A stretch of 56,387 nt of DNA, taken from assembly GCA_017466325.1 (NCBI GenBank), contig JAFTUK010000038.1, positions 1-56,387 of the forward strand. The letters run 5' to 3'. How positions within the stretch are numbered: the first letter of the stretch is position 1; every line of letters begins with the position of its first letter. Of this stretch, positions 1-56,387 are shown piece by piece. Origin of the DNA: Bacteroidaceae bacterium (GTDB taxonomy: Bacteria; Bacteroidota; Bacteroidia; Bacteroidales; Bacteroidaceae). The position numbers and the translations under genes were made by a program. The notes under the pieces are model-generated. The model saw nothing but the letters and a program-made list of their open reading frames with translations. It did no database searches and had not been told where the DNA came from.

Positions 1-27
1 GGCGGACACGGCTTGCCGTGTCCCTAC
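1..27. repeat. Dispersed 20-bp palindrome, copy A
   Basis: First of five copies of a palindrome with core GGACACGGCATGCCGTGTCC followed by CTAC. This copy has a T in place of the central A and abuts the window edge. Other copies lie at 48881-48913, 50727-50752, 50780-50806 and 50924-50957. It is extragenic and REP/MITE-like, with no coding content. Confidence 0.7.
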
Positions 28-60
28 AATATCAAAATCCTCATTCCCCAGTACCATATA

Positions 61-97
61 CTCCCCTCCCATACAGGGGAGGGTTGGGGAGGGGTCC
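61..97. repeat. Dispersed G-rich inverted repeat (CTCCCC...GGGGAGG), copy 1
   Basis: A short inverted repeat CTCCCCT...AGGGGAG followed by GTTGGGGAGGGG lies directly upstream of the first gene. Related copies are at 21690-21715, 46188-46218 and 47104-47146, all intergenic. This looks like a small dispersed extragenic element. Confidence 0.6.
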
Positions 98-107
98 GAC
101 ACAAACT

Positions 108-944
108 ATGAACATAAGATTAGGACAAATAAACACCCTCAGGGTGGTAAAGCAGGTTCCCTTCGGATACTATCTGGATGGCGGACGCATACATGGCGAG
201 GTTCTCCTGCCGCAGAACGAAGTGGAGGGTGATGTTGCCATAGACCGGGAAGTGGAGGTATTCCTGTATCTCGACCAGGAAGAACGCCTCATTGCCACCA
301 TGCGCAAACCTTTGGCACAGGTAGGCGACTTTGCCTTCCTGGAGGTGGCATGGGTCAACAACTTCGGTGCTTTCCTGGGCTGGGGCCTCATGAAGGACCT
401 CTTCGTCCCCTTCCGCGAGCAGAAAATGAAGATGGTGAAGGGGCAGAGTTACATCGTACACATTCATCTGGACGAGGACAGCAACCGCATAATGGCCAGC
501 GCCAAGGTGGAACGCTATCTGGACCACGGCATTGCCCCATACCGCCGTGGCGACGAGGTGGACATCCTTGTGTGGCAGAAGACCGACCTCGGTTTCAAGG
601 TAATCATAGACAACCGTTGGGGCGGACTCCTCTACGACTCGCAGGTGTTCCGCGACCTGCGCACAGGCATGCGCACGCGTGCATATATAAATAAGGTGCG
701 CGAGGACGGCAAGATAGACGTAACCCTCACCCGTCAGGGTCAGGAAGGTGTGGCCGACTTCAGCGACATCCTCCTTTCCTACCTCCACGACCACGGCGGC
801 CATTGTCCTTTGGGCGACAAGAGCCCTGCCGAGGACATTGCCCAGACATTCAACGTGAGCAAGAAGGTCTACAAGAAAGCCATCGGCGACCTCTACAAGC
901 GCCGCCTGATAACCATCACAGACGAAGGTTTGAGACTTGTGTAA
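108..944 (+). CDS. S1-domain RNA-binding protein, CvfB/YitL family
   Basis: A 278-residue protein with tandem S1-like OB folds followed by a C-terminal winged-helix segment (about residues 225-278, with the run EDIAQTFNVSKKVYKKAIG). This is the layout of CvfB, which binds RNA and affects virulence regulation in Firmicutes; in Bacteroidota its role is mostly unknown. The reading frame stays open upstream to 18, but that extension runs through the G-rich repeat at 61-97 and is low complexity. I therefore start at the ATG at 108, where the family-like sequence MNIRLGQINTL begins. The gene faces 971-2392 with only 26 bp between the stops. Confidence 0.85.
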   Translation: MNIRLGQINTLRVVKQVPFGYYLDGGRIHGEVLLPQNEVEGDVAIDREVEVFLYLDQEERLIATMRKPLAQVGDFAFLEVAWVNNFGAFLGWGLMKDLFVPFREQKMKMVKGQSYIVHIHLDEDSNRIMASAKVERYLDHGIAPYRRGDEVDILVWQKTDLGFKVIIDNRWGGLLYDSQVFRDLRTGMRTRAYINKVREDGKIDVTLTRQGQEGVADFSDILLSYLHDHGGHCPLGDKSPAEDIAQTFNVSKKVYKKAIGDLYKRRLITITDEGLRLV

Positions 945-970
945 GGAAATAGAGGCTGGCTTCTGTGCTG

Positions 971-2392
971 TCAGCGAAACAAATCGTCCATTGTCAGTTC
1001 ATTGCGGACACAATCGCTATACATGTTTTTCTTCACTCCGAAAGTAGTTATGAAGGTGAGATGAAGTCCTCCACGGGTTTGAGTCTCTTCTTGAAAACAG
1101 CCAATTCGGTTGCGAAGCCGAGTCTCTTCTGCTTTGCTGATGCTATATGGAAATTCGCTGTACTTTACCTCGCAGATATTAACCAGGTTGTCGGCCCGTT
1201 CAATTATCAGATCAATCTGTGCGGCAGGTTGACTGTGTTTGCTTCGCCAGGAATAGTATTCAGTGTGTATTCGGTCAATGCCAAGTGTTGACTTGATTTG
1301 TGGTATATGTAGCAGACACACGCGCTCAAAGGCCAGTCCCAACCATGAATTCATTCGGCTTGTCCCTATCATGTTGGACCAATAGTGTTCGTCTGTTGTT
1401 GTCTTTTGTGCAAAGGTGTAATGGAATAGTGTAAAGAGGTCAGTGAGTTGGTAAAATTGTGCATTGGCCTTGATTTTCTTTTCTTTTACGTTGAAACTTC
1501 GGATGAAGTCGCAGATTTTTAGATTTGTGAGCATTTTGCTCAGTCGTCCGTTGTTGGATAATTTTGCTTTGTTTGCTATTTCATCTCTGGATAAGCCTTG
1601 TTTGTTTTCCGATAAAACCTTAATAATGGATAGGTAGGAATCGGGTGATGCAAACAAGGACTTGAATAGACGGTCGTGTTCGCGACGCATTTCCCCGTCC
1701 TCCCCAAAAAATAGGCGGTCGATGTTTTGTGCAAGGCTGTTTTTTTTGTCGAGCAGACTATAGTAATATGGTACGCCTCCTAATACCATGTAGGTTTGCA
1801 GTATGGACAAACGGTTCCATTCAAACCCATATTCTTTGAAATAATTCTCTGTTTCTGCCAATGTAAATGGGCGGAGGTGCATCTCGTGAGTAATGCGGTT
1901 GTGTAGTCCGCCGTGATTGTCAATGATGTTGTCTACCATCCACGAGGTGGCCGAACCGCAGACAATCAGCTTGATATTGCTGTGATGAGCAGCCCAACCA
2001 TTCCAGAAATGGTCAAATGCTCTGATGAAGTCAGATTTGGTGGTGTCAAAGCATGGCAGTTCGTCTATAAAGATAATGCATCGTTGACATCCGACCTTGT
2101 CTTCAAGCATTTGTTGCAGTATTCCGAAGGCCTGGTTCCAATCTGTGGGTATGTCTGTTCTGTCGTATCCGTATCTGCGCAAGGCTTGTATGAAGTTGAA
2201 CATTTGTTCGCTCTTCTTGCCATTGATGGTTCCCGATACTTCAAAGGTGAATTCATTGCCCAACAGTTCGCGAATTAGGAAAGTTTTTCCTACTCGGCGT
2301 CTGCCATAAACGGCTATGAATTCAGCCTTGCCAGAACTCATATATTCTTGCAGGGCTTCTATTTCTTTATCGCGCCCGATGATGTTGCTCAT
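971..2392 (-). CDS. AAA+ ATPase with DUF234 C-terminal domain
   Basis: A 473-residue protein of the archaeal-ATPase/DUF234 family that is abundant in Bacteroidota. Walker A is GRRRVGKT (residues 30-37) and Walker B ends in IIFIDELP (D110, E111). A winged-helix section follows (about 255-300). The C-terminal part carries QIDLIIERADNLVNICEVKY, whose D...E-x-K spacing resembles a PD-(D/E)XK nuclease core. The cellular role of this family is not settled; nuclease or defence-like roles have been suggested. It is a single-gene unit, and the 53-bp tandem repeat array lies just upstream of its start. Confidence 0.85.
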   Translation of the reverse strand: MSNIIGRDKEIEALQEYMSSGKAEFIAVYGRRRVGKTFLIRELLGNEFTFEVSGTINGKKSEQMFNFIQALRRYGYDRTDIPTDWNQAFGILQQMLEDKVGCQRCIIFIDELPCFDTTKSDFIRAFDHFWNGWAAHHSNIKLIVCGSATSWMVDNIIDNHGGLHNRITHEMHLRPFTLAETENYFKEYGFEWNRLSILQTYMVLGGVPYYYSLLDKKNSLAQNIDRLFFGEDGEMRREHDRLFKSLFASPDSYLSIIKVLSENKQGLSRDEIANKAKLSNNGRLSKMLTNLKICDFIRSFNVKEKKIKANAQFYQLTDLFTLFHYTFAQKTTTDEHYWSNMIGTSRMNSWLGLAFERVCLLHIPQIKSTLGIDRIHTEYYSWRSKHSQPAAQIDLIIERADNLVNICEVKYSEFPYSISKAEETRLRNRIGCFQEETQTRGGLHLTFITTFGVKKNMYSDCVRNELTMDDLFR

Positions 2393-2436
2393 GCTTTTTT
2401 GCCTTTAGTTTATCGCAAAGATAAGTATATTTTTTA

Positions 2437-2570
2437 GATACTATGTCTAAAGTGCCCCAAAAATCATCGTTTTAGACTATCTATCGTGTGATACTGTGTC
2501 TAAAGTGCCGAAAAAATCGCCGTTTTAGACCACCTATCGTGTAATACTGTGTCTAAAGCACCAAAACTTT
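2437..2570. repeat. 53-bp tandem repeat, about 2.5 units
   Basis: Three starts of a unit (GATACTATGTCTAAAGTGCC and variants) fall at 2437, 2490 and 2543, giving an exact 53-bp period. Each unit holds TCTAAAG and, further on, TTTTAGAC, which can pair as an imperfect hairpin. A fourth, isolated unit sits at 6970-7022. The array lies upstream of the ATPase gene, in the 369-bp gap 2393-2761 that otherwise holds only the hairpin at 2612-2675. Confidence 0.85.
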
Positions 2571-2611
2571 TGCCAAAGCCGTTAACCCTAAATTAGACAT
2601 AAGAGCGTGCC

Positions 2612-2675
2612 AGTTTCCCTATTGGAGCACTGTAGTTTTCCAATAAGAAAACTCGAGTGCTCCAATAGGGAAACT
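2612..2675. repeat. Long hairpin with 29-nt arms
   Basis: AGTTTCCCTATTGGAGCACT (2612-2631) is exactly complementary to 2656-2675. Pairing continues inward through GTTTTC/GAAAAC after a 2-nt mismatch, so the arms are 2612-2640 and 2647-2675 around a 6-nt loop. It lies about 85 bp beyond the stop of the barrel gene at 2762. There is no clear T-run on either side, so a classical terminator is not supported; an extragenic palindrome or mRNA-end stabiliser is possible. Confidence 0.75.
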
Positions 2676-2761
2676 CATGTGTCAATACTATCAGTAGGGG
2701 AGGGTACAATATTCTTTCCATCCTGTTTGTATGTATTTCGCTTAAGTAGTTTAACTTAGTA

Positions 2762-5323
2762 TTATTTCTTCCTGTTTTCTATATTCAAACGTGCCGTTAA
2801 CAAAACGCTAATAGGACGAATGTTATATAGATTGACGTATTCTACCAAATCGGTATTAGATTGAGATAGGTATGTGCGAGTATTGGTGATATTGTTAACT
2901 TCTAAGATAAAGTCGTGTTTCTTCTTGGTCTTAAGTGTTAACGACGAATTTAAGAACACATAATTCTTCTTGTCTGGATTACTCTTGTTGTAAGAATGAT
3001 TGGCAGTAAGCGATATGAAGAAATGCTTGGGAATAATGCTCAGGTACATGTTGGCACTTTGTTCCAGAGTGTGGATAGTTTGTGTGTAATCTTCTGAACG
3101 GGAATTTAGCGAGTTCCAATTGAGGTTGTAGCTGAGACGTAACCGAGACACAACATCACCACTACATTTTAGTTGCGCATTAAAGGAATTGGACTTTAAG
3201 TTGCTGACTACCGATTGGCGTAGTACTGTATTGACAGAATGTGTGTAATTTGCATTGGCTACCAGTTGTATATTGTGCCATTCTATATCTTTGCTCACAT
3301 TGCCTATGCATGAAAAGGTCTTCTGGTGATTAGGCATATCAACAGCCTGTATGATGGTGTGCGCATCTTGCTCTATATAAGAACCATATACCACATCAGA
3401 CCACGAAAAAGAAGCCTTGCCCTCAACGTATGCAAAGATTTCGTTCATTATATCCTTAAAATTTAGTTTAAGGTTGACTCCTGCTGTCTGTGCTTCGGAT
3501 ATGGTAGGTTTGTATCGGTTAATGGTTCGATAGTTTGCCATGATGTATGCAGATATCAGTTGGTTCCAGGGTGTTTGATTGATGCCATAACTACTGCCAC
3601 CTGACAAAGTCCAAAAGTCATTTGCTTTCCATAAAATACTGACACTGGGGCGAAGACGCACTCTCAGAGCATCTGTTTCGTTGAGAACAGTAGTATATGA
3701 TAATGATAGTGGCAGACGTAATGTCATTCTGAAATCATTATATACATATCTGGCAGCTGCTCCAGCATTAGCCTCGAATTGCAGATAATCCATCGTAGCA
3801 ACATCGTTTACCTTGGCTTGCAACGAGGAAGCCAAACCCACGTAATCAAGATTTATAGAAGCCGTTGGAACAAAAGTCCAGTGTTTTCTACGTAAATCAC
3901 GTAGCATAGAGAATGTGTTTTTAGAACTAAAACGTGTAACATCAACCTCTTGACTAGCACTCATGTCACCATAAACAGAAAGACGTTGAGGCGAGGTATT
4001 ATAAGAATTGTTACTCCTTACTTCTATACCATTACCATTGTCAGTACGATGTATGTAGTGGGTCTTGTTCTCTATGCCTAAATTCCGATTATAGGCCTTC
4101 TGCATGATATCCTCATTGTTGGATAATACACTACCTTTAGCACTATTCCATACACCATTGGCATAAAAGTCGTTACGAAAATATTTCTTATCAGCATTCT
4201 TTTCGTACACCAACTGAAGAAGAGCCTCGTTGGATGTATTCACGGAGCTAATATCTTCCGTTAATACACGTACATCAGCCTCTGGCAATATGTAGGTTTG
4301 TTTTTGATAGGCACTACGCAGCCTTCTGTCGTGATTGTACGAGAAGTTGTAGTGCAGCGTAGTGCTATCATTCAGTTTATTCAGATTATTAATCGTAACC
4401 AAGTGCTGATTGTTGAAGAGCGATGTTCCAACTGGAGACGCACCTGGTTCTAACACACTTGTTAGAATTGCTGCATTGTTTGCAACTCTACTTTTGGGAT
4501 GATTACCTGTATTATCATTACCATAATAAATGAAGTGCTGTCGCTTCTTGCCAAAAAACATCAGGTTAGCATCGTTACTCCACAATACCTTATCACCATA
4601 GCCCAAACCCAATGTCAGTGATTTGGTCCATATGCCTTTTGCTTCCTTCTTAAGTTTAAGATTGATCGCTGCATTGTCTGGTGGAACCTGGTCTTTGAGA
4701 GCCTTAATGTGTTCGTGGTTTTCCAGAACCTGAACAGTAGCGACATCCTTTGCTTTCAATGATTCCGTAAGAATACCATAGCTACCCTGCATCAAGTCCA
4801 TATTCTCAACATATAGATGGCTAATGGGTAATCCCTGATATTTGATTTTACCATTGTCTATTGTTATACCTGGTAGTTTCTTAAGTATATCGGCTATACT
4901 ATTGTCATGATCCTTGGTATATGCAGCCACAAGATAATTGAGCGTGTCTCTGCTACCCCACAATTTCTGAGCCTTAATTTGAACTTCATGTAGGAGCGTA
5001 CTCTCTTCTATAGCATAAAAGTCCAAGGTTTGCGACTTGGCATCAATACGCTTTATCTCCTTTTTTATATTAAAGCCAGAAAAACGAACCAGCAGTTCCT
5101 TGGCAGAGGTAGCCAGCATCAATCTATAGGTACCACTTTCATCTGGACGACAATAGGCTACTATCGTCGAATCTGGCACTTGCATTATAGTCACGATAAT
5201 GTCCTCTACAAAGACTTTATCATTTCCAGTTATAGTGCCCGAGATACATATACTATCATTGCTAGCCTTGGACGTTGACCATGCAATAATACAGAGAATT
5301 ATGGAAATGACATATTTTATCAT
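2762..5323 (-). CDS. TonB-receptor-like outer-membrane beta-barrel protein
   Basis: An 853-residue protein. After a signal peptide (about 1-20) comes a carboxypeptidase-regulatory-like beta-sandwich (about 25-110), then a plug-like segment (residues 125-225, with LPGITIDNGKIKYQGLPISH). A long barrel rich in alternating aromatic strands runs to the C-terminus. No SusD partner is present. The gene begins 6 bp after the GLPGLI gene and is probably co-transcribed with it, a pairing that recurs in Bacteroidota. The substrate is unknown. Export or receptor function for a peptide or small ligand is an inference from the decayed GG-leader gene just upstream. Codon use is AT-rich relative to the housekeeping genes in this window. 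Confidence 0.85.
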   Translation of the reverse strand: MIKYVISIILCIIAWSTSKASNDSICISGTITGNDKVFVEDIIVTIMQVPDSTIVAYCRPDESGTYRLMLATSAKELLVRFSGFNIKKEIKRIDAKSQTLDFYAIEESTLLHEVQIKAQKLWGSRDTLNYLVAAYTKDHDNSIADILKKLPGITIDNGKIKYQGLPISHLYVENMDLMQGSYGILTESLKAKDVATVQVLENHEHIKALKDQVPPDNAAINLKLKKEAKGIWTKSLTLGLGYGDKVLWSNDANLMFFGKKRQHFIYYGNDNTGNHPKSRVANNAAILTSVLEPGASPVGTSLFNNQHLVTINNLNKLNDSTTLHYNFSYNHDRRLRSAYQKQTYILPEADVRVLTEDISSVNTSNEALLQLVYEKNADKKYFRNDFYANGVWNSAKGSVLSNNEDIMQKAYNRNLGIENKTHYIHRTDNGNGIEVRSNNSYNTSPQRLSVYGDMSASQEVDVTRFSSKNTFSMLRDLRRKHWTFVPTASINLDYVGLASSLQAKVNDVATMDYLQFEANAGAAARYVYNDFRMTLRLPLSLSYTTVLNETDALRVRLRPSVSILWKANDFWTLSGGSSYGINQTPWNQLISAYIMANYRTINRYKPTISEAQTAGVNLKLNFKDIMNEIFAYVEGKASFSWSDVVYGSYIEQDAHTIIQAVDMPNHQKTFSCIGNVSKDIEWHNIQLVANANYTHSVNTVLRQSVVSNLKSNSFNAQLKCSGDVVSRLRLSYNLNWNSLNSRSEDYTQTIHTLEQSANMYLSIIPKHFFISLTANHSYNKSNPDKKNYVFLNSSLTLKTKKKHDFILEVNNITNTRTYLSQSNTDLVEYVNLYNIRPISVLLTARLNIENRKK

Positions 5324-5329
5324 ATTGCC

Positions 5330-6154
5330 TTATTGCAATTCAATAGGAATGTATGGAACTGGCATATGCTCAAATCCTCCCTCCATTCTAAATGTGACTC
5401 CGTAATCTGCTGCAAAGGCGCCATGGTCTTTATGCAGCATTTTCTCCATTTTGAGCGCCCGATTTCTCTTTATGTCACGAATAGGCTCTGCATAGAACTG
5501 TATTTTCTTGTCGTTCTTGCCCTTTTCTATCCCTACTGCAGTAAAGTGATATTCACCCTTTGAATCCTTTGCTTCGAGAATTAATCCTGGCAACCCCTGC
5601 AACTTCCAAGGTCCATAGCTCAAAGGAATATCGGTGGTAAACCACACCTCATATTGACGACCTCTGAAAGTACATGATGCCTGCTGACAATTATATCCAA
5701 GAATATCCTTCTGTCCGGCTTCCATCTTCCATTTAATATTAGGTATGGACTCTGTATACTTATATACACCAGCTGCATCCAAATCAACAACTTGCATCAG
5801 CTTACCTTTCTTGGGATAACCAATGTATGTTTCTCCTACCAAGGCATGCAACTGAAACATCTCTATTTTCCAACGATTCTTTTGGGCAAGCATCTGGAAT
5901 TGGCCAAATAATTTATTCCTCTCCCTTACCACATAGCTATGAGCTACACCTTGCCCAATCTCCAGCATCAATGTTTCTTTTACACGCCATTCATTGGGAT
6001 TGTTGTCGCTCGCAGGCGAGCAAAGTTGGTTCATCTCATAACTTACTACCAGATTAATCATCTCTACGTCTGTCATTCCTGCTGTTTGTGCATAAGTGAA
6101 TGAACTCACTATGCTACAAATTAAAGCAGTAAATAAATTCCTTAAGTTCTTCAT
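5330..6154 (-). CDS. GLPGLI family protein
   Basis: A 274-residue secreted protein with a signal peptide (about 1-23, ending FTYAQ). The family hallmark is seen as LQGLPGLILEAKD at about residues 183-195, preceded by YEVWFTTDIPLSYGPW. The function of the family is unknown; its members usually sit beside TonB-receptor-like barrels, as here (6 bp to the barrel gene). The upstream 31 bp leads into the decayed peptide gene at 6186-6367, so peptide, GLPGLI and barrel may once have been one transcript. Confidence 0.9.
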   Translation of the reverse strand: MKNLRNLFTALICSIVSSFTYAQTAGMTDVEMINLVVSYEMNQLCSPASDNNPNEWRVKETLMLEIGQGVAHSYVVRERNKLFGQFQMLAQKNRWKIEMFQLHALVGETYIGYPKKGKLMQVVDLDAAGVYKYTESIPNIKWKMEAGQKDILGYNCQQASCTFRGRQYEVWFTTDIPLSYGPWKLQGLPGLILEAKDSKGEYHFTAVGIEKGKNDKKIQFYAEPIRDIKRNRALKMEKMLHKDHGAFAADYGVTFRMEGGFEHMPVPYIPIELQ

Positions 6155-6185
6155 AATTTATGTCCCTATTTATAATTTTATTAAT

Positions 6186-6367
6186 TCAAGCTTCTGAAGT
6201 TGCGTATCCTTCATATCCATCTAAGATACACGCACCAGAACATTGTTCATGCGTTTTATGAGCACATCCCTCTAAAATTAAATCTCCTCCAACAATTTCT
6301 TTTTGTTCATTTGTAGAGAGCAACTGAACATCGCGCTAGTTAATGTAAATTTCTTAATCTTTTACAT
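6186..6367 (-). pseudogene. Decayed double-glycine-leader peptide gene (RiPP/bacteriocin-precursor type)
   Basis: Between GLPGLI and the next ORF, a frame read from 6332 down to the TGA at 6186-6188 gives 48 residues. It starts DVQLLSTNEQKEIVGG, the typical GG-leader cleavage site, followed by a core containing three cysteines (GCAHKTHEQCSGAC). No start codon fits: an in-frame TAG lies two codons upstream. One base out of frame, the upstream DNA reads KIKKFTLTSA after ATG-TAA at 6362-6367. The leader is therefore split by one nonsense codon and one single-base shift. A TTG at 6323 could in principle start a 45-residue peptide, so residual expression is not excluded. The likely original product is a secreted, possibly modified, peptide. 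Confidence 0.6.
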
Positions 6368-6378
6368 TTCTTTGAATT

Positions 6379-6675
6379 TTAATTAGTTTTGCAAGAAAAT
6401 GCTTGCGTTTTTGTTTTTATCTGGTCATGCAACATACTCTTACGAACTCTTATCTCATCATATCCGCCATATCTTGGTTGAAGTAAGAGGAGTCGCATTT
6501 CGTCCACTGGTACCAATTTCTCCTTGCTTGGATATTCCTGCGCTATAGGCAATACATTGCCCGAAGGGAACAGACTCTCACTGGTGGCAAAGACACTGAG
6601 TGCCAGAGTTGCCATAGGAATGATGTACAGCACCTTGCTGCGCATCCACACACTGGATTTTGATTTCTGCATCAT
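6379..6675 (-). CDS. Small membrane ORF, possible M56/BlaR1 fragment
   Basis: A 98-residue ORF. Residues 5-33 (KSSVWMRSKVLYIIPMATLA and following) resemble the basic stretch plus last transmembrane helix that follow the peptidase domain in Bacteroidota M56/BlaR1 proteins. The HExxH-bearing part and the other helices are absent, so it is either a truncated remnant or an unrelated small membrane protein. The tail (residues 40-98) has no recognisable domain. It lies on the same strand as, and 11 bp before, the decayed peptide gene. M56/BlaI pairs often accompany GLPGLI genes, which makes the remnant reading plausible but unproven. Confidence 0.35.
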   Translation of the reverse strand: MMQKSKSSVWMRSKVLYIIPMATLALSVFATSESLFPSGNVLPIAQEYPSKEKLVPVDEMRLLLLQPRYGGYDEIRVRKSMLHDQIKTKTQAFSCKTN

Positions 6676-6969
6676 AGTGATATGCTTTAAAAGTTAAACT
6701 ATGGTCGAAGTTGTTGGTAAAAGTGTAGGAGCTGGCACCAACAAATTCTTATTTATATATGTGAAACAATATTGATTTATGTTTCGACAATGCAAAGTAA
6801 GACAATACCCCTTAATATTGCAATAGCCAGATATCGTCATTTTGCGATAAAGCTCCGTATTTAACTTTTATTCGTAGTAATAGAAAGTCGAAATCGTATA
6901 TCTACAGTCTCGACTCTAAATTAAACCCAAATCGGTCATTGGACCATCGTATATTTGGGATTATCGTGC
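6676..6969. other. Intergenic AT-rich stretch without a visible gene
   Basis: About 290 bp upstream of the 98-residue ORF. I find no ORF with coding character, no tRNA and no convincing hairpin. It presumably holds the promoter of the minus-strand unit below it. Confidence 0.5.
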
Positions 6970-7022
6970 GATACTATGTCTAAAGTGATGAAAAAATCAT
7001 CGTTTCAGACCACTTATCGTTT
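6970..7022. repeat. Isolated copy of the 53-bp repeat
   Basis: It begins GATACTATGTCTAAAGTGAT and ends with the CACTTATCGT block, matching the unit of the array at 2437-2570 over most of its length. The two sites bracket the barrel / GLPGLI / peptide-remnant block. Confidence 0.75.
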
Positions 7023-7067
7023 TGACTATTTTATCCCATATAGTACCCCCTTCAGTACCACGCTATC

Positions 7068-7156
7068 GGTACTGGAGTTTTCTATATACCGGTACTGCAG
7101 TACTTATATACTGGTACTGCAGTACCGATATGCTGGTATTCATTCGGTACTGGGAA
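7068..7156. repeat. 22-bp degenerate tandem repeat, about 4 units
   Basis: Units begin GGTACTG or GGTATT at 7068, 7091, 7113 and 7135. The two middle units contain the 12-bp palindrome GTACTGCAGTAC. The array lies 35 bp past the stop of the ABC ATPase gene. Confidence 0.7.
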
Positions 7157-7190
7157 GCTCTTTTTAGCCAGTATAAATTCTTGAGAAGAC

Positions 7191-7865
7191 TTACATCATC
7201 ACCTCGTCCACCACGCAACCGTCGAAGAGGTTGACTATGCGGTCGGAATAGGCGGCATCTCGTGCCGAGTGTGTCACCATCACTATTGTTGTACCTTCGC
7301 GATGCAATTCGCGCAACAGCCCCATCACCTCCAGACCATTCTTCGAGTCAAGGTTTCCCGTAGGCTCGTCGGCAAGGATTATCTTAGGCTGCATCACCAC
7401 GGCACGTGCTATGGCAACACGCTGCTGCTGACCACCCGACAGCTGAGAGGGGAAGTGCTTGGCACGATGCTCAATGGCCATACGTTTCAGGGCATCGGTG
7501 ATGCGACGCTTGCGCTCGTCGGCAGGAACTTTCATGTACAATAGAGGTAGTTCGATGTTTTCCTCTACGGTAAGTTCGTCAATCAGATTAAAGCTCTGGA
7601 AGATGAAGCCCAGTGTGCCACGTCTAATCACATTGCGCTCCTTTTCGGTCAGTGCGCTCATGTCCTTGCCATCAAGGATGTACTGACCATTGGTAGGTCT
7701 GTCCAGCAAGCCAAGTATATTCAGCAGCGTAGACTTGCCACAACCCGAAGGTCCCATTATGGCTACAAACTCGCCCTGCTTTACCTCAAGGGAAACGTTA
7801 ATCAATGCATGAGTCTCAACCTCTTCCGTGCGAAACACTTTTGATATACTATCAGTCTTAATCAT
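7191..7865 (-). CDS. ABC transporter ATP-binding protein, MacB/LolD type
   Basis: A 224-residue nucleotide-binding subunit. Walker A is GPSGCGKST (38-46), the Q-loop glutamine is Q90, the signature is LSGGQ (142-146), Walker B carries DEPTG (D166, E167), and the H-loop lies in VTHS near the end. The size and motifs match the MacB/LolD/FtsE group, whose partners are FtsX-fold permeases that work mechanically on periplasmic substrates. The partner permease is encoded 75 bp upstream on the same strand. No membrane-fusion protein or TolC gene is present nearby, so the exported substrate and route are open. It is probably transcribed from the sigma-54 promoter at 10338-10353 together with the permease. 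Confidence 0.93.
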
Positions 7866-7904
7866 AATATTGTCTTGTTAAATTTTCTTATCTATTATCT
7901 AAAC

Positions 7905-7932
7905 TCGCTAATCGCTCGTCGCTAATCGCTCG
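7905..7932. repeat. 14-bp direct repeat, two units
   Basis: TCGCTAATCGCTCG occurs at 7905 and 7919 in direct tandem, between the permease stop and the ATPase start. Similar CTCGCTTACTCGC wording appears in the E elements near 21.98 and 47.23 kb. No function is evident. Confidence 0.6.
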
Positions 7933-7940
7933 TCGCTCCA

Positions 7941-10256
7941 CTACGCCTTAATCACCATTGCCGGTTTTTCCTTGAAGCACATCTTCACCTTGTAGGCAAC
8001 AAGGATGGAGACAACGGATACAATCAGCACAATGATGCAGAGTGCAGGCATTACGCCAAGTGTTATTTGCTCGCTATATGTTTCAAGCCACATAGTCATC
8101 ATTATATAGCCTATGCACAGACCCATGGCACTGCCAATGAATGTGATGAGGAGATAGGTGCGTAGGGTCTTGCCTAAGCATATAGAGTATGTGGCACCAA
8201 AGATGCGACGGATGGCCAATGAACGGCGTTGGCGCTGGAGGTCGGCACTGATGAGTGTCAACAAACCGAAGAGTGCGATGCAGAAACCTATGGCAGAGAG
8301 AACTGAATATAGTTTCAGGTAGTTCTGCTCCTTCTCGTAAGTATCAGATATCATATCTCCAAAGTTGACCACACGGACAAGTCCGGCATCCACATTCATG
8401 TCCCTACGACGCAACAGATCCTCCACGGCTGCTATACCTTCTTTCTCCTTGCCGGGATGGAAACTGAAGTAGGCAACATTTGTGTTCCAAGAATTATGGT
8501 AATGGCTATAGGCAACCAAGTAGGGGTCTTGATGCATATTTATTGTACAAATATCCAAGATACCTACTGCTTCCAAACCATTTGGCAGAAAGGGATTCTC
8601 TGGTGTGATGCCAAAATACTTCGCGGTATTTGTTGCGAGCAAAATCTGGCCCATTTTCATTTCAAACTCCCCATCTGCATCTTTCCATAGATTTGGCTTG
8701 ATTTCGAATAGACGCATTGCAGCAGGAGTCAATTGCAAGGTCCACATATTCTTGTCAAATCCCTCAAAGGGCGTGACAGTATTTGAGGTAACATCATAAA
8801 ACGGGGCTTGTACGATACAGGTGTCTACTGCTGCTATTGATGCAACTTCATGTGCAAATTCGGTGGAACTGACCAGAACCTGATTTTTTGCATCAGTAGT
8901 TTTTATAGTGTAGACTTTGTGTGCATTAAATCCCAAGCCATCGTGGCTGACATACCTCAATTGTCTGCCACCATTCCACACCAGAAAGAGCAATAATACG
9001 CTGACGCTTATCTGCGTTGTTACAAAGATATGGTTCAGAAACGAGGAATTGCCTTGCGGTGCGCCATGGATGGCTTTCTTGTACTTTTTGTGTTGCAGAT
9101 ACACAGGTATTGTGCACAGAAAAATCAAGAGCACCACCATTGCGAACCATACCGTCACGAGCCATTGCATCACATCGCATTCCGGCATCTGCATATACTC
9201 CAGGAAAGCTTTGTAACCCAGTTCCTGTATTATGCACGCACAAAATCCAACGGCAAGAAGTACCAATAGCACCTCGGCATAGATGCGTCGCAAGGTGTCG
9301 GAACCTGCACCGAAACTCAATCTTAGGCGATGCTCTGTCCAACGGCTTTCGGCATTTGTATTAAGCAATGCCAAGTATGAGAATGACGCAGATATGAGCA
9401 ACAAGGCAGACAGTATAAGGAATATTCCAGGATAAAGGGCTGCCTTCCAGAAACTGCTATTGCTCCACAACAAGTGAAACATTCTTACTGGTACCAGTCT
9501 TAATGCTGCTACCTTGTCCTCCATATTCTCATTGTTCTGTTCTATCAATGCCATCAATGCCTTGCTATCTGTGGTCCTTGTAACAATCAATGCGGTATTG
9601 GTTTTACATGTGTATTTACTAAACCATGTCACATTCTCGATCTTACGATATAAAAACGCCTGAGCACCTGTAATCATGCTTCCTTCTTCTCCTTTGACTA
9701 TACCACATACTTTTGCCTGTATGCTTTTGTTATGGTCTTCTTCTAAAGTTATCTCCACCATAGTACCCACCAAATCGGTTGTGCCATACAGAACCTGTGC
9801 GGCTTGTTCGGAGACGACCACTTCACCTTCTTCTTGTACAGGTCGGCCGTAGATAAAATCCGCTTGTACCACATCAAAGAATTCGGGAGTTACCAATAGC
9901 ATAGTCTTAGTCTGATTGGATGCACTATCTGTCCTTCCTTTTAATTTATTGCCACTTAGTGATGCCATTGAAGCAATCATACCTTCAGGCATATTCTTTG
10001 TCAGTTCGCGTGCTTTTTTTACCGTAAAGAAATAATTGGATTGTGTGAGTCCTTCTGGTGTGTATGCTTGTAAAGCATATACATCGGCATCGTCACCGAT
10101 GCCATGTTCTTCGTGCGTTATTTCCCATATACCAGCAGCGGAGAATACGAAGGCTGCCATGGCAAAGGAGAGTATGCCCACTATGAGGCAGGTCTGTAGC
10201 TTGTTGCGCTTGATGTGGCGAAGGGCCTGAACGAAATTGATGAATAGTAACTTCAT
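7941..10256 (-). CDS. ABC transporter permease with two FtsX domains
   Basis: A 771-residue inner-membrane protein with eight predicted helices. One lies near residue 25, followed by a long periplasmic MacB_PCD-like domain. Three helices follow in the first FtsX domain (about 270-400) and one near 420. A second periplasmic domain then leads to three C-terminal helices (about 650-760). The cytoplasmic motif SLAIRRIFGAT before the sixth helix is the usual FtsX coupling region. This is the double-length architecture common in Bacteroidota. It is the first gene after a perfect -24/-12 promoter and two enhancer-like palindromes, so it is the most direct candidate target of the sigma-54 regulator encoded just upstream. 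Confidence 0.92.
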   Translation of the reverse strand: MKLLFINFVQALRHIKRNKLQTCLIVGILSFAMAAFVFSAAGIWEITHEEHGIGDDADVYALQAYTPEGLTQSNYFFTVKKARELTKNMPEGMIASMASLSGNKLKGRTDSASNQTKTMLLVTPEFFDVVQADFIYGRPVQEEGEVVVSEQAAQVLYGTTDLVGTMVEITLEEDHNKSIQAKVCGIVKGEEGSMITGAQAFLYRKIENVTWFSKYTCKTNTALIVTRTTDSKALMALIEQNNENMEDKVAALRLVPVRMFHLLWSNSSFWKAALYPGIFLILSALLLISASFSYLALLNTNAESRWTEHRLRLSFGAGSDTLRRIYAEVLLVLLAVGFCACIIQELGYKAFLEYMQMPECDVMQWLVTVWFAMVVLLIFLCTIPVYLQHKKYKKAIHGAPQGNSSFLNHIFVTTQISVSVLLLFLVWNGGRQLRYVSHDGLGFNAHKVYTIKTTDAKNQVLVSSTEFAHEVASIAAVDTCIVQAPFYDVTSNTVTPFEGFDKNMWTLQLTPAAMRLFEIKPNLWKDADGEFEMKMGQILLATNTAKYFGITPENPFLPNGLEAVGILDICTINMHQDPYLVAYSHYHNSWNTNVAYFSFHPGKEKEGIAAVEDLLRRRDMNVDAGLVRVVNFGDMISDTYEKEQNYLKLYSVLSAIGFCIALFGLLTLISADLQRQRRSLAIRRIFGATYSICLGKTLRTYLLITFIGSAMGLCIGYIMMTMWLETYSEQITLGVMPALCIIVLIVSVVSILVAYKVKMCFKEKPAMVIKA

Positions 10257-10337
10257 AGGATCTGTTGTTTTGGTTTAACGGTTATTGCTGTTCGTATCAA
10301 GGACACCGTAGTGCGGTTGGTCCTATGTATATACTCT

Positions 10338-10353
10338 TGCAAAAACCGTGCCA
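10338..10353 (-). promoter_or_regulatory. Sigma-54 (-24/-12) promoter
   Basis: On the minus strand it reads TGGCAC-GGTTT-TTGCA, a full match to the RpoN consensus TGGCAC-N5-TTGCA with the correct GG-N10-GC spacing. It ends about 80 bp before the permease start at 10256 and lies downstream of two 14-bp palindromes. Confidence 0.9.
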
Positions 10354-10409
10354 AACATCTTATCTGCTGATTATGCAATAGTTACAGCGTTATGCCGGTT
10401 CTCAAAACC

Positions 10410-10444
10410 GTGCGCCAGCGCACATCAGGTGTGCGGAATCGCAC
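10410..10444 (-). promoter_or_regulatory. Two enhancer-like palindromes (UAS) for the sigma-54 regulator
   Basis: GTGCGCCAGCGCAC (10410-10423) and GTGCGGAATCGCAC (10431-10444) share GTGCG-N4-CGCAC and are 21 bp apart centre to centre, i.e. on one face of the helix. They lie roughly 60-95 bp upstream of the -24 element, a normal enhancer distance. The first is identical to a site at 13212-13225 ahead of the regulator gene. Confidence 0.8.
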
Positions 10445-10462
10445 GAATAGTTTTTCGTTTCC

Positions 10463-11692
10463 CTAAGGTAGTGTTATCGTGAATACACTTCCGTGTTGAG
10501 GTTGTGACTTTACGGATATGCGTCCGCCATGACGCTGGATTATCTGCTTGCAGAGGCTCAGGCCTATGCCGGACCCTTGTGGCTTGGTAGTGAAGAACGG
10601 TATGAAGATGCTGTTAATCACTTCGGGCAGGATGCCTTGTCCGTAATCGCGGACGGAAATTTCTATGTGGCCGTTGGCATTGCGAGCCACGTTGATGTCT
10701 ATAGGACCGGGACCCGCCTCGGAAGCATTGTTGACAAGATTCACCAGAACCTGCATCAGCAGGCGAGGGTCGGCATTGACTTCCAGAGTGGAGGGTGTGG
10801 CATTGCACCTCAGGCGCTGGCCGTAGAACTCCATCAGGTCGTTGAAATATTCCTGCACGGGTATTGCTTCGCATTGAGGCTGGGGTATGCGTGTCAACTT
10901 GCGGTAGTTGTTGACAAAGTCCAGCAACCCCTTGCTGCGCCGGTGTATTACGCTCAGTGCCTGTTCTGACTCGGTGGCAGTGTTGGAGGAATGGGAATCC
11001 TTGTGTTCTGAAAGGCCGATGATGGGAGTGAGCGAGTTCATAATCTCATGCGTCAGCACGCTCACCAACTTCTGCCATGCCTCTATCTCCGTTTCTTCCA
11101 GTACCTCGTGTATATCCCTGAGGCTGACAACGCGGTAGGTCTGCCTGTCCAGTACAAACTTGCGCGAGCATACCAGCATCTCGTACACCGTATTGTGGTG
11201 GGTGTGTGTCACCTTGTGTGCCGAGCGTGTTGCTATCCATTCCTGTGGCAAGCCGTGCATGGAACCGAGCATAAGTATGGAGGCACGGTTCTGCCATGTT
11301 ATCTCGCCATCCTCCCTGCACACGAGTACACCGGTGTCCACTTCGTCAAGAACCTGCTCGTAGTAGTGCTGGCGTATGGCTTCGCTTTGCAGACGTTGTC
11401 TGAATATGTCAAACGTGAGGTTCAGTTCCCTGACAAGCGTACGCCCAAGACAGCCCTTGGACGAAGAAACCCTGTCCGACGTGTCCCCCATGCGTATCAG
11501 TTCTATTGTGCCAAGCATGGTGGACAATAGATGCTTTTGCATGGAGACGATATATATAATAAGGAATACCTGCACCAGCAGGCATCCGAAGGCGCTGAAG
11601 TAGAAATCGTGCAGCAGACACGCTACCAAGGCATAGGCGCTGAGTGTGAGCAGGACGGTTGTGCACAGAACCTTTAGGGTGAATCTTGTCAT
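10463..11692 (-). CDS. Membrane sensor histidine kinase (NtrB/NtrY-like)
   Basis: A 409-residue kinase. Two transmembrane helices lie at about 8-28 and 30-50, then a PAS-like domain (about 105-195). The H-box is VLTHEIMNSLTPI with H215. The ATPase domain has the N-box NLVNNASEA and G-boxes DYGQGI and GSGIGLSLCKQI. The loop between the helices is very short, so the signal is probably sensed in the membrane or the cytoplasm. Its start overlaps the end of the sigma-54 regulator gene by 4 bp (ATGA-type coupling), so the two are a cognate pair. The 206-bp gap to the permease carries the sigma-54 promoter. Confidence 0.93.
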   Translation of the reverse strand: MTRFTLKVLCTTVLLTLSAYALVACLLHDFYFSAFGCLLVQVFLIIYIVSMQKHLLSTMLGTIELIRMGDTSDRVSSSKGCLGRTLVRELNLTFDIFRQRLQSEAIRQHYYEQVLDEVDTGVLVCREDGEITWQNRASILMLGSMHGLPQEWIATRSAHKVTHTHHNTVYEMLVCSRKFVLDRQTYRVVSLRDIHEVLEETEIEAWQKLVSVLTHEIMNSLTPIIGLSEHKDSHSSNTATESEQALSVIHRRSKGLLDFVNNYRKLTRIPQPQCEAIPVQEYFNDLMEFYGQRLRCNATPSTLEVNADPRLLMQVLVNLVNNASEAGPGPIDINVARNANGHIEISVRDYGQGILPEVINSIFIPFFTTKPQGSGIGLSLCKQIIQRHGGRISVKSQPQHGSVFTITLP

Positions 11693-13050
11693 AGGCCGTA
11701 CTTCTCCATCTTTCGGTACAACATGAATCGGGTAATACCCAACAGTTTGGATGCACGGCTTACATTGCCTTCACAACGCGCCAGCGCCCGCTCTATTGAG
11801 ATGCGCTCCACGGTTTCCAGATCGAGCGTGTCTTCCGGATTGGCAGAGGGAGGCCTGTTGAAACTATCGGCCGGCAGGTCGTTTATGCCAATAACGGACT
11901 TCTTGCACAGGATAACGCCACGCTCTATCAGATGTTGCAGTTCGCGCACATTGCCCGGCCAACTGTATTCCTTCAGTCGTTTGAGCAGTTCGGCAGAAAG
12001 TCCGGTGATGTTCTTGGAATACTTGCGGGCATAGATGTTGGTAAAGTGCTTTGCCAGCAGGGGAATGTCTGTAATGCGTTCGCGCAATGGCGGAACACGC
12101 AGTTCTATGGTATTGATGCGGTAGAGCAGGTCCTGGCGGAAGGTTCCCTCTGCCACTGCTCTGTGTATGTCAATATTGGTGGCGCAGATAAGGCGGACAT
12201 CAATGGGGACGACCTTGGTGGAGCCAAGGCGTGAGCATTGGCGCTTCTCTATGCAGGTCAGCAGCTTTGCCTGAATCTCTGTCCTTAGATTTCCTATCTC
12301 GTCCAGAAACAGGGTTCCGCCATTGGCGCTCTCCATGCGTCCTGCCTTGGAACTCAGGGCACCGGTGAAGGCACCTCGCTCATATCCGAACAATTCGCCT
12401 TCAAATAAGGTCTCGGGTACAGCTCCCAGGTCAATGCCTACAAAGGGTTTGCTATTGCGCAAGGAATGCCTGTAGATGTATCGTGCCAGGACATCCTTGC
12501 CCGTACCGTTCTCGCCAAGGATGAGTATGTTGGCATCCGTTTTGGCCACTTCCCTGGCAAGGGTAAGCAGCTGTTGCATGGATTCGCTTTCGCCTATTAT
12601 CTCCGTGTCGGCATGCGAGGTGCCTGTGGATTGCGCTCTCGCCGTAGATTCCTCGCAGCCCAAACCTTTCAGCCGCATGGCAGAAGAAAGCATTGTCATC
12701 AGTTGGCCCCTCTCCCAAGGCTTGGGCAGGAAGTCTGTGGCACCTGCCTTGATGGCGCGTACCACTTTGGGAGTATCGCTATAGGCAGTCATCATGATAA
12801 CAGCCAGGGTCTTGTCTATCTTCAGCATATCCCTGAGCAACTGGAATCCCTCTTCACCGCTTACGGCGTCGCGGGTGAAGTTCATGTCCATCAGCACTAC
12901 ATCTGGTTTATACTTCTTGCATAGCATCAGGGCACGCTCGGGTGTGTAGGCAACTCTTACCCATTCGCATCGTGGCGCCAACTGGTTGTTGATGGTGAAA
13001 AGCACATCGGCATTGTCGTCGACAACAAGGATTTTTCCAAACTTCTCCAT
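11689..13050 (-). CDS. Sigma-54-dependent response regulator, NtrC family
   Basis: A 453-residue activator with a receiver domain (1-125; acidic pair D11-D12, phospho-acceptor D55). The AAA+ domain (about 150-380) has Walker A GENGTGKD and an intact GAFTGA loop, needed to contact sigma-54. The C-terminal Fis-type helix-turn-helix (about 405-453) contains EGNVSRASKLLGITRFMLY. All parts for RpoN-dependent activation are present. Palindromes upstream of its own gene match those upstream of the ABC permease, so autoregulation plus exporter control is the expected circuit. It is the first gene of the regulator-kinase pair. Confidence 0.95.
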   Translation of the reverse strand: MEKFGKILVVDDNADVLFTINNQLAPRCEWVRVAYTPERALMLCKKYKPDVVLMDMNFTRDAVSGEEGFQLLRDMLKIDKTLAVIMMTAYSDTPKVVRAIKAGATDFLPKPWERGQLMTMLSSAMRLKGLGCEESTARAQSTGTSHADTEIIGESESMQQLLTLAREVAKTDANILILGENGTGKDVLARYIYRHSLRNSKPFVGIDLGAVPETLFEGELFGYERGAFTGALSSKAGRMESANGGTLFLDEIGNLRTEIQAKLLTCIEKRQCSRLGSTKVVPIDVRLICATNIDIHRAVAEGTFRQDLLYRINTIELRVPPLRERITDIPLLAKHFTNIYARKYSKNITGLSAELLKRLKEYSWPGNVRELQHLIERGVILCKKSVIGINDLPADSFNRPPSANPEDTLDLETVERISIERALARCEGNVSRASKLLGITRFMLYRKMEKYGL

Positions 13051-13086
13051 TCTATGTCAAAAGCAGATTACATTGTCATATGCACG

Positions 13087-13094
13087 CAAAATTA
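13087..13094 (-). promoter_or_regulatory. Possible Bacteroidota -7 element for the regulator gene
   Basis: On the minus strand it reads TAATTTTG, fitting TAnnTTTG, 37 bp before the regulator ATG. No TTG is found at the usual 19-20 nt upstream. A weak alternative is an RpoN-like GG-N10-GC at 13124-13139 (TGGTTC-TTTTA-GAGCA). Neither is firm. Confidence 0.3.
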
Positions 13095-13145
13095 TACATA
13101 ATAAACGACTCTGCACAGGACAATGCTCTAAAAGAACCATGTTAA

Positions 13146-13179
13146 GAGTAAAAGTGTGCGGTACCGCACACTTTTACTC
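13146..13179. promoter_or_regulatory. 34-bp perfect palindrome with UAS core
   Basis: Two 17-nt arms (13146-13162 and 13163-13179) are exact reverse complements. The centre holds GTGCGGTACCGCAC (13156-13169), the same GTGCG-N4-CGCAC pattern as the sites ahead of the permease. It lies about 100 bp upstream of the regulator gene and is likely an operator or enhancer for that protein. Confidence 0.8.
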
Positions 13180-13211
13180 CTTTACACTTCCATCGTGTCC
13201 ATGAACCTGCC

Positions 13212-13225
13212 GTGCGCCAGCGCAC
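13212..13225. promoter_or_regulatory. Enhancer-like palindrome (UAS), second site ahead of the regulator
   Basis: GTGCGCCAGCGCAC is identical to the site at 10410-10423. Its centre is 56 bp from that of the 13156-13169 core. Confidence 0.8.
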
Positions 13226-13296
13226 AATCGCATCCTTCTGTTTAATACGATAACTTGCGTAAGTGTGGTTTCAATATTGTGCAACCTTCCTAAAAA

Positions 13297-13370
13297 AGTA
13301 AAGGCCATTACTTTGCGAAGTTAAGACCTTTACATTACGAAGTAAAGGCCTTTACATTGCGAAGCAAGTA
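13297..13370. repeat. 22-bp tandem repeat, about 3.3 units
   Basis: Units start at 13297, 13319, 13341 and (partial) 13363, exactly 22 bp apart. The type sequence is AGTAAAGGCCTTTACATTGC plus GA. Each junction places GTAAAGGCC beside GGCCTTTAC, so the array can fold into alternating hairpins. It lies between the second barrel gene's stop and the regulator promoter region. Confidence 0.8.
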
Positions 13371-13430
13371 CTACTGCCTTTGGGAGTGTGTGTTTCCTGC
13401 ATGATAGATGTGTGTTTCTTTGCGGGATAA

Positions 13431-16115
13431 TTATTTTTTCTTCGTAGCAAAACGATACTTCACGCTCAGCATAGCATACCTACCGAGAGTATTATTGTAC
13501 GTATTGGTGAGAGAGGTGGCATCGTACATGCGAGTGAAGCCGGTGTTCTCATTCAGCAAATCATGGGCAGATATTTCGACAAGAAGATTCTTTCCTTTCA
13601 AAAAGTGGCGTTCGATAGAGAAGTCCATCATGAGCCAGTCCATGCGTTTGCGGTCAGCATGGTATGCCGCATAGTTCTGGTAATTTATTACAGCATCGAA
13701 GTTGAGCGACCAAGGCAGTTGCCATGTCAGACGTCCTTGGATGTGGTGTTGCCACAGTTCTTTATTATTGCCAGCGATGTAAGTGCTACGGTTGTTCTCA
13801 AGAGTAAGTTCGTAGGCGATGGATGCATCAATATTACTAAACTTCGCACGAGGCTTTACTTTTGCCGAGTAAGCATGGAGATAGTTGCTGTTGAGCATGG
13901 GCTGTTCATCTTTATGTCCTACCACGGCATAACTGTTGGTGTGGTGTATGTGTGCATTGGCAGATACATCCAGCCAAAAACGTTGTGAACGGTCGAGTGG
14001 AGTGGTAAAGTTGGCCCCCAGACTGCCATACCAGTTGCCTGAGACGTTGATGGGTGTAGAGGTTACCTCGCCACTGACACGGTCATAGGTCATGAGGTTT
14101 GTGAAATCATTCTCAATAAAGGCTACGTTGAGGTTGGCACTCAGTTGCCGTGTCACTTTGCTGCTATCTGCACGGTAACTGATGAGATCTTTGTTGTATG
14201 AACTTCGCAGATTGTATTTGGTACTTTTCTTCAAAGCCTCGTTGCCATAAATGATATATTGGGGGTCGGCCATATCAGGATAGGTTACGAGCGATAGAAT
14301 GTCGGGTAGTGTGTGCGAAATGTCTCCATAGAATCGCAGAGTACCCAGTTTGTCTGTGCTGAATCTAAACTGTGATTTAAGATCCACATATATATAGTCG
14401 CGCTCTGGAGTGAGTGTTGGCAATGTTCCCTTGGTATAGTATAACCGTTCCTTGGCGAAACAGATAGTGGGCCAAAGTTCCATATAGAATATCTCTTTGC
14501 CAAGATCTATGGCTGGTGTTATGGAGTGAGTATTACTTGTAGACTCCCAATGTCGGGTGGTCTCGTCCTCCATTGCTACAGAGCGCCACGAGGCATCGGT
14601 AGGCAAAGTGCCAAAGAGTTCGTGCGATGTGGTAGGGTCGTTGTAGACACCACCCAGATTGTTTAGCAAATATCCATGTTCGTCATGTTCTTCATGCTGG
14701 TATTTGTAGTCGTATACCAAAGACGTACAGAAATAATTAAATCCCTTGACATCATAATACTTCATAATCCTTGCCTTTACATCTTGCTTGGAATTGTTGC
14801 TCTGCATATCCTTGTAGCGGTTAATCAAGGTGGAGTTTGTATGTTCTGTATTGAAATACTTGTAGTATGTCTGGTTGTGTTCTGCCCCACTATCGTATCC
14901 TATGTGCATATTATGAAAGAGGGAGATGTATATGTCCTTATCAGCAATAGCATGAGTTATTTTCAGATTATGATCATACTTTGCAGCATCGCCCCGATTC
15001 AGTACAGACTTGCGTTGAAGGTCTATGACTGAAGGCTGATAAGGCGGAGCTATGGAGAGGTATAGCAAGGTGTCGGCAAGGTGTTCGCCATACTCAGGAC
15101 GTTCGTTCCAATTAGCTGTAAGAGAAGACAGATTCTCGGTGTGCTGATGAATGTCTAAATTTCCTTGGTAACTCAAGGACGTGGCATCGGCTATTTTCCA
15201 GTCGAGTCTCATCATTGCGGCAATACGGTCGGTGTCGCTATTCTTTTGTACATCAGAGGCAGAGTACATGCTTCCGTCAGACAGATATAGTTCGCGCTCT
15301 GTCTGAGTGTTATTGTCATGCTGTTCCTTATTGTAATCCACGCTACCCTCTATCTTGAAGTATCCCTTCTGTTTCTGTCGAAGCTTGTTTTTCCAGTAAA
15401 ATGTGGCACCAGGTGTGTAATAGCGGTTATCTCCTGCCACTGCATCTCCCGGGCATTGACGTCCGTCGCCACTATACCATATCTGTTCATTGATATTATT
15501 GGCATTGCCAAATAACGATATTCGGTACTGGTCGGTAAAGGTGTTGGCAAATCCGCGACCCATGAAACGCTTGTCACTGCCGCCACCGGCAGCAATCTCG
15601 CCAGTCCATGTGCCCATGTATTTACGACGTACTGTGACATCAGCCACCAATTCACGGAAACCGTCGTCCTTTCCATGCATCATGCTGAAATCGCTATGCC
15701 GTTCATATACTTTCACATCTTTCATAATATATGATGGCAGGGTCTGCAAGGCCAGCATAGGGTCTTTGCGCGAGAAGTCAACTCCGTTGATAAGAATGCT
15801 ATTCACTTCACGTCCATTGTGATAGAGTACTCCATCCCTGAAACTCATGCCAGGCAAACGCTCAAAGGCATCGCGTAACAATGCCCCTTCCTTTATGGTT
15901 AGTGCATCCAGGTCGTAGATGGTGGTGTCGTTCTTGGTAACAAGCAGTAGTCTTGTGGCACGGACAGTTACTTCCGAAAGTGTATCTACGTTAATACTGT
16001 CTGTAGATGAGGTATTTACGGGAGTGCCCTCAGTCATTGGTAGATTGTTTGCATAGACAGATTGAAATATGGATGTAAATAGGCATCCTAATATCAGATA
16101 ATATCTATTTTTCAT
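13431..16115 (-). CDS. Second TonB-receptor-like outer-membrane beta-barrel protein
   Basis: An 894-residue protein with a signal peptide (about 1-22), a short linker, and a plug-like domain directly after it (about 45-170; LPGMSFRDGVLYHNGREVNS). The rest is a large barrel ending in an aromatic-rich strand. Unlike the barrel at 2762-5323, it lacks the N-terminal carboxypeptidase-regulatory-like domain. No TonB box or SusD partner is recognised. It stands alone between the sigma-54 regulator and the 69-residue ORF, 18 bp after the latter. Ligand unknown. Confidence 0.85.
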   Translation of the reverse strand: MKNRYYLILGCLFTSIFQSVYANNLPMTEGTPVNTSSTDSINVDTLSEVTVRATRLLLVTKNDTTIYDLDALTIKEGALLRDAFERLPGMSFRDGVLYHNGREVNSILINGVDFSRKDPMLALQTLPSYIMKDVKVYERHSDFSMMHGKDDGFRELVADVTVRRKYMGTWTGEIAAGGGSDKRFMGRGFANTFTDQYRISLFGNANNINEQIWYSGDGRQCPGDAVAGDNRYYTPGATFYWKNKLRQKQKGYFKIEGSVDYNKEQHDNNTQTERELYLSDGSMYSASDVQKNSDTDRIAAMMRLDWKIADATSLSYQGNLDIHQHTENLSSLTANWNERPEYGEHLADTLLYLSIAPPYQPSVIDLQRKSVLNRGDAAKYDHNLKITHAIADKDIYISLFHNMHIGYDSGAEHNQTYYKYFNTEHTNSTLINRYKDMQSNNSKQDVKARIMKYYDVKGFNYFCTSLVYDYKYQHEEHDEHGYLLNNLGGVYNDPTTSHELFGTLPTDASWRSVAMEDETTRHWESTSNTHSITPAIDLGKEIFYMELWPTICFAKERLYYTKGTLPTLTPERDYIYVDLKSQFRFSTDKLGTLRFYGDISHTLPDILSLVTYPDMADPQYIIYGNEALKKSTKYNLRSSYNKDLISYRADSSKVTRQLSANLNVAFIENDFTNLMTYDRVSGEVTSTPINVSGNWYGSLGANFTTPLDRSQRFWLDVSANAHIHHTNSYAVVGHKDEQPMLNSNYLHAYSAKVKPRAKFSNIDASIAYELTLENNRSTYIAGNNKELWQHHIQGRLTWQLPWSLNFDAVINYQNYAAYHADRKRMDWLMMDFSIERHFLKGKNLLVEISAHDLLNENTGFTRMYDATSLTNTYNNTLGRYAMLSVKYRFATKKK

Positions 16116-16133
16116 AATAATTCTGCTGTAAAA

Positions 16134-16343
16134 TTATAAATCTCTATTTAACCTCTGTTTCTCTGTTAATGCTAGAAATATGCAGAAAAATAGTTGATAA
16201 AAATCCAGTGGAGATATTAAACCATCTTTATTAATATCCAACATTATACGATATAACTTTTTTATTTGTGTGGGTGTTGAAGTATTGTTTATGAGCGATT
16301 CCAATATATGGTTGTTAATTTTCTCAATGTAAAAGTATGACAT
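16134..16343 (-). CDS. Small ORF with an EF-hand/dockerin-like loop
   Basis: A 69-residue ORF ending 18 bp before the barrel gene's start. Residues 36-48 read DINKDGLISPLDF, with D, N, D, L, S and D at calcium-loop positions 1, 3, 5, 7, 9 and 12, followed by a hydrophobic stretch. One loop is half of a usual EF-hand or dockerin pair. There is no signal peptide and I recognise no family. It could be a real small protein of the barrel transcript or a remnant. Confidence 0.35.
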   Translation of the reverse strand: MSYFYIEKINNHILESLINNTSTPTQIKKLYRIMLDINKDGLISPLDFYQLFFCIFLALTEKQRLNRDL

Positions 16344-16370
16344 ATAATTGGATTTAATCCCATTATTTCA

Positions 16371-16457
16371 TTACACTTTTTACACTGCCACAAAATACAG
16401 GAGGGGGTATTTGCTTTTATTTCAGTATATTATCTTTTGCTTTACACTTTTTACACT
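16371..16457. repeat. Direct repeat TTACACTTTTTACACT, two copies
   Basis: Exact 16-bp copies at 16371-16386 and 16442-16457 lie 71 bp apart, upstream of the small ORF and second barrel gene. Each copy is itself a repeat of TTACACT. The seven-helical-turn spacing would suit a regulator site, but nothing else supports that. Confidence 0.55.
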
Positions 16458-16486
16458 CAAGGTATATTGATTATTAGGTATATAAA

Positions 16487-16537
16487 AATCACCCTATCTC
16501 CCAATTTATATTTAAAATTGAAAGATAGGGTGTGATT
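16487..16537 (-). terminator. Terminator after the TPR/HTH regulator gene
   Basis: The stem AATCACCCTATCT pairs with 16523-16537 with a one-base bulge. It is followed on the minus strand by TTTTTATA and lies 22 bp beyond the stop at 16559. Confidence 0.8.
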
Positions 16538-16558
16538 GTTTAGCGGTGTTCGTGTTGG

Positions 16559-18337
16559 CTACTTCAAGGACATGAGGTGAGAATCAAGTGTCTTAGCCCC
16601 TTGTGTTCCAAACAATTTTTGATTGACTGACGATTTAAGATTGGTGATTCGTTGCGAACTAAGTCCTAAGAGCAGTGATATTTCCGATGGAATGAATCGA
16701 AAACGAATCAAGATACTTATGATAATTTCTGTATGAGATAGTCCTTTGGAGGCATCTGTAATATTAGCATAGAATTTTGGGAATGCATTTTGAGCTGTGA
16801 CAAGAAGACAATTTAATTCATTAGGTGTTGCTTTTTGAGCATGCGAAGAAAGAGAATGCAGACGCTTTGCAATATCGCATGCGAATATTGCACGTTCGTC
16901 ACTCCATTGCTCAACACTCTGCTCATTGTCTTGATACATGGCAAGTGCCGTTTGGAGTTTCTGTATTTCGCTCTCCTTCTCCCTTTGAAATCTTTCGGAG
17001 TCTGTTTTGACTAATAGCAATTCTTCTGCAGATTTCTCTATCTCATGCAACAACGATTGATACCCTTTGTTGGTTTCAATCTGCTTTTGTCGTTCTTTTT
17101 TTAGTCGCTTCTGGTAAATTAACCACGCAACAATGACAATAGTAGTGGCGAAAACCACCAACAAAATTATTATTACACGAAGACGTGATGCCTTCTGCTC
17201 TGCTTTCAGGGCCTGCTCTTGAATCTTTGTATAGTTGTAAAGTGATTGATACCTCAAAAGATACTCAGATGATTTAGCCCGAGTGCTGGAATCATTCCAT
17301 TGACAATATAAATTAGCATATTTAATAACAGAATCAGGCTGATGTTTGAGCGAATAGGCCTTGGTCAGTCCTTGATAGGAGACCTCTTTCAGTCCGTGGC
17401 GCTGAGAAGTATAAAGTGGACGCAGCTCTATCAAATGTGACAACTTATTGAACATCTGTATAGCTGAGTCTGGCTTTTGAGCAATGTTGTAATACTTGCC
17501 CTTAAGATAAAAGTGAGCCATGTCATAATTCAAGGTATCTAGAGATTCTGTTAGAATCCCTGTCTTATATTCGTATTCACGCAATAGAATTTCCGCGCAT
17601 TTAATGTCTTTACGTTCAAGATAGTAATCAGTTTTAATTGGATATATCAAATCAGGATCCTCTTGAATTCCATTCTTTTCTGTAAATTGCGCTATACTAT
17701 CCAAAATCATGATTGCCTCTGATTGATTTCTAGAATCAAATAAACAACATGCCTGTAACCACATTAAACGAAGTGCCGATATTGTATCTCCAATCTGCCA
17801 TGCCAATCGTTCTGCATTAGAATCTGCTATTCTTTCGTTCTCAAACGCAGCGACACGCTGATACAATCCTCCCATCTGGCTATAAACACGCATCAGTGTA
17901 TGTAGGTCGCAGTCCTCGTCGTTTTCGTCAACGGCATCTACTGCCAGGTTCAGGTATTTCAGTGCCGAAAGCGCATCTTCCAAATCGCGATAAGCACAGC
18001 CCAATATGTAGTATGCAAGCATCTTTTGGTTGGCATTGCCGTGACGTTCGTACCAGTCAACGACTTCAAGCATAACGGAGTCTGTGGTGAAGTTCACATA
18101 AGCTTTGTTCATGGCCTTGCCCCTGAGAAGTTCGGCATGCATGCGCTCAGACTTGCTCATGGCGTTGAAATCCATACTCTCCAGCATGGTGAGAATGGTG
18201 TCTGGATTTTCATCCGACAGCGTGTCCATCATAAACAGTTGCTGCTCTGTGTGTCCGGAACGATGGCATGAAGTAGTGCTAATTAGCGCAGTAATTATTA
18301 TGTATATCAGCAAAAAAGCAGAAGTCTTGTTCTTCAT
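16559..18337 (-). CDS. TPR lipoprotein/membrane protein with C-terminal HTH-like domain
   Basis: A 592-residue protein from the ATG at 18337. An in-frame start at 18361 adds eight residues before the signal peptide and is less likely. The N-terminus is a signal sequence ending in ISTTSC, a possible lipobox. Tetratricopeptide-like helices fill about 40-370, a transmembrane helix lies near 390-415, a coiled coil near 415-490, and the last 80 residues contain SEISLLLGLSSQRITNLKSS, a LuxR-like helix-turn-helix. This layout recurs in Bacteroidota as a one-component regulator that senses outside the membrane and acts inside. A lipid anchor together with a later helix would be unusual, so the cysteine may not be lipidated. 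Target genes are unknown; the barrel gene next door is a candidate. Confidence 0.8.
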   Translation of the reverse strand: MKNKTSAFLLIYIIITALISTTSCHRSGHTEQQLFMMDTLSDENPDTILTMLESMDFNAMSKSERMHAELLRGKAMNKAYVNFTTDSVMLEVVDWYERHGNANQKMLAYYILGCAYRDLEDALSALKYLNLAVDAVDENDEDCDLHTLMRVYSQMGGLYQRVAAFENERIADSNAERLAWQIGDTISALRLMWLQACCLFDSRNQSEAIMILDSIAQFTEKNGIQEDPDLIYPIKTDYYLERKDIKCAEILLREYEYKTGILTESLDTLNYDMAHFYLKGKYYNIAQKPDSAIQMFNKLSHLIELRPLYTSQRHGLKEVSYQGLTKAYSLKHQPDSVIKYANLYCQWNDSSTRAKSSEYLLRYQSLYNYTKIQEQALKAEQKASRLRVIIILLVVFATTIVIVAWLIYQKRLKKERQKQIETNKGYQSLLHEIEKSAEELLLVKTDSERFQREKESEIQKLQTALAMYQDNEQSVEQWSDERAIFACDIAKRLHSLSSHAQKATPNELNCLLVTAQNAFPKFYANITDASKGLSHTEIIISILIRFRFIPSEISLLLGLSSQRITNLKSSVNQKLFGTQGAKTLDSHLMSLK

Positions 18338-18460
18338 AGGGGCGTATAATGGAAATGACATGCAAATATAGGATTTTTACCTGAATTCTGCAAATGCAAA
18401 AGCACCGTGCTAACATGATATAGTCAGAGTGGGGTTTTGTAACTTCAATCGCTTTGACTG

Positions 18461-18552
18461 AATAAGGACTCCTTATTTGAGATGCAATTACTGTGTTGTT
18501 GATGCGATAATCTGCGTAAGTTGCATATTTTGGATATAGTTACGCAGATTAT
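18461..18552. repeat. Intergenic hairpins ahead of the TPR gene
   Basis: AATAAGGA-C-TCCTTATT (18461-18477) is a perfect short palindrome. A larger stem follows: ATAATCTGCGTAA (18507-18519) pairs exactly with 18540-18552 around a 20-nt loop. A third motif, TAACTTGCGTAAGT near 18560, recurs at about 13247. The rest of the 386-bp gap 18338-18723 shows no gene. Confidence 0.6.
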
Positions 18553-18651
18553 TGCGCAATAACTTGCGTAAGTATGGTAAAAAAAGTATAGTTACGCAGA
18601 AAATACATAGGCATTTGTCATCAACTTTCAACGGAGGACAAACATTCAGGC

Positions 18652-18692
18652 TTTACAAAAAGAGAAAACGTACGGCATTGTGCCGTACGTTT
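18652..18692 (-). terminator. Terminator after rplS
   Basis: Stem AAACGTACGGCA / TGCCGTACGTTT (18666-18677, 18681-18692) with a 3-nt loop, followed on the minus strand by TTCTCTTTTT. It lies 32 bp beyond the rplS stop. A T-run also follows on the plus strand. Confidence 0.9.
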
Positions 18693-18723
18693 CCTTTTTT
18701 TCTTGCTTGTGTAAAAAGGGGGA

Positions 18724-19089
18724 TTAAGCCTCCTTGCTGGCAACGCGCTTCTCGGCGATGCGAGCCTTCTTACCGGTGAGGTTGCGCAGGTAGTACAACT
18801 TGGCGCGACGAACCTTACCAATCTTGTTGACAACGATGCTGTCGATGTTGGGAGACTCGATGGGGAAGATACGCTCCACACCAACGGTGCCTGACATCTT
18901 GCGAACGGTGAAGCGCTTCTTGTCACCGTGACCGGCGATCTTGATAACTACACCGCGGTACAGCTGGATACGCTCCTTGTTGCCCTCGACAATCTTGTAA
19001 GCTACGGTTACGGTGTCACCAGCCTTGAATGAGGGGTGCTGCTTGCCGGTAGCAAATGCTTCTTCTGCAATCTTAATTAAATCTGCCAT
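18724..19089 (-). CDS. rplS: Ribosomal protein bL19
   Basis: A 121-residue protein of normal L19 length with the conserved segments [40 protein letters not shown] and [18 protein letters not shown]. It sits at the 30S-50S interface of the ribosome. It is transcribed alone here: a strong terminator lies downstream, and a TATCTTTG -7-like element lies about 95 bp upstream at 19184-19191. Confidence 0.98.
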
Positions 19090-19183
19090 TTCTCTTATGA
19101 CTTTTTAATAGGTTGTATTGTCATCACTCATAGGCATAACGGGTCACACTTCTCCCCACCAGCGACCTATGGTAAAGCGGGTG

Positions 19184-19191
19184 CAAAGATA
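19184..19191 (-). promoter_or_regulatory. Bacteroidota -7 element, rplS
   Basis: On the minus strand it reads TATCTTTG followed by CACCC. No TTG lies at exactly 19-20 nt upstream (the nearest is at 22). The 5' leader would be about 85 nt. Confidence 0.45.
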
Positions 19192-19283
19192 CGGCTTTTT
19201 GTTGAAACAGCCTCAAATATAAGAGGAAAAATGCCGTAAAGTGGTGATTTGTGTGTGGAAAGTCCGCTTTACGAGGCGCTTTT

Positions 19284-19988
19284 TCACTCGAAATAGAGGG
19301 AAAGGACTATCATGTTGGCCGAACTGCTTTCTATGCTGTTGGTGAATTTCATCATGGATTTGTCCAGCAGGTCGTCGCGGTTCTTGCTGATGATGTCCGC
19401 CAGGCCGAAGCAGAATTTCAGTTCCGGTATGAGTTTGAAGTAGGGCAGATAGATGTCGCATCCCATGCCCACCTCCAGATAGCAGTCGAAGGTTTTTGCC
19501 TTGAAGGCCTCCTGGTCGTGGTTGTTCAGGCAGAAGGTCGGTGCAAGGCCCAGGGTGAAGTAGGGGCGGAAGTTGTTGTAGCGCGGTGCGGCAAACTTCA
19601 CGGAAAGCGGCACGGAGATATAGTTGGTGCGCATGTTCTGCGAGGTGTCGCGTGCCGACACGTTGTCGCGCATCTTTATGAACTTCTGCCCGAAGTGCAT
19701 GGTGGGGGTGAGGCGCAGTTCCATGTATTTGTTCAGGCGCAACGCACCCAGCACACCCACGCTGAATCCCGGTTCGTACTTGCTGACGTCGGCAAACCAT
19801 TGCTCGCCCGTGGCGGGGTCGATGTGGCCGTTGTTCTTCATTTCCATGTCCATGAAGTTCATGCCGAAGAAGAAGCCCCAGTGCAGACGGCGGTTGTCTA
19901 TGAAGGGCTTGTTCATGATCGTCTCCTTCTGTGCGAAGGTGCACAGGCATGCGGACAGGAGAAGCAATATGGCGATGGTACGTTTCAT
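19284..19988 (-). CDS. porT: PorT-like outer-membrane beta-barrel (T9SS)
   Basis: A 234-residue protein from the ATG at 19988, with a signal peptide ending TFAQ. The frame is open up to 20072, but the signal peptide sets this start. The body is an eight-strand-type barrel. RRLHWGFFFGMNFMDM near residue 34, the middle block NYISVPLSVKFAAP and the closing SLYFE fit the PorT/SprT family, a component of the type IX secretion system. The two secreted proteins at 51-56 kb end in T9SS-like tails, which agrees with such a system. A generic porin-like barrel is the alternative. Confidence 0.65.
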   Translation of the reverse strand: MKRTIAILLLLSACLCTFAQKETIMNKPFIDNRRLHWGFFFGMNFMDMEMKNNGHIDPATGEQWFADVSKYEPGFSVGVLGALRLNKYMELRLTPTMHFGQKFIKMRDNVSARDTSQNMRTNYISVPLSVKFAAPRYNNFRPYFTLGLAPTFCLNNHDQEAFKAKTFDCYLEVGMGCDIYLPYFKLIPELKFCFGLADIISKNRDDLLDKSMMKFTNSIESSSANMIVLSLYFE

Positions 19989-20095
19989 ATACATAATAAC
20001 ATGGGCAGGTGCCGTTTTATTGTACAAATCATCGTTTTTAATGATAAAGACCAACATTTTTATTGCTAACATCGGTTCATATCATCAAAAATGAT

Positions 20096-20103
20096 TATCT
20101 TTG
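20096..20103 (+). promoter_or_regulatory. Bacteroidota -7 element, ferredoxin
   Basis: TATCTTTG lies 65 bp before the ferredoxin ATG. The -33 position is not a clear TTG. Confidence 0.5.
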
Positions 20104-20167
20104 CATTGCAATCGAGTTCGGATTCGACAACAGACAATAGTATATACTAATTTAAACGACAACAGTT

Positions 20168-20332
20168 ATGGCTTACGTAATTAATGACGATTGTGTTGCT
20201 TGCGGCACATGTATTGATGAGTGTCCCGTTGGTGCAATTTCTGAGGGCGAGAAGTATTCTATCAATCCCGACGAGTGCACAGAGTGCGGTACTTGCGCTG
20301 ATGCATGTCCTTCTGGAGCAATCACTCTCTAA
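20168..20332 (+). CDS. 2[4Fe-4S] ferredoxin
   Basis: A 54-residue clostridial-type ferredoxin starting MAYVINDDC. It has two CxxCxxCxxxCP clusters: C9, C12, C15, C19 and C37, C40, C43, C47. The length and symmetry are those of small electron carriers serving pyruvate:ferredoxin oxidoreductase and related enzymes in anaerobes. It is transcribed alone, with its own terminator. It supports an anaerobic lifestyle. Confidence 0.97.
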   Translation: MAYVINDDCVACGTCIDECPVGAISEGEKYSINPDECTECGTCADACPSGAITL

Positions 20333-20344
20333 GAAAGATTAGTG

Positions 20345-20402
20345 CCTCCCTGATGGGAGGAATAAAATCCCTTGCCGTAAGAAGCAAGGGATTTTTGTTT
20401 TC
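20345..20402 (+). terminator. Terminator after ferredoxin
   Basis: AAATCCCTTGC (20365-20375) pairs with GCAAGGGATTT (20384-20394), then TTGTTTT. A small CCTCCCTGATGGGAGG hairpin precedes it. Confidence 0.9.
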
Positions 20403-20463
20403 CTGTATGTGGGAGGTAAGGTAGGAACGCGTGGTTGCCTACCTTATTTATATATATACGGTA

Positions 20464-21660
20464 TTACTTCAGCAGAGCCAAGGCATCCTTGATGCGCTTG
20501 AGTGCCTCGATGATGTTCTCGTCGCTGGTGGCGTATGACATGCGGAAGCACTCGGGAGAACCGAAGGAAGCACCGCCCACGGTGGCAACGTGACCCACCT
20601 CCAGAAGGTACATGGCCAGGTCGTCGCTGTCGTTTATTGTCTGCTCGCCATACTTCTTGCCATAGAAACTGCTGCACTTGGGGAACAGGTAGAAGGCACC
20701 CTGGGGATTGTTGACCTCCAGGCCGGGTATCTCCTTGGCAAGTTTCACTATCAGGTCGCGACGGCGCTCGAATGCCACGCGCATATCCTCCACGCACTGC
20801 TGGTCACCGGCAAAGGCGGCAACGGCAGCCTTCTGGCTGATGGAGCAGGGACCGCTGGTGTACTGGCCCTGGAGTTTGTTGCAACCCTTCACTATCCATT
20901 CGGGAGCGGCGATGAAGCCTATGCGCCAACCGGTCATGGCGTATGCCTTGGAAACGCCGTTTACGATTACCACACGGTCCTTGATCTCGGGGAACTGCGC
21001 TATGGAGGCATGTTCGCCCACGTAGTTGATGTGCTCGTAGATTTCATCGGCAATGACGATGACGCGCTCGTGGCGCAGCAGCACCTCCTTCAGGCCCTCC
21101 AGTTCCTCGCGGCTATACACTGAGCCGGTGGGGTTGCTGGGAGAGCAGAGTATCAGGGCGCGAGTCTTCTCGGTGATGGCAGCCTCCAGTTGTTCGGGTG
21201 TTATCTTGAAGTCCTGTTCTATGCTTGAGGGGATGAACACGGGTGTGGCATCGGCCAGAAGCACCATGTCGGGGTAACTTACCCAGTAGGGGGCGGGGAT
21301 GATGACCTCGTCGCCTGCACCTGCCAGGGCCATTATCACGTTGCACACGCTCTGCTTGGCACCGTTTGAGCACAGTATCTGGCTGGGTTTGTATTCCAGG
21401 CCGTTCTCCCTTTGCAACTTCTCGACTATGGCCGCCTTCAGGTCGGGATAGCCGGGCACGGGACTATAGCGGCTCCAGTTCTCCTCTATGGCCTTTATGC
21501 CGGCAGCCTTGATGTGGTCGGGGGTGTTGAAGTCGGGCTCTCCCACACTCATGTTGATGATGTCTATGCCCTGAGCCTTCAGTTCACTGCTCTTCTGGCT
21601 CATGGCCAGTGTGGCACTCGTTGACAGACGTCCGAGTCTTTCGGAAAGAATGTTGTTCAT
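20464..21660 (-). CDS. PLP-dependent class I/II aminotransferase (aspartate aminotransferase type)
   Basis: A 398-residue fold-type I enzyme, normal length. The SNPTGSVYSREEL loop, the VIADEIYEHI aspartate region, the SKAYAMTGWRIGF block with the PLP-binding lysine, and a C-terminal RMSYATSDENI with the substrate-binding arginine are all present. It transfers amino groups between aspartate (or related amino acids) and 2-oxoglutarate. The gene stands alone, preceded by the 18-bp tandem repeats and element E1. Confidence 0.92.
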   Translation of the reverse strand: MNNILSERLGRLSTSATLAMSQKSSELKAQGIDIINMSVGEPDFNTPDHIKAAGIKAIEENWSRYSPVPGYPDLKAAIVEKLQRENGLEYKPSQILCSNGAKQSVCNVIMALAGAGDEVIIPAPYWVSYPDMVLLADATPVFIPSSIEQDFKITPEQLEAAITEKTRALILCSPSNPTGSVYSREELEGLKEVLLRHERVIVIADEIYEHINYVGEHASIAQFPEIKDRVVIVNGVSKAYAMTGWRIGFIAAPEWIVKGCNKLQGQYTSGPCSISQKAAVAAFAGDQQCVEDMRVAFERRRDLIVKLAKEIPGLEVNNPQGAFYLFPKCSSFYGKKYGEQTINDSDDLAMYLLEVGHVATVGGASFGSPECFRMSYATSDENIIEALKRIKDALALLK

Positions 21661-21689
21661 ATTTTGTAGTATTTTAAGGACCTCCTCAG

Positions 21690-21715
21690 TCCCCCCCCTA
21701 TAGGGGGAGGAGGTT
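21690..21715. repeat. Dispersed G-rich inverted repeat, copy 2
   Basis: CCCCCCCTATAGGGGGAGG is a variant of the element at 61-97. It lies just upstream of the aminotransferase start. Confidence 0.55.
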
Positions 21716-21768
21716 TACTGTTTAGGTTATCTGGGTATTCTAAGTATTATGGGTGCTCTGAGTTGTCT

Positions 21769-21911
21769 GAGTTTTCCGATTGCTCTGAGTTTTCCGATTA
21801 CTCTGAGTTTTCCGATTACTCAGAGTTTTCCGATTACTCTGAGTTCTCCGATTACTCTGAGTTTTCCGATTGCTCTGAGTTTTCCGATTACTCTGAGTTT
21901 TCCGTTTTCCG
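21769..21911. repeat. 18-bp tandem repeat, about 8 units
   Basis: Units GAGTTTTCCGATTACTCT (variants A/G, T/C) start every 18 bp from 21769 to 21895. The array lies in the 361-bp gap between ribBA and the aminotransferase and merges into E1. It reads as an (LSFPIT)n peptide in one frame, which I take as a by-product of the repeat. Confidence 0.9.
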
Positions 21912-22020
21912 TTTTAATCCGACTTTGTCGTCTTGAATCTGCTTCCGCTCTGCAATTCAAACAAGTTTGATTGCTCTCGCTTACTCGCAGATTTCCGTTT
22001 TCCGTTTTCCGTTTTCCGTT
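21895..22020. repeat. Dispersed structured element E1
   Basis: Its order is TTTTCCG repeats, GACTTTGTCG, TCTGCTTCCGCTC, a hairpin (GCAATTCAAAC at 21952-21962 with GTTTGATTGC at 21965-21974, one bulge), CTCTCGCTTACTCGCAG, then more TTTTCCG repeats. Copies E2 (47161-47262) and E3 (48930-49029) share the flanks but have different stem sequences. Confidence 0.8.
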
Positions 22021-22021
22021 C

Positions 22022-23227
22022 TCAAAGTTTGTGTCCCATGCGGAGTTTCTTTGTCTCCAGATAGCGGCGGTTGTATTCGTTGGGGGTGATTACCACGGGC
22101 ACGTTCTCCACTATGTCTAAGCCGTAACCCTCCAGGCCCACGCGCTTTACGGGGTTGTTGCTGATGAGGCGAATCTTGCCTATGCCCAGTTCGCGCAGGA
22201 TCTGTGCACCCACTCCGTAGTCGCGTTCGTCGGCCTTGAAACCGAGGTGCAGGTTGGCCTCCACGGTGTCGTCGCCCTGTTCCTGTAGTTTGTAGGCGGC
22301 AATCTTGTTCATCAGGCCTATGCCGCGTCCCTCCTGTTGCAGGTACACGACAACGCCCTTGCCCTCCTTGTCAATCATCTGCATGGCCTGGTGCAACTGC
22401 TCTCCGCAATCGCAGCGTCTGCTTGCAAAGATGTCGCCCGTCATGCAACTGGAGTGCATACGCACCAGTACGGGTTCCTCGGGTGTCCATTCGCCCTTGA
22501 AGATGGCGATGTGCTCCAGACCGTTGCTCTTCTGACGGAAGGGGATTATGCGGAAGTGGCCGTATTCCGTTGGCAGATCGGCCTCCACGCCCTTCTCCAC
22601 CAGGCTTTCCTGCTTCAGGCGGTATGCTATCAGGTCCTTGATAGTGATTATCTTCATGCCGTGCTCGCGTGCCACTTCCTTCAGTTGGGGCATGCGTGCC
22701 ATGGTGCCGTCCTCGTTCAGTATCTCGATGAGCGCGGCGGCTGGCTGGAGTCCGCAGAGGCGGGCCAGGTCGATGGCGGCCTCGGTGTGTCCTGCCCTCT
22801 TCAGCACGCCACGGTCTTGGGCATAGAGGGGGTTGATGTGTCCGGGACGGCCGAAATCCGTAGGTTTCCTGGTGGGGTCGGCCAGTGCGCGTATGGTGGC
22901 GGCACGGTCGTGTGTGCTCACACCGGTAGTGCAGCCGTCCAGCAAGTCCACGGTGACGGTGAACGGGGTGCCCAGCATGCTGGTGTTTGTCTGCACCTGG
23001 CGTTCCAGTTCCAGTTCCTCGGCGCGGCTCATGGTTATGGGGGCGCAGAGGACACCGCGTCCGTTCTTCAGCATGAAGTTCACCTTTTCCTCGGTAATCA
23101 GTTCTGCCGCGGTGATGAAGTCGCCTTCGTTCTCGCGGTCCTCGTCGTCTACGACAATCACGAATTTGCCTTCCTTGAAGTCTACCAAGGCATCTTCTAT
23201 GGTGCTAAGCATGATTTCCTTGTCCAT
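22022..23227 (-). CDS. ribBA: Bifunctional RibBA: DHBP synthase / GTP cyclohydrolase II
   Basis: A 401-residue fusion. Residues 1-205 form 3,4-dihydroxy-2-butanone-4-phosphate synthase ([11 protein letters not shown] acidic motif; [11 protein letters not shown]). Residues 206-401 form GTP cyclohydrolase II with the zinc site [18 protein letters not shown] and the QEGRGIGL block. Together they make both branch precursors of riboflavin. Its start overlaps the end of the LptF/G gene by 23 bp, so translation is likely coupled. No FMN riboswitch could fit, because the upstream sequence is coding. Confidence 0.97.
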
Positions 23228-25130
23228 TATCTGTTTGTTTGTTTATTCGTTCAATGATAAATTGTCCTAACTTCTGTATCTGGTTTATGTCCTGATACAA
23301 CCCGAGCCTGAACTTCCATATCCTGAGCCAAAGGAGTATGCCCACGGGCAGGCAGATGCCGGCTATCAGGTTCTTCCTCCGCGTGTTGAAGGGTCGTGTG
23401 TGCGCATCGGTGTAGAGGATGGGCATGTCGTTCAGTGCGCCTATTATGGCGTTGTCCTTGCTGTTGTGCAACTGTTCCACCAAGGCTTCCGTCCTGTCTT
23501 TCAGTTCCCTTACGGTGTGGTCCTCGTGGAAGCGGAAGAAGATGGCATAGTACGAGGGTATGTTGAGCAGTTTCTTGCGGTTGCTGTACTGTCGGCAATC
23601 CTCCGCCAGTGCCTCAATGTCCTTTGTCAGTTGCGGATAGTCAGGTTCGTGTATGATGATTTCCTTCCTGTTCAGTTTGCGCTTGGTTCGTATGCCCAGC
23701 AGGCGCTTGAAGAAGTTCTGGTATCCCTCTATGTTGAACACCACGCTGTCCTTGTTGGCACGGTTTATCAGGAACAGGCCTATGGGAGTCAGCACCATGG
23801 TGCTCAGCCAGATGCCGAACCATACCGCCCATTCTCCGCTCTTGGCCATCTTCTCTCCGCCGGCGTTCACGATATAGTAGAATATGAACACCAGCACGCT
23901 CACCACCACGGGCACGCCCAGGCCTCCCTTTCGGATGATGGCACCCAGAGGCGCTCCTATGAAGAAGAAGATGAGGCACGCCAAACTGTTGGTGAATTTC
24001 TTCCTGGCCTCCATGTGGTGGCGGCGCAGGGTCATGTTGGTGTTCTCCGTGGTCATGCCTCGGAACTCGAACTCCGCCTGTGTGCTTTGCGCGTTGCTCA
24101 GTGCACTCTTTATCACCGTCTTCCTTTGGTCGGGACTCAGGTGCAGGTAGGTGGAATCCAGCGGTTCCTGTTCCTGCGCCTTGGCCACCAGTGCGGCAGA
24201 ATCTATCACCTCCTTCGGGAAACTTCCCTTCAAGTATTGGTTTTTCGCTACCTTGCGGTAATGGCGTCCTATGCTGTCGCTCACCGAGTTGAGCGAGTCG
24301 ATGCCGCTCAGTATCTTGGTCAGTTCCTTGGTCTTGGCATCGCCGTTGAACAGGTTTGCGTCCATCATGTTGAAACTGGCGTCGAAGGGAATCATCGCCA
24401 CCTCCGTGTGGAATGTCTCGCGCATGTAGGGGATGTTGGCCTTCAGCATGTTTCCCGTTTGCGAATCCATGTTCCTGAACCTCTCGCCCTCGTACATCGT
24501 CAGCCTCAGGAACTTCTGGTCCTCGGTGCCCTGCAGGCGTGCCGAGTCGGCCAGCACAATCTCCATCTTGTCGTATCCCCCCTGGGTGCTGTATATCATC
24601 ACCCCGTGCAGCATGCCCGTCTTAGTGTCCTTCCTCTGCACGAAGATGCTGTATCCGGGTATGTCGCTATAGAATATGCCTTCGGGAATGTCCAGTTCGG
24701 GCGATTTCTGCCTCATGCTCCAAAGCAATGTGGCCAGTTGGCGTGTGGCCTTGGGCTGTATGCGGTCCTGGAAAACGAAACTTGCTCCGCACACCAGCAG
24801 TGCCACTATGAAAATGGGGAGCAGTATCCTCACCAGAGGCACGCCTGCCGCCTTCATGGAGAGGAGTTCCAGTTTCTCTCCCATGTTGCCGAAACTAATC
24901 AGCGATGCCAGCAATACGGCCAGGGGCAGGGACATGGGCACGAGGGTCAGGCTTGCATAGAAAAAGAACTCCAGCAGTACGTCCCAACTCAATCCCTTTC
25001 CCACCAGGTCATCTATGTATTGCCAGATGAACTGCATGATGAAGATGAACAGGCATATGAAGAAAGTGCCCGCAAACAGGAGCAGGTAGTTCTTCAGTAT
25101 GTACAGGTCCAACTTCTTTATTATTCTCAT
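23205..25130 (-). CDS. LptF/LptG family permease (YjgP/YjgQ)
   Basis: A 641-residue inner-membrane subunit of the lipopolysaccharide-export ABC transporter. The N-terminus ([20 protein letters not shown], then helices to about 120) and the [20 protein letters not shown] coupling region are typical. A jellyroll domain follows, then C-terminal helices near 385-460. It is much longer than the 350-residue proteobacterial proteins. The extra about 170 C-terminal residues, with one more helix near 605, look like the long form seen in Bacteroidota. It overlaps ribBA by 23 bp. A TATCTTTG element lies about 20 bp upstream, at 25151-25158. Confidence 0.92.
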
Positions 25131-25150
25131 GCGCGCGTGATAAATCCGCG

Positions 25151-25158
25151 CAAAGATA
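25151..25158 (-). promoter_or_regulatory. Bacteroidota -7 element, LptF/G-ribBA unit
   Basis: On the minus strand it reads TATCTTTG, 20 bp before the ATG at 25130. The -33 region lacks TTG. Confidence 0.4.
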
Positions 25159-25230
25159 CAAAAAAGGCATTACAGTAGGGTGTGGCACGTGCTATTTTGT
25201 AAATTTGTGATAAAATAAAGCGCCAACTTC

Positions 25231-25261
25231 TTGGCAGTTTCAAATTATTGTCATACCTTTG
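25231..25261 (+). promoter_or_regulatory. Promoter of tRNA-Met
   Basis: TTG (25231-25233), 20 nt, then TACCTTTG (25254-25261) matches the Bacteroidota sigma-ABfr consensus. It lies 42 bp before the tRNA. Confidence 0.75.
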
Positions 25262-25303
25262 CACTCGCAAATCAGCAAGACCTCCGCACGTCGGAGTGGT
25301 AAT

Positions 25304-25377
25304 GGCGGGATAGCTCAGCTGGTTAGAGCGTCGGATTCATAATCCGAAGGTCATGGGTTCAAGTCCCATTCCCGCTA
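25304..25377 (+). tRNA. tRNA-Met (anticodon CAT)
   Basis: 74 nt with a full cloverleaf: acceptor GGCGGGA/TCCCGCT with a G-T first pair, D-arm, anticodon stem TCGGA/TCCGA around TTCATAA, and T-arm ATGGG-TTCAAGT-CCCAT. It lacks the three G-C pairs in the anticodon stem that mark initiators, so it is elongator Met; the lysidine-modified Ile form is possible. CCA is not encoded. Confidence 0.95.
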
Positions 25378-25382
25378 CAGGA

Positions 25383-25412
25383 AAAGGAAACTCGTTTCGG
25401 GTTCCCTTTTTT
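25383..25412 (+). terminator. Terminator after tRNA-Met
   Basis: AAAGGAAACTCG pairs with CGGGTTCCCTTT with one A-C mismatch and one G-T pair, followed by TTTT. Confidence 0.8.
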
Positions 25413-25531
25413 TCGTTATGCGCCCGGCGCGAGCATTCCTTGGAAGCCCTGAGGCTCCGTTGCTTCTTTCCTGAGCTTGGACAGAAGTCTTGTCGTGCAA
25501 TCGTGCCGCACGCCTACCGATGATAAAGTTT

Positions 25532-25592
25532 TGTTGCCGTATCAACACGGCTCTGTTGATACGGCAACAGGACAGTGTTGATACGGCAACAA
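25532..25592. repeat. Inverted repeat with two alternative right arms
   Basis: TGTTGCCGTATCAACA (25532-25547) is complementary to TGTTGATACGGCAACA, which occurs twice (25554-25569 and 25577-25592). The spacer CAACAGGACAGTGTTG recurs at 36475-36490. The rest of the gap 25413-25618 shows no gene. It lies just past the stop of the DUF4252 gene. Confidence 0.75.
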
Positions 25593-25618
25593 AATATCAC
25601 CGCCATTAAATGCCTTCC

Positions 25619-26098
25619 TTATTCTTGTTTTGCGGACTTGAACATTTGCAGGATGTTGGAGACGTTGAATGTGCCGGAGAATACTATCAGTACAGTGTCG
25701 TCGTTGTTTTCGTTCACCATCACTATTATCGAGTTGTCTTTGCCTCCCTTGTGGTAGATGTCTACGTTGTTGTCTTTCTCTGCTATCTGCATCAGCCTTT
25801 CGTAGGAGTGCTTTTTTATGATGTCCATCGCTTCGGACTTCAGGGACTTCTTTGTGGCTTTCTCCGATGTGATAACCTGTATGCTTTTCAATTTGCTTCC
25901 TATCTCGCTGATGTCCACTCCGTTGATGCTTGGCATGACATCAGTGCCGAAGAGTTTCAGCATGGCTTCGGATATGTAGACGTATGTCACGTCCTTTGAG
26001 TCAGCGAATTTGTCAAAAGGGTTGTCTTGCGCATTTGCGTTGATGCAGGTAAGTGCTATGATAAGAAAGGCAAACGCCTTGGCTATAAATTGTTTCAT
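25619..26098 (-). CDS. DUF4252 domain protein
   Basis: A 159-residue exported protein with a signal peptide ending NANAQ. The body has the DUF4252 pattern: FADSKDVTYVYISEAMLKL near the start, a central lysine-rich helix, and DNSIIVMVNENNDDTVLIVFSG near the end. Function unknown. In Bacteroidota such proteins cluster with ECF sigma factors; here it is the last gene of a four-gene unit (DUF4252, sigma, short membrane protein, DUF4252) and starts 1 bp after its upstream neighbour's stop. Confidence 0.88.
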   Translation of the reverse strand: MKQFIAKAFAFLIIALTCINANAQDNPFDKFADSKDVTYVYISEAMLKLFGTDVMPSINGVDISEIGSKLKSIQVITSEKATKKSLKSEAMDIIKKHSYERLMQIAEKDNNVDIYHKGGKDNSIIVMVNENNDDTVLIVFSGTFNVSNILQMFKSAKQE

Positions 26099-26099
26099 G

Positions 26100-26528
26100 T
26101 CATTTCAATGTTAGGGTGTTGTTAAGTGTGTGTCGTGTCTTGACCGTAATGTCTTCGGCTTTTTCCAGATGCCTCATCCCCTTGTCCAGATTGTATGCAA
26201 GCAGATAGAGTGCTTTTTCTGCCTCGATGCGTGCCAGTTCCGGGTTATCGAATGTGTCTCTGTGGGCAATGTCTACCTTGTCGTCAAGGGTTGTGATGCC
26301 GGCTATGCAGATGAGTGCCGAGAGGCATGCCGCTATGGCAATGTTGCGGTAAAGGCGGAATCTGGCGGAAATGCTTCTCGCGGGAGTCTTCGTTTCTGTT
26401 GCCGGAACGGTGTGTCTCTCCTCGTCTTTCGCCCATTGGTCAATTTTCATGGAGAGCCTTTCTTCCAATCCTTCGGGAATGTGGACTTCAGCGGTCCTTT
26501 CCAGATCCAGGTATTTCATTTCATCCAT
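26100..26528 (-). CDS. Single-pass membrane protein, probable anti-sigma factor
   Basis: A 142-residue protein with a cytoplasmic N-terminus (about 1-60), one helix (NIAIAACLSALICIAGI, about 63-80) and a helical outer part. The first 13 bp overlap the ECF sigma gene. Position and topology fit an anti-sigma factor, but no ZAS zinc motif is visible, so this role is inferred from context. A short EGLEERLSMKIDQWAKDEE helix near the N-terminus could bind the sigma factor. Confidence 0.6.
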   Translation of the reverse strand: MDEMKYLDLERTAEVHIPEGLEERLSMKIDQWAKDEERHTVPATETKTPARSISARFRLYRNIAIAACLSALICIAGITTLDDKVDIAHRDTFDNPELARIEAEKALYLLAYNLDKGMRHLEKAEDITVKTRHTLNNTLTLK

Positions 26529-27028
26529 GATTGTGCTATTTTGGTGAATTGTTCTTTAAGTTTCTCTCGTGTTCGCATCACTATCTGTCTGAGGTTGTTC
26601 TGTTTCAGGCCTGTGGCCGATTCTATCTCTTCGTAGGAAAGTTCCTCAATCACGTACATTGTCATTACATCCCTCTCCTTTTGTGGCAGGCGTTCGATGA
26701 GGCTTTTCATCAGGAAGGCTTCGTCCCTCCTTTCCGCTTTCGTGTCCGGACGGCCATGCTCCGCAGGTTCGTTGTAATCCTCCAGGGGAGCGGAGGTGTC
26801 GGGCGCTTTCTGCCGTACCTTGTCCAGATGGATGTTCTTCATCATTATGATAAGGTAGGCTTCGTTTGCCGTTTCGTGTTTGAGGAGGTCGCGCTTTTGC
26901 CACATCCGCATGAAGGTGTCCTGAAGCAGGTCCTCTGCATCCTGCACGTTGCCGGTGAACCCGAATGCCACTCGGTATAGCATTCTGTGGTAGGGCATGA
27001 ACCTTTCCTTGAATTCTTGCGGACTCAT
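26516..27028 (-). CDS. ECF RNA polymerase sigma factor
   Basis: A 170-residue group-4 sigma factor. Region 2 contains YRVAFGFTGNVQDAEDLLQD and the TFMRMWQKR helix. Region 4 has LPQKERDVMTMYVIEELSYE, ending in an EEIESATGLKQNNLRQIVMR helix-turn-helix. It directs RNA polymerase to a specific regulon and is presumably held by the membrane protein encoded downstream, with which it overlaps by 13 bp. The flanking DUF4252 genes are likely part of the same envelope response. Confidence 0.93.
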   Translation of the reverse strand: MSPQEFKERFMPYHRMLYRVAFGFTGNVQDAEDLLQDTFMRMWQKRDLLKHETANEAYLIIMMKNIHLDKVRQKAPDTSAPLEDYNEPAEHGRPDTKAERRDEAFLMKSLIERLPQKERDVMTMYVIEELSYEEIESATGLKQNNLRQIVMRTREKLKEQFTKIAQSWMK

Positions 27029-27052
27029 TGTCGGGTTTGATTTTTCAGTGCC

Positions 27053-27583
27053 TTACTCAGAACTGATAGTTATGTTTTTCTCTTCTTCCAGTTCTACCGC
27101 CTGCATCACCTCTTCCGCACTCATTTCGCCCACAATGTGTATAATGATGGTGATGCATTTGTTGTCCTTGCTTGTGTCTATGCGGATAATGACATCCTTG
27201 AATGTGCCGCTTTCCTCGATGCCATAATATTGGACAAGAGGGAAAAGCGTCCATGTGTCACTAAACATGTCGGTGACGTTGCTCTTCTTCTCATACAGGT
27301 TCTCGTAGCCATTGATGTTCTTGATGTTTTCGGTGAGGGCTTCTCTTTGTCGCTCATTCAGGTTTACCTGTAGTATTTCAACCTTTTCCAGTGTCTGTGC
27401 CACGGCAAACTCCATTGGGTCGATGTACTGCATTTTCTTTGCCTTCTTTTTGATTGCCTTGGTCATGTTCTCATACTCCGCCCCCTTTACTTTCCGATAT
27501 TGCTTCATGAGGTGGTCGGCATCTTGTGCAAAGGCGCTGCATGCCACTATGAGCATTGCCAGTGATAGGATAATCTTCTTCAT
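27053..27583 (-). CDS. DUF4252 domain protein
   Basis: A 176-residue exported protein with a signal peptide ending SAFAQ. It is homologous in layout to the one at 25619-26098: a lysine-rich helix near residue 45, then an EILQVNLNERQREALTENIK region and DNKCITIIIHIVGEMSAEE near the end. First gene of the unit, 24 bp before the sigma gene. Function unknown. Confidence 0.85.
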   Translation of the reverse strand: MKKIILSLAMLIVACSAFAQDADHLMKQYRKVKGAEYENMTKAIKKKAKKMQYIDPMEFAVAQTLEKVEILQVNLNERQREALTENIKNINGYENLYEKKSNVTDMFSDTWTLFPLVQYYGIEESGTFKDVIIRIDTSKDNKCITIIIHIVGEMSAEEVMQAVELEEEKNITISSE

Positions 27584-27817
27584 GTTGTCTGTGTTTGGTT
27601 TGCTAAATAAAAGTTCTCGTAAATTTACGTCTTCTATCTAAGCAAACGGGAATATTGCGCTCTCTGTTACAGGAAACGTACAAAATTTTCAAAAAAGTCG
27701 TGTGTTGTTATAACCGCAAATCGCTCATTAGGCTGTTGCACGCTAATGATGCCGTCTTTTGTCGCCTGTTCAAAAACAAAGGCTGTTACCATCGTAACGC
27801 TAATGGCTGGGTTGGGT

Positions 27818-27861
27818 AAAAGCAAAGGCCTCTACTTTGTGTTGTAAAGACCTTTGCTTTT
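27818..27861 (-). terminator. Hairpin after the LRR-GH20 gene
   Basis: AAAAGCAAAGGCCTCTAC pairs with GTAAAGACCTTTGCTTTT, allowing G-T pairs. It sits 14 bp past the stop. The T-run is short on the minus strand, so it is a weak terminator or an RNA-end structure. The 291-bp gap 27584-27874 otherwise shows nothing. Confidence 0.6.
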
Positions 27862-27874
27862 GATTCTTCTATGT

Positions 27875-29950
27875 TTACGGGTTTGCCGTGCAGATGCCAC
27901 GGTGGTGCATGTCGCGGCTGATGCGGGCAAGACGCTTCAGAAAGTCCTGATAGTCGCGGTTCTCCTGCCGGCTCCATCCTGCCTCGCTGAGTGCCAGGGC
28001 ACGGGGGAAGGCCATGTAGTAGAGGCGCTCGGTGGAGTTGATGCACTCGCTCCACAGGGTGCCTGCCACGCCGAAGAGGTTGTTGGCCTCGAAGTCCTTG
28101 CCGTATCCCCATGCAGGGTCAAGTCTGTAGGTCTGTGCCAGGGAGGTTACGGGCATGCCCCAGTTCACCTCCGGCATGTCGCCCTTGGCGGCAGGGTAGT
28201 CGAGATAGCAATGCTCGCCGGGGCAAAGCATGATTTTTGCGTTGCAGCGTATGGCCGCATCAATGGCCGTGGCGGTAAGTCCGTGACGCCATGCGAAGAC
28301 GATGCAGCCGGGCTGTATCTCGTGGAAATCGGTTTCGTACCAGAACATGGGCGTCTTGTCCAACTTCCTGTGCAGGAAGTCGATGACACGGTCGAACATG
28401 TACTTCTGCAACCTCCAGTTGTCGTTTCTGGAACCCGGTTTGGGCTTGGTGTCGGGAGAGGACATTATGTCCTTCAGCAATGCCTGGCAACTCTCGCACC
28501 CCGACCAGCACTCAAGCGGGGGATTGCCCGCCTCGTCGCCCCCAAGGTGTACGTACTTTGAGGTAAAGACGGAGGATAGTTCAGTGAAGACGTTCTCCAG
28601 GAACTCGTAGGTGAACTCGTTGCTGGGACAAAGCAGGTTGTCGGATACTCCGCAGGTGGTGCGTATGGGCAACTGTACGGCTCCGCACGTCAGTTCGGGG
28701 TAGCAATGTATGGCCGCCACCTGATGGCCGGGCATCTCTATTTCGGGGATTATCTCCACATGGTATTGCGAGGCGAAGACAACCAGTTCCTTCATCTGCT
28801 CCTGGGTGTAGAAACCGCCTATGGGCATCTGCATGTCGTCCATGCCAACACGGAAACTTCCCAGTTCCGTCAGACGGGGGTTCTTCTTTATCTCTATGCG
28901 CCATGCCTGGTCATCGGTAAGGTGCAGGTGCAGAGCATTCATCTTGTATCTGGCCATCTCCACCACCATGCCCTTCAGGTCCTCGAAGGGGATGAATATG
29001 CGGCAGGGGTCGACCATCAGTTCGCGCATCCCGGTACGTGGGCTGTCCTCTACGGTTACGGCATTGAGGTATGCCAGCCTTCCGCCCTCCTGCTCGGGGA
29101 CAAGCATCTGGTCGAGGGTCATTATACCATAGAACACACCCGTGGCATCGGCACCTGTGATGGAGATGCCATCTTCGTCAATGACAAGCCTGTAGGCCTC
29201 CTTGCCGCCAATCTTGTTGTCAATGCCGAGGGTGATGGGGCACTTGCCCTTGTTGAAGTTCTTGATGCCGAGCCTATGGCCCAAAACTTCCTTGAGGCGC
29301 TCCTGCTCGTTGACCAGGGATGCCGGTGCAATTATCTTTCCCAAAGACTTGGTGCTGAGCGTCTTGCCGGAATGGTAGACGATACGGTTGGGCACTGGGA
29401 TGATGGCATACTCGTCGGGGCATTGTTCGGCCACGGTTCTGGGTTTCTTGAAAAAACGATCCCAGTTGGGGGCGCTCTTGTAAGCCTTCTTGGAACCCTT
29501 TGGCACGACGAGTCTTATCTTGCTGACGTCCACTCCGCTGAAGGCGTCCTCTGCCAATAGGGGTGGGGTGGGGGCGAGGACGGTGAGGGTCTTCAGGCCT
29601 GTGCAATTACCGAAAGCGCGGCTCTCTATCCTCTCGGTTCCGGCAGGCAGGATGAGGCTCTCAATGCTGTCGCAGGCAAACAGAGCCTGGCTCCCAATGA
29701 TGCGGAGTTTGTCGGGAAAGACAATTTTCTTCAGCCTGTGGCGTGAGTGCAGGGCATTTTGCCTGATGCTGTCGCAATCGGCCAGACTCATGTCCAGTTC
29801 CTCCATGTTCCAGTGCAGGTCGCGCAACTGGCGGAAATCGTCGTTCCAACCTCCACAACGGAAGGCGCCTTCCTTTTTCACAATCTGTGCCTGTGCCAGC
29901 GTGCCTGCAAGGGCGAGCATGGCAATGAGCAGTGTCAAGCACTTCTTCAT
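27875..29950 (-). CDS. Beta-N-acetylhexosaminidase (GH20) with N-terminal BspA-like leucine-rich repeats
   Basis: A 691-residue secreted enzyme. After a signal peptide (about 1-21) come BspA-type leucine-rich repeats (about 45-155; SIESLILPAGTERIESRAF, then NCTGLKTLTV). A GH20b domain follows (about 175-310), then the GH20 barrel (about 310-680). The catalytic pair is D472-E473 in HLGGDEAGN, and HLTDDQAWRIEIK near 345 is the usual substrate-site block. It removes terminal GlcNAc/GalNAc from glycans. The leucine-rich front end suggests attachment to a surface or host protein. It is divergent from the purH-like gene across a 133-bp promoter region. Confidence 0.93.
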   Translation of the reverse strand: MKKCLTLLIAMLALAGTLAQAQIVKKEGAFRCGGWNDDFRQLRDLHWNMEELDMSLADCDSIRQNALHSRHRLKKIVFPDKLRIIGSQALFACDSIESLILPAGTERIESRAFGNCTGLKTLTVLAPTPPLLAEDAFSGVDVSKIRLVVPKGSKKAYKSAPNWDRFFKKPRTVAEQCPDEYAIIPVPNRIVYHSGKTLSTKSLGKIIAPASLVNEQERLKEVLGHRLGIKNFNKGKCPITLGIDNKIGGKEAYRLVIDEDGISITGADATGVFYGIMTLDQMLVPEQEGGRLAYLNAVTVEDSPRTGMRELMVDPCRIFIPFEDLKGMVVEMARYKMNALHLHLTDDQAWRIEIKKNPRLTELGSFRVGMDDMQMPIGGFYTQEQMKELVVFASQYHVEIIPEIEMPGHQVAAIHCYPELTCGAVQLPIRTTCGVSDNLLCPSNEFTYEFLENVFTELSSVFTSKYVHLGGDEAGNPPLECWSGCESCQALLKDIMSSPDTKPKPGSRNDNWRLQKYMFDRVIDFLHRKLDKTPMFWYETDFHEIQPGCIVFAWRHGLTATAIDAAIRCNAKIMLCPGEHCYLDYPAAKGDMPEVNWGMPVTSLAQTYRLDPAWGYGKDFEANNLFGVAGTLWSECINSTERLYYMAFPRALALSEAGWSRQENRDYQDFLKRLARISRDMHHRGICTANP

Positions 29951-29977
29951 TTCTGTCTTTATTGGTTATTGTTGATG

Positions 29978-30036
29978 CAAAGATATAAATTAAAGTGTAG
30001 ACTTGACCATAATTTGATAAAAAAGATGTATCTTTG
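29978..30036. promoter_or_regulatory. Divergent -7 elements for GH20 and the purH-mre unit
   Basis: TATCTTTG occurs on the minus strand at 29978-29985 (28 bp before the GH20 ATG) and on the plus strand at 30029-30036 (48 bp before the cyclohydrolase ATG). Neither has a clean TTG at 19-20 nt. Confidence 0.5.
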
Positions 30037-30083
30037 CACACATCTTTAATATAAGGGAAAATAACAATAAAATAAATAGCGAA

Positions 30084-30677
30084 ATGTCACAGACAAGAAA
30101 GATCAAGCGCGCTTTGGTAAGCGTATTCCACAAGGACGGTCTCGATGAAATTCTCCGCACTTTGCACGCTCAGGGCGTGGAACTGTTGAGCACCGGCGGC
30201 ACACAGTCCTTCATCGAGAGCCTTGGTATCCCCTGCGTGAAGGTAGAGGACGTTACAACATATCCCAGCATCCTGGGCGGTCGTGTGAAGACCCTGCATC
30301 CCAAGGTGTTCGGCGGCATCCTGGGCCGTCGTGACCTGGAGGGCGACCGTCAGCAGATGGAGCAGTACGAGATTCCCGAGATAGACCTGGTTATCGTTGA
30401 CCTCTATCCCTTCGAGCAGACCGTGGCCAGCGGTGCAAGCGAGGCAGATATCATCGAGAAGATTGATATAGGCGGCATCAGCCTGATCCGTGCCGGAGCA
30501 AAGAACTTCAACGACGTCATCATCGTGCCCAGCAAGGCAGAGTACCAGCCCCTGTTGGACCTGCTCCAGAAGAAGGGCGGCGAGAGCGACATCGAGGACC
30601 GCAAGTGGTTTGCCGCACAGGCCTTCGGCGTGAGCAGTCACTATGATACTGCCATTCACGAGTATTTCACCAAGTAA
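30084..30677 (+). CDS. Stand-alone IMP cyclohydrolase (N-terminal PurH domain)
   Basis: A 197-residue protein equal to the MGS-like IMP cyclohydrolase half of PurH: ALVSVFHKDGLDEI, STGGT (about 37-41), then VKTLHPKVFGGILGRRD (about 68-84). It closes FAICAR to IMP, the last purine step. The AICAR formyltransferase half (about 310 residues in the fused enzyme) is missing and does not follow; mreB begins 30 bp later. The protein ends cleanly at a natural domain border, so this is a separate gene rather than a truncation. A partner formyltransferase is expected elsewhere in the genome. Confidence 0.9.
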   Translation: MSQTRKIKRALVSVFHKDGLDEILRTLHAQGVELLSTGGTQSFIESLGIPCVKVEDVTTYPSILGGRVKTLHPKVFGGILGRRDLEGDRQQMEQYEIPEIDLVIVDLYPFEQTVASGASEADIIEKIDIGGISLIRAGAKNFNDVIIVPSKAEYQPLLDLLQKKGGESDIEDRKWFAAQAFGVSSHYDTAIHEYFTK

Positions 30678-30707
30678 CCATCGTCAGCAACCGGAACATA
30701 CGCATAA

Positions 30708-31727
30708 ATGGGATTCTTTAGTTTTACCAAAGAAATAGCCATGGACTTGGGTACTGCCAACACCATCATCATCAGTGATGGCAAGGTGTTGGTGGACGAA
30801 CCCAGCGTGGTTGCATTGGACCGCCGTACGGAGAAGATGATTGCCGTGGGCGGCAAGGCCAAGATGATGTACGAGAAGACCAACCCCGACATCCGCACCA
30901 TCCGTCCTTTGCGCGACGGTGTGATTGCAGACTTCAATGCCTGCGAGCAGATGATGCGTGGTCTTATCAAGAAGATTCATACCGGCACGCACCTGTTCAC
31001 CCCCTCCCTGAAGATGGTCATCGGTGTGCCCAGCGGTTCTACAGAAGTGGAACTGCGTGCCGTGCGCGACAGTGCCGAGCATGCCGGCGGACGTGAGGTG
31101 TATCTCATCTACGAACCCATGGCAGCAGCCATAGGCATCGGTTTGGATGTCCTCGCTCCCGAGGGCAACATGATAGTGGACATAGGTGGCGGTAGCACAG
31201 AGATTGCCGTTATCAGTCTTGGTGGTATCGTGGCCGACAAGAGTCTTCGTGTGGCAGGTGACGAACTCACCGCCGACATCCAGGAATACATGTCGCGCCA
31301 GCACAACGTGAAGGTCAGCGAACGTATGGCCGAGCGTATCAAGATTAACGTGGGCGCCGCTCTTACCGACCTTGGCGACGAGGCTCCCGAGGACTATATC
31401 GTGCATGGTCCTAACCGTATTACGGCTCTGCCCATGGAGGTGCCCGTATGCTATCAGGAGATAGCGCGTTGTCTGGAGAAGACGGTTGCAAAGATCGAGA
31501 CCGCCATCCTGCAGGCATTGGAGGAAACTCCCCCCGAACTGTATGCCGACATCGTGCACAACGGCATCTATCTGGCCGGTGGCGGTGCATTGCTGAAGGG
31601 TTTGGCACGCCGACTGACAGACAAGATAAACATCCCCTTCCACGTGGCCGAGGACCCTCTGCATTGCGTGGCCAAGGGTACGGGTATCGCACTGAAGCAC
31701 ATACAGGAGTTCTCGTTCTTGATGTAA
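30708..31727 (+). CDS. mreB: Rod shape-determining protein MreB
   Basis: A 339-residue actin homologue of normal length. It has the phosphate-1 motif MDLGTANTII (about 11-20), the conserved EPSVVALDRRT and IRPLRDGVIADF, phosphate-2 DIGGGSTEIAVISLGGI (about 158-174), and the adenosine motif LAGGGALLKGL (about 288-298). It forms membrane filaments that position the elongasome, whose other genes follow in order. It is probably transcribed with the cyclohydrolase gene 30 bp upstream. Confidence 0.98.
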   Translation: MGFFSFTKEIAMDLGTANTIIISDGKVLVDEPSVVALDRRTEKMIAVGGKAKMMYEKTNPDIRTIRPLRDGVIADFNACEQMMRGLIKKIHTGTHLFTPSLKMVIGVPSGSTEVELRAVRDSAEHAGGREVYLIYEPMAAAIGIGLDVLAPEGNMIVDIGGGSTEIAVISLGGIVADKSLRVAGDELTADIQEYMSRQHNVKVSERMAERIKINVGAALTDLGDEAPEDYIVHGPNRITALPMEVPVCYQEIARCLEKTVAKIETAILQALEETPPELYADIVHNGIYLAGGGALLKGLARRLTDKINIPFHVAEDPLHCVAKGTGIALKHIQEFSFLM

Positions 31728-31738
31728 TTTATAACAAG

Positions 31739-31764
31739 GCCTCATCCATTCGCGTGGATGAGGC
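31739..31764 (+). promoter_or_regulatory. Hairpin between mreB and mreC
   Basis: GCCTCATCCA pairs exactly with TGGATGAGGC around TTCGCG, 12 bp after the mreB stop and 10 bp before the mreC ATG. No T-run follows, so it is more likely an mRNA processing or stability element than a terminator. Confidence 0.6.
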
Positions 31765-31773
31765 TTGCGTCAC

Positions 31774-32595
31774 ATGCAGGGCATCATAGATTGGATTCGC
31801 AGGAACACGCACTGGTTGGTACTTCTTCTTCTGGAGAGTATCAGCCTTGCTTTGTTGGTGTCGTTCAACGGCTATCAGGGCAGTGTGTGGTTCTCCGGTG
31901 CCAATCGTGTGGTGGGGCAGGTTCAGGAGTGGCAGCAGGAGTGTCTGGCATATTTGCACCTGGGCACGCTGAATGCCGAACTCACGTCAAGAAACCTTCA
32001 ACTCGAACGTGAACTGGAGGTGCTCCGCAACGAGGTGAATGAACTGAGGCATGACAGTTCCTATACGGAGCGAACCTTGGCCGCCAAGTTGCGTGATCTG
32101 CCTGTATTGCCGGCGCGCGTGGTGGGCAATAGCATCACTTTGCGCGACAATTACATTACCATAGACAAGGGCGCCAAGGACGGAGTCAGACCCAAGATGG
32201 GCGTTGTGTGCGGAACGGGTGTTGTGGGAATCGTCTCGCAGGTGACCGACCATTATGCCGTTGTCATGTCCGTGCTCAACAGCAAGTCGAGCGTGTCATG
32301 CCGTCTGCGTGGAAGCAGTTATTTCGGCTACTTGCACTGGTATGGCGGTAATGTCCTGTGCGCAAGCCTCGATGATGTCCCGCGCCATGCCAACTTCAAG
32401 GTGGGCGATGCCGTAGAGACGAGCGGTTTCAGCAATGTCTTCCCCCCGGGCATATTCGTGGGCAGGATAATACAGATACGTGACAGCAGGGACGGACTCA
32501 GTTACCAACTGACGGTGCAACTCTCCTCGGACCTTGCCAACATACGTGATGTGGCGGTAATTCTGAACGATCATGATACAGACATTGTTCCATAG
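31774..32595 (+). CDS. mreC: Rod shape-determining protein MreC
   Basis: 273 residues from the ATG at 31774; a TTG at 31765 is in frame but less likely. A single helix near 15-35 (HWLVLLLLESISLALLVSF) is followed by a coiled coil (about 65-105, RNLQLERELEVLRNEVNELR) and the beta-barrel domain (LPARVVGNSITLRDNYITID onward). It links MreB filaments to the periplasmic wall synthases. The 3' end overlaps mreD by 23 bp. Confidence 0.95.
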   Translation: MQGIIDWIRRNTHWLVLLLLESISLALLVSFNGYQGSVWFSGANRVVGQVQEWQQECLAYLHLGTLNAELTSRNLQLERELEVLRNEVNELRHDSSYTERTLAAKLRDLPVLPARVVGNSITLRDNYITIDKGAKDGVRPKMGVVCGTGVVGIVSQVTDHYAVVMSVLNSKSSVSCRLRGSSYFGYLHWYGGNVLCASLDDVPRHANFKVGDAVETSGFSNVFPPGIFVGRIIQIRDSRDGLSYQLTVQLSSDLANIRDVAVILNDHDTDIVP

Positions 32596-33082
32596 GCTGG
32601 GACTCATGTTCCTGGTGATGCTGTTGCAGGTTCTTGTGTGCAATCACATAAACCTGTGGGGGTATGCCGTGCCGTTGCTGGGAGTGATGGTACTGTTCCA
32701 TGTACCCCTGAATGCCGGACGTATAGGCAACATGTTCATGGCTTTCTTCACCGGTCTTGTGCTCGATGCCTTCAGCAATACACCGGGTGTTGCGGCCGGT
32801 GCCATGACCTTCACCGCCTTTGTACAGCATCCCCTCCTGCATGCCATGGCACCCAAGGATGCCGTGGAGGATGCCATCCCCAGTGCTGGACTGATGGGCA
32901 GGTACACGTATTTTGCGTACATTGCCATACTGATGGCCGTGCATCACATGGTGTATTTCATGTTCGAGGCCTTTACGTTTTTCAATGCCCTGGACCTGTT
33001 CCTGCGCTTCCTCGGAAGTTATGTCTTGTCCATGTTGCTGGCATTGTCCATAGAAATGATGTTGTCGTCCAAGGAGAAATAG
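32573..33082 (+). CDS. mreD: Rod shape-determining protein MreD
   Basis: A 169-residue integral membrane protein with about five helices and the family-like sequence MFMAFFTGLVLDAFSNTPG near residues 55-73. It belongs to the elongasome with MreC, whose gene it overlaps by 23 bp. The PBP2 gene starts 4 bp after its stop. Confidence 0.93.
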   Translation: MIQTLFHRLGLMFLVMLLQVLVCNHINLWGYAVPLLGVMVLFHVPLNAGRIGNMFMAFFTGLVLDAFSNTPGVAAGAMTFTAFVQHPLLHAMAPKDAVEDAIPSAGLMGRYTYFAYIAILMAVHHMVYFMFEAFTFFNALDLFLRFLGSYVLSMLLALSIEMMLSSKEK

Positions 33083-33086
33083 ACTT

Positions 33087-34973
33087 ATGGCCACAACAGA
33101 GAAGAACAAGAAGAAATACGAACTCCACAAGCGCAAGTATGTGTTGGGAGGCATTGCGTGCGTAATCATTTTCACATATATCCTCAGGCTCTTCTCCTTG
33201 CAACTGCTCAGCGAGGACTTCAAGGAGAGTGCCGACAGCAATGCCTTCCTGAAGCACATACTGTTCCCTGCCCGTGGTGCCATAACCGACCGCAACGGCA
33301 AGTTGCTGGTGTACAACCAGCCTGCCTACGACATAATGGTGGTGATGAAGGAACAGGTGGGCGTGGATACCGTTGACCTGTGCAATACCCTTGGCATCAC
33401 TCCCGAGTGGTACAAGCGCCGCATGGATGAAATACGCGACCCACGGCGCAATCCCGGCTATAGCCGATACACCCAGCAGTTGTTCATGAGCCAGTTGTCG
33501 GCCGAGGAGTTCAGTACCTTCCGCGAGAAACTCTTCTGCTATCCCGGTTTCTATATACAGAAGCGAAGCATACGCCAATATTCCTACCCCTATGCTGCGC
33601 ACGTCCTTGGCGATGTGGGTGAGGTGGGACCGAAAGACATAGAGCGTGACGGCTATTACCGTAGCGGTGACTACATAGGCAAACTTGGCATAGAGCGTCA
33701 GTACGAGGAACAGTTGCGTGGTGAAAAGGGTGTGGAGATACTTCTCCGCGACTCGCGTGGACGTATCAAGGGACGTTATCAGAACGGCAAGTTCGACGAA
33801 CCTCCCGTTCCCGGCAAGAACCTCACCCTGTCCATAGATGTGGAGTTGCAGGCTCTTGGCGAGCGTCTTATGACGGGCAAGAAGGGTGGCATAGTGGCCA
33901 TAGAACCCTCCACGGGCGAGATACTTTGCATGGTCAGCAGCCCCACCTACGATCCCCGTATGATGGTGGGACGCCAGCGCGGTGCCAACAACAACCTCCT
34001 TTCACGCAATCCCCACAAACCCTTGCTGAACCGTGCCATCATGGGACAGTATCCTCCCGGCTCTACCTTCAAGACCACTCAGGCACTAACCTTCCTGCAG
34101 GAAGGCATCATCACGCCGCAGACGCTTTTCCCGTGTAGCATGGGCTTCCGCTTCAAGGGTCTTACCGTGGGATGCCATGCTCATGGCGCCCCCATTCCCC
34201 TGGTGCCATCTTTGGCCACTTCGTGCAACAGTTACTACTGCTGGGGACTCTTCCAGATGTTCTCCAACCGCAAGAAGTATGCCACCGTGCAGGATGCCAT
34301 GACCAGATGGAAGGACTATATGGTTTCCATGGGCTTCGGCTATGCCCTCGGCGTGGACCTCCCGGGCGAGAAACGTGGCATGATTCCCAACGCTCCGTAT
34401 TACGACAAGGCATACCGCGGGTCGTGGAACGGCCTTACCGTCATTTCCATTTCCATAGGGCAGGGCGAGGTGAATGCCACACCCTTGCAGATTGCCAACC
34501 TTGGCGCCACCATAGCCAACCGTGGTTGGTTCATCACTCCCCATGTGGTTAAGGACATTCAGGACGAGGAGTTGGATACGTTGTACACGACCCGTCGCTA
34601 CACTATGGCCGAACGCTCCAATTACGAATATGTGGTGCAGGGCATGCGCCAGGCGGTGCTTGCCGGTACTTGCCGTGCTGCCAATTCTCCACACTACGAG
34701 GTTTGCGGCAAGACGGGCACGGCACAGAATCCTCACGGTCAGGACCATTCGGCCTTCATGGGCTTTGCCCCGATGAACGACCCCAAGATAGCCATCTGCG
34801 TATATGTGGAGAACGGCATTTGGGGAGCCACGTTCGGTGTGCCGATAGGCTCCCTGATGATGGAACAGTATCTGACCGGCGGTTTGTCCCCGGAGAGTGA
34901 AGAGAAGGCAAAGACTTTTGAGGAACGACATCTAATATCCGTAGACAATGGCTTCGGCAAGCAAGAGAGATAA
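33087..34973 (+). CDS. mrdA: Penicillin-binding protein 2 (elongasome transpeptidase)
   Basis: A 628-residue class B PBP. One helix near 18-38, a pedestal/dimerisation domain (about 50-260), and a transpeptidase domain with S326-T-F-K329, SCN (about residues 377-379) and K542-T-G544. All three catalytic motifs are intact. It cross-links lateral wall peptidoglycan with RodA, whose gene overlaps its 3' end by 26 bp. Confidence 0.97.
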   Translation: MATTEKNKKKYELHKRKYVLGGIACVIIFTYILRLFSLQLLSEDFKESADSNAFLKHILFPARGAITDRNGKLLVYNQPAYDIMVVMKEQVGVDTVDLCNTLGITPEWYKRRMDEIRDPRRNPGYSRYTQQLFMSQLSAEEFSTFREKLFCYPGFYIQKRSIRQYSYPYAAHVLGDVGEVGPKDIERDGYYRSGDYIGKLGIERQYEEQLRGEKGVEILLRDSRGRIKGRYQNGKFDEPPVPGKNLTLSIDVELQALGERLMTGKKGGIVAIEPSTGEILCMVSSPTYDPRMMVGRQRGANNNLLSRNPHKPLLNRAIMGQYPPGSTFKTTQALTFLQEGIITPQTLFPCSMGFRFKGLTVGCHAHGAPIPLVPSLATSCNSYYCWGLFQMFSNRKKYATVQDAMTRWKDYMVSMGFGYALGVDLPGEKRGMIPNAPYYDKAYRGSWNGLTVISISIGQGEVNATPLQIANLGATIANRGWFITPHVVKDIQDEELDTLYTTRRYTMAERSNYEYVVQGMRQAVLAGTCRAANSPHYEVCGKTGTAQNPHGQDHSAFMGFAPMNDPKIAICVYVENGIWGATFGVPIGSLMMEQYLTGGLSPESEEKAKTFEERHLISVDNGFGKQER

Positions 34974-36429
34974 GGAGCAGAGTATTATCCGTAATTTGGA
35001 TTGGTTCACGTTGTTCATCTTCGTGGTCCTCGTGGCTATGGGGTGGATGAGCGTGTGCGGTGCCAGTTACGACTTCGACCAGGGAACCCAGTTGCTGGAC
35101 TTTTCATCCCGAAGCGGCATGCAGATGGTGTGGATTCTCACCTCCCTGGTGCTGGGCAGTATCATCCTGTGTGTAGACGACCGTCTTGTGGAGAGCCTAT
35201 CCTATATTATATATATAGGTTTCATAGTCCTGTTGTTTGTCACGCCCATGCTGGCCCACGACATCAAGGGTAGTTTGTCGTGGATAAAGATAGGCTCGTT
35301 CAGCCTCCAGCCGGCAGAGTTTGCCAAGTTTGCCACGGCGCTTTGTGTGGCCAAGGTGATAAGTTCCTTCAATTTCGACCTTTCCCGTTGGCGCGACCTC
35401 ATTATAAGTGCCATACTTGTTGTTCTGCCCATGGGACTTATCATAATGCAGAAGGAGACGGGTTCTGCTTTGGTCTACCTTGCCTTCTTCCTGATGTTCT
35501 ATCGCGAGGGAATGATAGGCAGCATCCTCTTTGCAGGAGCCGCGGCGGTGTTCTACTTCGTGGTGGGAGTCAGGTTTGCCGATGCTCCCTTGTGGGACAT
35601 ACCCCAAATCAGCATGGGCGAGTTCCTCGTCCTGGCCGGCATACATCTGTTTTCGGCCGGTATGATGTGGGTGTACACCTCGCTGAGAAAACCGTTCCTG
35701 CAGGTTCTGCTCTTCGGAATGTCGGCCTATGTGCTGGCCGTCCTGTATGCCAAGTACCTGATTCCCGTCAATACCTGTTGGGTGCAATGGATTGTGCTTG
35801 CCGTTATGGTGGGCTATCTTTTCTACCTGTCGGTGCGCGAACAGTTGCTTTCATACGCGCTCATAGCCTTGTTTGCCATAGGCAGTACCGGTTTCTTCTA
35901 TTCCGTAAACTATGTGCTCAGCGATGTGCTCCAACCGCATCAGCAGACGCGTATCCGTGTTCTCCTTGGATTGGAGGACGACCCCAAGGGAGCCGGCTAT
36001 AATGTCATCCAGGCAAAGATTGCCATCGGTTCGGGCGGATTGCATGGTAAGGGTTTCCTGAACGGAACCCAGACAAAGTTGAAATACGTGCCCGAGCAGG
36101 ACACCGACTTCATCTTCTGCACGGTAGGAGAGGAACAGGGTTTTGTGGGTAGTGCCCTGGTGCTGGCTATTTTCCTCGTCTTCATCCTCAGGCTCATACA
36201 CCTTGCCGAGCGCCAACCGCTCCGCTTCGGCCGTGTCTACGGGTATTGTGTCATGAGCGTTTTCCTGTTCCACGTCTTCATCAACGTGGGCATGGTGCTG
36301 GGCTTAACCCCCGTCATCGGCATCCCGTTGCCTTTCTTCAGTTACGGCGGTTCCTCCCTGTGGGGCTTCACCATCCTCCTCTTCGTTTTCCTGAGGATAG
36401 ATGCAGCCCGCAACCGTATGCGGCATTAA
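34948..36429 (+). CDS. rodA: Rod shape-determining SEDS glycosyltransferase RodA
   Basis: A 493-residue SEDS protein with about 10-12 helices. Hallmarks are SWIKIGSFSLQPAEFAKFAT (about 110-129), the mid region with PKGAGYNVIQAKIAIGSGGL (about 348-367), PEQDTDFIFCTVGEEQGFVG (about 380-399) and GIPLPFFSYGGSSL (about 460-473). It polymerises lipid II with PBP2. It is somewhat longer than E. coli RodA because of an extra segment near 215-300. It is the last gene of the mre unit. Confidence 0.96.
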   Translation: MASASKRDKEQSIIRNLDWFTLFIFVVLVAMGWMSVCGASYDFDQGTQLLDFSSRSGMQMVWILTSLVLGSIILCVDDRLVESLSYIIYIGFIVLLFVTPMLAHDIKGSLSWIKIGSFSLQPAEFAKFATALCVAKVISSFNFDLSRWRDLIISAILVVLPMGLIIMQKETGSALVYLAFFLMFYREGMIGSILFAGAAAVFYFVVGVRFADAPLWDIPQISMGEFLVLAGIHLFSAGMMWVYTSLRKPFLQVLLFGMSAYVLAVLYAKYLIPVNTCWVQWIVLAVMVGYLFYLSVREQLLSYALIALFAIGSTGFFYSVNYVLSDVLQPHQQTRIRVLLGLEDDPKGAGYNVIQAKIAIGSGGLHGKGFLNGTQTKLKYVPEQDTDFIFCTVGEEQGFVGSALVLAIFLVFILRLIHLAERQPLRFGRVYGYCVMSVFLFHVFINVGMVLGLTPVIGIPLPFFSYGGSSLWGFTILLFVFLRIDAARNRMRH

Positions 36430-36463
36430 GCGCCTCCCTCCTTTGTCGTGGCGGTTCACCCTT

Positions 36464-36525
36464 TGTTGTACTGTCAACAGGACAGTGTTGTCGTATCAAC
36501 AGACCTTTGTTATCGGTGCAACAAA
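36464..36525. repeat. Dispersed GTTG/CAACAG repeat, second site
   Basis: It shares CAACAGGACAGTGTTG (36475-36490) with 25565-25580 and contains further GTATCAACAG and GCAACAAAAA variants of that element. It lies between rodA and the higBA promoter. Confidence 0.6.
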
Positions 36526-36551
36526 AAGTATGCTTCTCGACTGCAAAAATA

Positions 36552-36593
36552 TATTCACTTATTTTGTGAATACGGCGAAGTTATGTATCTTTG
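36552..36593 (+). promoter_or_regulatory. higBA promoter with palindromic operator
   Basis: TTG (36564-36566), 19 nt, TATCTTTG (36586-36593) is a near-perfect Bacteroidota promoter. The inverted repeat TATTCAC-N7-GTGAATA (36552-36572) covers the -33 element, as expected for HigA autorepression. The HigB ATG is 18 bp downstream of the -7 box. Confidence 0.8.
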
Positions 36594-36611
36594 CGTCAAA
36601 ATTCGGTTGTA

Positions 36612-36920
36612 ATGCTCATAGAATACGAGAAAGACTATTTGCAGGAACTCTATGTGTCGGGGAAGTGTAAGAGCAAAAAGTTCAGATTCCAAAAGCAGGT
36701 GGTACAGAAGTATCAAAAGCGAATAGATACGCTGATTGGTGCAACGCGTATGGAAGATTTGTTTGTCTTTAATTCGTTGAATTTCGAAGCCCTCGACAAT
36801 GGCTATTACTCTATCCGCATAGATTATCATTATCGTTTGGAGTTCAAGATAAGGGTTGAAGGTGAAGAAACACTGATAAGCATTTGTACTATTACTGACA
36901 TAACTAACCACTATCAATAG
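36612..36920 (+). CDS. higB: HigB-like toxin (RelE/ParE superfamily)
   Basis: 102 residues from the ATG at 36612; a TTG seven codons upstream lies inside the promoter. The sequence MEDLFVFNSLNFEALDNGYY and then SIRIDYHYRLEFKI matches the plasmid-maintenance killer/HigB fold, a ribosome-dependent mRNA interferase. The antitoxin gene starts 8 bp after its stop, in the toxin-first order typical of higBA. Confidence 0.88.
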   Translation: MLIEYEKDYLQELYVSGKCKSKKFRFQKQVVQKYQKRIDTLIGATRMEDLFVFNSLNFEALDNGYYSIRIDYHYRLEFKIRVEGEETLISICTITDITNHYQ

Positions 36921-36928
36921 AAAGGAAT

Positions 36929-37240
36929 ATGAAAATGGAAATAATCGATAGGCTGCCAACACATCCAGGAGATGTGCTGAAAGAGGAAATAGAATATAGA
37001 GGCATTACCCAAAAGAAGTTTGCAGAACTGTTGGGTGTCCCCTATACTCAGATGAATGAGATACTGAACGGGAAGCGTCCTGTCTCAACAGACTTTGCCT
37101 TGATGGTAGAAGCGGCACTTGGTATTGCCCCCGAGATGTTGATCAATATGCAGAACAGGTACAATATGGCTCTTGCAAGGCAAAAACCTGCATTGCGCTC
37201 TCGTTTGTTTAACATCAGAAAGATGTGTGCTGCTCTTTGA
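36929..37240 (+). CDS. higA: HigA-like antitoxin (XRE family)
   Basis: A 103-residue protein with THPGDVLKEEIEYRGITQKK followed by an HTH_3 motif (FAELLGVPYTQMNEILNGKR). This is the HigA signature. It should neutralise HigB and repress the promoter at 36552-36593. The C-terminal 20 residues are basic. It ends 53 bp before the convergent gldH gene. Confidence 0.93.
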   Translation: MKMEIIDRLPTHPGDVLKEEIEYRGITQKKFAELLGVPYTQMNEILNGKRPVSTDFALMVEAALGIAPEMLINMQNRYNMALARQKPALRSRLFNIRKMCAAL

Positions 37241-37293
37241 TGTTTGAGCGAGTCTGCGAGTTGCTGCAATTACAATAAGCAAAGTGAGGACCA

Positions 37294-37770
37294 TCATCGG
37301 ATGGCCCTCACTTTTATTCCTATGTCTGTGATGTGCGGCAGCACTTCGCGCGACATTATATGGTATAGTTTCATGTCTCCTTTCTGCCCTTTCTTCAGCA
37401 CCAGGGTGGTATCGCTGTGGCTGTATGCTTTCATGGTCACGCCTTTCCCCTTGGAGTAGGCCTCGCTGCTTCCCATTTCTATGCAGACTGTATCCTTGTG
37501 TATCTTTATCGGGGATTGTAGCGACAGTTCCCTGATAAGGTACACCCTCCGGTAGGGGAACTGGTGTGCGCTGCGTATTTCCGTGTCTATGGCATAGCGG
37601 CCTTCCATGTTTGCCGGAGGAAGTTCGAAGGCAATGGTGTCGTTCCTGCTCCATCCGTCCATGCTGATGTGCTTGTACTGGTGTTGGACGATGTCGCCGA
37701 TACAACTACTGAGCAGGAGCGTCAGGATTGCTGCCGTGATTGTCCTTTGCAGAGTTGCCTTGGTTGTCAT
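37294..37770 (-). CDS. gldH: GldH-like gliding motility lipoprotein
   Basis: A 158-residue lipoprotein with a signal peptide and lipobox LLLSSC (Cys about 22). Residues DGWSRNDTIAFELP, FPYRRVYLIREL and HITDIGIKVR match GldH, first described in Flavobacterium gliding. In non-gliding Bacteroidales its role is uncertain. The first 65 bp overlap the 3' end of the ricT gene in another frame, a long overlap implying tight coupling. Confidence 0.82.
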   Translation of the reverse strand: MTTKATLQRTITAAILTLLLSSCIGDIVQHQYKHISMDGWSRNDTIAFELPPANMEGRYAIDTEIRSAHQFPYRRVYLIRELSLQSPIKIHKDTVCIEMGSSEAYSKGKGVTMKAYSHSDTTLVLKKGQKGDMKLYHIMSREVLPHITDIGIKVRAIR

Positions 37771-38872
37771 TGCGCTTGTTCTTCTTCTTTTTCTTCATTT
37801 TCGTGCTTGCCAGTTGGGCGTCAAAGCGTCCCAGGTCTTCCTGTGTGGCAAGGTCTATGGGGCGTGCCTTCTCCTTGTTGGCATCCTTGGACAGGGTGAC
37901 GGGGTTTTCGCCCCTCTTGTTCTGTGCTATGATTTCCATGGCACGCTCTGCCGTGATGGTGGTGATGTTGGCGGCGAAGTGCTTGTCCGAGGAATAGGAG
38001 ACAAGTCCTGCCAGGATGTCAGCCTTGAAGAAGAACCACTCGCCTTCCTGCGTGTTCAGCACTATGTCCCTGTGGGGAAGTTTGCGGCCGGCCTCCATGT
38101 ACTGGTCCACCTCGTAGTTCATGCAGCACTTCAGTTTGGCGCACTGTCCTGCCAGTTTCTGGGGATTGAGCGACAGGTTCTGGAAGCGTGCCGCCGCAGT
38201 GCCCACACTGGTGAAACTCTTTATCCATGTGGAGCAGCACAGTTCTCTGCCGCAAGGGCCGAAACCGCCTATGCGTCCGGCTTCCTGACGTGCGCCTATC
38301 TGCTTCATCTCTATCCTCACGTGGAACACCTCTGCCAGCACCTTGATGAGTTGGCGGAAGTCCACGCGTCCGTCGGCGATGTAGTAGAAGATGGCCTTGT
38401 TGCCGTCGCCCTGATACTCCACATCACCGATTTTCATCTCCAGCCCGAGGTCCTTGGCAATCTGGCGTGACTCTATCATGGTCTGGTGCTCGCGTGCCTT
38501 TGCCTGCTCGTACTTTTCCATGTCGCCCTCCTTTGCCAGGCGATACACGCGCTTTATCTCCTCCTCGCTCTTCAGGTTGGCCTTCTTCACCTGCAGTGCG
38601 GCAAGTGTGCCGGTCAGTGTCACTATGCCTATGTCGTGACCGGGATTGCCCTCCACGGCCACTATGTCGCCTTTCTTCAGTTCCAGTCCGTTGGAGTTGT
38701 GGTAGTATCCCTTGCGGGTGTTCTTGAACTGCACCTCCACCAGGTCCGTCACCTCTGTGTTGTTGGGGATGTCGGCCATGTAGTCGCACACGTTCAGTTG
38801 CGTGTAGTGGTTGGTATGCCACCCCTTGCTGCAAAGGCCGCGTCCTCCGCCTGATATATATTTATGTTCCAT
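37706..38872 (-). CDS. ricT: PSP1-domain protein, RicT/YaaT-like
   Basis: A 388-residue protein. The PSP1 core (about 75-300) carries the cysteine clusters GPCGRELCCSTW and GQCAKLKCCMNYE, the Fe-S ligands of RicT in Bacillus, where RicT works with RicA/RicF in RNA processing. RicA/RicF partners are not seen here. The C-terminal 40 residues are basic and repetitive (KMKKKKKNKRNDNQ) and overlap gldH. Upstream it overlaps holB by 1 bp. Confidence 0.9.
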   Translation of the reverse strand: MEHKYISGGGRGLCSKGWHTNHYTQLNVCDYMADIPNNTEVTDLVEVQFKNTRKGYYHNSNGLELKKGDIVAVEGNPGHDIGIVTLTGTLAALQVKKANLKSEEEIKRVYRLAKEGDMEKYEQAKAREHQTMIESRQIAKDLGLEMKIGDVEYQGDGNKAIFYYIADGRVDFRQLIKVLAEVFHVRIEMKQIGARQEAGRIGGFGPCGRELCCSTWIKSFTSVGTAAARFQNLSLNPQKLAGQCAKLKCCMNYEVDQYMEAGRKLPHRDIVLNTQEGEWFFFKADILAGLVSYSSDKHFAANITTITAERAMEIIAQNKRGENPVTLSKDANKEKARPIDLATQEDLGRFDAQLASTKMKKKKKNKRNDNQGNSAKDNHGSNPDAPAQ

Positions 38873-39969
38873 TATTGTATTAGTAGTACTATCATTTTCA
38901 ATGCAAAGTCAAAGAAGACCATCTTCGGGTTCACGTTCTGCTCTATGTCGCGCTGGCACGCAGACAGTTCTTCCATGATCGGTATTACGTTCTTCTCGTT
39001 CACGAAACGTGCGAAGTTGGTGCTGAAGGCCGCCTCCTCTTCTGTCTCGTAGACCAGTTCCTGACGTTTGAAGTTGTACATGAAGTTCTCCCTGATGAGG
39101 CGCTGGCAGTATTCCAACATCCTTTTCTGTGCCTCGCGTCCCAGGTCGCTCACCTGCTCGCTCCATGCCCTCATGTCCTTTATGCGTCTCATGTAACTCA
39201 ATCGCATCAGTTGCACGAACAGGTCGAAGAACATCTTCTCCTCGCTTTCGGCATCCATACGCTTCAGGGCGGCGGTATAACTGCCCTGTGCCACATGCGC
39301 CATCACCATGGCCTTCTCCATTGTCAGGTTGTATTCTTCGGCCAGGGCCTGTGCGATTTCCTCTTCGGAGAGTGGCGGTATGTTGAGCCTTTGTGTACGG
39401 CTTTGTATTGTGCCCAGCACCTTTTCCGGGTCCTCGCTTACCAGCAGGAAGTATGTTTCCGTGGGCGGTTCCTCTATCAGTTTCAGCAGTTTGTTGGCGG
39501 CCTGCACCATCATCCTTTCGGGCAACCATACCACCACCACGCGGCGTCCGCCACGGCTGGCCTTCAGTTGGAGTTTCTGTTGCAGGGCATCGCTCTCATA
39601 GACGTAGTGCACTATCTGCTGGTTCTCTGCCTTGATGGCAAGGAGCCAGTCCTCCACGTCAAGGTACAGTTTCTCGGACAGCAGTTCGCGCCATTGTGGC
39701 AGGTAGTCGTCAGAAACGGGATGGTCAGTGCTCTTCTTCTTGTACACGGGCAGGGAGAAGTGAAGGTCGGGGTGCGCCCAGTCCCTCAGCATGGCCTCGT
39801 CGCTGCTGTCTTTGCATACAAGCATCTTGGCGAATGCCAGGGCCAGGGGCAACTTGCCGTTCCCCTTTGGACCGCAGAACATCAGGGCATGCGGTATCCT
39901 GCCGGTGCCCAGCATCTCTGTAAGTCTGGCCTTTGTTTCTTCCTGACCTATGATATTGTCGAAGTTCAA
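38872..39969 (-). CDS. holB: DNA polymerase III delta-prime subunit-like
   Basis: A 365-residue clamp-loader AAA+ protein beginning MNFDNIIGQEETKARLTEML. Its P-loop is GPKGNGKL, with leucine where ATPases have Ser/Thr, which fits a non-hydrolysing delta-prime. The sensor region TEPP-like IEEPPTETYFLLVSEDPEKV and SRTQRLNIPPLSEEEI are present. It overlaps metF by 4 bp and ricT by 1 bp. Confidence 0.9.
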   Translation of the reverse strand: MNFDNIIGQEETKARLTEMLGTGRIPHALMFCGPKGNGKLPLALAFAKMLVCKDSSDEAMLRDWAHPDLHFSLPVYKKKSTDHPVSDDYLPQWRELLSEKLYLDVEDWLLAIKAENQQIVHYVYESDALQQKLQLKASRGGRRVVVVWLPERMMVQAANKLLKLIEEPPTETYFLLVSEDPEKVLGTIQSRTQRLNIPPLSEEEIAQALAEEYNLTMEKAMVMAHVAQGSYTAALKRMDAESEEKMFFDLFVQLMRLSYMRRIKDMRAWSEQVSDLGREAQKRMLEYCQRLIRENFMYNFKRQELVYETEEEAAFSTNFARFVNEKNVIPIMEELSACQRDIEQNVNPKMVFFDFALKMIVLLIQ

Positions 39970-40919
39970 TATATTCTTTTTGCTATTTCACAAATACTGT
40001 CCACGGCGCTCACAGTGTAGAAGTGCAGGTTAGGCGCACCCTTGTCCAGAAGTTCGCGGCATTGTTCCACCGCCCATTCTATGCCCACCTGCTTTATCTC
40101 CTCGTCCGTGCGGCATTTCACGGCCTCGCGGTAAAGTGCTTCCGGCAGGTCGCAGTGGAATATCTTGGGCACTATGCTCAGTTGGTTCAGTTTTGCCAAT
40201 GGCTTTATGCCCGGTATGATGGGGATGCTGATGCCCTCCTTTCGGGCACGTTCCACGAAGGAGAAGTACTTCTCGTTGTCGTAGAACAGTTGCGTTACCG
40301 CATATTCGGCACCCAGTTCCACCTTCTTCTTCAGCACGGCCATGTCGCTTTCCATGTTGGCCGCCTCCTCGTGCTTCTCGGGATAGCATGCCACGCCATA
40401 GCGGAAATGCTCTCCGGGACACTTTATCTCCGTGCCGTCAAAGAACTGGCCTCCATTGAACCTTTTTATCTGCTCTATCAGTTCTATGGCATGCGAAGGA
40501 CCGTCGCCGGTGGGTTGGAACATGTGGTCTTCCTTGGCCTTGTCGCCTCTCAGCACCAGCAGGTCGCTGATGCCCAGAAACTGGAGGTCCAGAAGCATAT
40601 ACTCCAAATCCTCTCTTGTGTGTCCGCTGCACACGATGTGCGGCACTACGGGTATGCCGTACCTCTGCTGTATGGCGGCGGCTATGGCTATTGTGCCTGG
40701 GCGGCGTCTCACCCTCTGCCTTTGCATCAGGCCTCCGCCAAGGTCCTTGTACACGAACTCGCTCCTGTGAGTGGTTATGTTTATGTACCGTGGTTCGAAG
40801 ACTTTCAGGCGGTCAATCGTGTTGAACAGTTGTGCCGTTCCGTTGCCTTTCAAAGGTGGTAGGACCTCAAAGGAAAACGGTCTGCTGTTCTTGTCGTGTA
40901 TGAGGTCGATTACCTTCAT
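39966..40919 (-). CDS. metF: Methylenetetrahydrofolate reductase
   Basis: 317 residues from the ATG at 40919 (MKVIDLIHDKNSRPFSFEVL). The frame is open to 41063, but that part is hydrophobic noise through the promoter region. Family blocks include RYINITTHRSEFVYKDLGGG, PHIVCSGHTREDLEYMLLDL and DLLVLRGDK, plus EYAVTQLFYDNEKYF. It reduces methylene-THF to methyl-THF for methionine synthesis. It is the first gene of a metF-holB-ricT-gldH unit and divergent from glmM. Confidence 0.96.
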   Translation of the reverse strand: MKVIDLIHDKNSRPFSFEVLPPLKGNGTAQLFNTIDRLKVFEPRYINITTHRSEFVYKDLGGGLMQRQRVRRRPGTIAIAAAIQQRYGIPVVPHIVCSGHTREDLEYMLLDLQFLGISDLLVLRGDKAKEDHMFQPTGDGPSHAIELIEQIKRFNGGQFFDGTEIKCPGEHFRYGVACYPEKHEEAANMESDMAVLKKKVELGAEYAVTQLFYDNEKYFSFVERARKEGISIPIIPGIKPLAKLNQLSIVPKIFHCDLPEALYREAVKCRTDEEIKQVGIEWAVEQCRELLDKGAPNLHFYTVSAVDSICEIAKRIY

Positions 40920-41078
40920 GTCTGGTATCGCTGTTTGCGCGTTCTTGGGGTTAAAATGCGTGTAAAGGTACGCAAAATATGGTACAGCACAAAGACATTG
41001 GCATAAAAATACTAACAAATAGTGGGTATATTTGTAAGAAATACAGAACATGAACAACGGCATCTAAATAAAAATGTG

Positions 41079-41086
41079 TATATTTG
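41079..41086 (+). promoter_or_regulatory. Possible -7 element, glmM
   Basis: TATATTTG lies 40 bp before the glmM ATG. No TTG at 19-20 nt. Confidence 0.4.
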
Positions 41087-41126
41087 TATGGGAAAAATAA
41101 CATTAACCTAATAAACAACAATACCT

Positions 41127-42518
41127 ATGACACTGATTAAATCCATTTCCGGTATTCGTGGTACCATCGGCGGCAAGGCCGGTGACACCCTCAACCCCCT
41201 TGACATTGTCAAGTTTGTGAGCGCTTATGCAACCGTAATCCGCAAGACTTCTCCCGTAGGTTCCAACAAGATCGTTGTCGGCCGCGACGCACGTATCTCA
41301 GGCGAGATGGTCAAGAACGTAGTATGCGGTACCCTTATGGGTATGGGCTTTGATGTTGTCAACATCGGTTTGGCCAGCACTCCCACCACCGAGGTGGCAG
41401 TTACCATGGAAGGCGCAGACGGCGGTATCATCCTCACTGCAAGCCACAACCCCCGTATGTGGAATGCCTTGAAGTTGCTCAACGAGAAGGGCGAGTTCTT
41501 CAACAAGGAGCAGGGCGAGGAGGTTCTCCGTATTGCCGAGGCAGAGGATTTCGAATATGCAGATGTTGATCATCTGGGCAAGTACACCGAGGACGACTCA
41601 TACGACCAGAAGCACATTGACATGGTGCTGAATCTCGACCTCGTGGACGTAGAGGCAGTTCGCAATGCACACTTCAAGGTTGCTTTCGATGCAGTAAACA
41701 GTGTGGGTGGCGTTATCCTGCCCAAGCTGCTCGAACAGTTGGGTGTGGAGAAGATTACCGGTCTGTTCACAGAGCCTACCGGTGACTTCCAGCACAACCC
41801 CGAACCTCTGGAGAAGAACCTTGTGGAGATTAAGGAACTCATGCAGAAGGGCGAGCACGACATCGCTTTCGTTGTAGACCCCGACGTGGACCGTCTGGCT
41901 CTCTTCTGCGAGGACGGTACCATGTATGGCGAGGAATACACTCTCGTTACCGTTGCCGACTATATCCTGCAGCACACTCCTGGCAATACCGTCAGCAACC
42001 TCAGTTCTACCCGTGCCCTGCGCGACGTTACCAACAAGTATGCCGGTTGCCAGTACAGCGCCGCTGCCGTAGGTGAAGTGAACGTAGTTACCAAGATGCG
42101 CGAGGTTAACGCCGTTATCGGCGGTGAGGGCAATGGCGGTGTCATCTATCCCGCTGCCCACAGCGGTCGCGACGCTCTCGTAGGTATCGCCCTTATCCTT
42201 ACATATCTGGCCAAGAAGGGCATGAAGACCAGCGAACTGCGTGCTACATATCCTCCCTACCAGATTGCCAAGAACCGTATCGACCTCACCGCAGGTACCG
42301 ATGTGGACTCTATCCTGGAGAAGGTAAAGGAACTGTACAAGGACCAGGAGGTCAACGACATCGACGGTGTTAAGATTGACTTCCCCGACAAGTGGGTACA
42401 CTTGCGCAAGTCCAACACCGAACCCATCATCCGCGTCTACTCCGAGGCAAGTACCATGGAGGCTGCCGACCAGTTGGGCAAGGATATCATGGATGTTGTC
42501 TATTCAATGGTAAAGTAA
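41127..42518 (+). CDS. glmM: Phosphoglucosamine mutase-type phosphohexomutase
   Basis: A 463-residue alpha-D-phosphohexomutase. Active-site serine in TASHNP (about residues 110-115), metal loop DPDVDRLALFC (about 252-262), sugar-binding GGEGNGGVIYP (about 331-341), and phosphate loop RKSNTEPIIRVY (about 430-441). It converts glucosamine-6-P to glucosamine-1-P for UDP-GlcNAc. Position next to nagA supports GlmM over a generic phosphomannomutase. A terminator follows. Confidence 0.88.
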   Translation: MTLIKSISGIRGTIGGKAGDTLNPLDIVKFVSAYATVIRKTSPVGSNKIVVGRDARISGEMVKNVVCGTLMGMGFDVVNIGLASTPTTEVAVTMEGADGGIILTASHNPRMWNALKLLNEKGEFFNKEQGEEVLRIAEAEDFEYADVDHLGKYTEDDSYDQKHIDMVLNLDLVDVEAVRNAHFKVAFDAVNSVGGVILPKLLEQLGVEKITGLFTEPTGDFQHNPEPLEKNLVEIKELMQKGEHDIAFVVDPDVDRLALFCEDGTMYGEEYTLVTVADYILQHTPGNTVSNLSSTRALRDVTNKYAGCQYSAAAVGEVNVVTKMREVNAVIGGEGNGGVIYPAAHSGRDALVGIALILTYLAKKGMKTSELRATYPPYQIAKNRIDLTAGTDVDSILEKVKELYKDQEVNDIDGVKIDFPDKWVHLRKSNTEPIIRVYSEASTMEAADQLGKDIMDVVYSMVK

Positions 42519-42554
42519 ATACAACAGATAACGGGATAGTGTCCCGTGGCTGTC

Positions 42555-42585
42555 AGCCCGGGACCACCTCCCGGGCTTTTAATTT
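42555..42585 (+). terminator. Terminator between glmM and nagA
   Basis: AGCCCGGGA (42555-42563) pairs with TCCCGGGCT (42569-42577), followed by TTTAATTTT. Confidence 0.9.
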
Positions 42586-42602
42586 TAAACAAACTCACTA
42601 TT

Positions 42603-43766
42603 ATGTTAACACAGATTATCAACGCACGCATCCTCACCCCTCAGGGTTGGTTGAAGGATGGTAGCGTCATCTTGCGAGATAACAAGATTCTTGAGGTTAC
42701 CAACTGCGACCTCGCAGTTATCGGTGCCAAAGTCATTGATGCCAAGGGCATGAACGTTGTCCCCGGTGGTATTGAAATGCACATTCACGGTGGTGGCGGC
42801 CGCGATTTCCAGGAGGGCGAGGAAGAGGCATTCCGCGTAGCCTGTGCCGCTCATGCCAAGTATGGTACAACCAGTATCTATCCCACACTCAGTTCCAGCA
42901 CCATTCCCATGATTGAGAAGGCTGTTGCCACTTGCGACAAGTTGATGGCAGAGCCCGACAGCCCCATCCTGGGTCTGCACCTCGAGGGTCACTACCTGAA
43001 CCCCAATAAGGCCGGTGCCCAGATGCCAGAGTGCATCAAGAACCCCGATCCCAACGAGTACATCCCCATCGTGGAGAACAGCCGTTGTCTGGCACGCTGG
43101 GATGCCGCTCCCGAAATGCCCGGTGCCATTCAGTTCGGCAAGTACTGTGCAGAGAAAGGCGTACTGCCCTCTATTGCCCACACTGCTGCCGAATACAAGG
43201 ACGTGAAGGCTGCTTTCGAGGCCGGCTTCACCCACGTTACCCACTTCTACAACGCCATGCCCGGTTTCCACAACAAGGGTGAGTACAAGTACGAGGGTAC
43301 GGTGGAGAGCGTCTACCTGATGGACGACATGACTGTGGAGGTTGTTGCCGACGGTATCCACGTTCCTCCCACCATCATGCGCATGTGCTACAAGATCAAG
43401 GGTGTGGAGCGTATGGCTCTTATCACTGATGCTCTGGCTGTTGCCGCTGCCGGCGACGATGCCCAGGCATTCGATCCCCGTGTAATCATTGAGGACGGTG
43501 TATGCAAACTTGCCGACCGTTCTGCTCTCGCAGGTTCTGTTGCCACAATGGACCGCCTTATCCGCACCGCCGTTCAGCAGGCAGAGATTCCTCTGGAAGA
43601 TGCTTGCCGCATGGTCAGCGAGACTCCTGCCCACATCATGGGCGTTTACGACCGCAAGGGTTCTCTGTCTCGTGGTAAGGATGCCGACATTCTTATCCTC
43701 GACGACGACATCAATGTACGTTGCGTATGGCAGATGGGTAAGATTATCGAGAACACCCTGTTCTAA
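42603..43766 (+). CDS. nagA: N-acetylglucosamine-6-phosphate deacetylase
   Basis: 387 residues from the ATG at 42603. An open frame from 42546 would run through the glmM terminator and is rejected. Metal-site MHIHGGGGRDFQ (about 60-71), GLHLEGHYLNPNKAGAQ (about 125-141), HTAAEYKDVK and FTHVTHFYNAMPGFH, and the catalytic Asp in LITDALAVAA are present. It deacetylates GlcNAc-6-P to glucosamine-6-P, feeding NagB (46227-47018) or GlmM. Confidence 0.97.
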   Translation: MLTQIINARILTPQGWLKDGSVILRDNKILEVTNCDLAVIGAKVIDAKGMNVVPGGIEMHIHGGGGRDFQEGEEEAFRVACAAHAKYGTTSIYPTLSSSTIPMIEKAVATCDKLMAEPDSPILGLHLEGHYLNPNKAGAQMPECIKNPDPNEYIPIVENSRCLARWDAAPEMPGAIQFGKYCAEKGVLPSIAHTAAEYKDVKAAFEAGFTHVTHFYNAMPGFHNKGEYKYEGTVESVYLMDDMTVEVVADGIHVPPTIMRMCYKIKGVERMALITDALAVAAAGDDAQAFDPRVIIEDGVCKLADRSALAGSVATMDRLIRTAVQQAEIPLEDACRMVSETPAHIMGVYDRKGSLSRGKDADILILDDDINVRCVWQMGKIIENTLF

Positions 43767-43809
43767 ACATATATCTTGGCCCGGAAAGGCCTATACCTTA
43801 TATAATATA

Positions 43810-43840
43810 AGCCGTCGCCTTCGTGGCGACGGCTTTTTAT
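43810..43840 (+). terminator. Terminator after nagA
   Basis: GCCGTCGCC (43811-43819) pairs with GGCGACGGC (43825-43833), then TTTTTATTTT. Confidence 0.93.
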
Positions 43841-43875
43841 TTTGCTCGCAGTTATGTGAAGTGGAAATAAATTAC

Positions 43876-43883
43876 TATATTTG
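43876..43883 (+). promoter_or_regulatory. -7 element, second GH20 gene
   Basis: TATATTTG with ATG (one mismatch to TTG) 19 nt upstream at 43854-43856. It lies 62 bp before the GH20 ATG. Confidence 0.5.
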
Positions 43884-43945
43884 TACACTGATATCCCAGA
43901 GAAGCGAACAATACATTATATATTATTAATTAAAACACCTAATTT

Positions 43946-45979
43946 ATGAAGAGAAACTTAAAGCAGATTGGACGCATGCTCGTCTGTGCATGTATGTTGC
44001 TCGTATCGGGCATTGCCCATGCAGATGTCAATCCCAAGCCTTTTGTCATTCCAGAACTGCAATCCTGGACAGGTGGTGAGGGCGAGGTAGCACTCTCCGG
44101 TGTGGTGCGTGTGAAAGGTGGCAACAAGGAGCTGATGCGCGTTGCCAAGGCCTATGCTGCCGATTATGAGACCATGTTTGGCAAGAGTCTTACAGTTACT
44201 ACAGGCAGCCCCAAGGCCGGCGATATCCTGTTTGTGCTCAAGAAGAATGATAAGGCACTTGGCAAGGAGGGTTACCGCATGAACATCGGCAATTACGTCA
44301 CCGTAACTGCCGCTACCACACAGGGCGCTTTCTGGGCAACACGTACCTTGTTGCAGTTGTCTGAACAGCATACAGCCCTGCCTAAGGGTGAGACTGTGGA
44401 TGTCCCCGTTTATGAGTTGCGTGGCTTCATGGTTGATGTGGCACGTAAGTTCATGCCCATTGATTACCTGAACGACCTTGTAAAGGTGATGGCCTACTAC
44501 AAGATGAATGCACTGCAGGTACACCTCAATGACAACGGCTTCCGCCAGTTCTTCGGCAATGACTGGGACAAGACCCCATCTGCCTTCCGTCTGGAAAGCA
44601 CCCTGCACCCCGGTCTTACCTCCAAGGATGGCCACTATACCAAGCAGGAGTTCATTGACCTCCAGATTTTGGGTGAGAACAACTACGTGGAGGTTATCCC
44701 CGAAATTGACGTTCCTGCTCACAGCCTGGCATTCGTGCACTACAAGCCTCAGTTGGGCAGCAAAGAGTATGGCATGGACCACTTGGACATGTTCCACTCC
44801 GAAACCTATCCTTTCATTGATAGCGTATTCCGTGAGTACCTCGAGGGCAAGAACCCCGTATTCCGCAGCAAGCGCGTGAACATCGGTACCGACGAGTACA
44901 GCAACCGCGACAAGAAGGTTGTGGAGAAGTTCCGCGAGTTCACCGACCACTACATCCGTTTTGTGGAGAGTTTCGGCAAGCAGGCTATGGTGTGGGGTGC
45001 CCTGACACATGCCAATGGCGAGACACCCGTTAAGAGCGAGAACGTAATCATGAACATCTGGCACAACCCCTATGCCCAGCCCAAGGACATGAAGGAGCAG
45101 GGTTACAAACTGGTGTCTATTCCTGACGGTCTCGTTTACATTGTGCCCGCAGCCGGTTACTACTACGACTACCTGAACTGCCAGTATCTTTACAACAGCT
45201 GGACTCCTGCCAACATTGGCGGTGTTCAGTTCGAGGAGGCCGATCCCGATATCCTTGGCGGTATGTTTGCTGTATGGAACGACCACCACGGTAACGGTAT
45301 CTCCACCTACGATGTGCATCACCGTACATATCCCGCCCTCCAGACTATTGCCGTGAAGTGCTGGTCTGCAAGCAAGACTTCTCTGCCTTATGCCGAGTGG
45401 GATGCAAAGCGTTGGGACTTGAGCGAGGCTCCCGGTGTTAACTGGTTGGGCCGTCAGGGCGACAAGAAGCAGTCTCTCGTTGCAGAGATAGCAGAGGTTA
45501 AGGCTGGTGCAACACTTCCCTATGAGGAAATCGGTTATGACTATACCATTTCATTCAAGGTTACAGGCGCCAAGGAGCAGAAGGGAACAAAACTCTTCAG
45601 TTCCAAGCATACCAACTTCTATCTCTCTGACCCGAGAGAGGGCAAACTCGGCTTCGAGCGCGACGGTTACCTGAACACCTTCAACTACCGTGTGCCCGAG
45701 GGTCAGACCGTAGAGATTACCATCCAGGGCAACAACAAGATGACACGCCTCCTTGTTAATGGCAAGCAGCGCGAGGAACTTGGTGTGAAGATGCTGTACT
45801 CCATCAACGAGAGCAATAAGGCAAACTACATCTCCGACCCCAACATGAAGAATGTAGAACTTTACAACACCGATGGTGCCAAGATTTTCTACCAGCGCAC
45901 CCTCGTGTTCCCTCTCCGCAAGGCAGGTGACTTCAAGAGCACCGTCAAGGACCTGAAGATTTGGAACTATGTGAAGTAA
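43946..45979 (+). CDS. Beta-N-acetylhexosaminidase (GH20)
   Basis: A 677-residue secreted enzyme: signal peptide (about 1-27), GH20b domain (about 30-150), then the catalytic barrel with the pair D316-E317 in VNIGTDEYSN. The C-terminal about 180 residues form a beta-rich, lectin/LamG-like domain. It differs from the LRR-GH20 at 27875 in both accessory domain and active-site surroundings (GTDEY against GGDEA), so the two are not recent duplicates. It releases terminal HexNAc from glycans. It sits between nagA and nagB. Confidence 0.92.
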   Translation: MKRNLKQIGRMLVCACMLLVSGIAHADVNPKPFVIPELQSWTGGEGEVALSGVVRVKGGNKELMRVAKAYAADYETMFGKSLTVTTGSPKAGDILFVLKKNDKALGKEGYRMNIGNYVTVTAATTQGAFWATRTLLQLSEQHTALPKGETVDVPVYELRGFMVDVARKFMPIDYLNDLVKVMAYYKMNALQVHLNDNGFRQFFGNDWDKTPSAFRLESTLHPGLTSKDGHYTKQEFIDLQILGENNYVEVIPEIDVPAHSLAFVHYKPQLGSKEYGMDHLDMFHSETYPFIDSVFREYLEGKNPVFRSKRVNIGTDEYSNRDKKVVEKFREFTDHYIRFVESFGKQAMVWGALTHANGETPVKSENVIMNIWHNPYAQPKDMKEQGYKLVSIPDGLVYIVPAAGYYYDYLNCQYLYNSWTPANIGGVQFEEADPDILGGMFAVWNDHHGNGISTYDVHHRTYPALQTIAVKCWSASKTSLPYAEWDAKRWDLSEAPGVNWLGRQGDKKQSLVAEIAEVKAGATLPYEEIGYDYTISFKVTGAKEQKGTKLFSSKHTNFYLSDPREGKLGFERDGYLNTFNYRVPEGQTVEITIQGNNKMTRLLVNGKQREELGVKMLYSINESNKANYISDPNMKNVELYNTDGAKIFYQRTLVFPLRKAGDFKSTVKDLKIWNYVK

Positions 45980-46002
45980 GAGGACTGAAAACAGGTAATA
46001 TG

Positions 46003-46046
46003 AATATGGAGCACGGAACCAATTTTCGTGCTCCATATTTGTTTTT
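46003..46046 (+). terminator. Terminator after the second GH20 gene
   Basis: AATATGGAGCACG (46003-46015) pairs with CGTGCTCCATATT (46027-46039), then TGTTTTT. Confidence 0.92.
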
Positions 46047-46117
46047 ATTGGACATCAATAAATATTTTGCTAAGTCCCACCGCGCCCAACTCTCCCCCTG
46101 AGGATGTGCATATAAAC

Positions 46118-46155
46118 AACAAGCGAGGCAGTGCTATCGCGCTGCCTCGCTTGTT
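46118..46155. terminator. Hairpin between the GH20 and nagB convergent genes
   Basis: AACAAGCGAGGCAGTGC pairs with 46139-46155 (one G-T pair) around TATC. The strong stem serves either strand; there is no long T-run. Confidence 0.75.
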
Positions 46156-46187
46156 ATCATATTGTCATATCTGACGTTGCACCTGCG

Positions 46188-46218
46188 TCCCCTCCCTATA
46201 GGGAGGGTTAGGGTGGGT
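46188..46218. repeat. Dispersed G-rich inverted repeat, copy 3
   Basis: CCCTCCCTATAGGGAGGG followed by TTAGGGTGGG. Same family as 61-97. It lies just past the nagB stop. Confidence 0.6.
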
Positions 46219-46226
46219 CTTCCTCT

Positions 46227-47018
46227 TTACAGGTTGTCCTTCTCGATGTCCTTGAAGTACAGGTATGTGCCGTGCTTCAGTTCAGCGGTAGCAGCCTCGT
46301 CACAAACGATGATGGCGTGGGGGTGCATCTGCAGGGCAGAGATGGTCCATTCCTGGCTTACACCAGCCTCGATGGCATGCTGCAGGGCACGAGCCTTGTT
46401 GTGGCCGTTACATACGATCAGAACCTCCTTGGCATCCATAACGGTACCGATACCTACGGTCAGAGCAGTCTTGGGCACCTTGTTCACGTCGTTGTCGAAG
46501 AAACGGCTGTTGGCGATGATGGTGTCTGTTGTCAGGCTCTTGATACGGGTGCGGCTTGTCAGAGAAGAGAAGGGTTCGTTGAAGGCCAGGTGACCGTCGG
46601 GACCGATACCGCCCATGAACAGGTCGATACCACCGGCAGCCTCGATAGCAGCCTCGTAAGCGGCACATTCTGCCTCCAGATCCTCGGCGTTGCCGTTCAG
46701 GATGTGTACGTTCTCCTTCTTGATGTTGATGTGGCTGAAGAAGTTGTTCCACATGAAGCTGTGGTAGCTCTCGGGATGCTCCTCGGGCAGACCCACGTAC
46801 TCGTCCATGTTGAAGGTAACAACGTTCTCGAAGCTAACCTTACCGGCCTTGTACATCTCAATCAGGTTCTTGTAGAGACCCAGGGGAGAACCACCGGTGG
46901 GGCAACCCAACTTGAAGGGCTTCTCGGGGGTGGGGTTAGCAGCGTTGATGCGTGCGGCAACATACTCGGCAGCCCAACGGCTCAACTCAGTGTAATTAGG
47001 TTCGATAATTACTCGCAT
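46227..47018 (-). CDS. nagB: Glucosamine-6-phosphate deaminase
   Basis: A 263-residue enzyme of standard length. It has [20 protein letters not shown] near residue 40, [20 protein letters not shown] (about 70-89) with the catalytic aspartate, [14 protein letters not shown] (about 136-149), and a C-terminal [13 protein letters not shown]. It isomerises and deaminates GlcN-6-P to fructose-6-P and ammonia. With NagA and the GH20 enzymes it completes GlcNAc catabolism. Confidence 0.98.
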
Positions 47019-47103
47019 AGTTGTAATTGTTTATAGGGTTAATATTTCGGGTTATTTGTTTTCCGTTTCTCGTTTTCCGTTTTCCGTTTGTCATCCCCCT
47101 CTG

Positions 47104-47146
47104 CCCTGTGGGCACCTCCCCTGTCTCAGGGGAGGAAAGCGTGGGG
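47104..47146. repeat. Dispersed G-rich inverted repeat, copy 4
   Basis: CACCTCCCCTGTCTCAGGGG followed by AGGAAAGCGTGGGG, inserted between two TTTTCCG-rich blocks upstream of nagB. Confidence 0.55.
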
Positions 47147-47160
47147 AGTAAGTCCTAACT

Positions 47161-47262
47161 GTTTTCCGTTCTCCGTTTTGACTTTGTCGAGCCTGCTCCC
47201 GCTCGGCATTGAAGTAAACTTCATTGCTCTCGCTTACTCGCAGCCTTCACTTTTCCGTTTTC
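47161..47262. repeat. Dispersed structured element E2
   Basis: GTTTTCCG, GACTTTGTCG, CCTGCTCCCGCTCG, then a hairpin: GCATTGAAGT (47206-47215) with ACTTCATTGC (47218-47227), one mismatch. CTCTCGCTTACTCGCAG and TTTTCCG follow. It overlaps the last 16 bp of the lipoprotein gene. Confidence 0.8.
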
Positions 47263-48812
47263 CTCGTTGCGCCCGTCATGGCATCTGTTCTTGGTTCGCC
47301 CACATAGGTGGCGGTATCTCCGTCTGTGTGGTAGATGACCTCTCGCAGAGTCTGCTCCGACACCTGTACTGCATTCTTGCTCAGTTCGGGCACGTTGTAA
47401 CTCTTCATCAGCAGTATGTTGTGTTCTGGGTCGCGTTGTGGCAGACAGAAGGCTTTGTGTGCCTTGCCCTGCTTGTCAAAGTAGGCAATGAACGGACGTG
47501 TGTAGTTGCCGTCCATGCGACGTGTAGAGAACACTATCCATCTGCCGTTGCTGCTCCATGTGTGGTACGAGTCCACGTCGTCGCTATTGGCGTCGGTCAG
47601 CGCATAGCAGGTATCGTTCTGCAGGTCCTTTACCCACAGGTCGCTGCTCTTGTGCCAGATGTGGAACTGTCCGTAGTCGCCCTCGGCATACAGCACGTAC
47701 CGGCCATCGGGACTCACGCGGGGGAAGGTAATGCTTCTGCCGGCGGCAGCAGCGTCAACAACTACTTTGGGAGTGCCGAAACTGTCGGTCTCCTCGTCGT
47801 AGTCCATGCACATCAGATTGTAGTGTATCTTGTCGTAGTTCTTTGTGATGACTTCTGCACGCAGACTGTCCGGTAGGCCTACCACAGGAGGGATGTTGGC
47901 GGCGCAGAAGTACAGACGGTCGCCTTCCGGTGTCCAGCAGGGGAATGTCTCGAAGTATTCCGTGCTCAGCAGGTTTCTTACCTCGTTTTTGTCGGCATCG
48001 TACAGGATCAGGTCGCTGTTAGTATCCACCACCTCTATCTTTTCCTTGTGATACATGTGGAAGGTCTGTCCCGTCTGGTTTGTGGAGAAGCACACCAGGT
48101 TCTTCTTGGGATGCCATGACGGATACACGCCTGCTGCCAGTATGTTGGGATTCTTGATCTGTATCTTTTTTGCTTCGCTTCCGTTAATCATTATGGTGCC
48201 TCCATGGTTGGAGCGTACATGGAACAGCATGCGGTCTGTGCTGTAGTTCTGGAAATTGTGGCAGTTGATACAGTGATTGTTCTTTTCCTCGTAGGTTCTG
48301 TTGTTCTCGTAGATTACCTTCTGTGTGAAGTTCTCCAGGCAACGCTGGTATATCCCCAATTGGCGGTACAGTTCGTAACCAGGTTCTATCAGGCGGTAGG
48401 ACAGGTATGGGTCTATGGCTTCCGCCACGGTGAGTGTGTGGGGGGCATGACTGAACCATTGTTCTCCCTCCATGGTGTACACCGTCACCTTTATCTCCTT
48501 TCCCTGGTTCTCCTTCAGCAGATTTCTCCATTCGGTAGAATCCATGTCTATGCGGTCTGCTCCGGAAATGGTCATGGTTTTGCCATCTTTGCCCTGCAGG
48601 GTCACTACCAATCCCTCTATACCCTCCACCATGAAGTTCAGCGGTGCAATGTTCTCGGGTATGACAATGTCCTTGTAGTCGGGATATATGTCGGCTTGAC
48701 TGTCACGCATCTCAAATGATGTGGGAACCTCGTATTTGGTCTGCTTGCCACAGCCAACCATTATGCCCGAGGCTAATAATATAATAAGGTATATATAGTG
48801 TATATTTTTCAT
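47247..48812 (-). CDS. Lipoprotein with CxxCH motif and TolB-like beta-propeller
   Basis: A 521-residue protein. The signal peptide ends in IMVGC, a lipobox. A single haem-c-type motif, CINCH, lies at about 188-192 (NNHCINCHNFQNYSTDRMLF), then WD40/TolB-like blades (SWHPKKNLVCFST, CWTPEGDRLYFCA, FPRVSPDGRYVLYAEGD, TWSSNGRWIVFSTRRMDGNY). The propeller may display a peptide-binding or cofactor surface in the periplasm. Whether haem is bound cannot be told from sequence alone. The partner gene upstream (49040-50632) is probably functionally linked. Confidence 0.8.
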   Translation of the reverse strand: MKNIHYIYLIILLASGIMVGCGKQTKYEVPTSFEMRDSQADIYPDYKDIVIPENIAPLNFMVEGIEGLVVTLQGKDGKTMTISGADRIDMDSTEWRNLLKENQGKEIKVTVYTMEGEQWFSHAPHTLTVAEAIDPYLSYRLIEPGYELYRQLGIYQRCLENFTQKVIYENNRTYEEKNNHCINCHNFQNYSTDRMLFHVRSNHGGTIMINGSEAKKIQIKNPNILAAGVYPSWHPKKNLVCFSTNQTGQTFHMYHKEKIEVVDTNSDLILYDADKNEVRNLLSTEYFETFPCWTPEGDRLYFCAANIPPVVGLPDSLRAEVITKNYDKIHYNLMCMDYDEETDSFGTPKVVVDAAAAGRSITFPRVSPDGRYVLYAEGDYGQFHIWHKSSDLWVKDLQNDTCYALTDANSDDVDSYHTWSSNGRWIVFSTRRMDGNYTRPFIAYFDKQGKAHKAFCLPQRDPEHNILLMKSYNVPELSKNAVQVSEQTLREVIYHTDGDTATYVGEPRTDAMTGATRKTEK

Positions 48813-48880
48813 TGAAGTTCTTGGGGTCTTTGGGGTCCTTAAGGTAGTTCTTGGTTTTTATCCCGCTTTGCTCTTGTTTT

Positions 48881-48913
48881 TCGGACACGGCATGCCATGT
48901 CCCTACCATGCTT
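48881..48913. repeat. Dispersed 20-bp palindrome, copy B
   Basis: TCGGACACGGCATGCCATGT then CCCTACCATGCTT. One mismatch in the palindrome. Extended right flank shared with copy E. Confidence 0.75.
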
Positions 48914-48929
48914 CCTGTGTAGGTTGATT

Positions 48930-49029
48930 GTTTTCCGTTTTCCGTTTTAATCCGACTTTGTCGTCTTGAATCTGCTCCCGCTCGGCAGAGTAAATGCATT
49001 TCCTCTGCAGATTTCCGTTTTCCGTTTTC
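48930..49029. repeat. Dispersed structured element E3
   Basis: TTTTCCG repeats, AATCCGACTTTGTCG, TCTGCTCCCGCTCG, hairpin GCAGAGTAAAT (48985-48995) with ATTTCCTCTGC (48998-49008, one mismatch), then AGATTTCCGTTTTCCG. The CTCTCGCTTACT block of E1 and E2 is missing. Confidence 0.8.
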
Positions 49030-49039
49030 ACATTTCCGC

Positions 49040-50632
49040 TTAATTCACTCCCGCAGTGCTTGATCCCTCGTTCTTCGGGGTCTTTCGTGTTGCCTTAAGG
49101 TTGCCGAAGAAGTAGTAGTAGGGGTAGTATCCCTTATATTTCGGGAACAGTTCGCGTGCGAAGCCGGGGCGGTCCTTCATGTAGGTTTTCATCTCGCCAA
49201 GTGTTGCGGCCAGTTTCTGTTGCCTGAACTGCAGACTTGGGAAGCGCCTCATTATGTCGGGGTCCTTTGAGGTCATCAGGCACAAGGCATCCGCCACGTT
49301 CTCCGGAGGCATTGTGCCTTCCAGCGGTTGTGTGCGCATCATGAATGAGGGCATTGACTTGGAATACATGCACACTGCCAATGAGTTCATGAGGGCGTTC
49401 CTGCTTCTGCCTTCAGTCAGTGCCGCATTGTATCCAAGGAATACCGGTTGCTGGTATTCGTTCTCGAAGGAATCGTGTATCGGCTCTAACTGTCGTATGA
49501 AGGCCATCTCTTTGTCAGTATTCACAATCTCGGGCTTGCCTACGTATGCGCTGTATTTCTCTACGAACTCCTTTTCAAAGGGCACGTCCTTCAGAATGCG
49601 CAGGTACTTCTTGGCCACCTCCCATTCGCCTGTCATCAGGGCACATTTTGTCAGCAGTTCCATGGAGTGGATGTTCGGGCCAATCATGGTAATGCGTTCC
49701 ATGGCATGGTGTATGCATGTCTGTATGAAACCGGCATAGTAGTCGCAGTCCTCTTGGTATAGTGACAACTCCTGAACTATTCCTTCGCTGCTACGGTTGT
49801 GTATGAACATGGGATCGTAGTCCAGGCGTATGTCGTACAGGCGTTCACAGATCTGGTTCGTATTCACCAGGGCTATGGCATAGTTTGCCGCTATGGGACG
49901 ATAGGAGAGGTCTGCATTCTCGCGTGCAGTTTCCATCATTCCCTGCCAGTCGCTATTCAGCATGCTCACGTTCATGCTTGCTATGACTCTGGTGTATGGA
50001 CGCCATACCTTGTCTACAACTACATGTGTGGCGAAGACTGTCACAATCATCAGCAGTTGCAACCTGTTCTGCAGTGCTGTCTCATCCTTGGGGATGGTTA
50101 TTATTGCAGGTGACTTCTTCCTGGAGAAACTGGCAATCATTATTGCCCATATCGTCAGGATTATGGTTGCACAGAGGGGTATTCCCAGTATCTTGCCCGA
50201 CTCGTGTTCAAAGAATAGATTTACGCCCTCGTAGGCCATCCATAGCAAATATGCTCCTGCCGGCAGGTATTGTATCCAGCGCCATCGTGCTGTCAGCCTC
50301 ATACCGTAGCCTATGCACCATGTGCCCCATGTTATCATCGTGGCAGGAAGCAGTGCACCTATCCAGGGGTAGCGGAAGAGGGAGAGCATCAATCTGCCCA
50401 CGTACCATAGTCCGCCGAATTCCTGGCTTAGCAGGAATTCCATCTGCTCTGTGCTTGCAACCCAGAAACTTCGTTCTCGTGCCATGCGCAGTACATCACC
50501 GAAGTACCATGCTGCCCACAGGTATGTGGCTATGAACAATAAAGGCAATACTGGCAATAGCAGAGGGCGTTTCTTCTCTTTTGTTGTCGCTTGTAGTGCC
50601 TTGTTTATCTTTGTAGTGTTTTTTTGCTTCAT
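49040..50632 (-). CDS. DUF6057-like integral membrane protein
   Basis: 530 residues from the ATG at 50632. The frame is open to 50848, but that extension translates the palindrome repeats and is rejected. The N-terminal half has about five to six helices (from LLLPVLPLLFIATYLWAAWY). The C-terminal half (about 230-530) is soluble and helical, TPR-like. I recognise it as DUF6057 with moderate confidence; its function is unknown. The lipoprotein gene follows 227 bp downstream on the same strand, across E3. Confidence 0.65.
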   Translation of the reverse strand: MKQKNTTKINKALQATTKEKKRPLLLPVLPLLFIATYLWAAWYFGDVLRMARERSFWVASTEQMEFLLSQEFGGLWYVGRLMLSLFRYPWIGALLPATMITWGTWCIGYGMRLTARWRWIQYLPAGAYLLWMAYEGVNLFFEHESGKILGIPLCATIILTIWAIMIASFSRKKSPAIITIPKDETALQNRLQLLMIVTVFATHVVVDKVWRPYTRVIASMNVSMLNSDWQGMMETARENADLSYRPIAANYAIALVNTNQICERLYDIRLDYDPMFIHNRSSEGIVQELSLYQEDCDYYAGFIQTCIHHAMERITMIGPNIHSMELLTKCALMTGEWEVAKKYLRILKDVPFEKEFVEKYSAYVGKPEIVNTDKEMAFIRQLEPIHDSFENEYQQPVFLGYNAALTEGRSRNALMNSLAVCMYSKSMPSFMMRTQPLEGTMPPENVADALCLMTSKDPDIMRRFPSLQFRQQKLAATLGEMKTYMKDRPGFARELFPKYKGYYPYYYFFGNLKATRKTPKNEGSSTAGVN

Positions 50633-50726
50633 AATCACGGCAAAGATAATAAAAATAATTGAGAAAGGGAAATGTGAGAACGGAAAGGTGAGAACGGGAA
50701 GCGGAAAGCTTGGAGCTTGGAGGACT

Positions 50727-50806
50727 GTAGGGACACGGCATGCCGTGTCCGACGCATCCGCGGTGTCCCTTTTTGCGTTGGCGGACGCGGCATGCCGTGT
50801 CCCTAC
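50727..50806. repeat. Dispersed 20-bp palindrome, copies C and D (inverted pair)
   Basis: Copy C (50727-50752) lies in the opposite orientation to copy D (50780-50806, one base changed to GCGG), 27 bp apart. Both lie in the 333-bp gap 50633-50965, upstream of the DUF6057-like gene. No gene is seen in the gap. Confidence 0.75.
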
Positions 50807-50820
50807 TGGGGAGGAAAGAA

Positions 50821-50853
50821 AACAAAAGTGGCGTGCCTGATTGGGCACGCCAC
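50821..50853 (-). terminator. Terminator after the M60 peptidase gene
   Basis: GTGGCGTGCC (50828-50837) pairs exactly with GGCACGCCAC (50844-50853); on the minus strand TTTTGTTTT follows. It lies about 110 bp past the stop. Confidence 0.85.
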
Positions 50854-50923
50854 GGCGATGGGGTAGGGTATTATCCTTTTGCGGATTACCTAAACTTCGT
50901 TTAGCTTGGCAAAATCATGTTGT

Positions 50924-50957
50924 TCGGACACAGCATGCCGTGTCCCTACCATGCTTC
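50924..50957. repeat. Dispersed 20-bp palindrome, copy E
   Basis: TCGGACACAGCATGCCGTGT then CCCTACCATGCTTC, 9 bp past the M60 stop. Confidence 0.75.
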
Positions 50958-50965
50958 GCCCCTCG

Positions 50966-53900
50966 TTACTTCACTACCTTCTTGCCACCGATGATGTAAA
51001 CACCATTGCCGGTCTTCTTCACTTTGCGGCCGGAGAGGTCGTAGATGGCGCCCTCAACCTTGCTGTCTGCTTCGATGTCGTTGATGTCCACAGTGGGGTC
51101 GATAGCAGAAGCCTTGTTGTACAGGTTGTTGTAGTAACTGTTCAACTTTGTCCATGCGATGTAATCGCCAAGCATAGTTCTGAAGGTCTTGCTCATCTCG
51201 CTTTCTACACCGGAAATGCCGTTCTTGCAGTTTGTGATCATCGTCTTTGTGATGCTCTCGAAACCGGACTTCATTACGATGTTCTCGATGTTCTCGTAGA
51301 GTTCGAATTCCTTTACGGTAAACCAGGGATAGTCCGAATTGTCAGTGTATTTGCCGGTTGTGGCAACAACGTCAAATCTCCAGTAACGGTATTTTGTACT
51401 TGCCTTGAGCATGTCGCTGGTATATGCAACATTCATTCCCTGGATGGAAGCAACCTTTGTCCAAGATGTGTTGGTGTTGCTTGCATATACGTCGACGGCG
51501 GTAGCATAGTTCCATGTGCTGTGGCCGTACATGTAGAAGTTCAGGCACTGTGTAGAGACTCCGCTGCCCAGGTCAACCTTCAGATGGTGAGGTTCCGTTG
51601 CATTGTTGTTGCTTCGGTTGCTCATGAAGAATGTTGTTCTGTTGCCGTCTATGGCCTTCTCTATCTGGTTGGTGGGTCTGTCGCTATCAGGCTGGTTTGT
51701 TGAGATGTATGCGGGCTGTGATGCATCGGTGCACTGCAAGTTGTACTTGTTTGTGGTGATGCTGTAGTCGCAGACGTCGTTTATCAGATCCTCTGTCATG
51801 CCAACGAGTCCGTTCATCTTCTCGTCGGTAAGTTCCTCGAAGGTCTCGTATTCATGGATGTACCACTGCGAACCCTCGTCGGCGCTTCCCCATACTGTGA
51901 TGTAGCCCTGATTGTGCATGTTCAGGTATGTGTTGTCCTTGGGTCTGATGCCGAACTTGCCTCCGCCCAGTGCTTCCACCTTCACGGTGCAGGCCAGGTC
52001 GGGATCTGCCTCAGTCATCTCCACGTTGGTAACGCCGCCCTTCTCGTTCAGCACAGCCGCCATCATCTTGCCAGCCTGTCTGTTCTGCAGGTAGTAGACG
52101 TTCTCCTCGCCTGTGGGAACGAAGGCCCAGCGGCTGATGTTGTTGTTTGAAGCCTTGGTCTCAAATCCGTCTGCTGTAGTGGCAGCCAGATAGCGTGTGG
52201 CGCCGTTTACCTTGCGCACGCAGGCTATGTGGTATATTGCATTGGGGATAATCTTCTTCATGCAGTCTGCGTTCTGCAGTTTCAGGATCTCGGAGTTAAT
52301 GCTGTTAGCCAGAGAGATGTAGTTGTCTACATTGCCGTTGGCTATGGCAGTGTTGGCATCTGCCACGTAGCCTATCAGCGTTGCCAGATCTTCGCTGCTG
52401 TAGTAGCCCACCTTCTTGCCTGTAGCATCCTCAAGGCTTGTCATCTCCTTGGAGGCCTCGATGGCTGCCTTCAGGATGGCCAGTTTCTCTGCATCGGTAG
52501 CGGAGTCTGCACCGTTGGCTACCTCCGAAGATGTTCCGTCTGCATTGATTGCCTTGATAGTGAATCCGGCAGAGGCCAGTTCGGCAGGAATCTCAAAGTT
52601 GTATCGGTTGCTCATGTAAGAGTTGTTGCCGTCCTTGTCATAAACGATGAAACCTACACCGCCCTTACCTTTCAGGGTAATCTTGTTTCCGCTCAGGATA
52701 TAGGTGTATTCGCTGGTGTTGGCGCTGCCGTCGATGTAGGTGAGCACGTCGCCCACGTCACCGTATTCTGCCTTCAGCTGCTCTTCGGTGTACCATTCGC
52801 CCCAGTTGGTGGGCTTGTACTTTTGTGTACCTGTTGCCTTGCTTGCCCAGATGTCGGTACGCAGACGCATGATCTGACGGTCCTCTACGAACATAATCTG
52901 CAGGTTCTCGGGATAGCCCTTTGCCTTCACCTCGGCAATGGCATCGTCAATTTCCTTCTGTGTCAGAGATACCCAGTAGTTGGAATAGTCACCGAACCAA
53001 ACCTTGTCGCAGGGAACGAAGAATCCCCACAGACGGAAGTATTCGGTCAGGTCTTCCTGGGCTGCATCACAGGCTTTCTTGTACAGGTGTATCCATGTTT
53101 TCGTTGCGCGGTGGTGTCCTGCCCATCCGTATTCGGGGTGCTGGTAATCAGCATCCTTGCTGAAGTCCATGGGATCTTCGCGCAGGCTCTTCACGAAGGT
53201 GGGGTAGAAGTCCTTCTTCTTGCCGGCGGTGTGGTAGTAGAGGAACAGGTTGTAGTACATGCGCATGGTGATGCTGATGTCGCGCAGACCGAAGGGCACC
53301 TGCTTGGCTACGTATTCGTAGTTCTGCTCAAAGTTCCAACCGCGGCTCAGACGGTAACCTGTCATGTGTGTGATAACGTTCGAGGGCAAGTTTACGCTGG
53401 ATTCGGCACAGGATTCCAGATTGTAGGGACCCTGCATCTGGTGTCCGTGCTCGTGTCCTGCACACCATACGTCGAAATCGGCACGCTCGGCATTGAAACT
53501 GCTCTCCACGCCACCGGTGCCGGGATAACTGGTGTAGAAGGTGGTGGCATGTGGGTTCTTGCCTGCGGGACCCTCTATGGCCATGGAGGGGTTGTTGCAG
53601 TATGTGGGATAGAAGTCATCGCCACCCTTTATGTTGAAGGGGTGTCCGGATCTGCTGTATTCCGTTTCGTTTTCAAGCAGACCGTCGGCAACGTCCTTGT
53701 TCAGGCCCACCAGACCCCATTCCCAGTATCTCAGGCGGTCAAACCAGTTGATGCTGTTCCAGATGGTCTTCGGCCATGTCTGTGTGAAGGTATGCTTCAG
53801 GAAGTAGAATATTGTAGCCTCGCCCTTTACCACGAAGTACATGTTGTTGTTGGCATTCTTGCTCAGGTACTGGAACTTGGCATCCTCCTCGGCAGAACTC

Positions 53901-55045
53901 TCGGCAGGCTTCTGGTAGTAGCCCACACACTGTCCGCCCTCGATGTGGATGTCCAGTTTGGGGAAGTCGCTGATCTTGGCAATGGGTTGGGTCTTGCCGT
54001 TGACTCCTGAAGTGGGTATGGTGTTTACCACATAGTTCACAAAGTACATCAGACTGTCAGTAGTAGCAATTACTGCATTGTAACCTTTCTTCAACTGTGT
54101 ACCTTCGTTACGTGCACCTATACGTCCGTGATTGCGCACGGGAGTCAGATACAGGGTAGCACCTTCGGGGATGTCGTTGCCCACGAACACGTGAATGATG
54201 TCCTTGTTCTGGGCATAGATACCGGTGGGGTTGCCCATGAAGCTGGGAGAGTATGTGTTCATTTTTTCTCTCCAGTTGTTGGCGTCGGAGTAGGGCTGGT
54301 AGGATGCCACACGGAATTCCTTGGCATACTTGTTGGCGTCGGCATAGGCAGACTTGTCCGTATCGTTCCACCACTGGTTCTTTATCTTCACGGCCACATC
54401 GCCCAGCATGGCGGGCAGACCGGCCTCCAGCATGGCAGCCTTCAGGGTTTCGTCGTCCATGGCAGCGTACTCGGCCTTCAGTTCCGTGCCAAGTTCGTTT
54501 GCGAAGAAGGTCATCAGTATTTCAGAATACTTTCCCGAGTTGCTGCTCATGTCAGCCAGGGTCTTGTATTCTTCGCGGGCGGCCTTTACCTCCTCCGCAG
54601 TCAGGCTAACTTCCTGCACGGTCCAGTGGTTGGCCTCGTTGGTGTTGTCCTGCCATTTTACCACGTTGCTTGAACCGTCGCAATGAAGACAGTTGCCGTT
54701 GGTGTTTATGCCCAGGTGTCCGTCAGAATGGGTGGTGAAAGTCACGGTCTGTGCAGTGGTTCCAGTATTGAATATAGCAGAACCGGAGTTCTGGTTCTGC
54801 AGGTATCTTGCTGTGTAGACGTTCTGCAGGGCGCCACTTGTAGTGTACTGCCATATCTGGGTGTAGTCCTCTTTATCCAGGGTGTTGCAGGTTACGGTTT
54901 TTGCACCCCAGTTTTCCTTCATCACTTTGTTGTAGCGTGCGTTCACGATACGGTAGTACTTGCCTCTCGTCGGCGTTTGTGCCAGCGCTGTCAGGCAAAT
55001 GAAAAATCCCATCAGGGAAAGTAAAAGTTTCTGTTTCATAGGCAT
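50966..55045 (-). CDS. Peptidase M60-family mucin-type metalloprotease with T9SS-like tail
   Basis: A 1359-residue secreted protein. Signal peptide (about 1-24), a ricin/lectin-like domain (about 25-150), a helical linker, then the M60 catalytic domain. The zinc motif H531-E-H-G-H535 is followed eight residues later by E544 (E548 also possible), fitting HExxHx(8-24)E. A second ricin-like segment (about 920-1070) and an F5/8C-type domain (about 1105-1250) follow. The end, AIYDLSGRKVKKTGNGVYII then GGKKVVK, resembles a type A T9SS sorting tail. M60 enzymes cut O-glycosylated mucin-like proteins. It is transcribed alone, and an A16 tract lies upstream. Confidence 0.93.
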   Translation of the reverse strand: MPMKQKLLLSLMGFFICLTALAQTPTRGKYYRIVNARYNKVMKENWGAKTVTCNTLDKEDYTQIWQYTTSGALQNVYTARYLQNQNSGSAIFNTGTTAQTVTFTTHSDGHLGINTNGNCLHCDGSSNVVKWQDNTNEANHWTVQEVSLTAEEVKAAREEYKTLADMSSNSGKYSEILMTFFANELGTELKAEYAAMDDETLKAAMLEAGLPAMLGDVAVKIKNQWWNDTDKSAYADANKYAKEFRVASYQPYSDANNWREKMNTYSPSFMGNPTGIYAQNKDIIHVFVGNDIPEGATLYLTPVRNHGRIGARNEGTQLKKGYNAVIATTDSLMYFVNYVVNTIPTSGVNGKTQPIAKISDFPKLDIHIEGGQCVGYYQKPAESSAEEDAKFQYLSKNANNNMYFVVKGEATIFYFLKHTFTQTWPKTIWNSINWFDRLRYWEWGLVGLNKDVADGLLENETEYSRSGHPFNIKGGDDFYPTYCNNPSMAIEGPAGKNPHATTFYTSYPGTGGVESSFNAERADFDVWCAGHEHGHQMQGPYNLESCAESSVNLPSNVITHMTGYRLSRGWNFEQNYEYVAKQVPFGLRDISITMRMYYNLFLYYHTAGKKKDFYPTFVKSLREDPMDFSKDADYQHPEYGWAGHHRATKTWIHLYKKACDAAQEDLTEYFRLWGFFVPCDKVWFGDYSNYWVSLTQKEIDDAIAEVKAKGYPENLQIMFVEDRQIMRLRTDIWASKATGTQKYKPTNWGEWYTEEQLKAEYGDVGDVLTYIDGSANTSEYTYILSGNKITLKGKGGVGFIVYDKDGNNSYMSNRYNFEIPAELASAGFTIKAINADGTSSEVANGADSATDAEKLAILKAAIEASKEMTSLEDATGKKVGYYSSEDLATLIGYVADANTAIANGNVDNYISLANSINSEILKLQNADCMKKIIPNAIYHIACVRKVNGATRYLAATTADGFETKASNNNISRWAFVPTGEENVYYLQNRQAGKMMAAVLNEKGGVTNVEMTEADPDLACTVKVEALGGGKFGIRPKDNTYLNMHNQGYITVWGSADEGSQWYIHEYETFEELTDEKMNGLVGMTEDLINDVCDYSITTNKYNLQCTDASQPAYISTNQPDSDRPTNQIEKAIDGNRTTFFMSNRSNNNATEPHHLKVDLGSGVSTQCLNFYMYGHSTWNYATAVDVYASNTNTSWTKVASIQGMNVAYTSDMLKASTKYRYWRFDVVATTGKYTDNSDYPWFTVKEFELYENIENIVMKSGFESITKTMITNCKNGISGVESEMSKTFRTMLGDYIAWTKLNSYYNNLYNKASAIDPTVDINDIEADSKVEGAIYDLSGRKVKKTGNGVYIIGGKKVVK

Positions 55046-55077
55046 GGTTTTGGTTTGTTAAGTGTATAATTGCGGAG

Positions 55078-55125
55078 CAAAGGTATTGATAATATCTCAA
55101 AAAAATGCGTTTTTTTTTTTTTTTT
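55078..55125 (-). promoter_or_regulatory. M60 promoter region with A16/T16 tract
   Basis: On the minus strand a run of 16 A (55110-55125) lies 24 nt upstream of TACCTTTG (55078-55085), the -7 element, 32 bp before the ATG. The TTG position at 19-20 nt is not conserved, so the tract borders or replaces the -33 region. Confidence 0.55.
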
Positions 55126-55311
55126 ACCATGTTTTAGCAATTATTATTGTTTTGGCTGTTTATCACTGCTTTGAGGACCCTTTATTTGTCCTCTTGTAGT
55201 ATGAGGTAAGCGTTAAGGTTTCAGAGTTTCAGGTTTCACGTTTCAAGTGTCTGTTGACCCTATTCCTCCAAGTAGGGACAAGGCGGATGGACACCTGAAA
55301 CCTTATACCAC
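55126..55311. other. Gap upstream of M60
   Basis: The gap 55046-55384 is 339 bp. Besides the promoter and the terminator, it shows only a TTTCAG/TTTCAC/TTTCAA run near 55218-55248 and no ORF. Confidence 0.5.
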
Positions 55312-55347
55312 AACAAAAACCGCCCTGCCTTTGTGGGGCAGGGCGGT
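55312..55347 (-). terminator. Terminator after the last gene
   Basis: ACCGCCCTGCC (55319-55329) pairs with GGCAGGGCGGT (55337-55347). On the minus strand TTTTTGTTG follows. It lies 38 bp past the stop. Confidence 0.9.
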
Positions 55348-55384
55348 CGGTACAATATAAGGTATAGACCTTACGTCTCAGTGA

Positions 55385-56387
55385 TTACTTCTTGGTAACC
55401 TTGACACCGTTCACGATGTAGATGCCTGCGGGCAGACTGTTCACGGTGTTGATGTTACCCTTACCTACGAGCTGACCGGCAGCGTTGTAGATGTTACCAG
55501 ACTTGGCAACCTTGTCGAGAACCTCGCTGATGCCGGTTTCGATGCTGCCTTCGATGTTGACGGTCAGACCGGATATTACACTCTCGCTATCGGGTTCGAA
55601 CTCAAAGGCAATCCATGCGCTGTAATTGCTTACATTGGTGTCGAGACGAGCATACTTGAAGGTGTTCTCGTTTGCAACGATACCCTTTCCGCGCTCAACG
55701 GTCTTGCTCTCCAGAGTACCACGCAGGCTCAGCAACTCTGTAACAACAGTGTCAACCTCCATGCCGTGGTCCATGTTAACGATAGCATACTCATCGTTCA
55801 ACTTGCTGTTGGCTTCCTGCTTCTCGTTCAGACCATACTGGCCCTTCTCGGCGAGAACCTCAGCAGCAATTTCCTTCAGACGGTCTGCGGTAGTCTTGTA
55901 TTCACCTTCGAGGTTGGCAATCAGGATGAAGGGAGTACCTGCGCTGATAGTCTCAGCCTCGATAGCCTTCAGAACGATAGCGGTATCCTCCTCGGCAACA
56001 ACCAACTCTGCACCATAAGCGGTAGCACCGTCAGCAACAGTTACGTCAACGGGGTAGGTGTAGGTGTAAACCTTACCGGGCCACAACTTGGCGGCGTATT
56101 CGGTGGCGGGAGCCTCGGTAACCGCCTCAACCTCCTCGATGAAGATCATAGAGTTAGAACCAACGGTGTTGGCCTCCCACTTGGTCAGATAGTTGGTAGA
56201 GCGTTCGCCGTGCATATAAACATGGCTGCCGTCGGTCTTGCCCAGTACGTCGGTGTAAGCAATCAGGTTACCACCAGCACCGATAGCCTGGTTGGCCTTG
56301 AAGTAGCTGGGAACGGCACTCAGAGTCATGGGATGACCGGCACGTACGAACAGACCGGTAGCCTTGTTCTGGATCATGTAAGAAGAA
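55385..56387 (-). CDS. Secreted protein with T9SS-like C-terminal tail (partial)
   Basis: At least 334 residues; the frame stays open through the right window edge, so the N-terminus is missing. The ATG at 56377 is internal: the codons before it read SSY, continuing into MIQNKATGLFVRAGHPM. That beginning resembles a ricin/lectin-like repeat. The last 40 residues (NIYNAAGQLVGKGNINTVNS, then LPAGIYIVNGVKVTKK) form a type A sorting-like tail. The middle has no recognised fold. It could be the C-terminal half of a glycosidase, protease or adhesin. It is on the same strand as the M60 gene. Confidence 0.8.
   Translation of the reverse strand, partial: SSYMIQNKATGLFVRAGHPMTLSAVPSYFKANQAIGAGGNLIAYTDVLGKTDGSHVYMHGERSTNYLTKWEANTVGSNSMIFIEEVEAVTEAPATEYAAKLWPGKVYTYTYPVDVTVADGATAYGAELVVAEEDTAIVLKAIEAETISAGTPFILIANLEGEYKTTADRLKEIAAEVLAEKGQYGLNEKQEANSKLNDEYAIVNMDHGMEVDTVVTELLSLRGTLESKTVERGKGIVANENTFKYARLDTNVSNYSAWIAFEFEPDSESVISGLTVNIEGSIETGISEVLDKVAKSGNIYNAAGQLVGKGNINTVNSLPAGIYIVNGVKVTKK

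Follow-up and report, generated by a model that had tools for sequence, protein, structure and literature searches.

The described systems closest to the locus analysed here include the NtrC-family activators (AtoSC, ZraSR and the PEP-CTERM PrsKR type), which it resembles both in a regulator built from a receiver, an AAA+ domain and a Fis-type helix-turn-helix (HTH) and in paired upstream sites accompanying a sigma-54 promoter. It also resembles MacAB-TolC and the darobactin exporter DarBCD, with which it shares an FtsX/MacB_PCD permease and a MacB-like ATPase, the TolC/HlyD partners being found in relatives. Bce modules (BceRS-BceAB, Firmicutes) have an OmpR-type regulator. According to the portions of the sources available, they are alike in placing an intramembrane-type kinase beside an FtsX-type permease and a separate ATPase. 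For Bacteroidia, the accessible text of a 2025 study (PMC12316311) reports sigma-54 promoters enriched at COG0577 FtsX-type permeases and retains only activators with GAFTGA; palindrome, UAS or inverted repeat did not come up in a term search of the main text. The available text of Francke 2011 (PMC3162934), searched likewise, contains no mention of Bacteroid, GTGCG, ABC transport, TolC, efflux or Porphyromonas, and our literature search found no paper on a regulator of the present type or its enhancer code. An earlier sequence-only reading of this DNA had called RpoN circuits poorly described in Bacteroidota; the promoters reported at COG0577 permeases call for some qualification of this.

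The window (the whole stretch of DNA analysed, 56,387 nucleotides) contains the following features:

7191-7865, minus strand: ABC ATPase of the exporter, 224 aa (Pfam ABC_tran)
7941-10256, minus strand: permease, 771 aa, the predicted target (Pfam FtsX and MacB_PCD; eight hydrophobic segments by hydropathy)
10353-10338, minus strand: sigma-54 (-24/-12) promoter TGGCACGGTTTTTGCA, a sequence match facing the permease
10410-10423, no strand: predicted proximal enhancer palindrome, GTGCG-N4-CGCAC, offset -70 from the promoter TGG
10431-10444, no strand: predicted distal enhancer palindrome, GTGCG-N4-CGCAC, offset -91 from the promoter TGG
10463-11692, minus strand: histidine kinase, 409 aa (PAS, HisKA, HATPase_c)
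11689-13050, minus strand: NtrC-type response regulator, 453 aa (GAFTGA loop; HTH with ITRFMLYRK)
13087-13094, minus strand: TAATTTTG, fitting a TAnnTTTG box, a possible regulator-kinase promoter
13156-13169, no strand: palindrome upstream of the regulator gene, in the middle of a perfect inverted repeat that extends beyond it
13212-13225, no strand: palindrome upstream of the regulator gene, identical over 14 bp to 10410-10423

Much of what had been read from the letters was borne out. The full-consensus RpoN promoter (TGGCAC-N5-TTGCA) claimed ahead of the permease is TGGCACGGTTTTTGCA, 97 bp upstream of the permease start; the two palindromes said to lie 21 bp apart upstream of it are exact, with that start-to-start distance; the motif does recur twice ahead of the regulator gene, once as a 14-bp identity, at 56 bp compared with 21 for the permease-side pair; and the kinase gene (11692-10463) overlaps the regulator gene (13050-11689) by the predicted 4 bp. 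The NtrC-type assignment was likewise upheld: Response_reg, Sigma54_activat (PF00158 AAA+), AAA_lid_14 and HTH_8 (Fis) lie in one protein, and this domain set, the GAFTGA loop and the paired sites upstream of a -24/-12 promoter are what would be expected of a sigma-54 regulator of that type. A single open-frame RpoN gene is present in the genome. TGGCAY-N5-TTGC has two exact matches in the whole window, TGGCACGGTTTTTGCA being one; the other (34270-34284) lies within a long reading frame.

We estimate at roughly 0.88 the probability that a two-component switch conserved among Bacteroidales, acting on exporter genes through sigma-54, is present in one copy in the window. According to this model, the kinase would phosphorylate the regulator, which would bind at ~91 and ~70 bp ahead of the promoter, to two GTGCG-N4-CGCAC palindromes separated by two helical turns. 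The bound regulator would then oligomerise and, with its AAA+ domain, drive the opening of RpoN-RNA polymerase. The exporter gene served by that promoter would thereby be turned on: in the window the FtsX-type permease and the ATPase, whose gene presumably shares the transcript, and in related genomes a TolC, permease, ATPase or outer-membrane-barrel gene. The exporters might serve to remove toxic peptides or drugs.

The main evidence comes from 31 ortholog loci, fetched for regulators ~50% or more identical. Paired palindromes with a promoter were found in 28 of them, or 27/30 without L258, which had been fetched because of its pattern hit. The geometry is fixed: the usual layout places the palindromes ~91 and ~70 bp ahead of the -24/-12 promoter, their spacing is 20-22 bp (21 in 24/28), and the distal site falls at -90 to -93 in 27/28; the TGGCACGGTTTTTGCA promoter occupies the same relative position. 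Three loci failed the test: one has a weaker pair with 1 and 2 mismatches (L262), one has the pair and no promoter fitting the pattern used (L275), and one has no pair (L264). A strict test (TGGCAY-N5-TTGC with at most one mismatch, GG and GC fixed, plus a palindrome with at most one mismatch) recovered sites in only 6/31 loci; on reading the intergenic regions the sites were present, but with TTGA, TTGG or TTGT at -12. The relaxed promoter pattern behind the 28/31 was therefore chosen post hoc, guarded by controls: the paired-site test gave 0/20 in loci of a sister clade of activators and 0/60 in own-genome loci, and nine scrambled half-sites gave 0 in the ortholog, sister-clade and own-genome sets. 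In part because many relatives carry these -12 variants, an exact match to the composite pattern is limited to 9/301 family genomes; in 78/121 family genomes the regulator search gave no match at E <= 1e-100.

A survey of 21 chosen genomes (20 plus Bacteroides fragilis) approached the same question from the palindromes. Every pair with 0 mismatches had a promoter at -89 to -93 (18/18), and for 17 of these the genes that follow encode TolC, an FtsX permease, an ABC ATPase or a barrel protein. Promoters stood at -89 to -93 in 7/9 pairs with one mismatch (the other two have, by eye, AGGCAY-N5-TTG at -91), in 5/6 with two and in 0/4 with three. No promoter was found with the patterns used in L290 and L292 (both fetched for paired sites) or in L342. 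In a scan of the collection, 47 of the 53 Bacteroidota matches listed (35 records) have an offset of 68-71 or 89-92; among the non-Bacteroidota matches listed, 29/84 do, against ~22 if evenly spread, and given this slight preference these were set aside as mostly chance. The remaining Bacteroidota offsets (-78, -79 and -84; 6/53 among the matches listed) do not fit either range, and two matches at -84 (L177, L183) lie in coding frames. The regulator, the paired enhancer and the sigma-54 promoter of an FtsX/TolC-type exporter thus co-occur in many Bacteroidales. By comparison, the earlier proposal that the regulator controls the ABC exporter is strongly supported, and one regulator family very probably switches on its own ABC exporter gene set in gut-type Bacteroidales.

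The recognition helix of the regulator reads [YF]xLYRK in 30/30 clade members, and LYRK occurs in 0/20 sister-clade members; the helix tracks the palindrome motif. The sigma-54 contact loop is GAFTDA in 24/30 orthologs and GAFTGA in 6/30, the window regulator having the latter.

Within the window, GTGCG-N4-CGCAC with at most one mismatch occurs 7 times against 1.79 (sd 1.24) expected, a count reached by no shuffle. The sequence-only reading had proposed defining the regulon from the complete genome, and the whole-genome search (2.59 Mb) found 6 exact sites, compared with 3 for the reversed control pattern. Five of the six adjoin sigma-54 activators, four in the window and one at a paralogous regulator (C39:1680) in the same arrangement before a TolC gene; the sixth, on contig C54, was discounted as lying within a coding frame. 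With one mismatch allowed there is no excess across the genome (73 versus 83 for the control), so what stands out is sites that are both exact and paired. Among other own-genome candidates, L036 and L047 (a promoter match plus a one-mismatch palindrome) were dropped as lying inside long reading frames, and a match ahead of dnaK (L071) was rejected because by eye it resembles a terminator stem.

The circuit had been called self-contained, a description not supported in that form. Another regulator and kinase, with 48% and 33% identity to those of the window, lie on contig C39 next to the TolC gene with the same motif in near-same layout (-91/-71), and the contig ends there. Both recognition helices are ITRxxLYRK, and by site the two regulators are indistinguishable; the C39 regulator probably reads the same palindrome, cross-talk is likely given the shared motif and layout, and together the two may cover both promoters. 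B. fragilis has four such paired-palindrome promoters, one ~1.09 Mb from its regulator; in the locus of L336, a paralog there whose helix differs, no promoter of this kind occurs. That the C39 paralog, or both regulators, activates the window promoter and leaves the window regulator partly redundant is a serious minority reading, although the regulator-kinase pair sits beside exporter genes in most ortholog loci, which favours local control. The palindromes might instead be terminators or RNA hairpins of upstream genes: the 13156 inverted repeat would fold at -24.8 kcal/mol (z -7.4), and the 10431-10444 site lies 18 bases past the kinase stop codon in a pair that folds slightly better than shuffles (z -1.77). 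However, the 13212 site folds no better than shuffles (z -0.24), the palindrome-to-promoter spacing is fixed, and in many relatives the palindromes lie between divergent genes, where no terminator is needed. We consider this explanation very improbable; a dual role as hairpin and protein site is possible for 13156 alone.

Control of the regulator's own gene, also predicted earlier, held up in part: the palindromes are upstream of it, but in the window the stretch ahead of the gene yielded no -24/-12 promoter reading into it, and for this reason sigma-54 autoregulation was rejected. That stretch also contains a weak TGGTT-N6-TTG match in the opposite orientation. TAnnTTTG is the Bacteroides housekeeping -7 box consensus, and we take TAATTTTG to be a match to it. 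Palindromes lie upstream of the regulator in 4/6 same-strand loci inspected; in those four a TAnnTTTG box faces the regulator and no -24/-12 promoter does. The regulator gene probably depends on the housekeeping polymerase for its transcription, with the two palindromes ahead of it having a modulating effect. Even such indirect autoregulation is opposed by L084 and L103, same-strand loci where the 700 bp ahead of the regulator contain no palindrome (at most one mismatch). Since the regulator-side palindromes lack a sigma-54 promoter toward the regulator, the regulator may repress or fine-tune at these sites. That the regulator is generally a repressor at its palindromes seems scarcely credible, however, given a full AAA+ domain with a GAFTGA or GAFTDA loop, the enhancer-type distance, and the sigma-54 promoter accompanying each of the 18 exact pairs examined.

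The exporter had been described as MacB-type. It is MacB-like, not MacB: ATPase and permease are separate genes rather than a fusion, no adaptor or TolC gene occurs among nine genes scanned around 971-18361, and the MacB model PRK10535 scores 228.7 on the ATPase against a cut-off of 966, the permease being unlisted for it. The best NCBIfam model for the ATPase is ABC_ATP_DarD, at a score under its cut-off.

By simple hydropathy only, the window kinase has two hydrophobic segments (8-26 and 32-50) with ~5 residues between them, the short outer loop of a Bce kinase, and may sense within the membrane. Related kinases have one or two N-terminal segments in 26/33 cases and none in 7/33, by the same measure, the latter including L273, which is in the wrong frame; the C39 kinase has none. 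This invites a tentative, rather doubtful reading as a sigma-54 equivalent of Bce, taken as a whole: a kinase all but devoid of an outer sensor domain would read the working state of the FtsX pump in the membrane, and the two-palindrome enhancer would fire a small, trans-acting regulon supplying pump parts from several promoters. As part of the same reading, a GAFTDA-type loop would replace the supposedly invariant GAFTGA in most family regulators and the sister clade, and would go with a relaxed -12 base, TTGN for TTGC.

Compared with Bce modules, the window regulator is NtrC-type and not OmpR-type; set against the Bce sources available, the sigma-54 promoter, the Gram-negative host and the TolC and HlyD genes that are exporter partners in relatives also differ. 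MacAB-TolC and DarBCD differ from the window in that its permease is unfused, and the DarBCD models stay under their cut-offs (DarD 277.4 of 375, DarB 29.5 of 700). Relative to NtrC-family activators, the window system has its own palindrome, ABC exporter targets and a kinase whose outer part, judged by hydropathy, is almost absent, and its regulator scores under the cut-off of the best 25 of 93 NCBIfam families. One activator family would be tied to envelope exporters, whose control in the phylum is little described in the literature searched, and paired GTGCG-N4-CGCAC at -91/-70 would offer a predictive code for naming sigma-54 regulons from Bacteroidales genomes, including B. fragilis. Promoter and target class are the same as in the accessible text of PMC12316311, where they appear as a statistical enrichment; the GAFTGA filter described there would drop most of the orthologs seen here, and activator counts for Bacteroidota obtained in this way may be too low.

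The sequence-only reading of the window had proposed a sigma-54 circuit, and the promoter, palindromes (GTGCG-N4-CGCAC, the predicted enhancer sites), regulator and kinase it named were all found at the positions given. In minus-strand order the locus reads:

16115-13431, minus strand: probable outer-membrane barrel (894-aa frame), followed by two palindromes
13050-11689, minus strand: regulator, downstream of these first two palindromes
11692-10463, minus strand: kinase, overlapping the regulator gene by 4 bp and followed by two further palindromes
10353-10338, minus strand: sigma-54 promoter, after the second palindrome pair and ahead of the permease
10256-7941, minus strand: permease, directly after the promoter in gene order
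7865-7191, minus strand: ABC ATPase, after the permease

The barrel frame adjoining the regulator gave no match in its own Pfam search; it has weak similarity (24%) to an OMP_b-brl_3 protein that is a paired-site target in another genome, G174. Just 3′ of the ATPase gene (7060-7160), short GGTACTG/CAGTACC-type repeats were seen by eye. A 98-aa frame at 6379-6675 (minus strand), without a match in Pfam, has a start that by eye resembles the membrane end of BlaR1/M56 proteins.

The sequence-only reading had also called for a genome-wide search, which was carried out on the window's own assembly (88% complete, 2.59 Mb). The exact palindrome is rare, with six sites compared with three for a reversed control pattern, and one-mismatch palindromes showed no genome-wide excess (73 versus 83 for the control). 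Four of the six exact sites are those of the window, the sixth lies in coding DNA, and the fifth (contig C39, position 1680) adjoins a sigma-54 promoter as well as another regulator/kinase pair, itself divergent from a gene for TolC (Pfam OEP). Among 64 exact matches to TGGCAY-N5-TTGC, only the window and C39 promoters have an exact palindrome in the 350 bp ahead of them; relative to the promoter TGG, the sites lie at -91/-70 in the window and at -91/-71 in C39, where the second site has one mismatch. RpoN has one match in the genome. Three of six PF00158 matches are strong sigma-54 activator domains; the other three are weak and probably belong to different AAA+ proteins, because the family also matches in control genomes lacking RpoN. 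In the third activator (contig C12, 5603-6970), a receiver was not seen in the alignment and the loop reads GSYTGA. An intergenic exact TGGCAC-N5-TTGC (contig C51, position 17137; L068:2001) lies 106 bp ahead of an Hsp20 gene (Pfam HSP20), with an inverted repeat nearby by eye and the GTGCG palindrome absent.

Scanning the genome_contigs collection for a palindrome, 50-80 bases and a promoter returned at least 115 stretches, and record titles assigned 35 of those listed to Bacteroidota and 80 to others. Among the listed Bacteroidota stretches, 47 of 53 palindrome-promoter pairs had offsets of 68-71 or 89-92, compared with 29 of 84 in the others, for which ~22 would be expected if the pairs were spread evenly over the 31 permitted offsets. 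The next gene was TolC, a permease or an ATPase by BLAST in 23 of the 35 listed Bacteroidota stretches, and Pfam assigned such a type in L171 (B. fragilis Q1F2); in the remainder the contig ended or the gene after the promoter was not recognised. The exact composite occurred in 9/301 genomes of the window's family (control 0/301), and a tandem TGCG-N4-CGCA pair in 9/393 genomes of the order (control 1/393).

Matches to the window regulator at E ≤ 1e-100 occur in 43 of 121 genomes of the family and form two groups, at 49-65% and 39-47% identity. The closer group is represented by 31 loci, of which 30 contain the regulator gene (these are all the matches listed outside the window's own genome), and the more distant group by 20 of 33 listed matches. 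A typical locus of the closer group has the regulator-kinase pair divergent from TolC, adaptor, FtsX permeases and ATPase. Paired palindromes with a promoter were present in 28/31 loci of the closer group versus 0/20 of the distant one, and nine scrambled half-sites tested in the same loci yielded no paired site with a promoter. The recognition helix follows the same division: [YF]xLYRK in 30/30 of the closer group, LYRK in 0/20 of the other.

A pair search (spacing 21, up to three mismatches) in 20 chosen genomes plus B. fragilis found the pair in 18/20 and in B. fragilis, at 37 places, all inspected; the genomes were selected partly for having matches, so these counts hold within genomes and not as prevalence. 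A promoter lay at -89 to -93 behind 18/18 exact pairs, 7/9 with one mismatch, 5/6 with two and 0/4 with three, and both one-mismatch exceptions show AGGCAY-N5-TTG at -91 (counted by eye). The genes behind paired sites encode TolC, permease, ATPase, the G174 OMP_b-brl_3 barrel (Pfam) and one 857-aa frame without family; the G180 target is a short frame resembling a permease start by eye. In B. fragilis three promoters lie in the exporter cluster adjoining its 58% identical regulator, and a fourth is ~1.09 Mb away from this regulator. A second B. fragilis regulator, 52% identical, differs in its helix (ITRTSLYRR), and its locus shows no promoter of this kind. Judged by these sequence comparisons, the regulatory unit is real, conserved and predictive.

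The sigma-54 contact loop was read in the regulator genes of L253-L283 and L293-L312. Orthologs carry GAFTDA in 24/30 cases and GAFTGA in 6/30, sister-clade activators G[AS][FY]TDA in 20/20, and the five B. fragilis loops counted (L335-L339, with L340 left out) all end in TDA. In a hand tally of regulator-sampled loci with both features read, window and C39 included, TTGC at -12 occurred in 5/8 GAFTGA loci versus 2/22 GAFTDA loci (Fisher p = 0.007, or 0.014 without four near-duplicates, kinship being ignored). However, 13 scan loci selected for TTGC, with both read, comprise seven GAFTDA and six GAFTGA, which argues against a tight link between GAFTDA and the -12 base.

The proposal that the regulator controls its own gene was borne out in part. 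In the window and in L187, L262 and L274, where the regulator-kinase pair and the promoter share a strand and the pair comes first, two palindromes (at most one mismatch) lie ~119-175 bp before the regulator start; no -24/-12 promoter towards the regulator was found in these four. All four have TAnnTTTG ~36-44 bp before that start. Such palindromes were not found upstream of the regulator in L084 and L103, also same-strand loci. The palindrome at 13156 could additionally be a terminator.

One closely related paper was found in the open-licence literature, PMC12316311; it reports that COG0577 permeases in Bacteroidia are enriched for sigma-54 promoters, describes the link to FtsX-like permeases as first evidence, and calls GAFTGA invariant, using it as an activator filter. 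In the open-licence literature searched, neither the palindrome nor its regulator nor the layout was found described.

Simple hydropathy shows two hydrophobic segments in the window kinase, separated by ~five residues; one or two such segments occur in 26 of 33 related kinases and none in seven, which include the C39-type kinases and L273, a wrong frame. Lacking an outer sensor domain and adjoining an FtsX-type pump, the window kinase resembles the BceRS-BceAB modules of Firmicutes, and from this likeness comes the idea that it may sense the pump, although the soluble C39-type kinases speak against pump sensing as a general rule. NtrC-type activation at a sigma-54 promoter is in its basic principle already well known; within the open-licence literature searched, the enhancer code, regulator family, kinase type and loop variant appear to be new in Bacteroidales.
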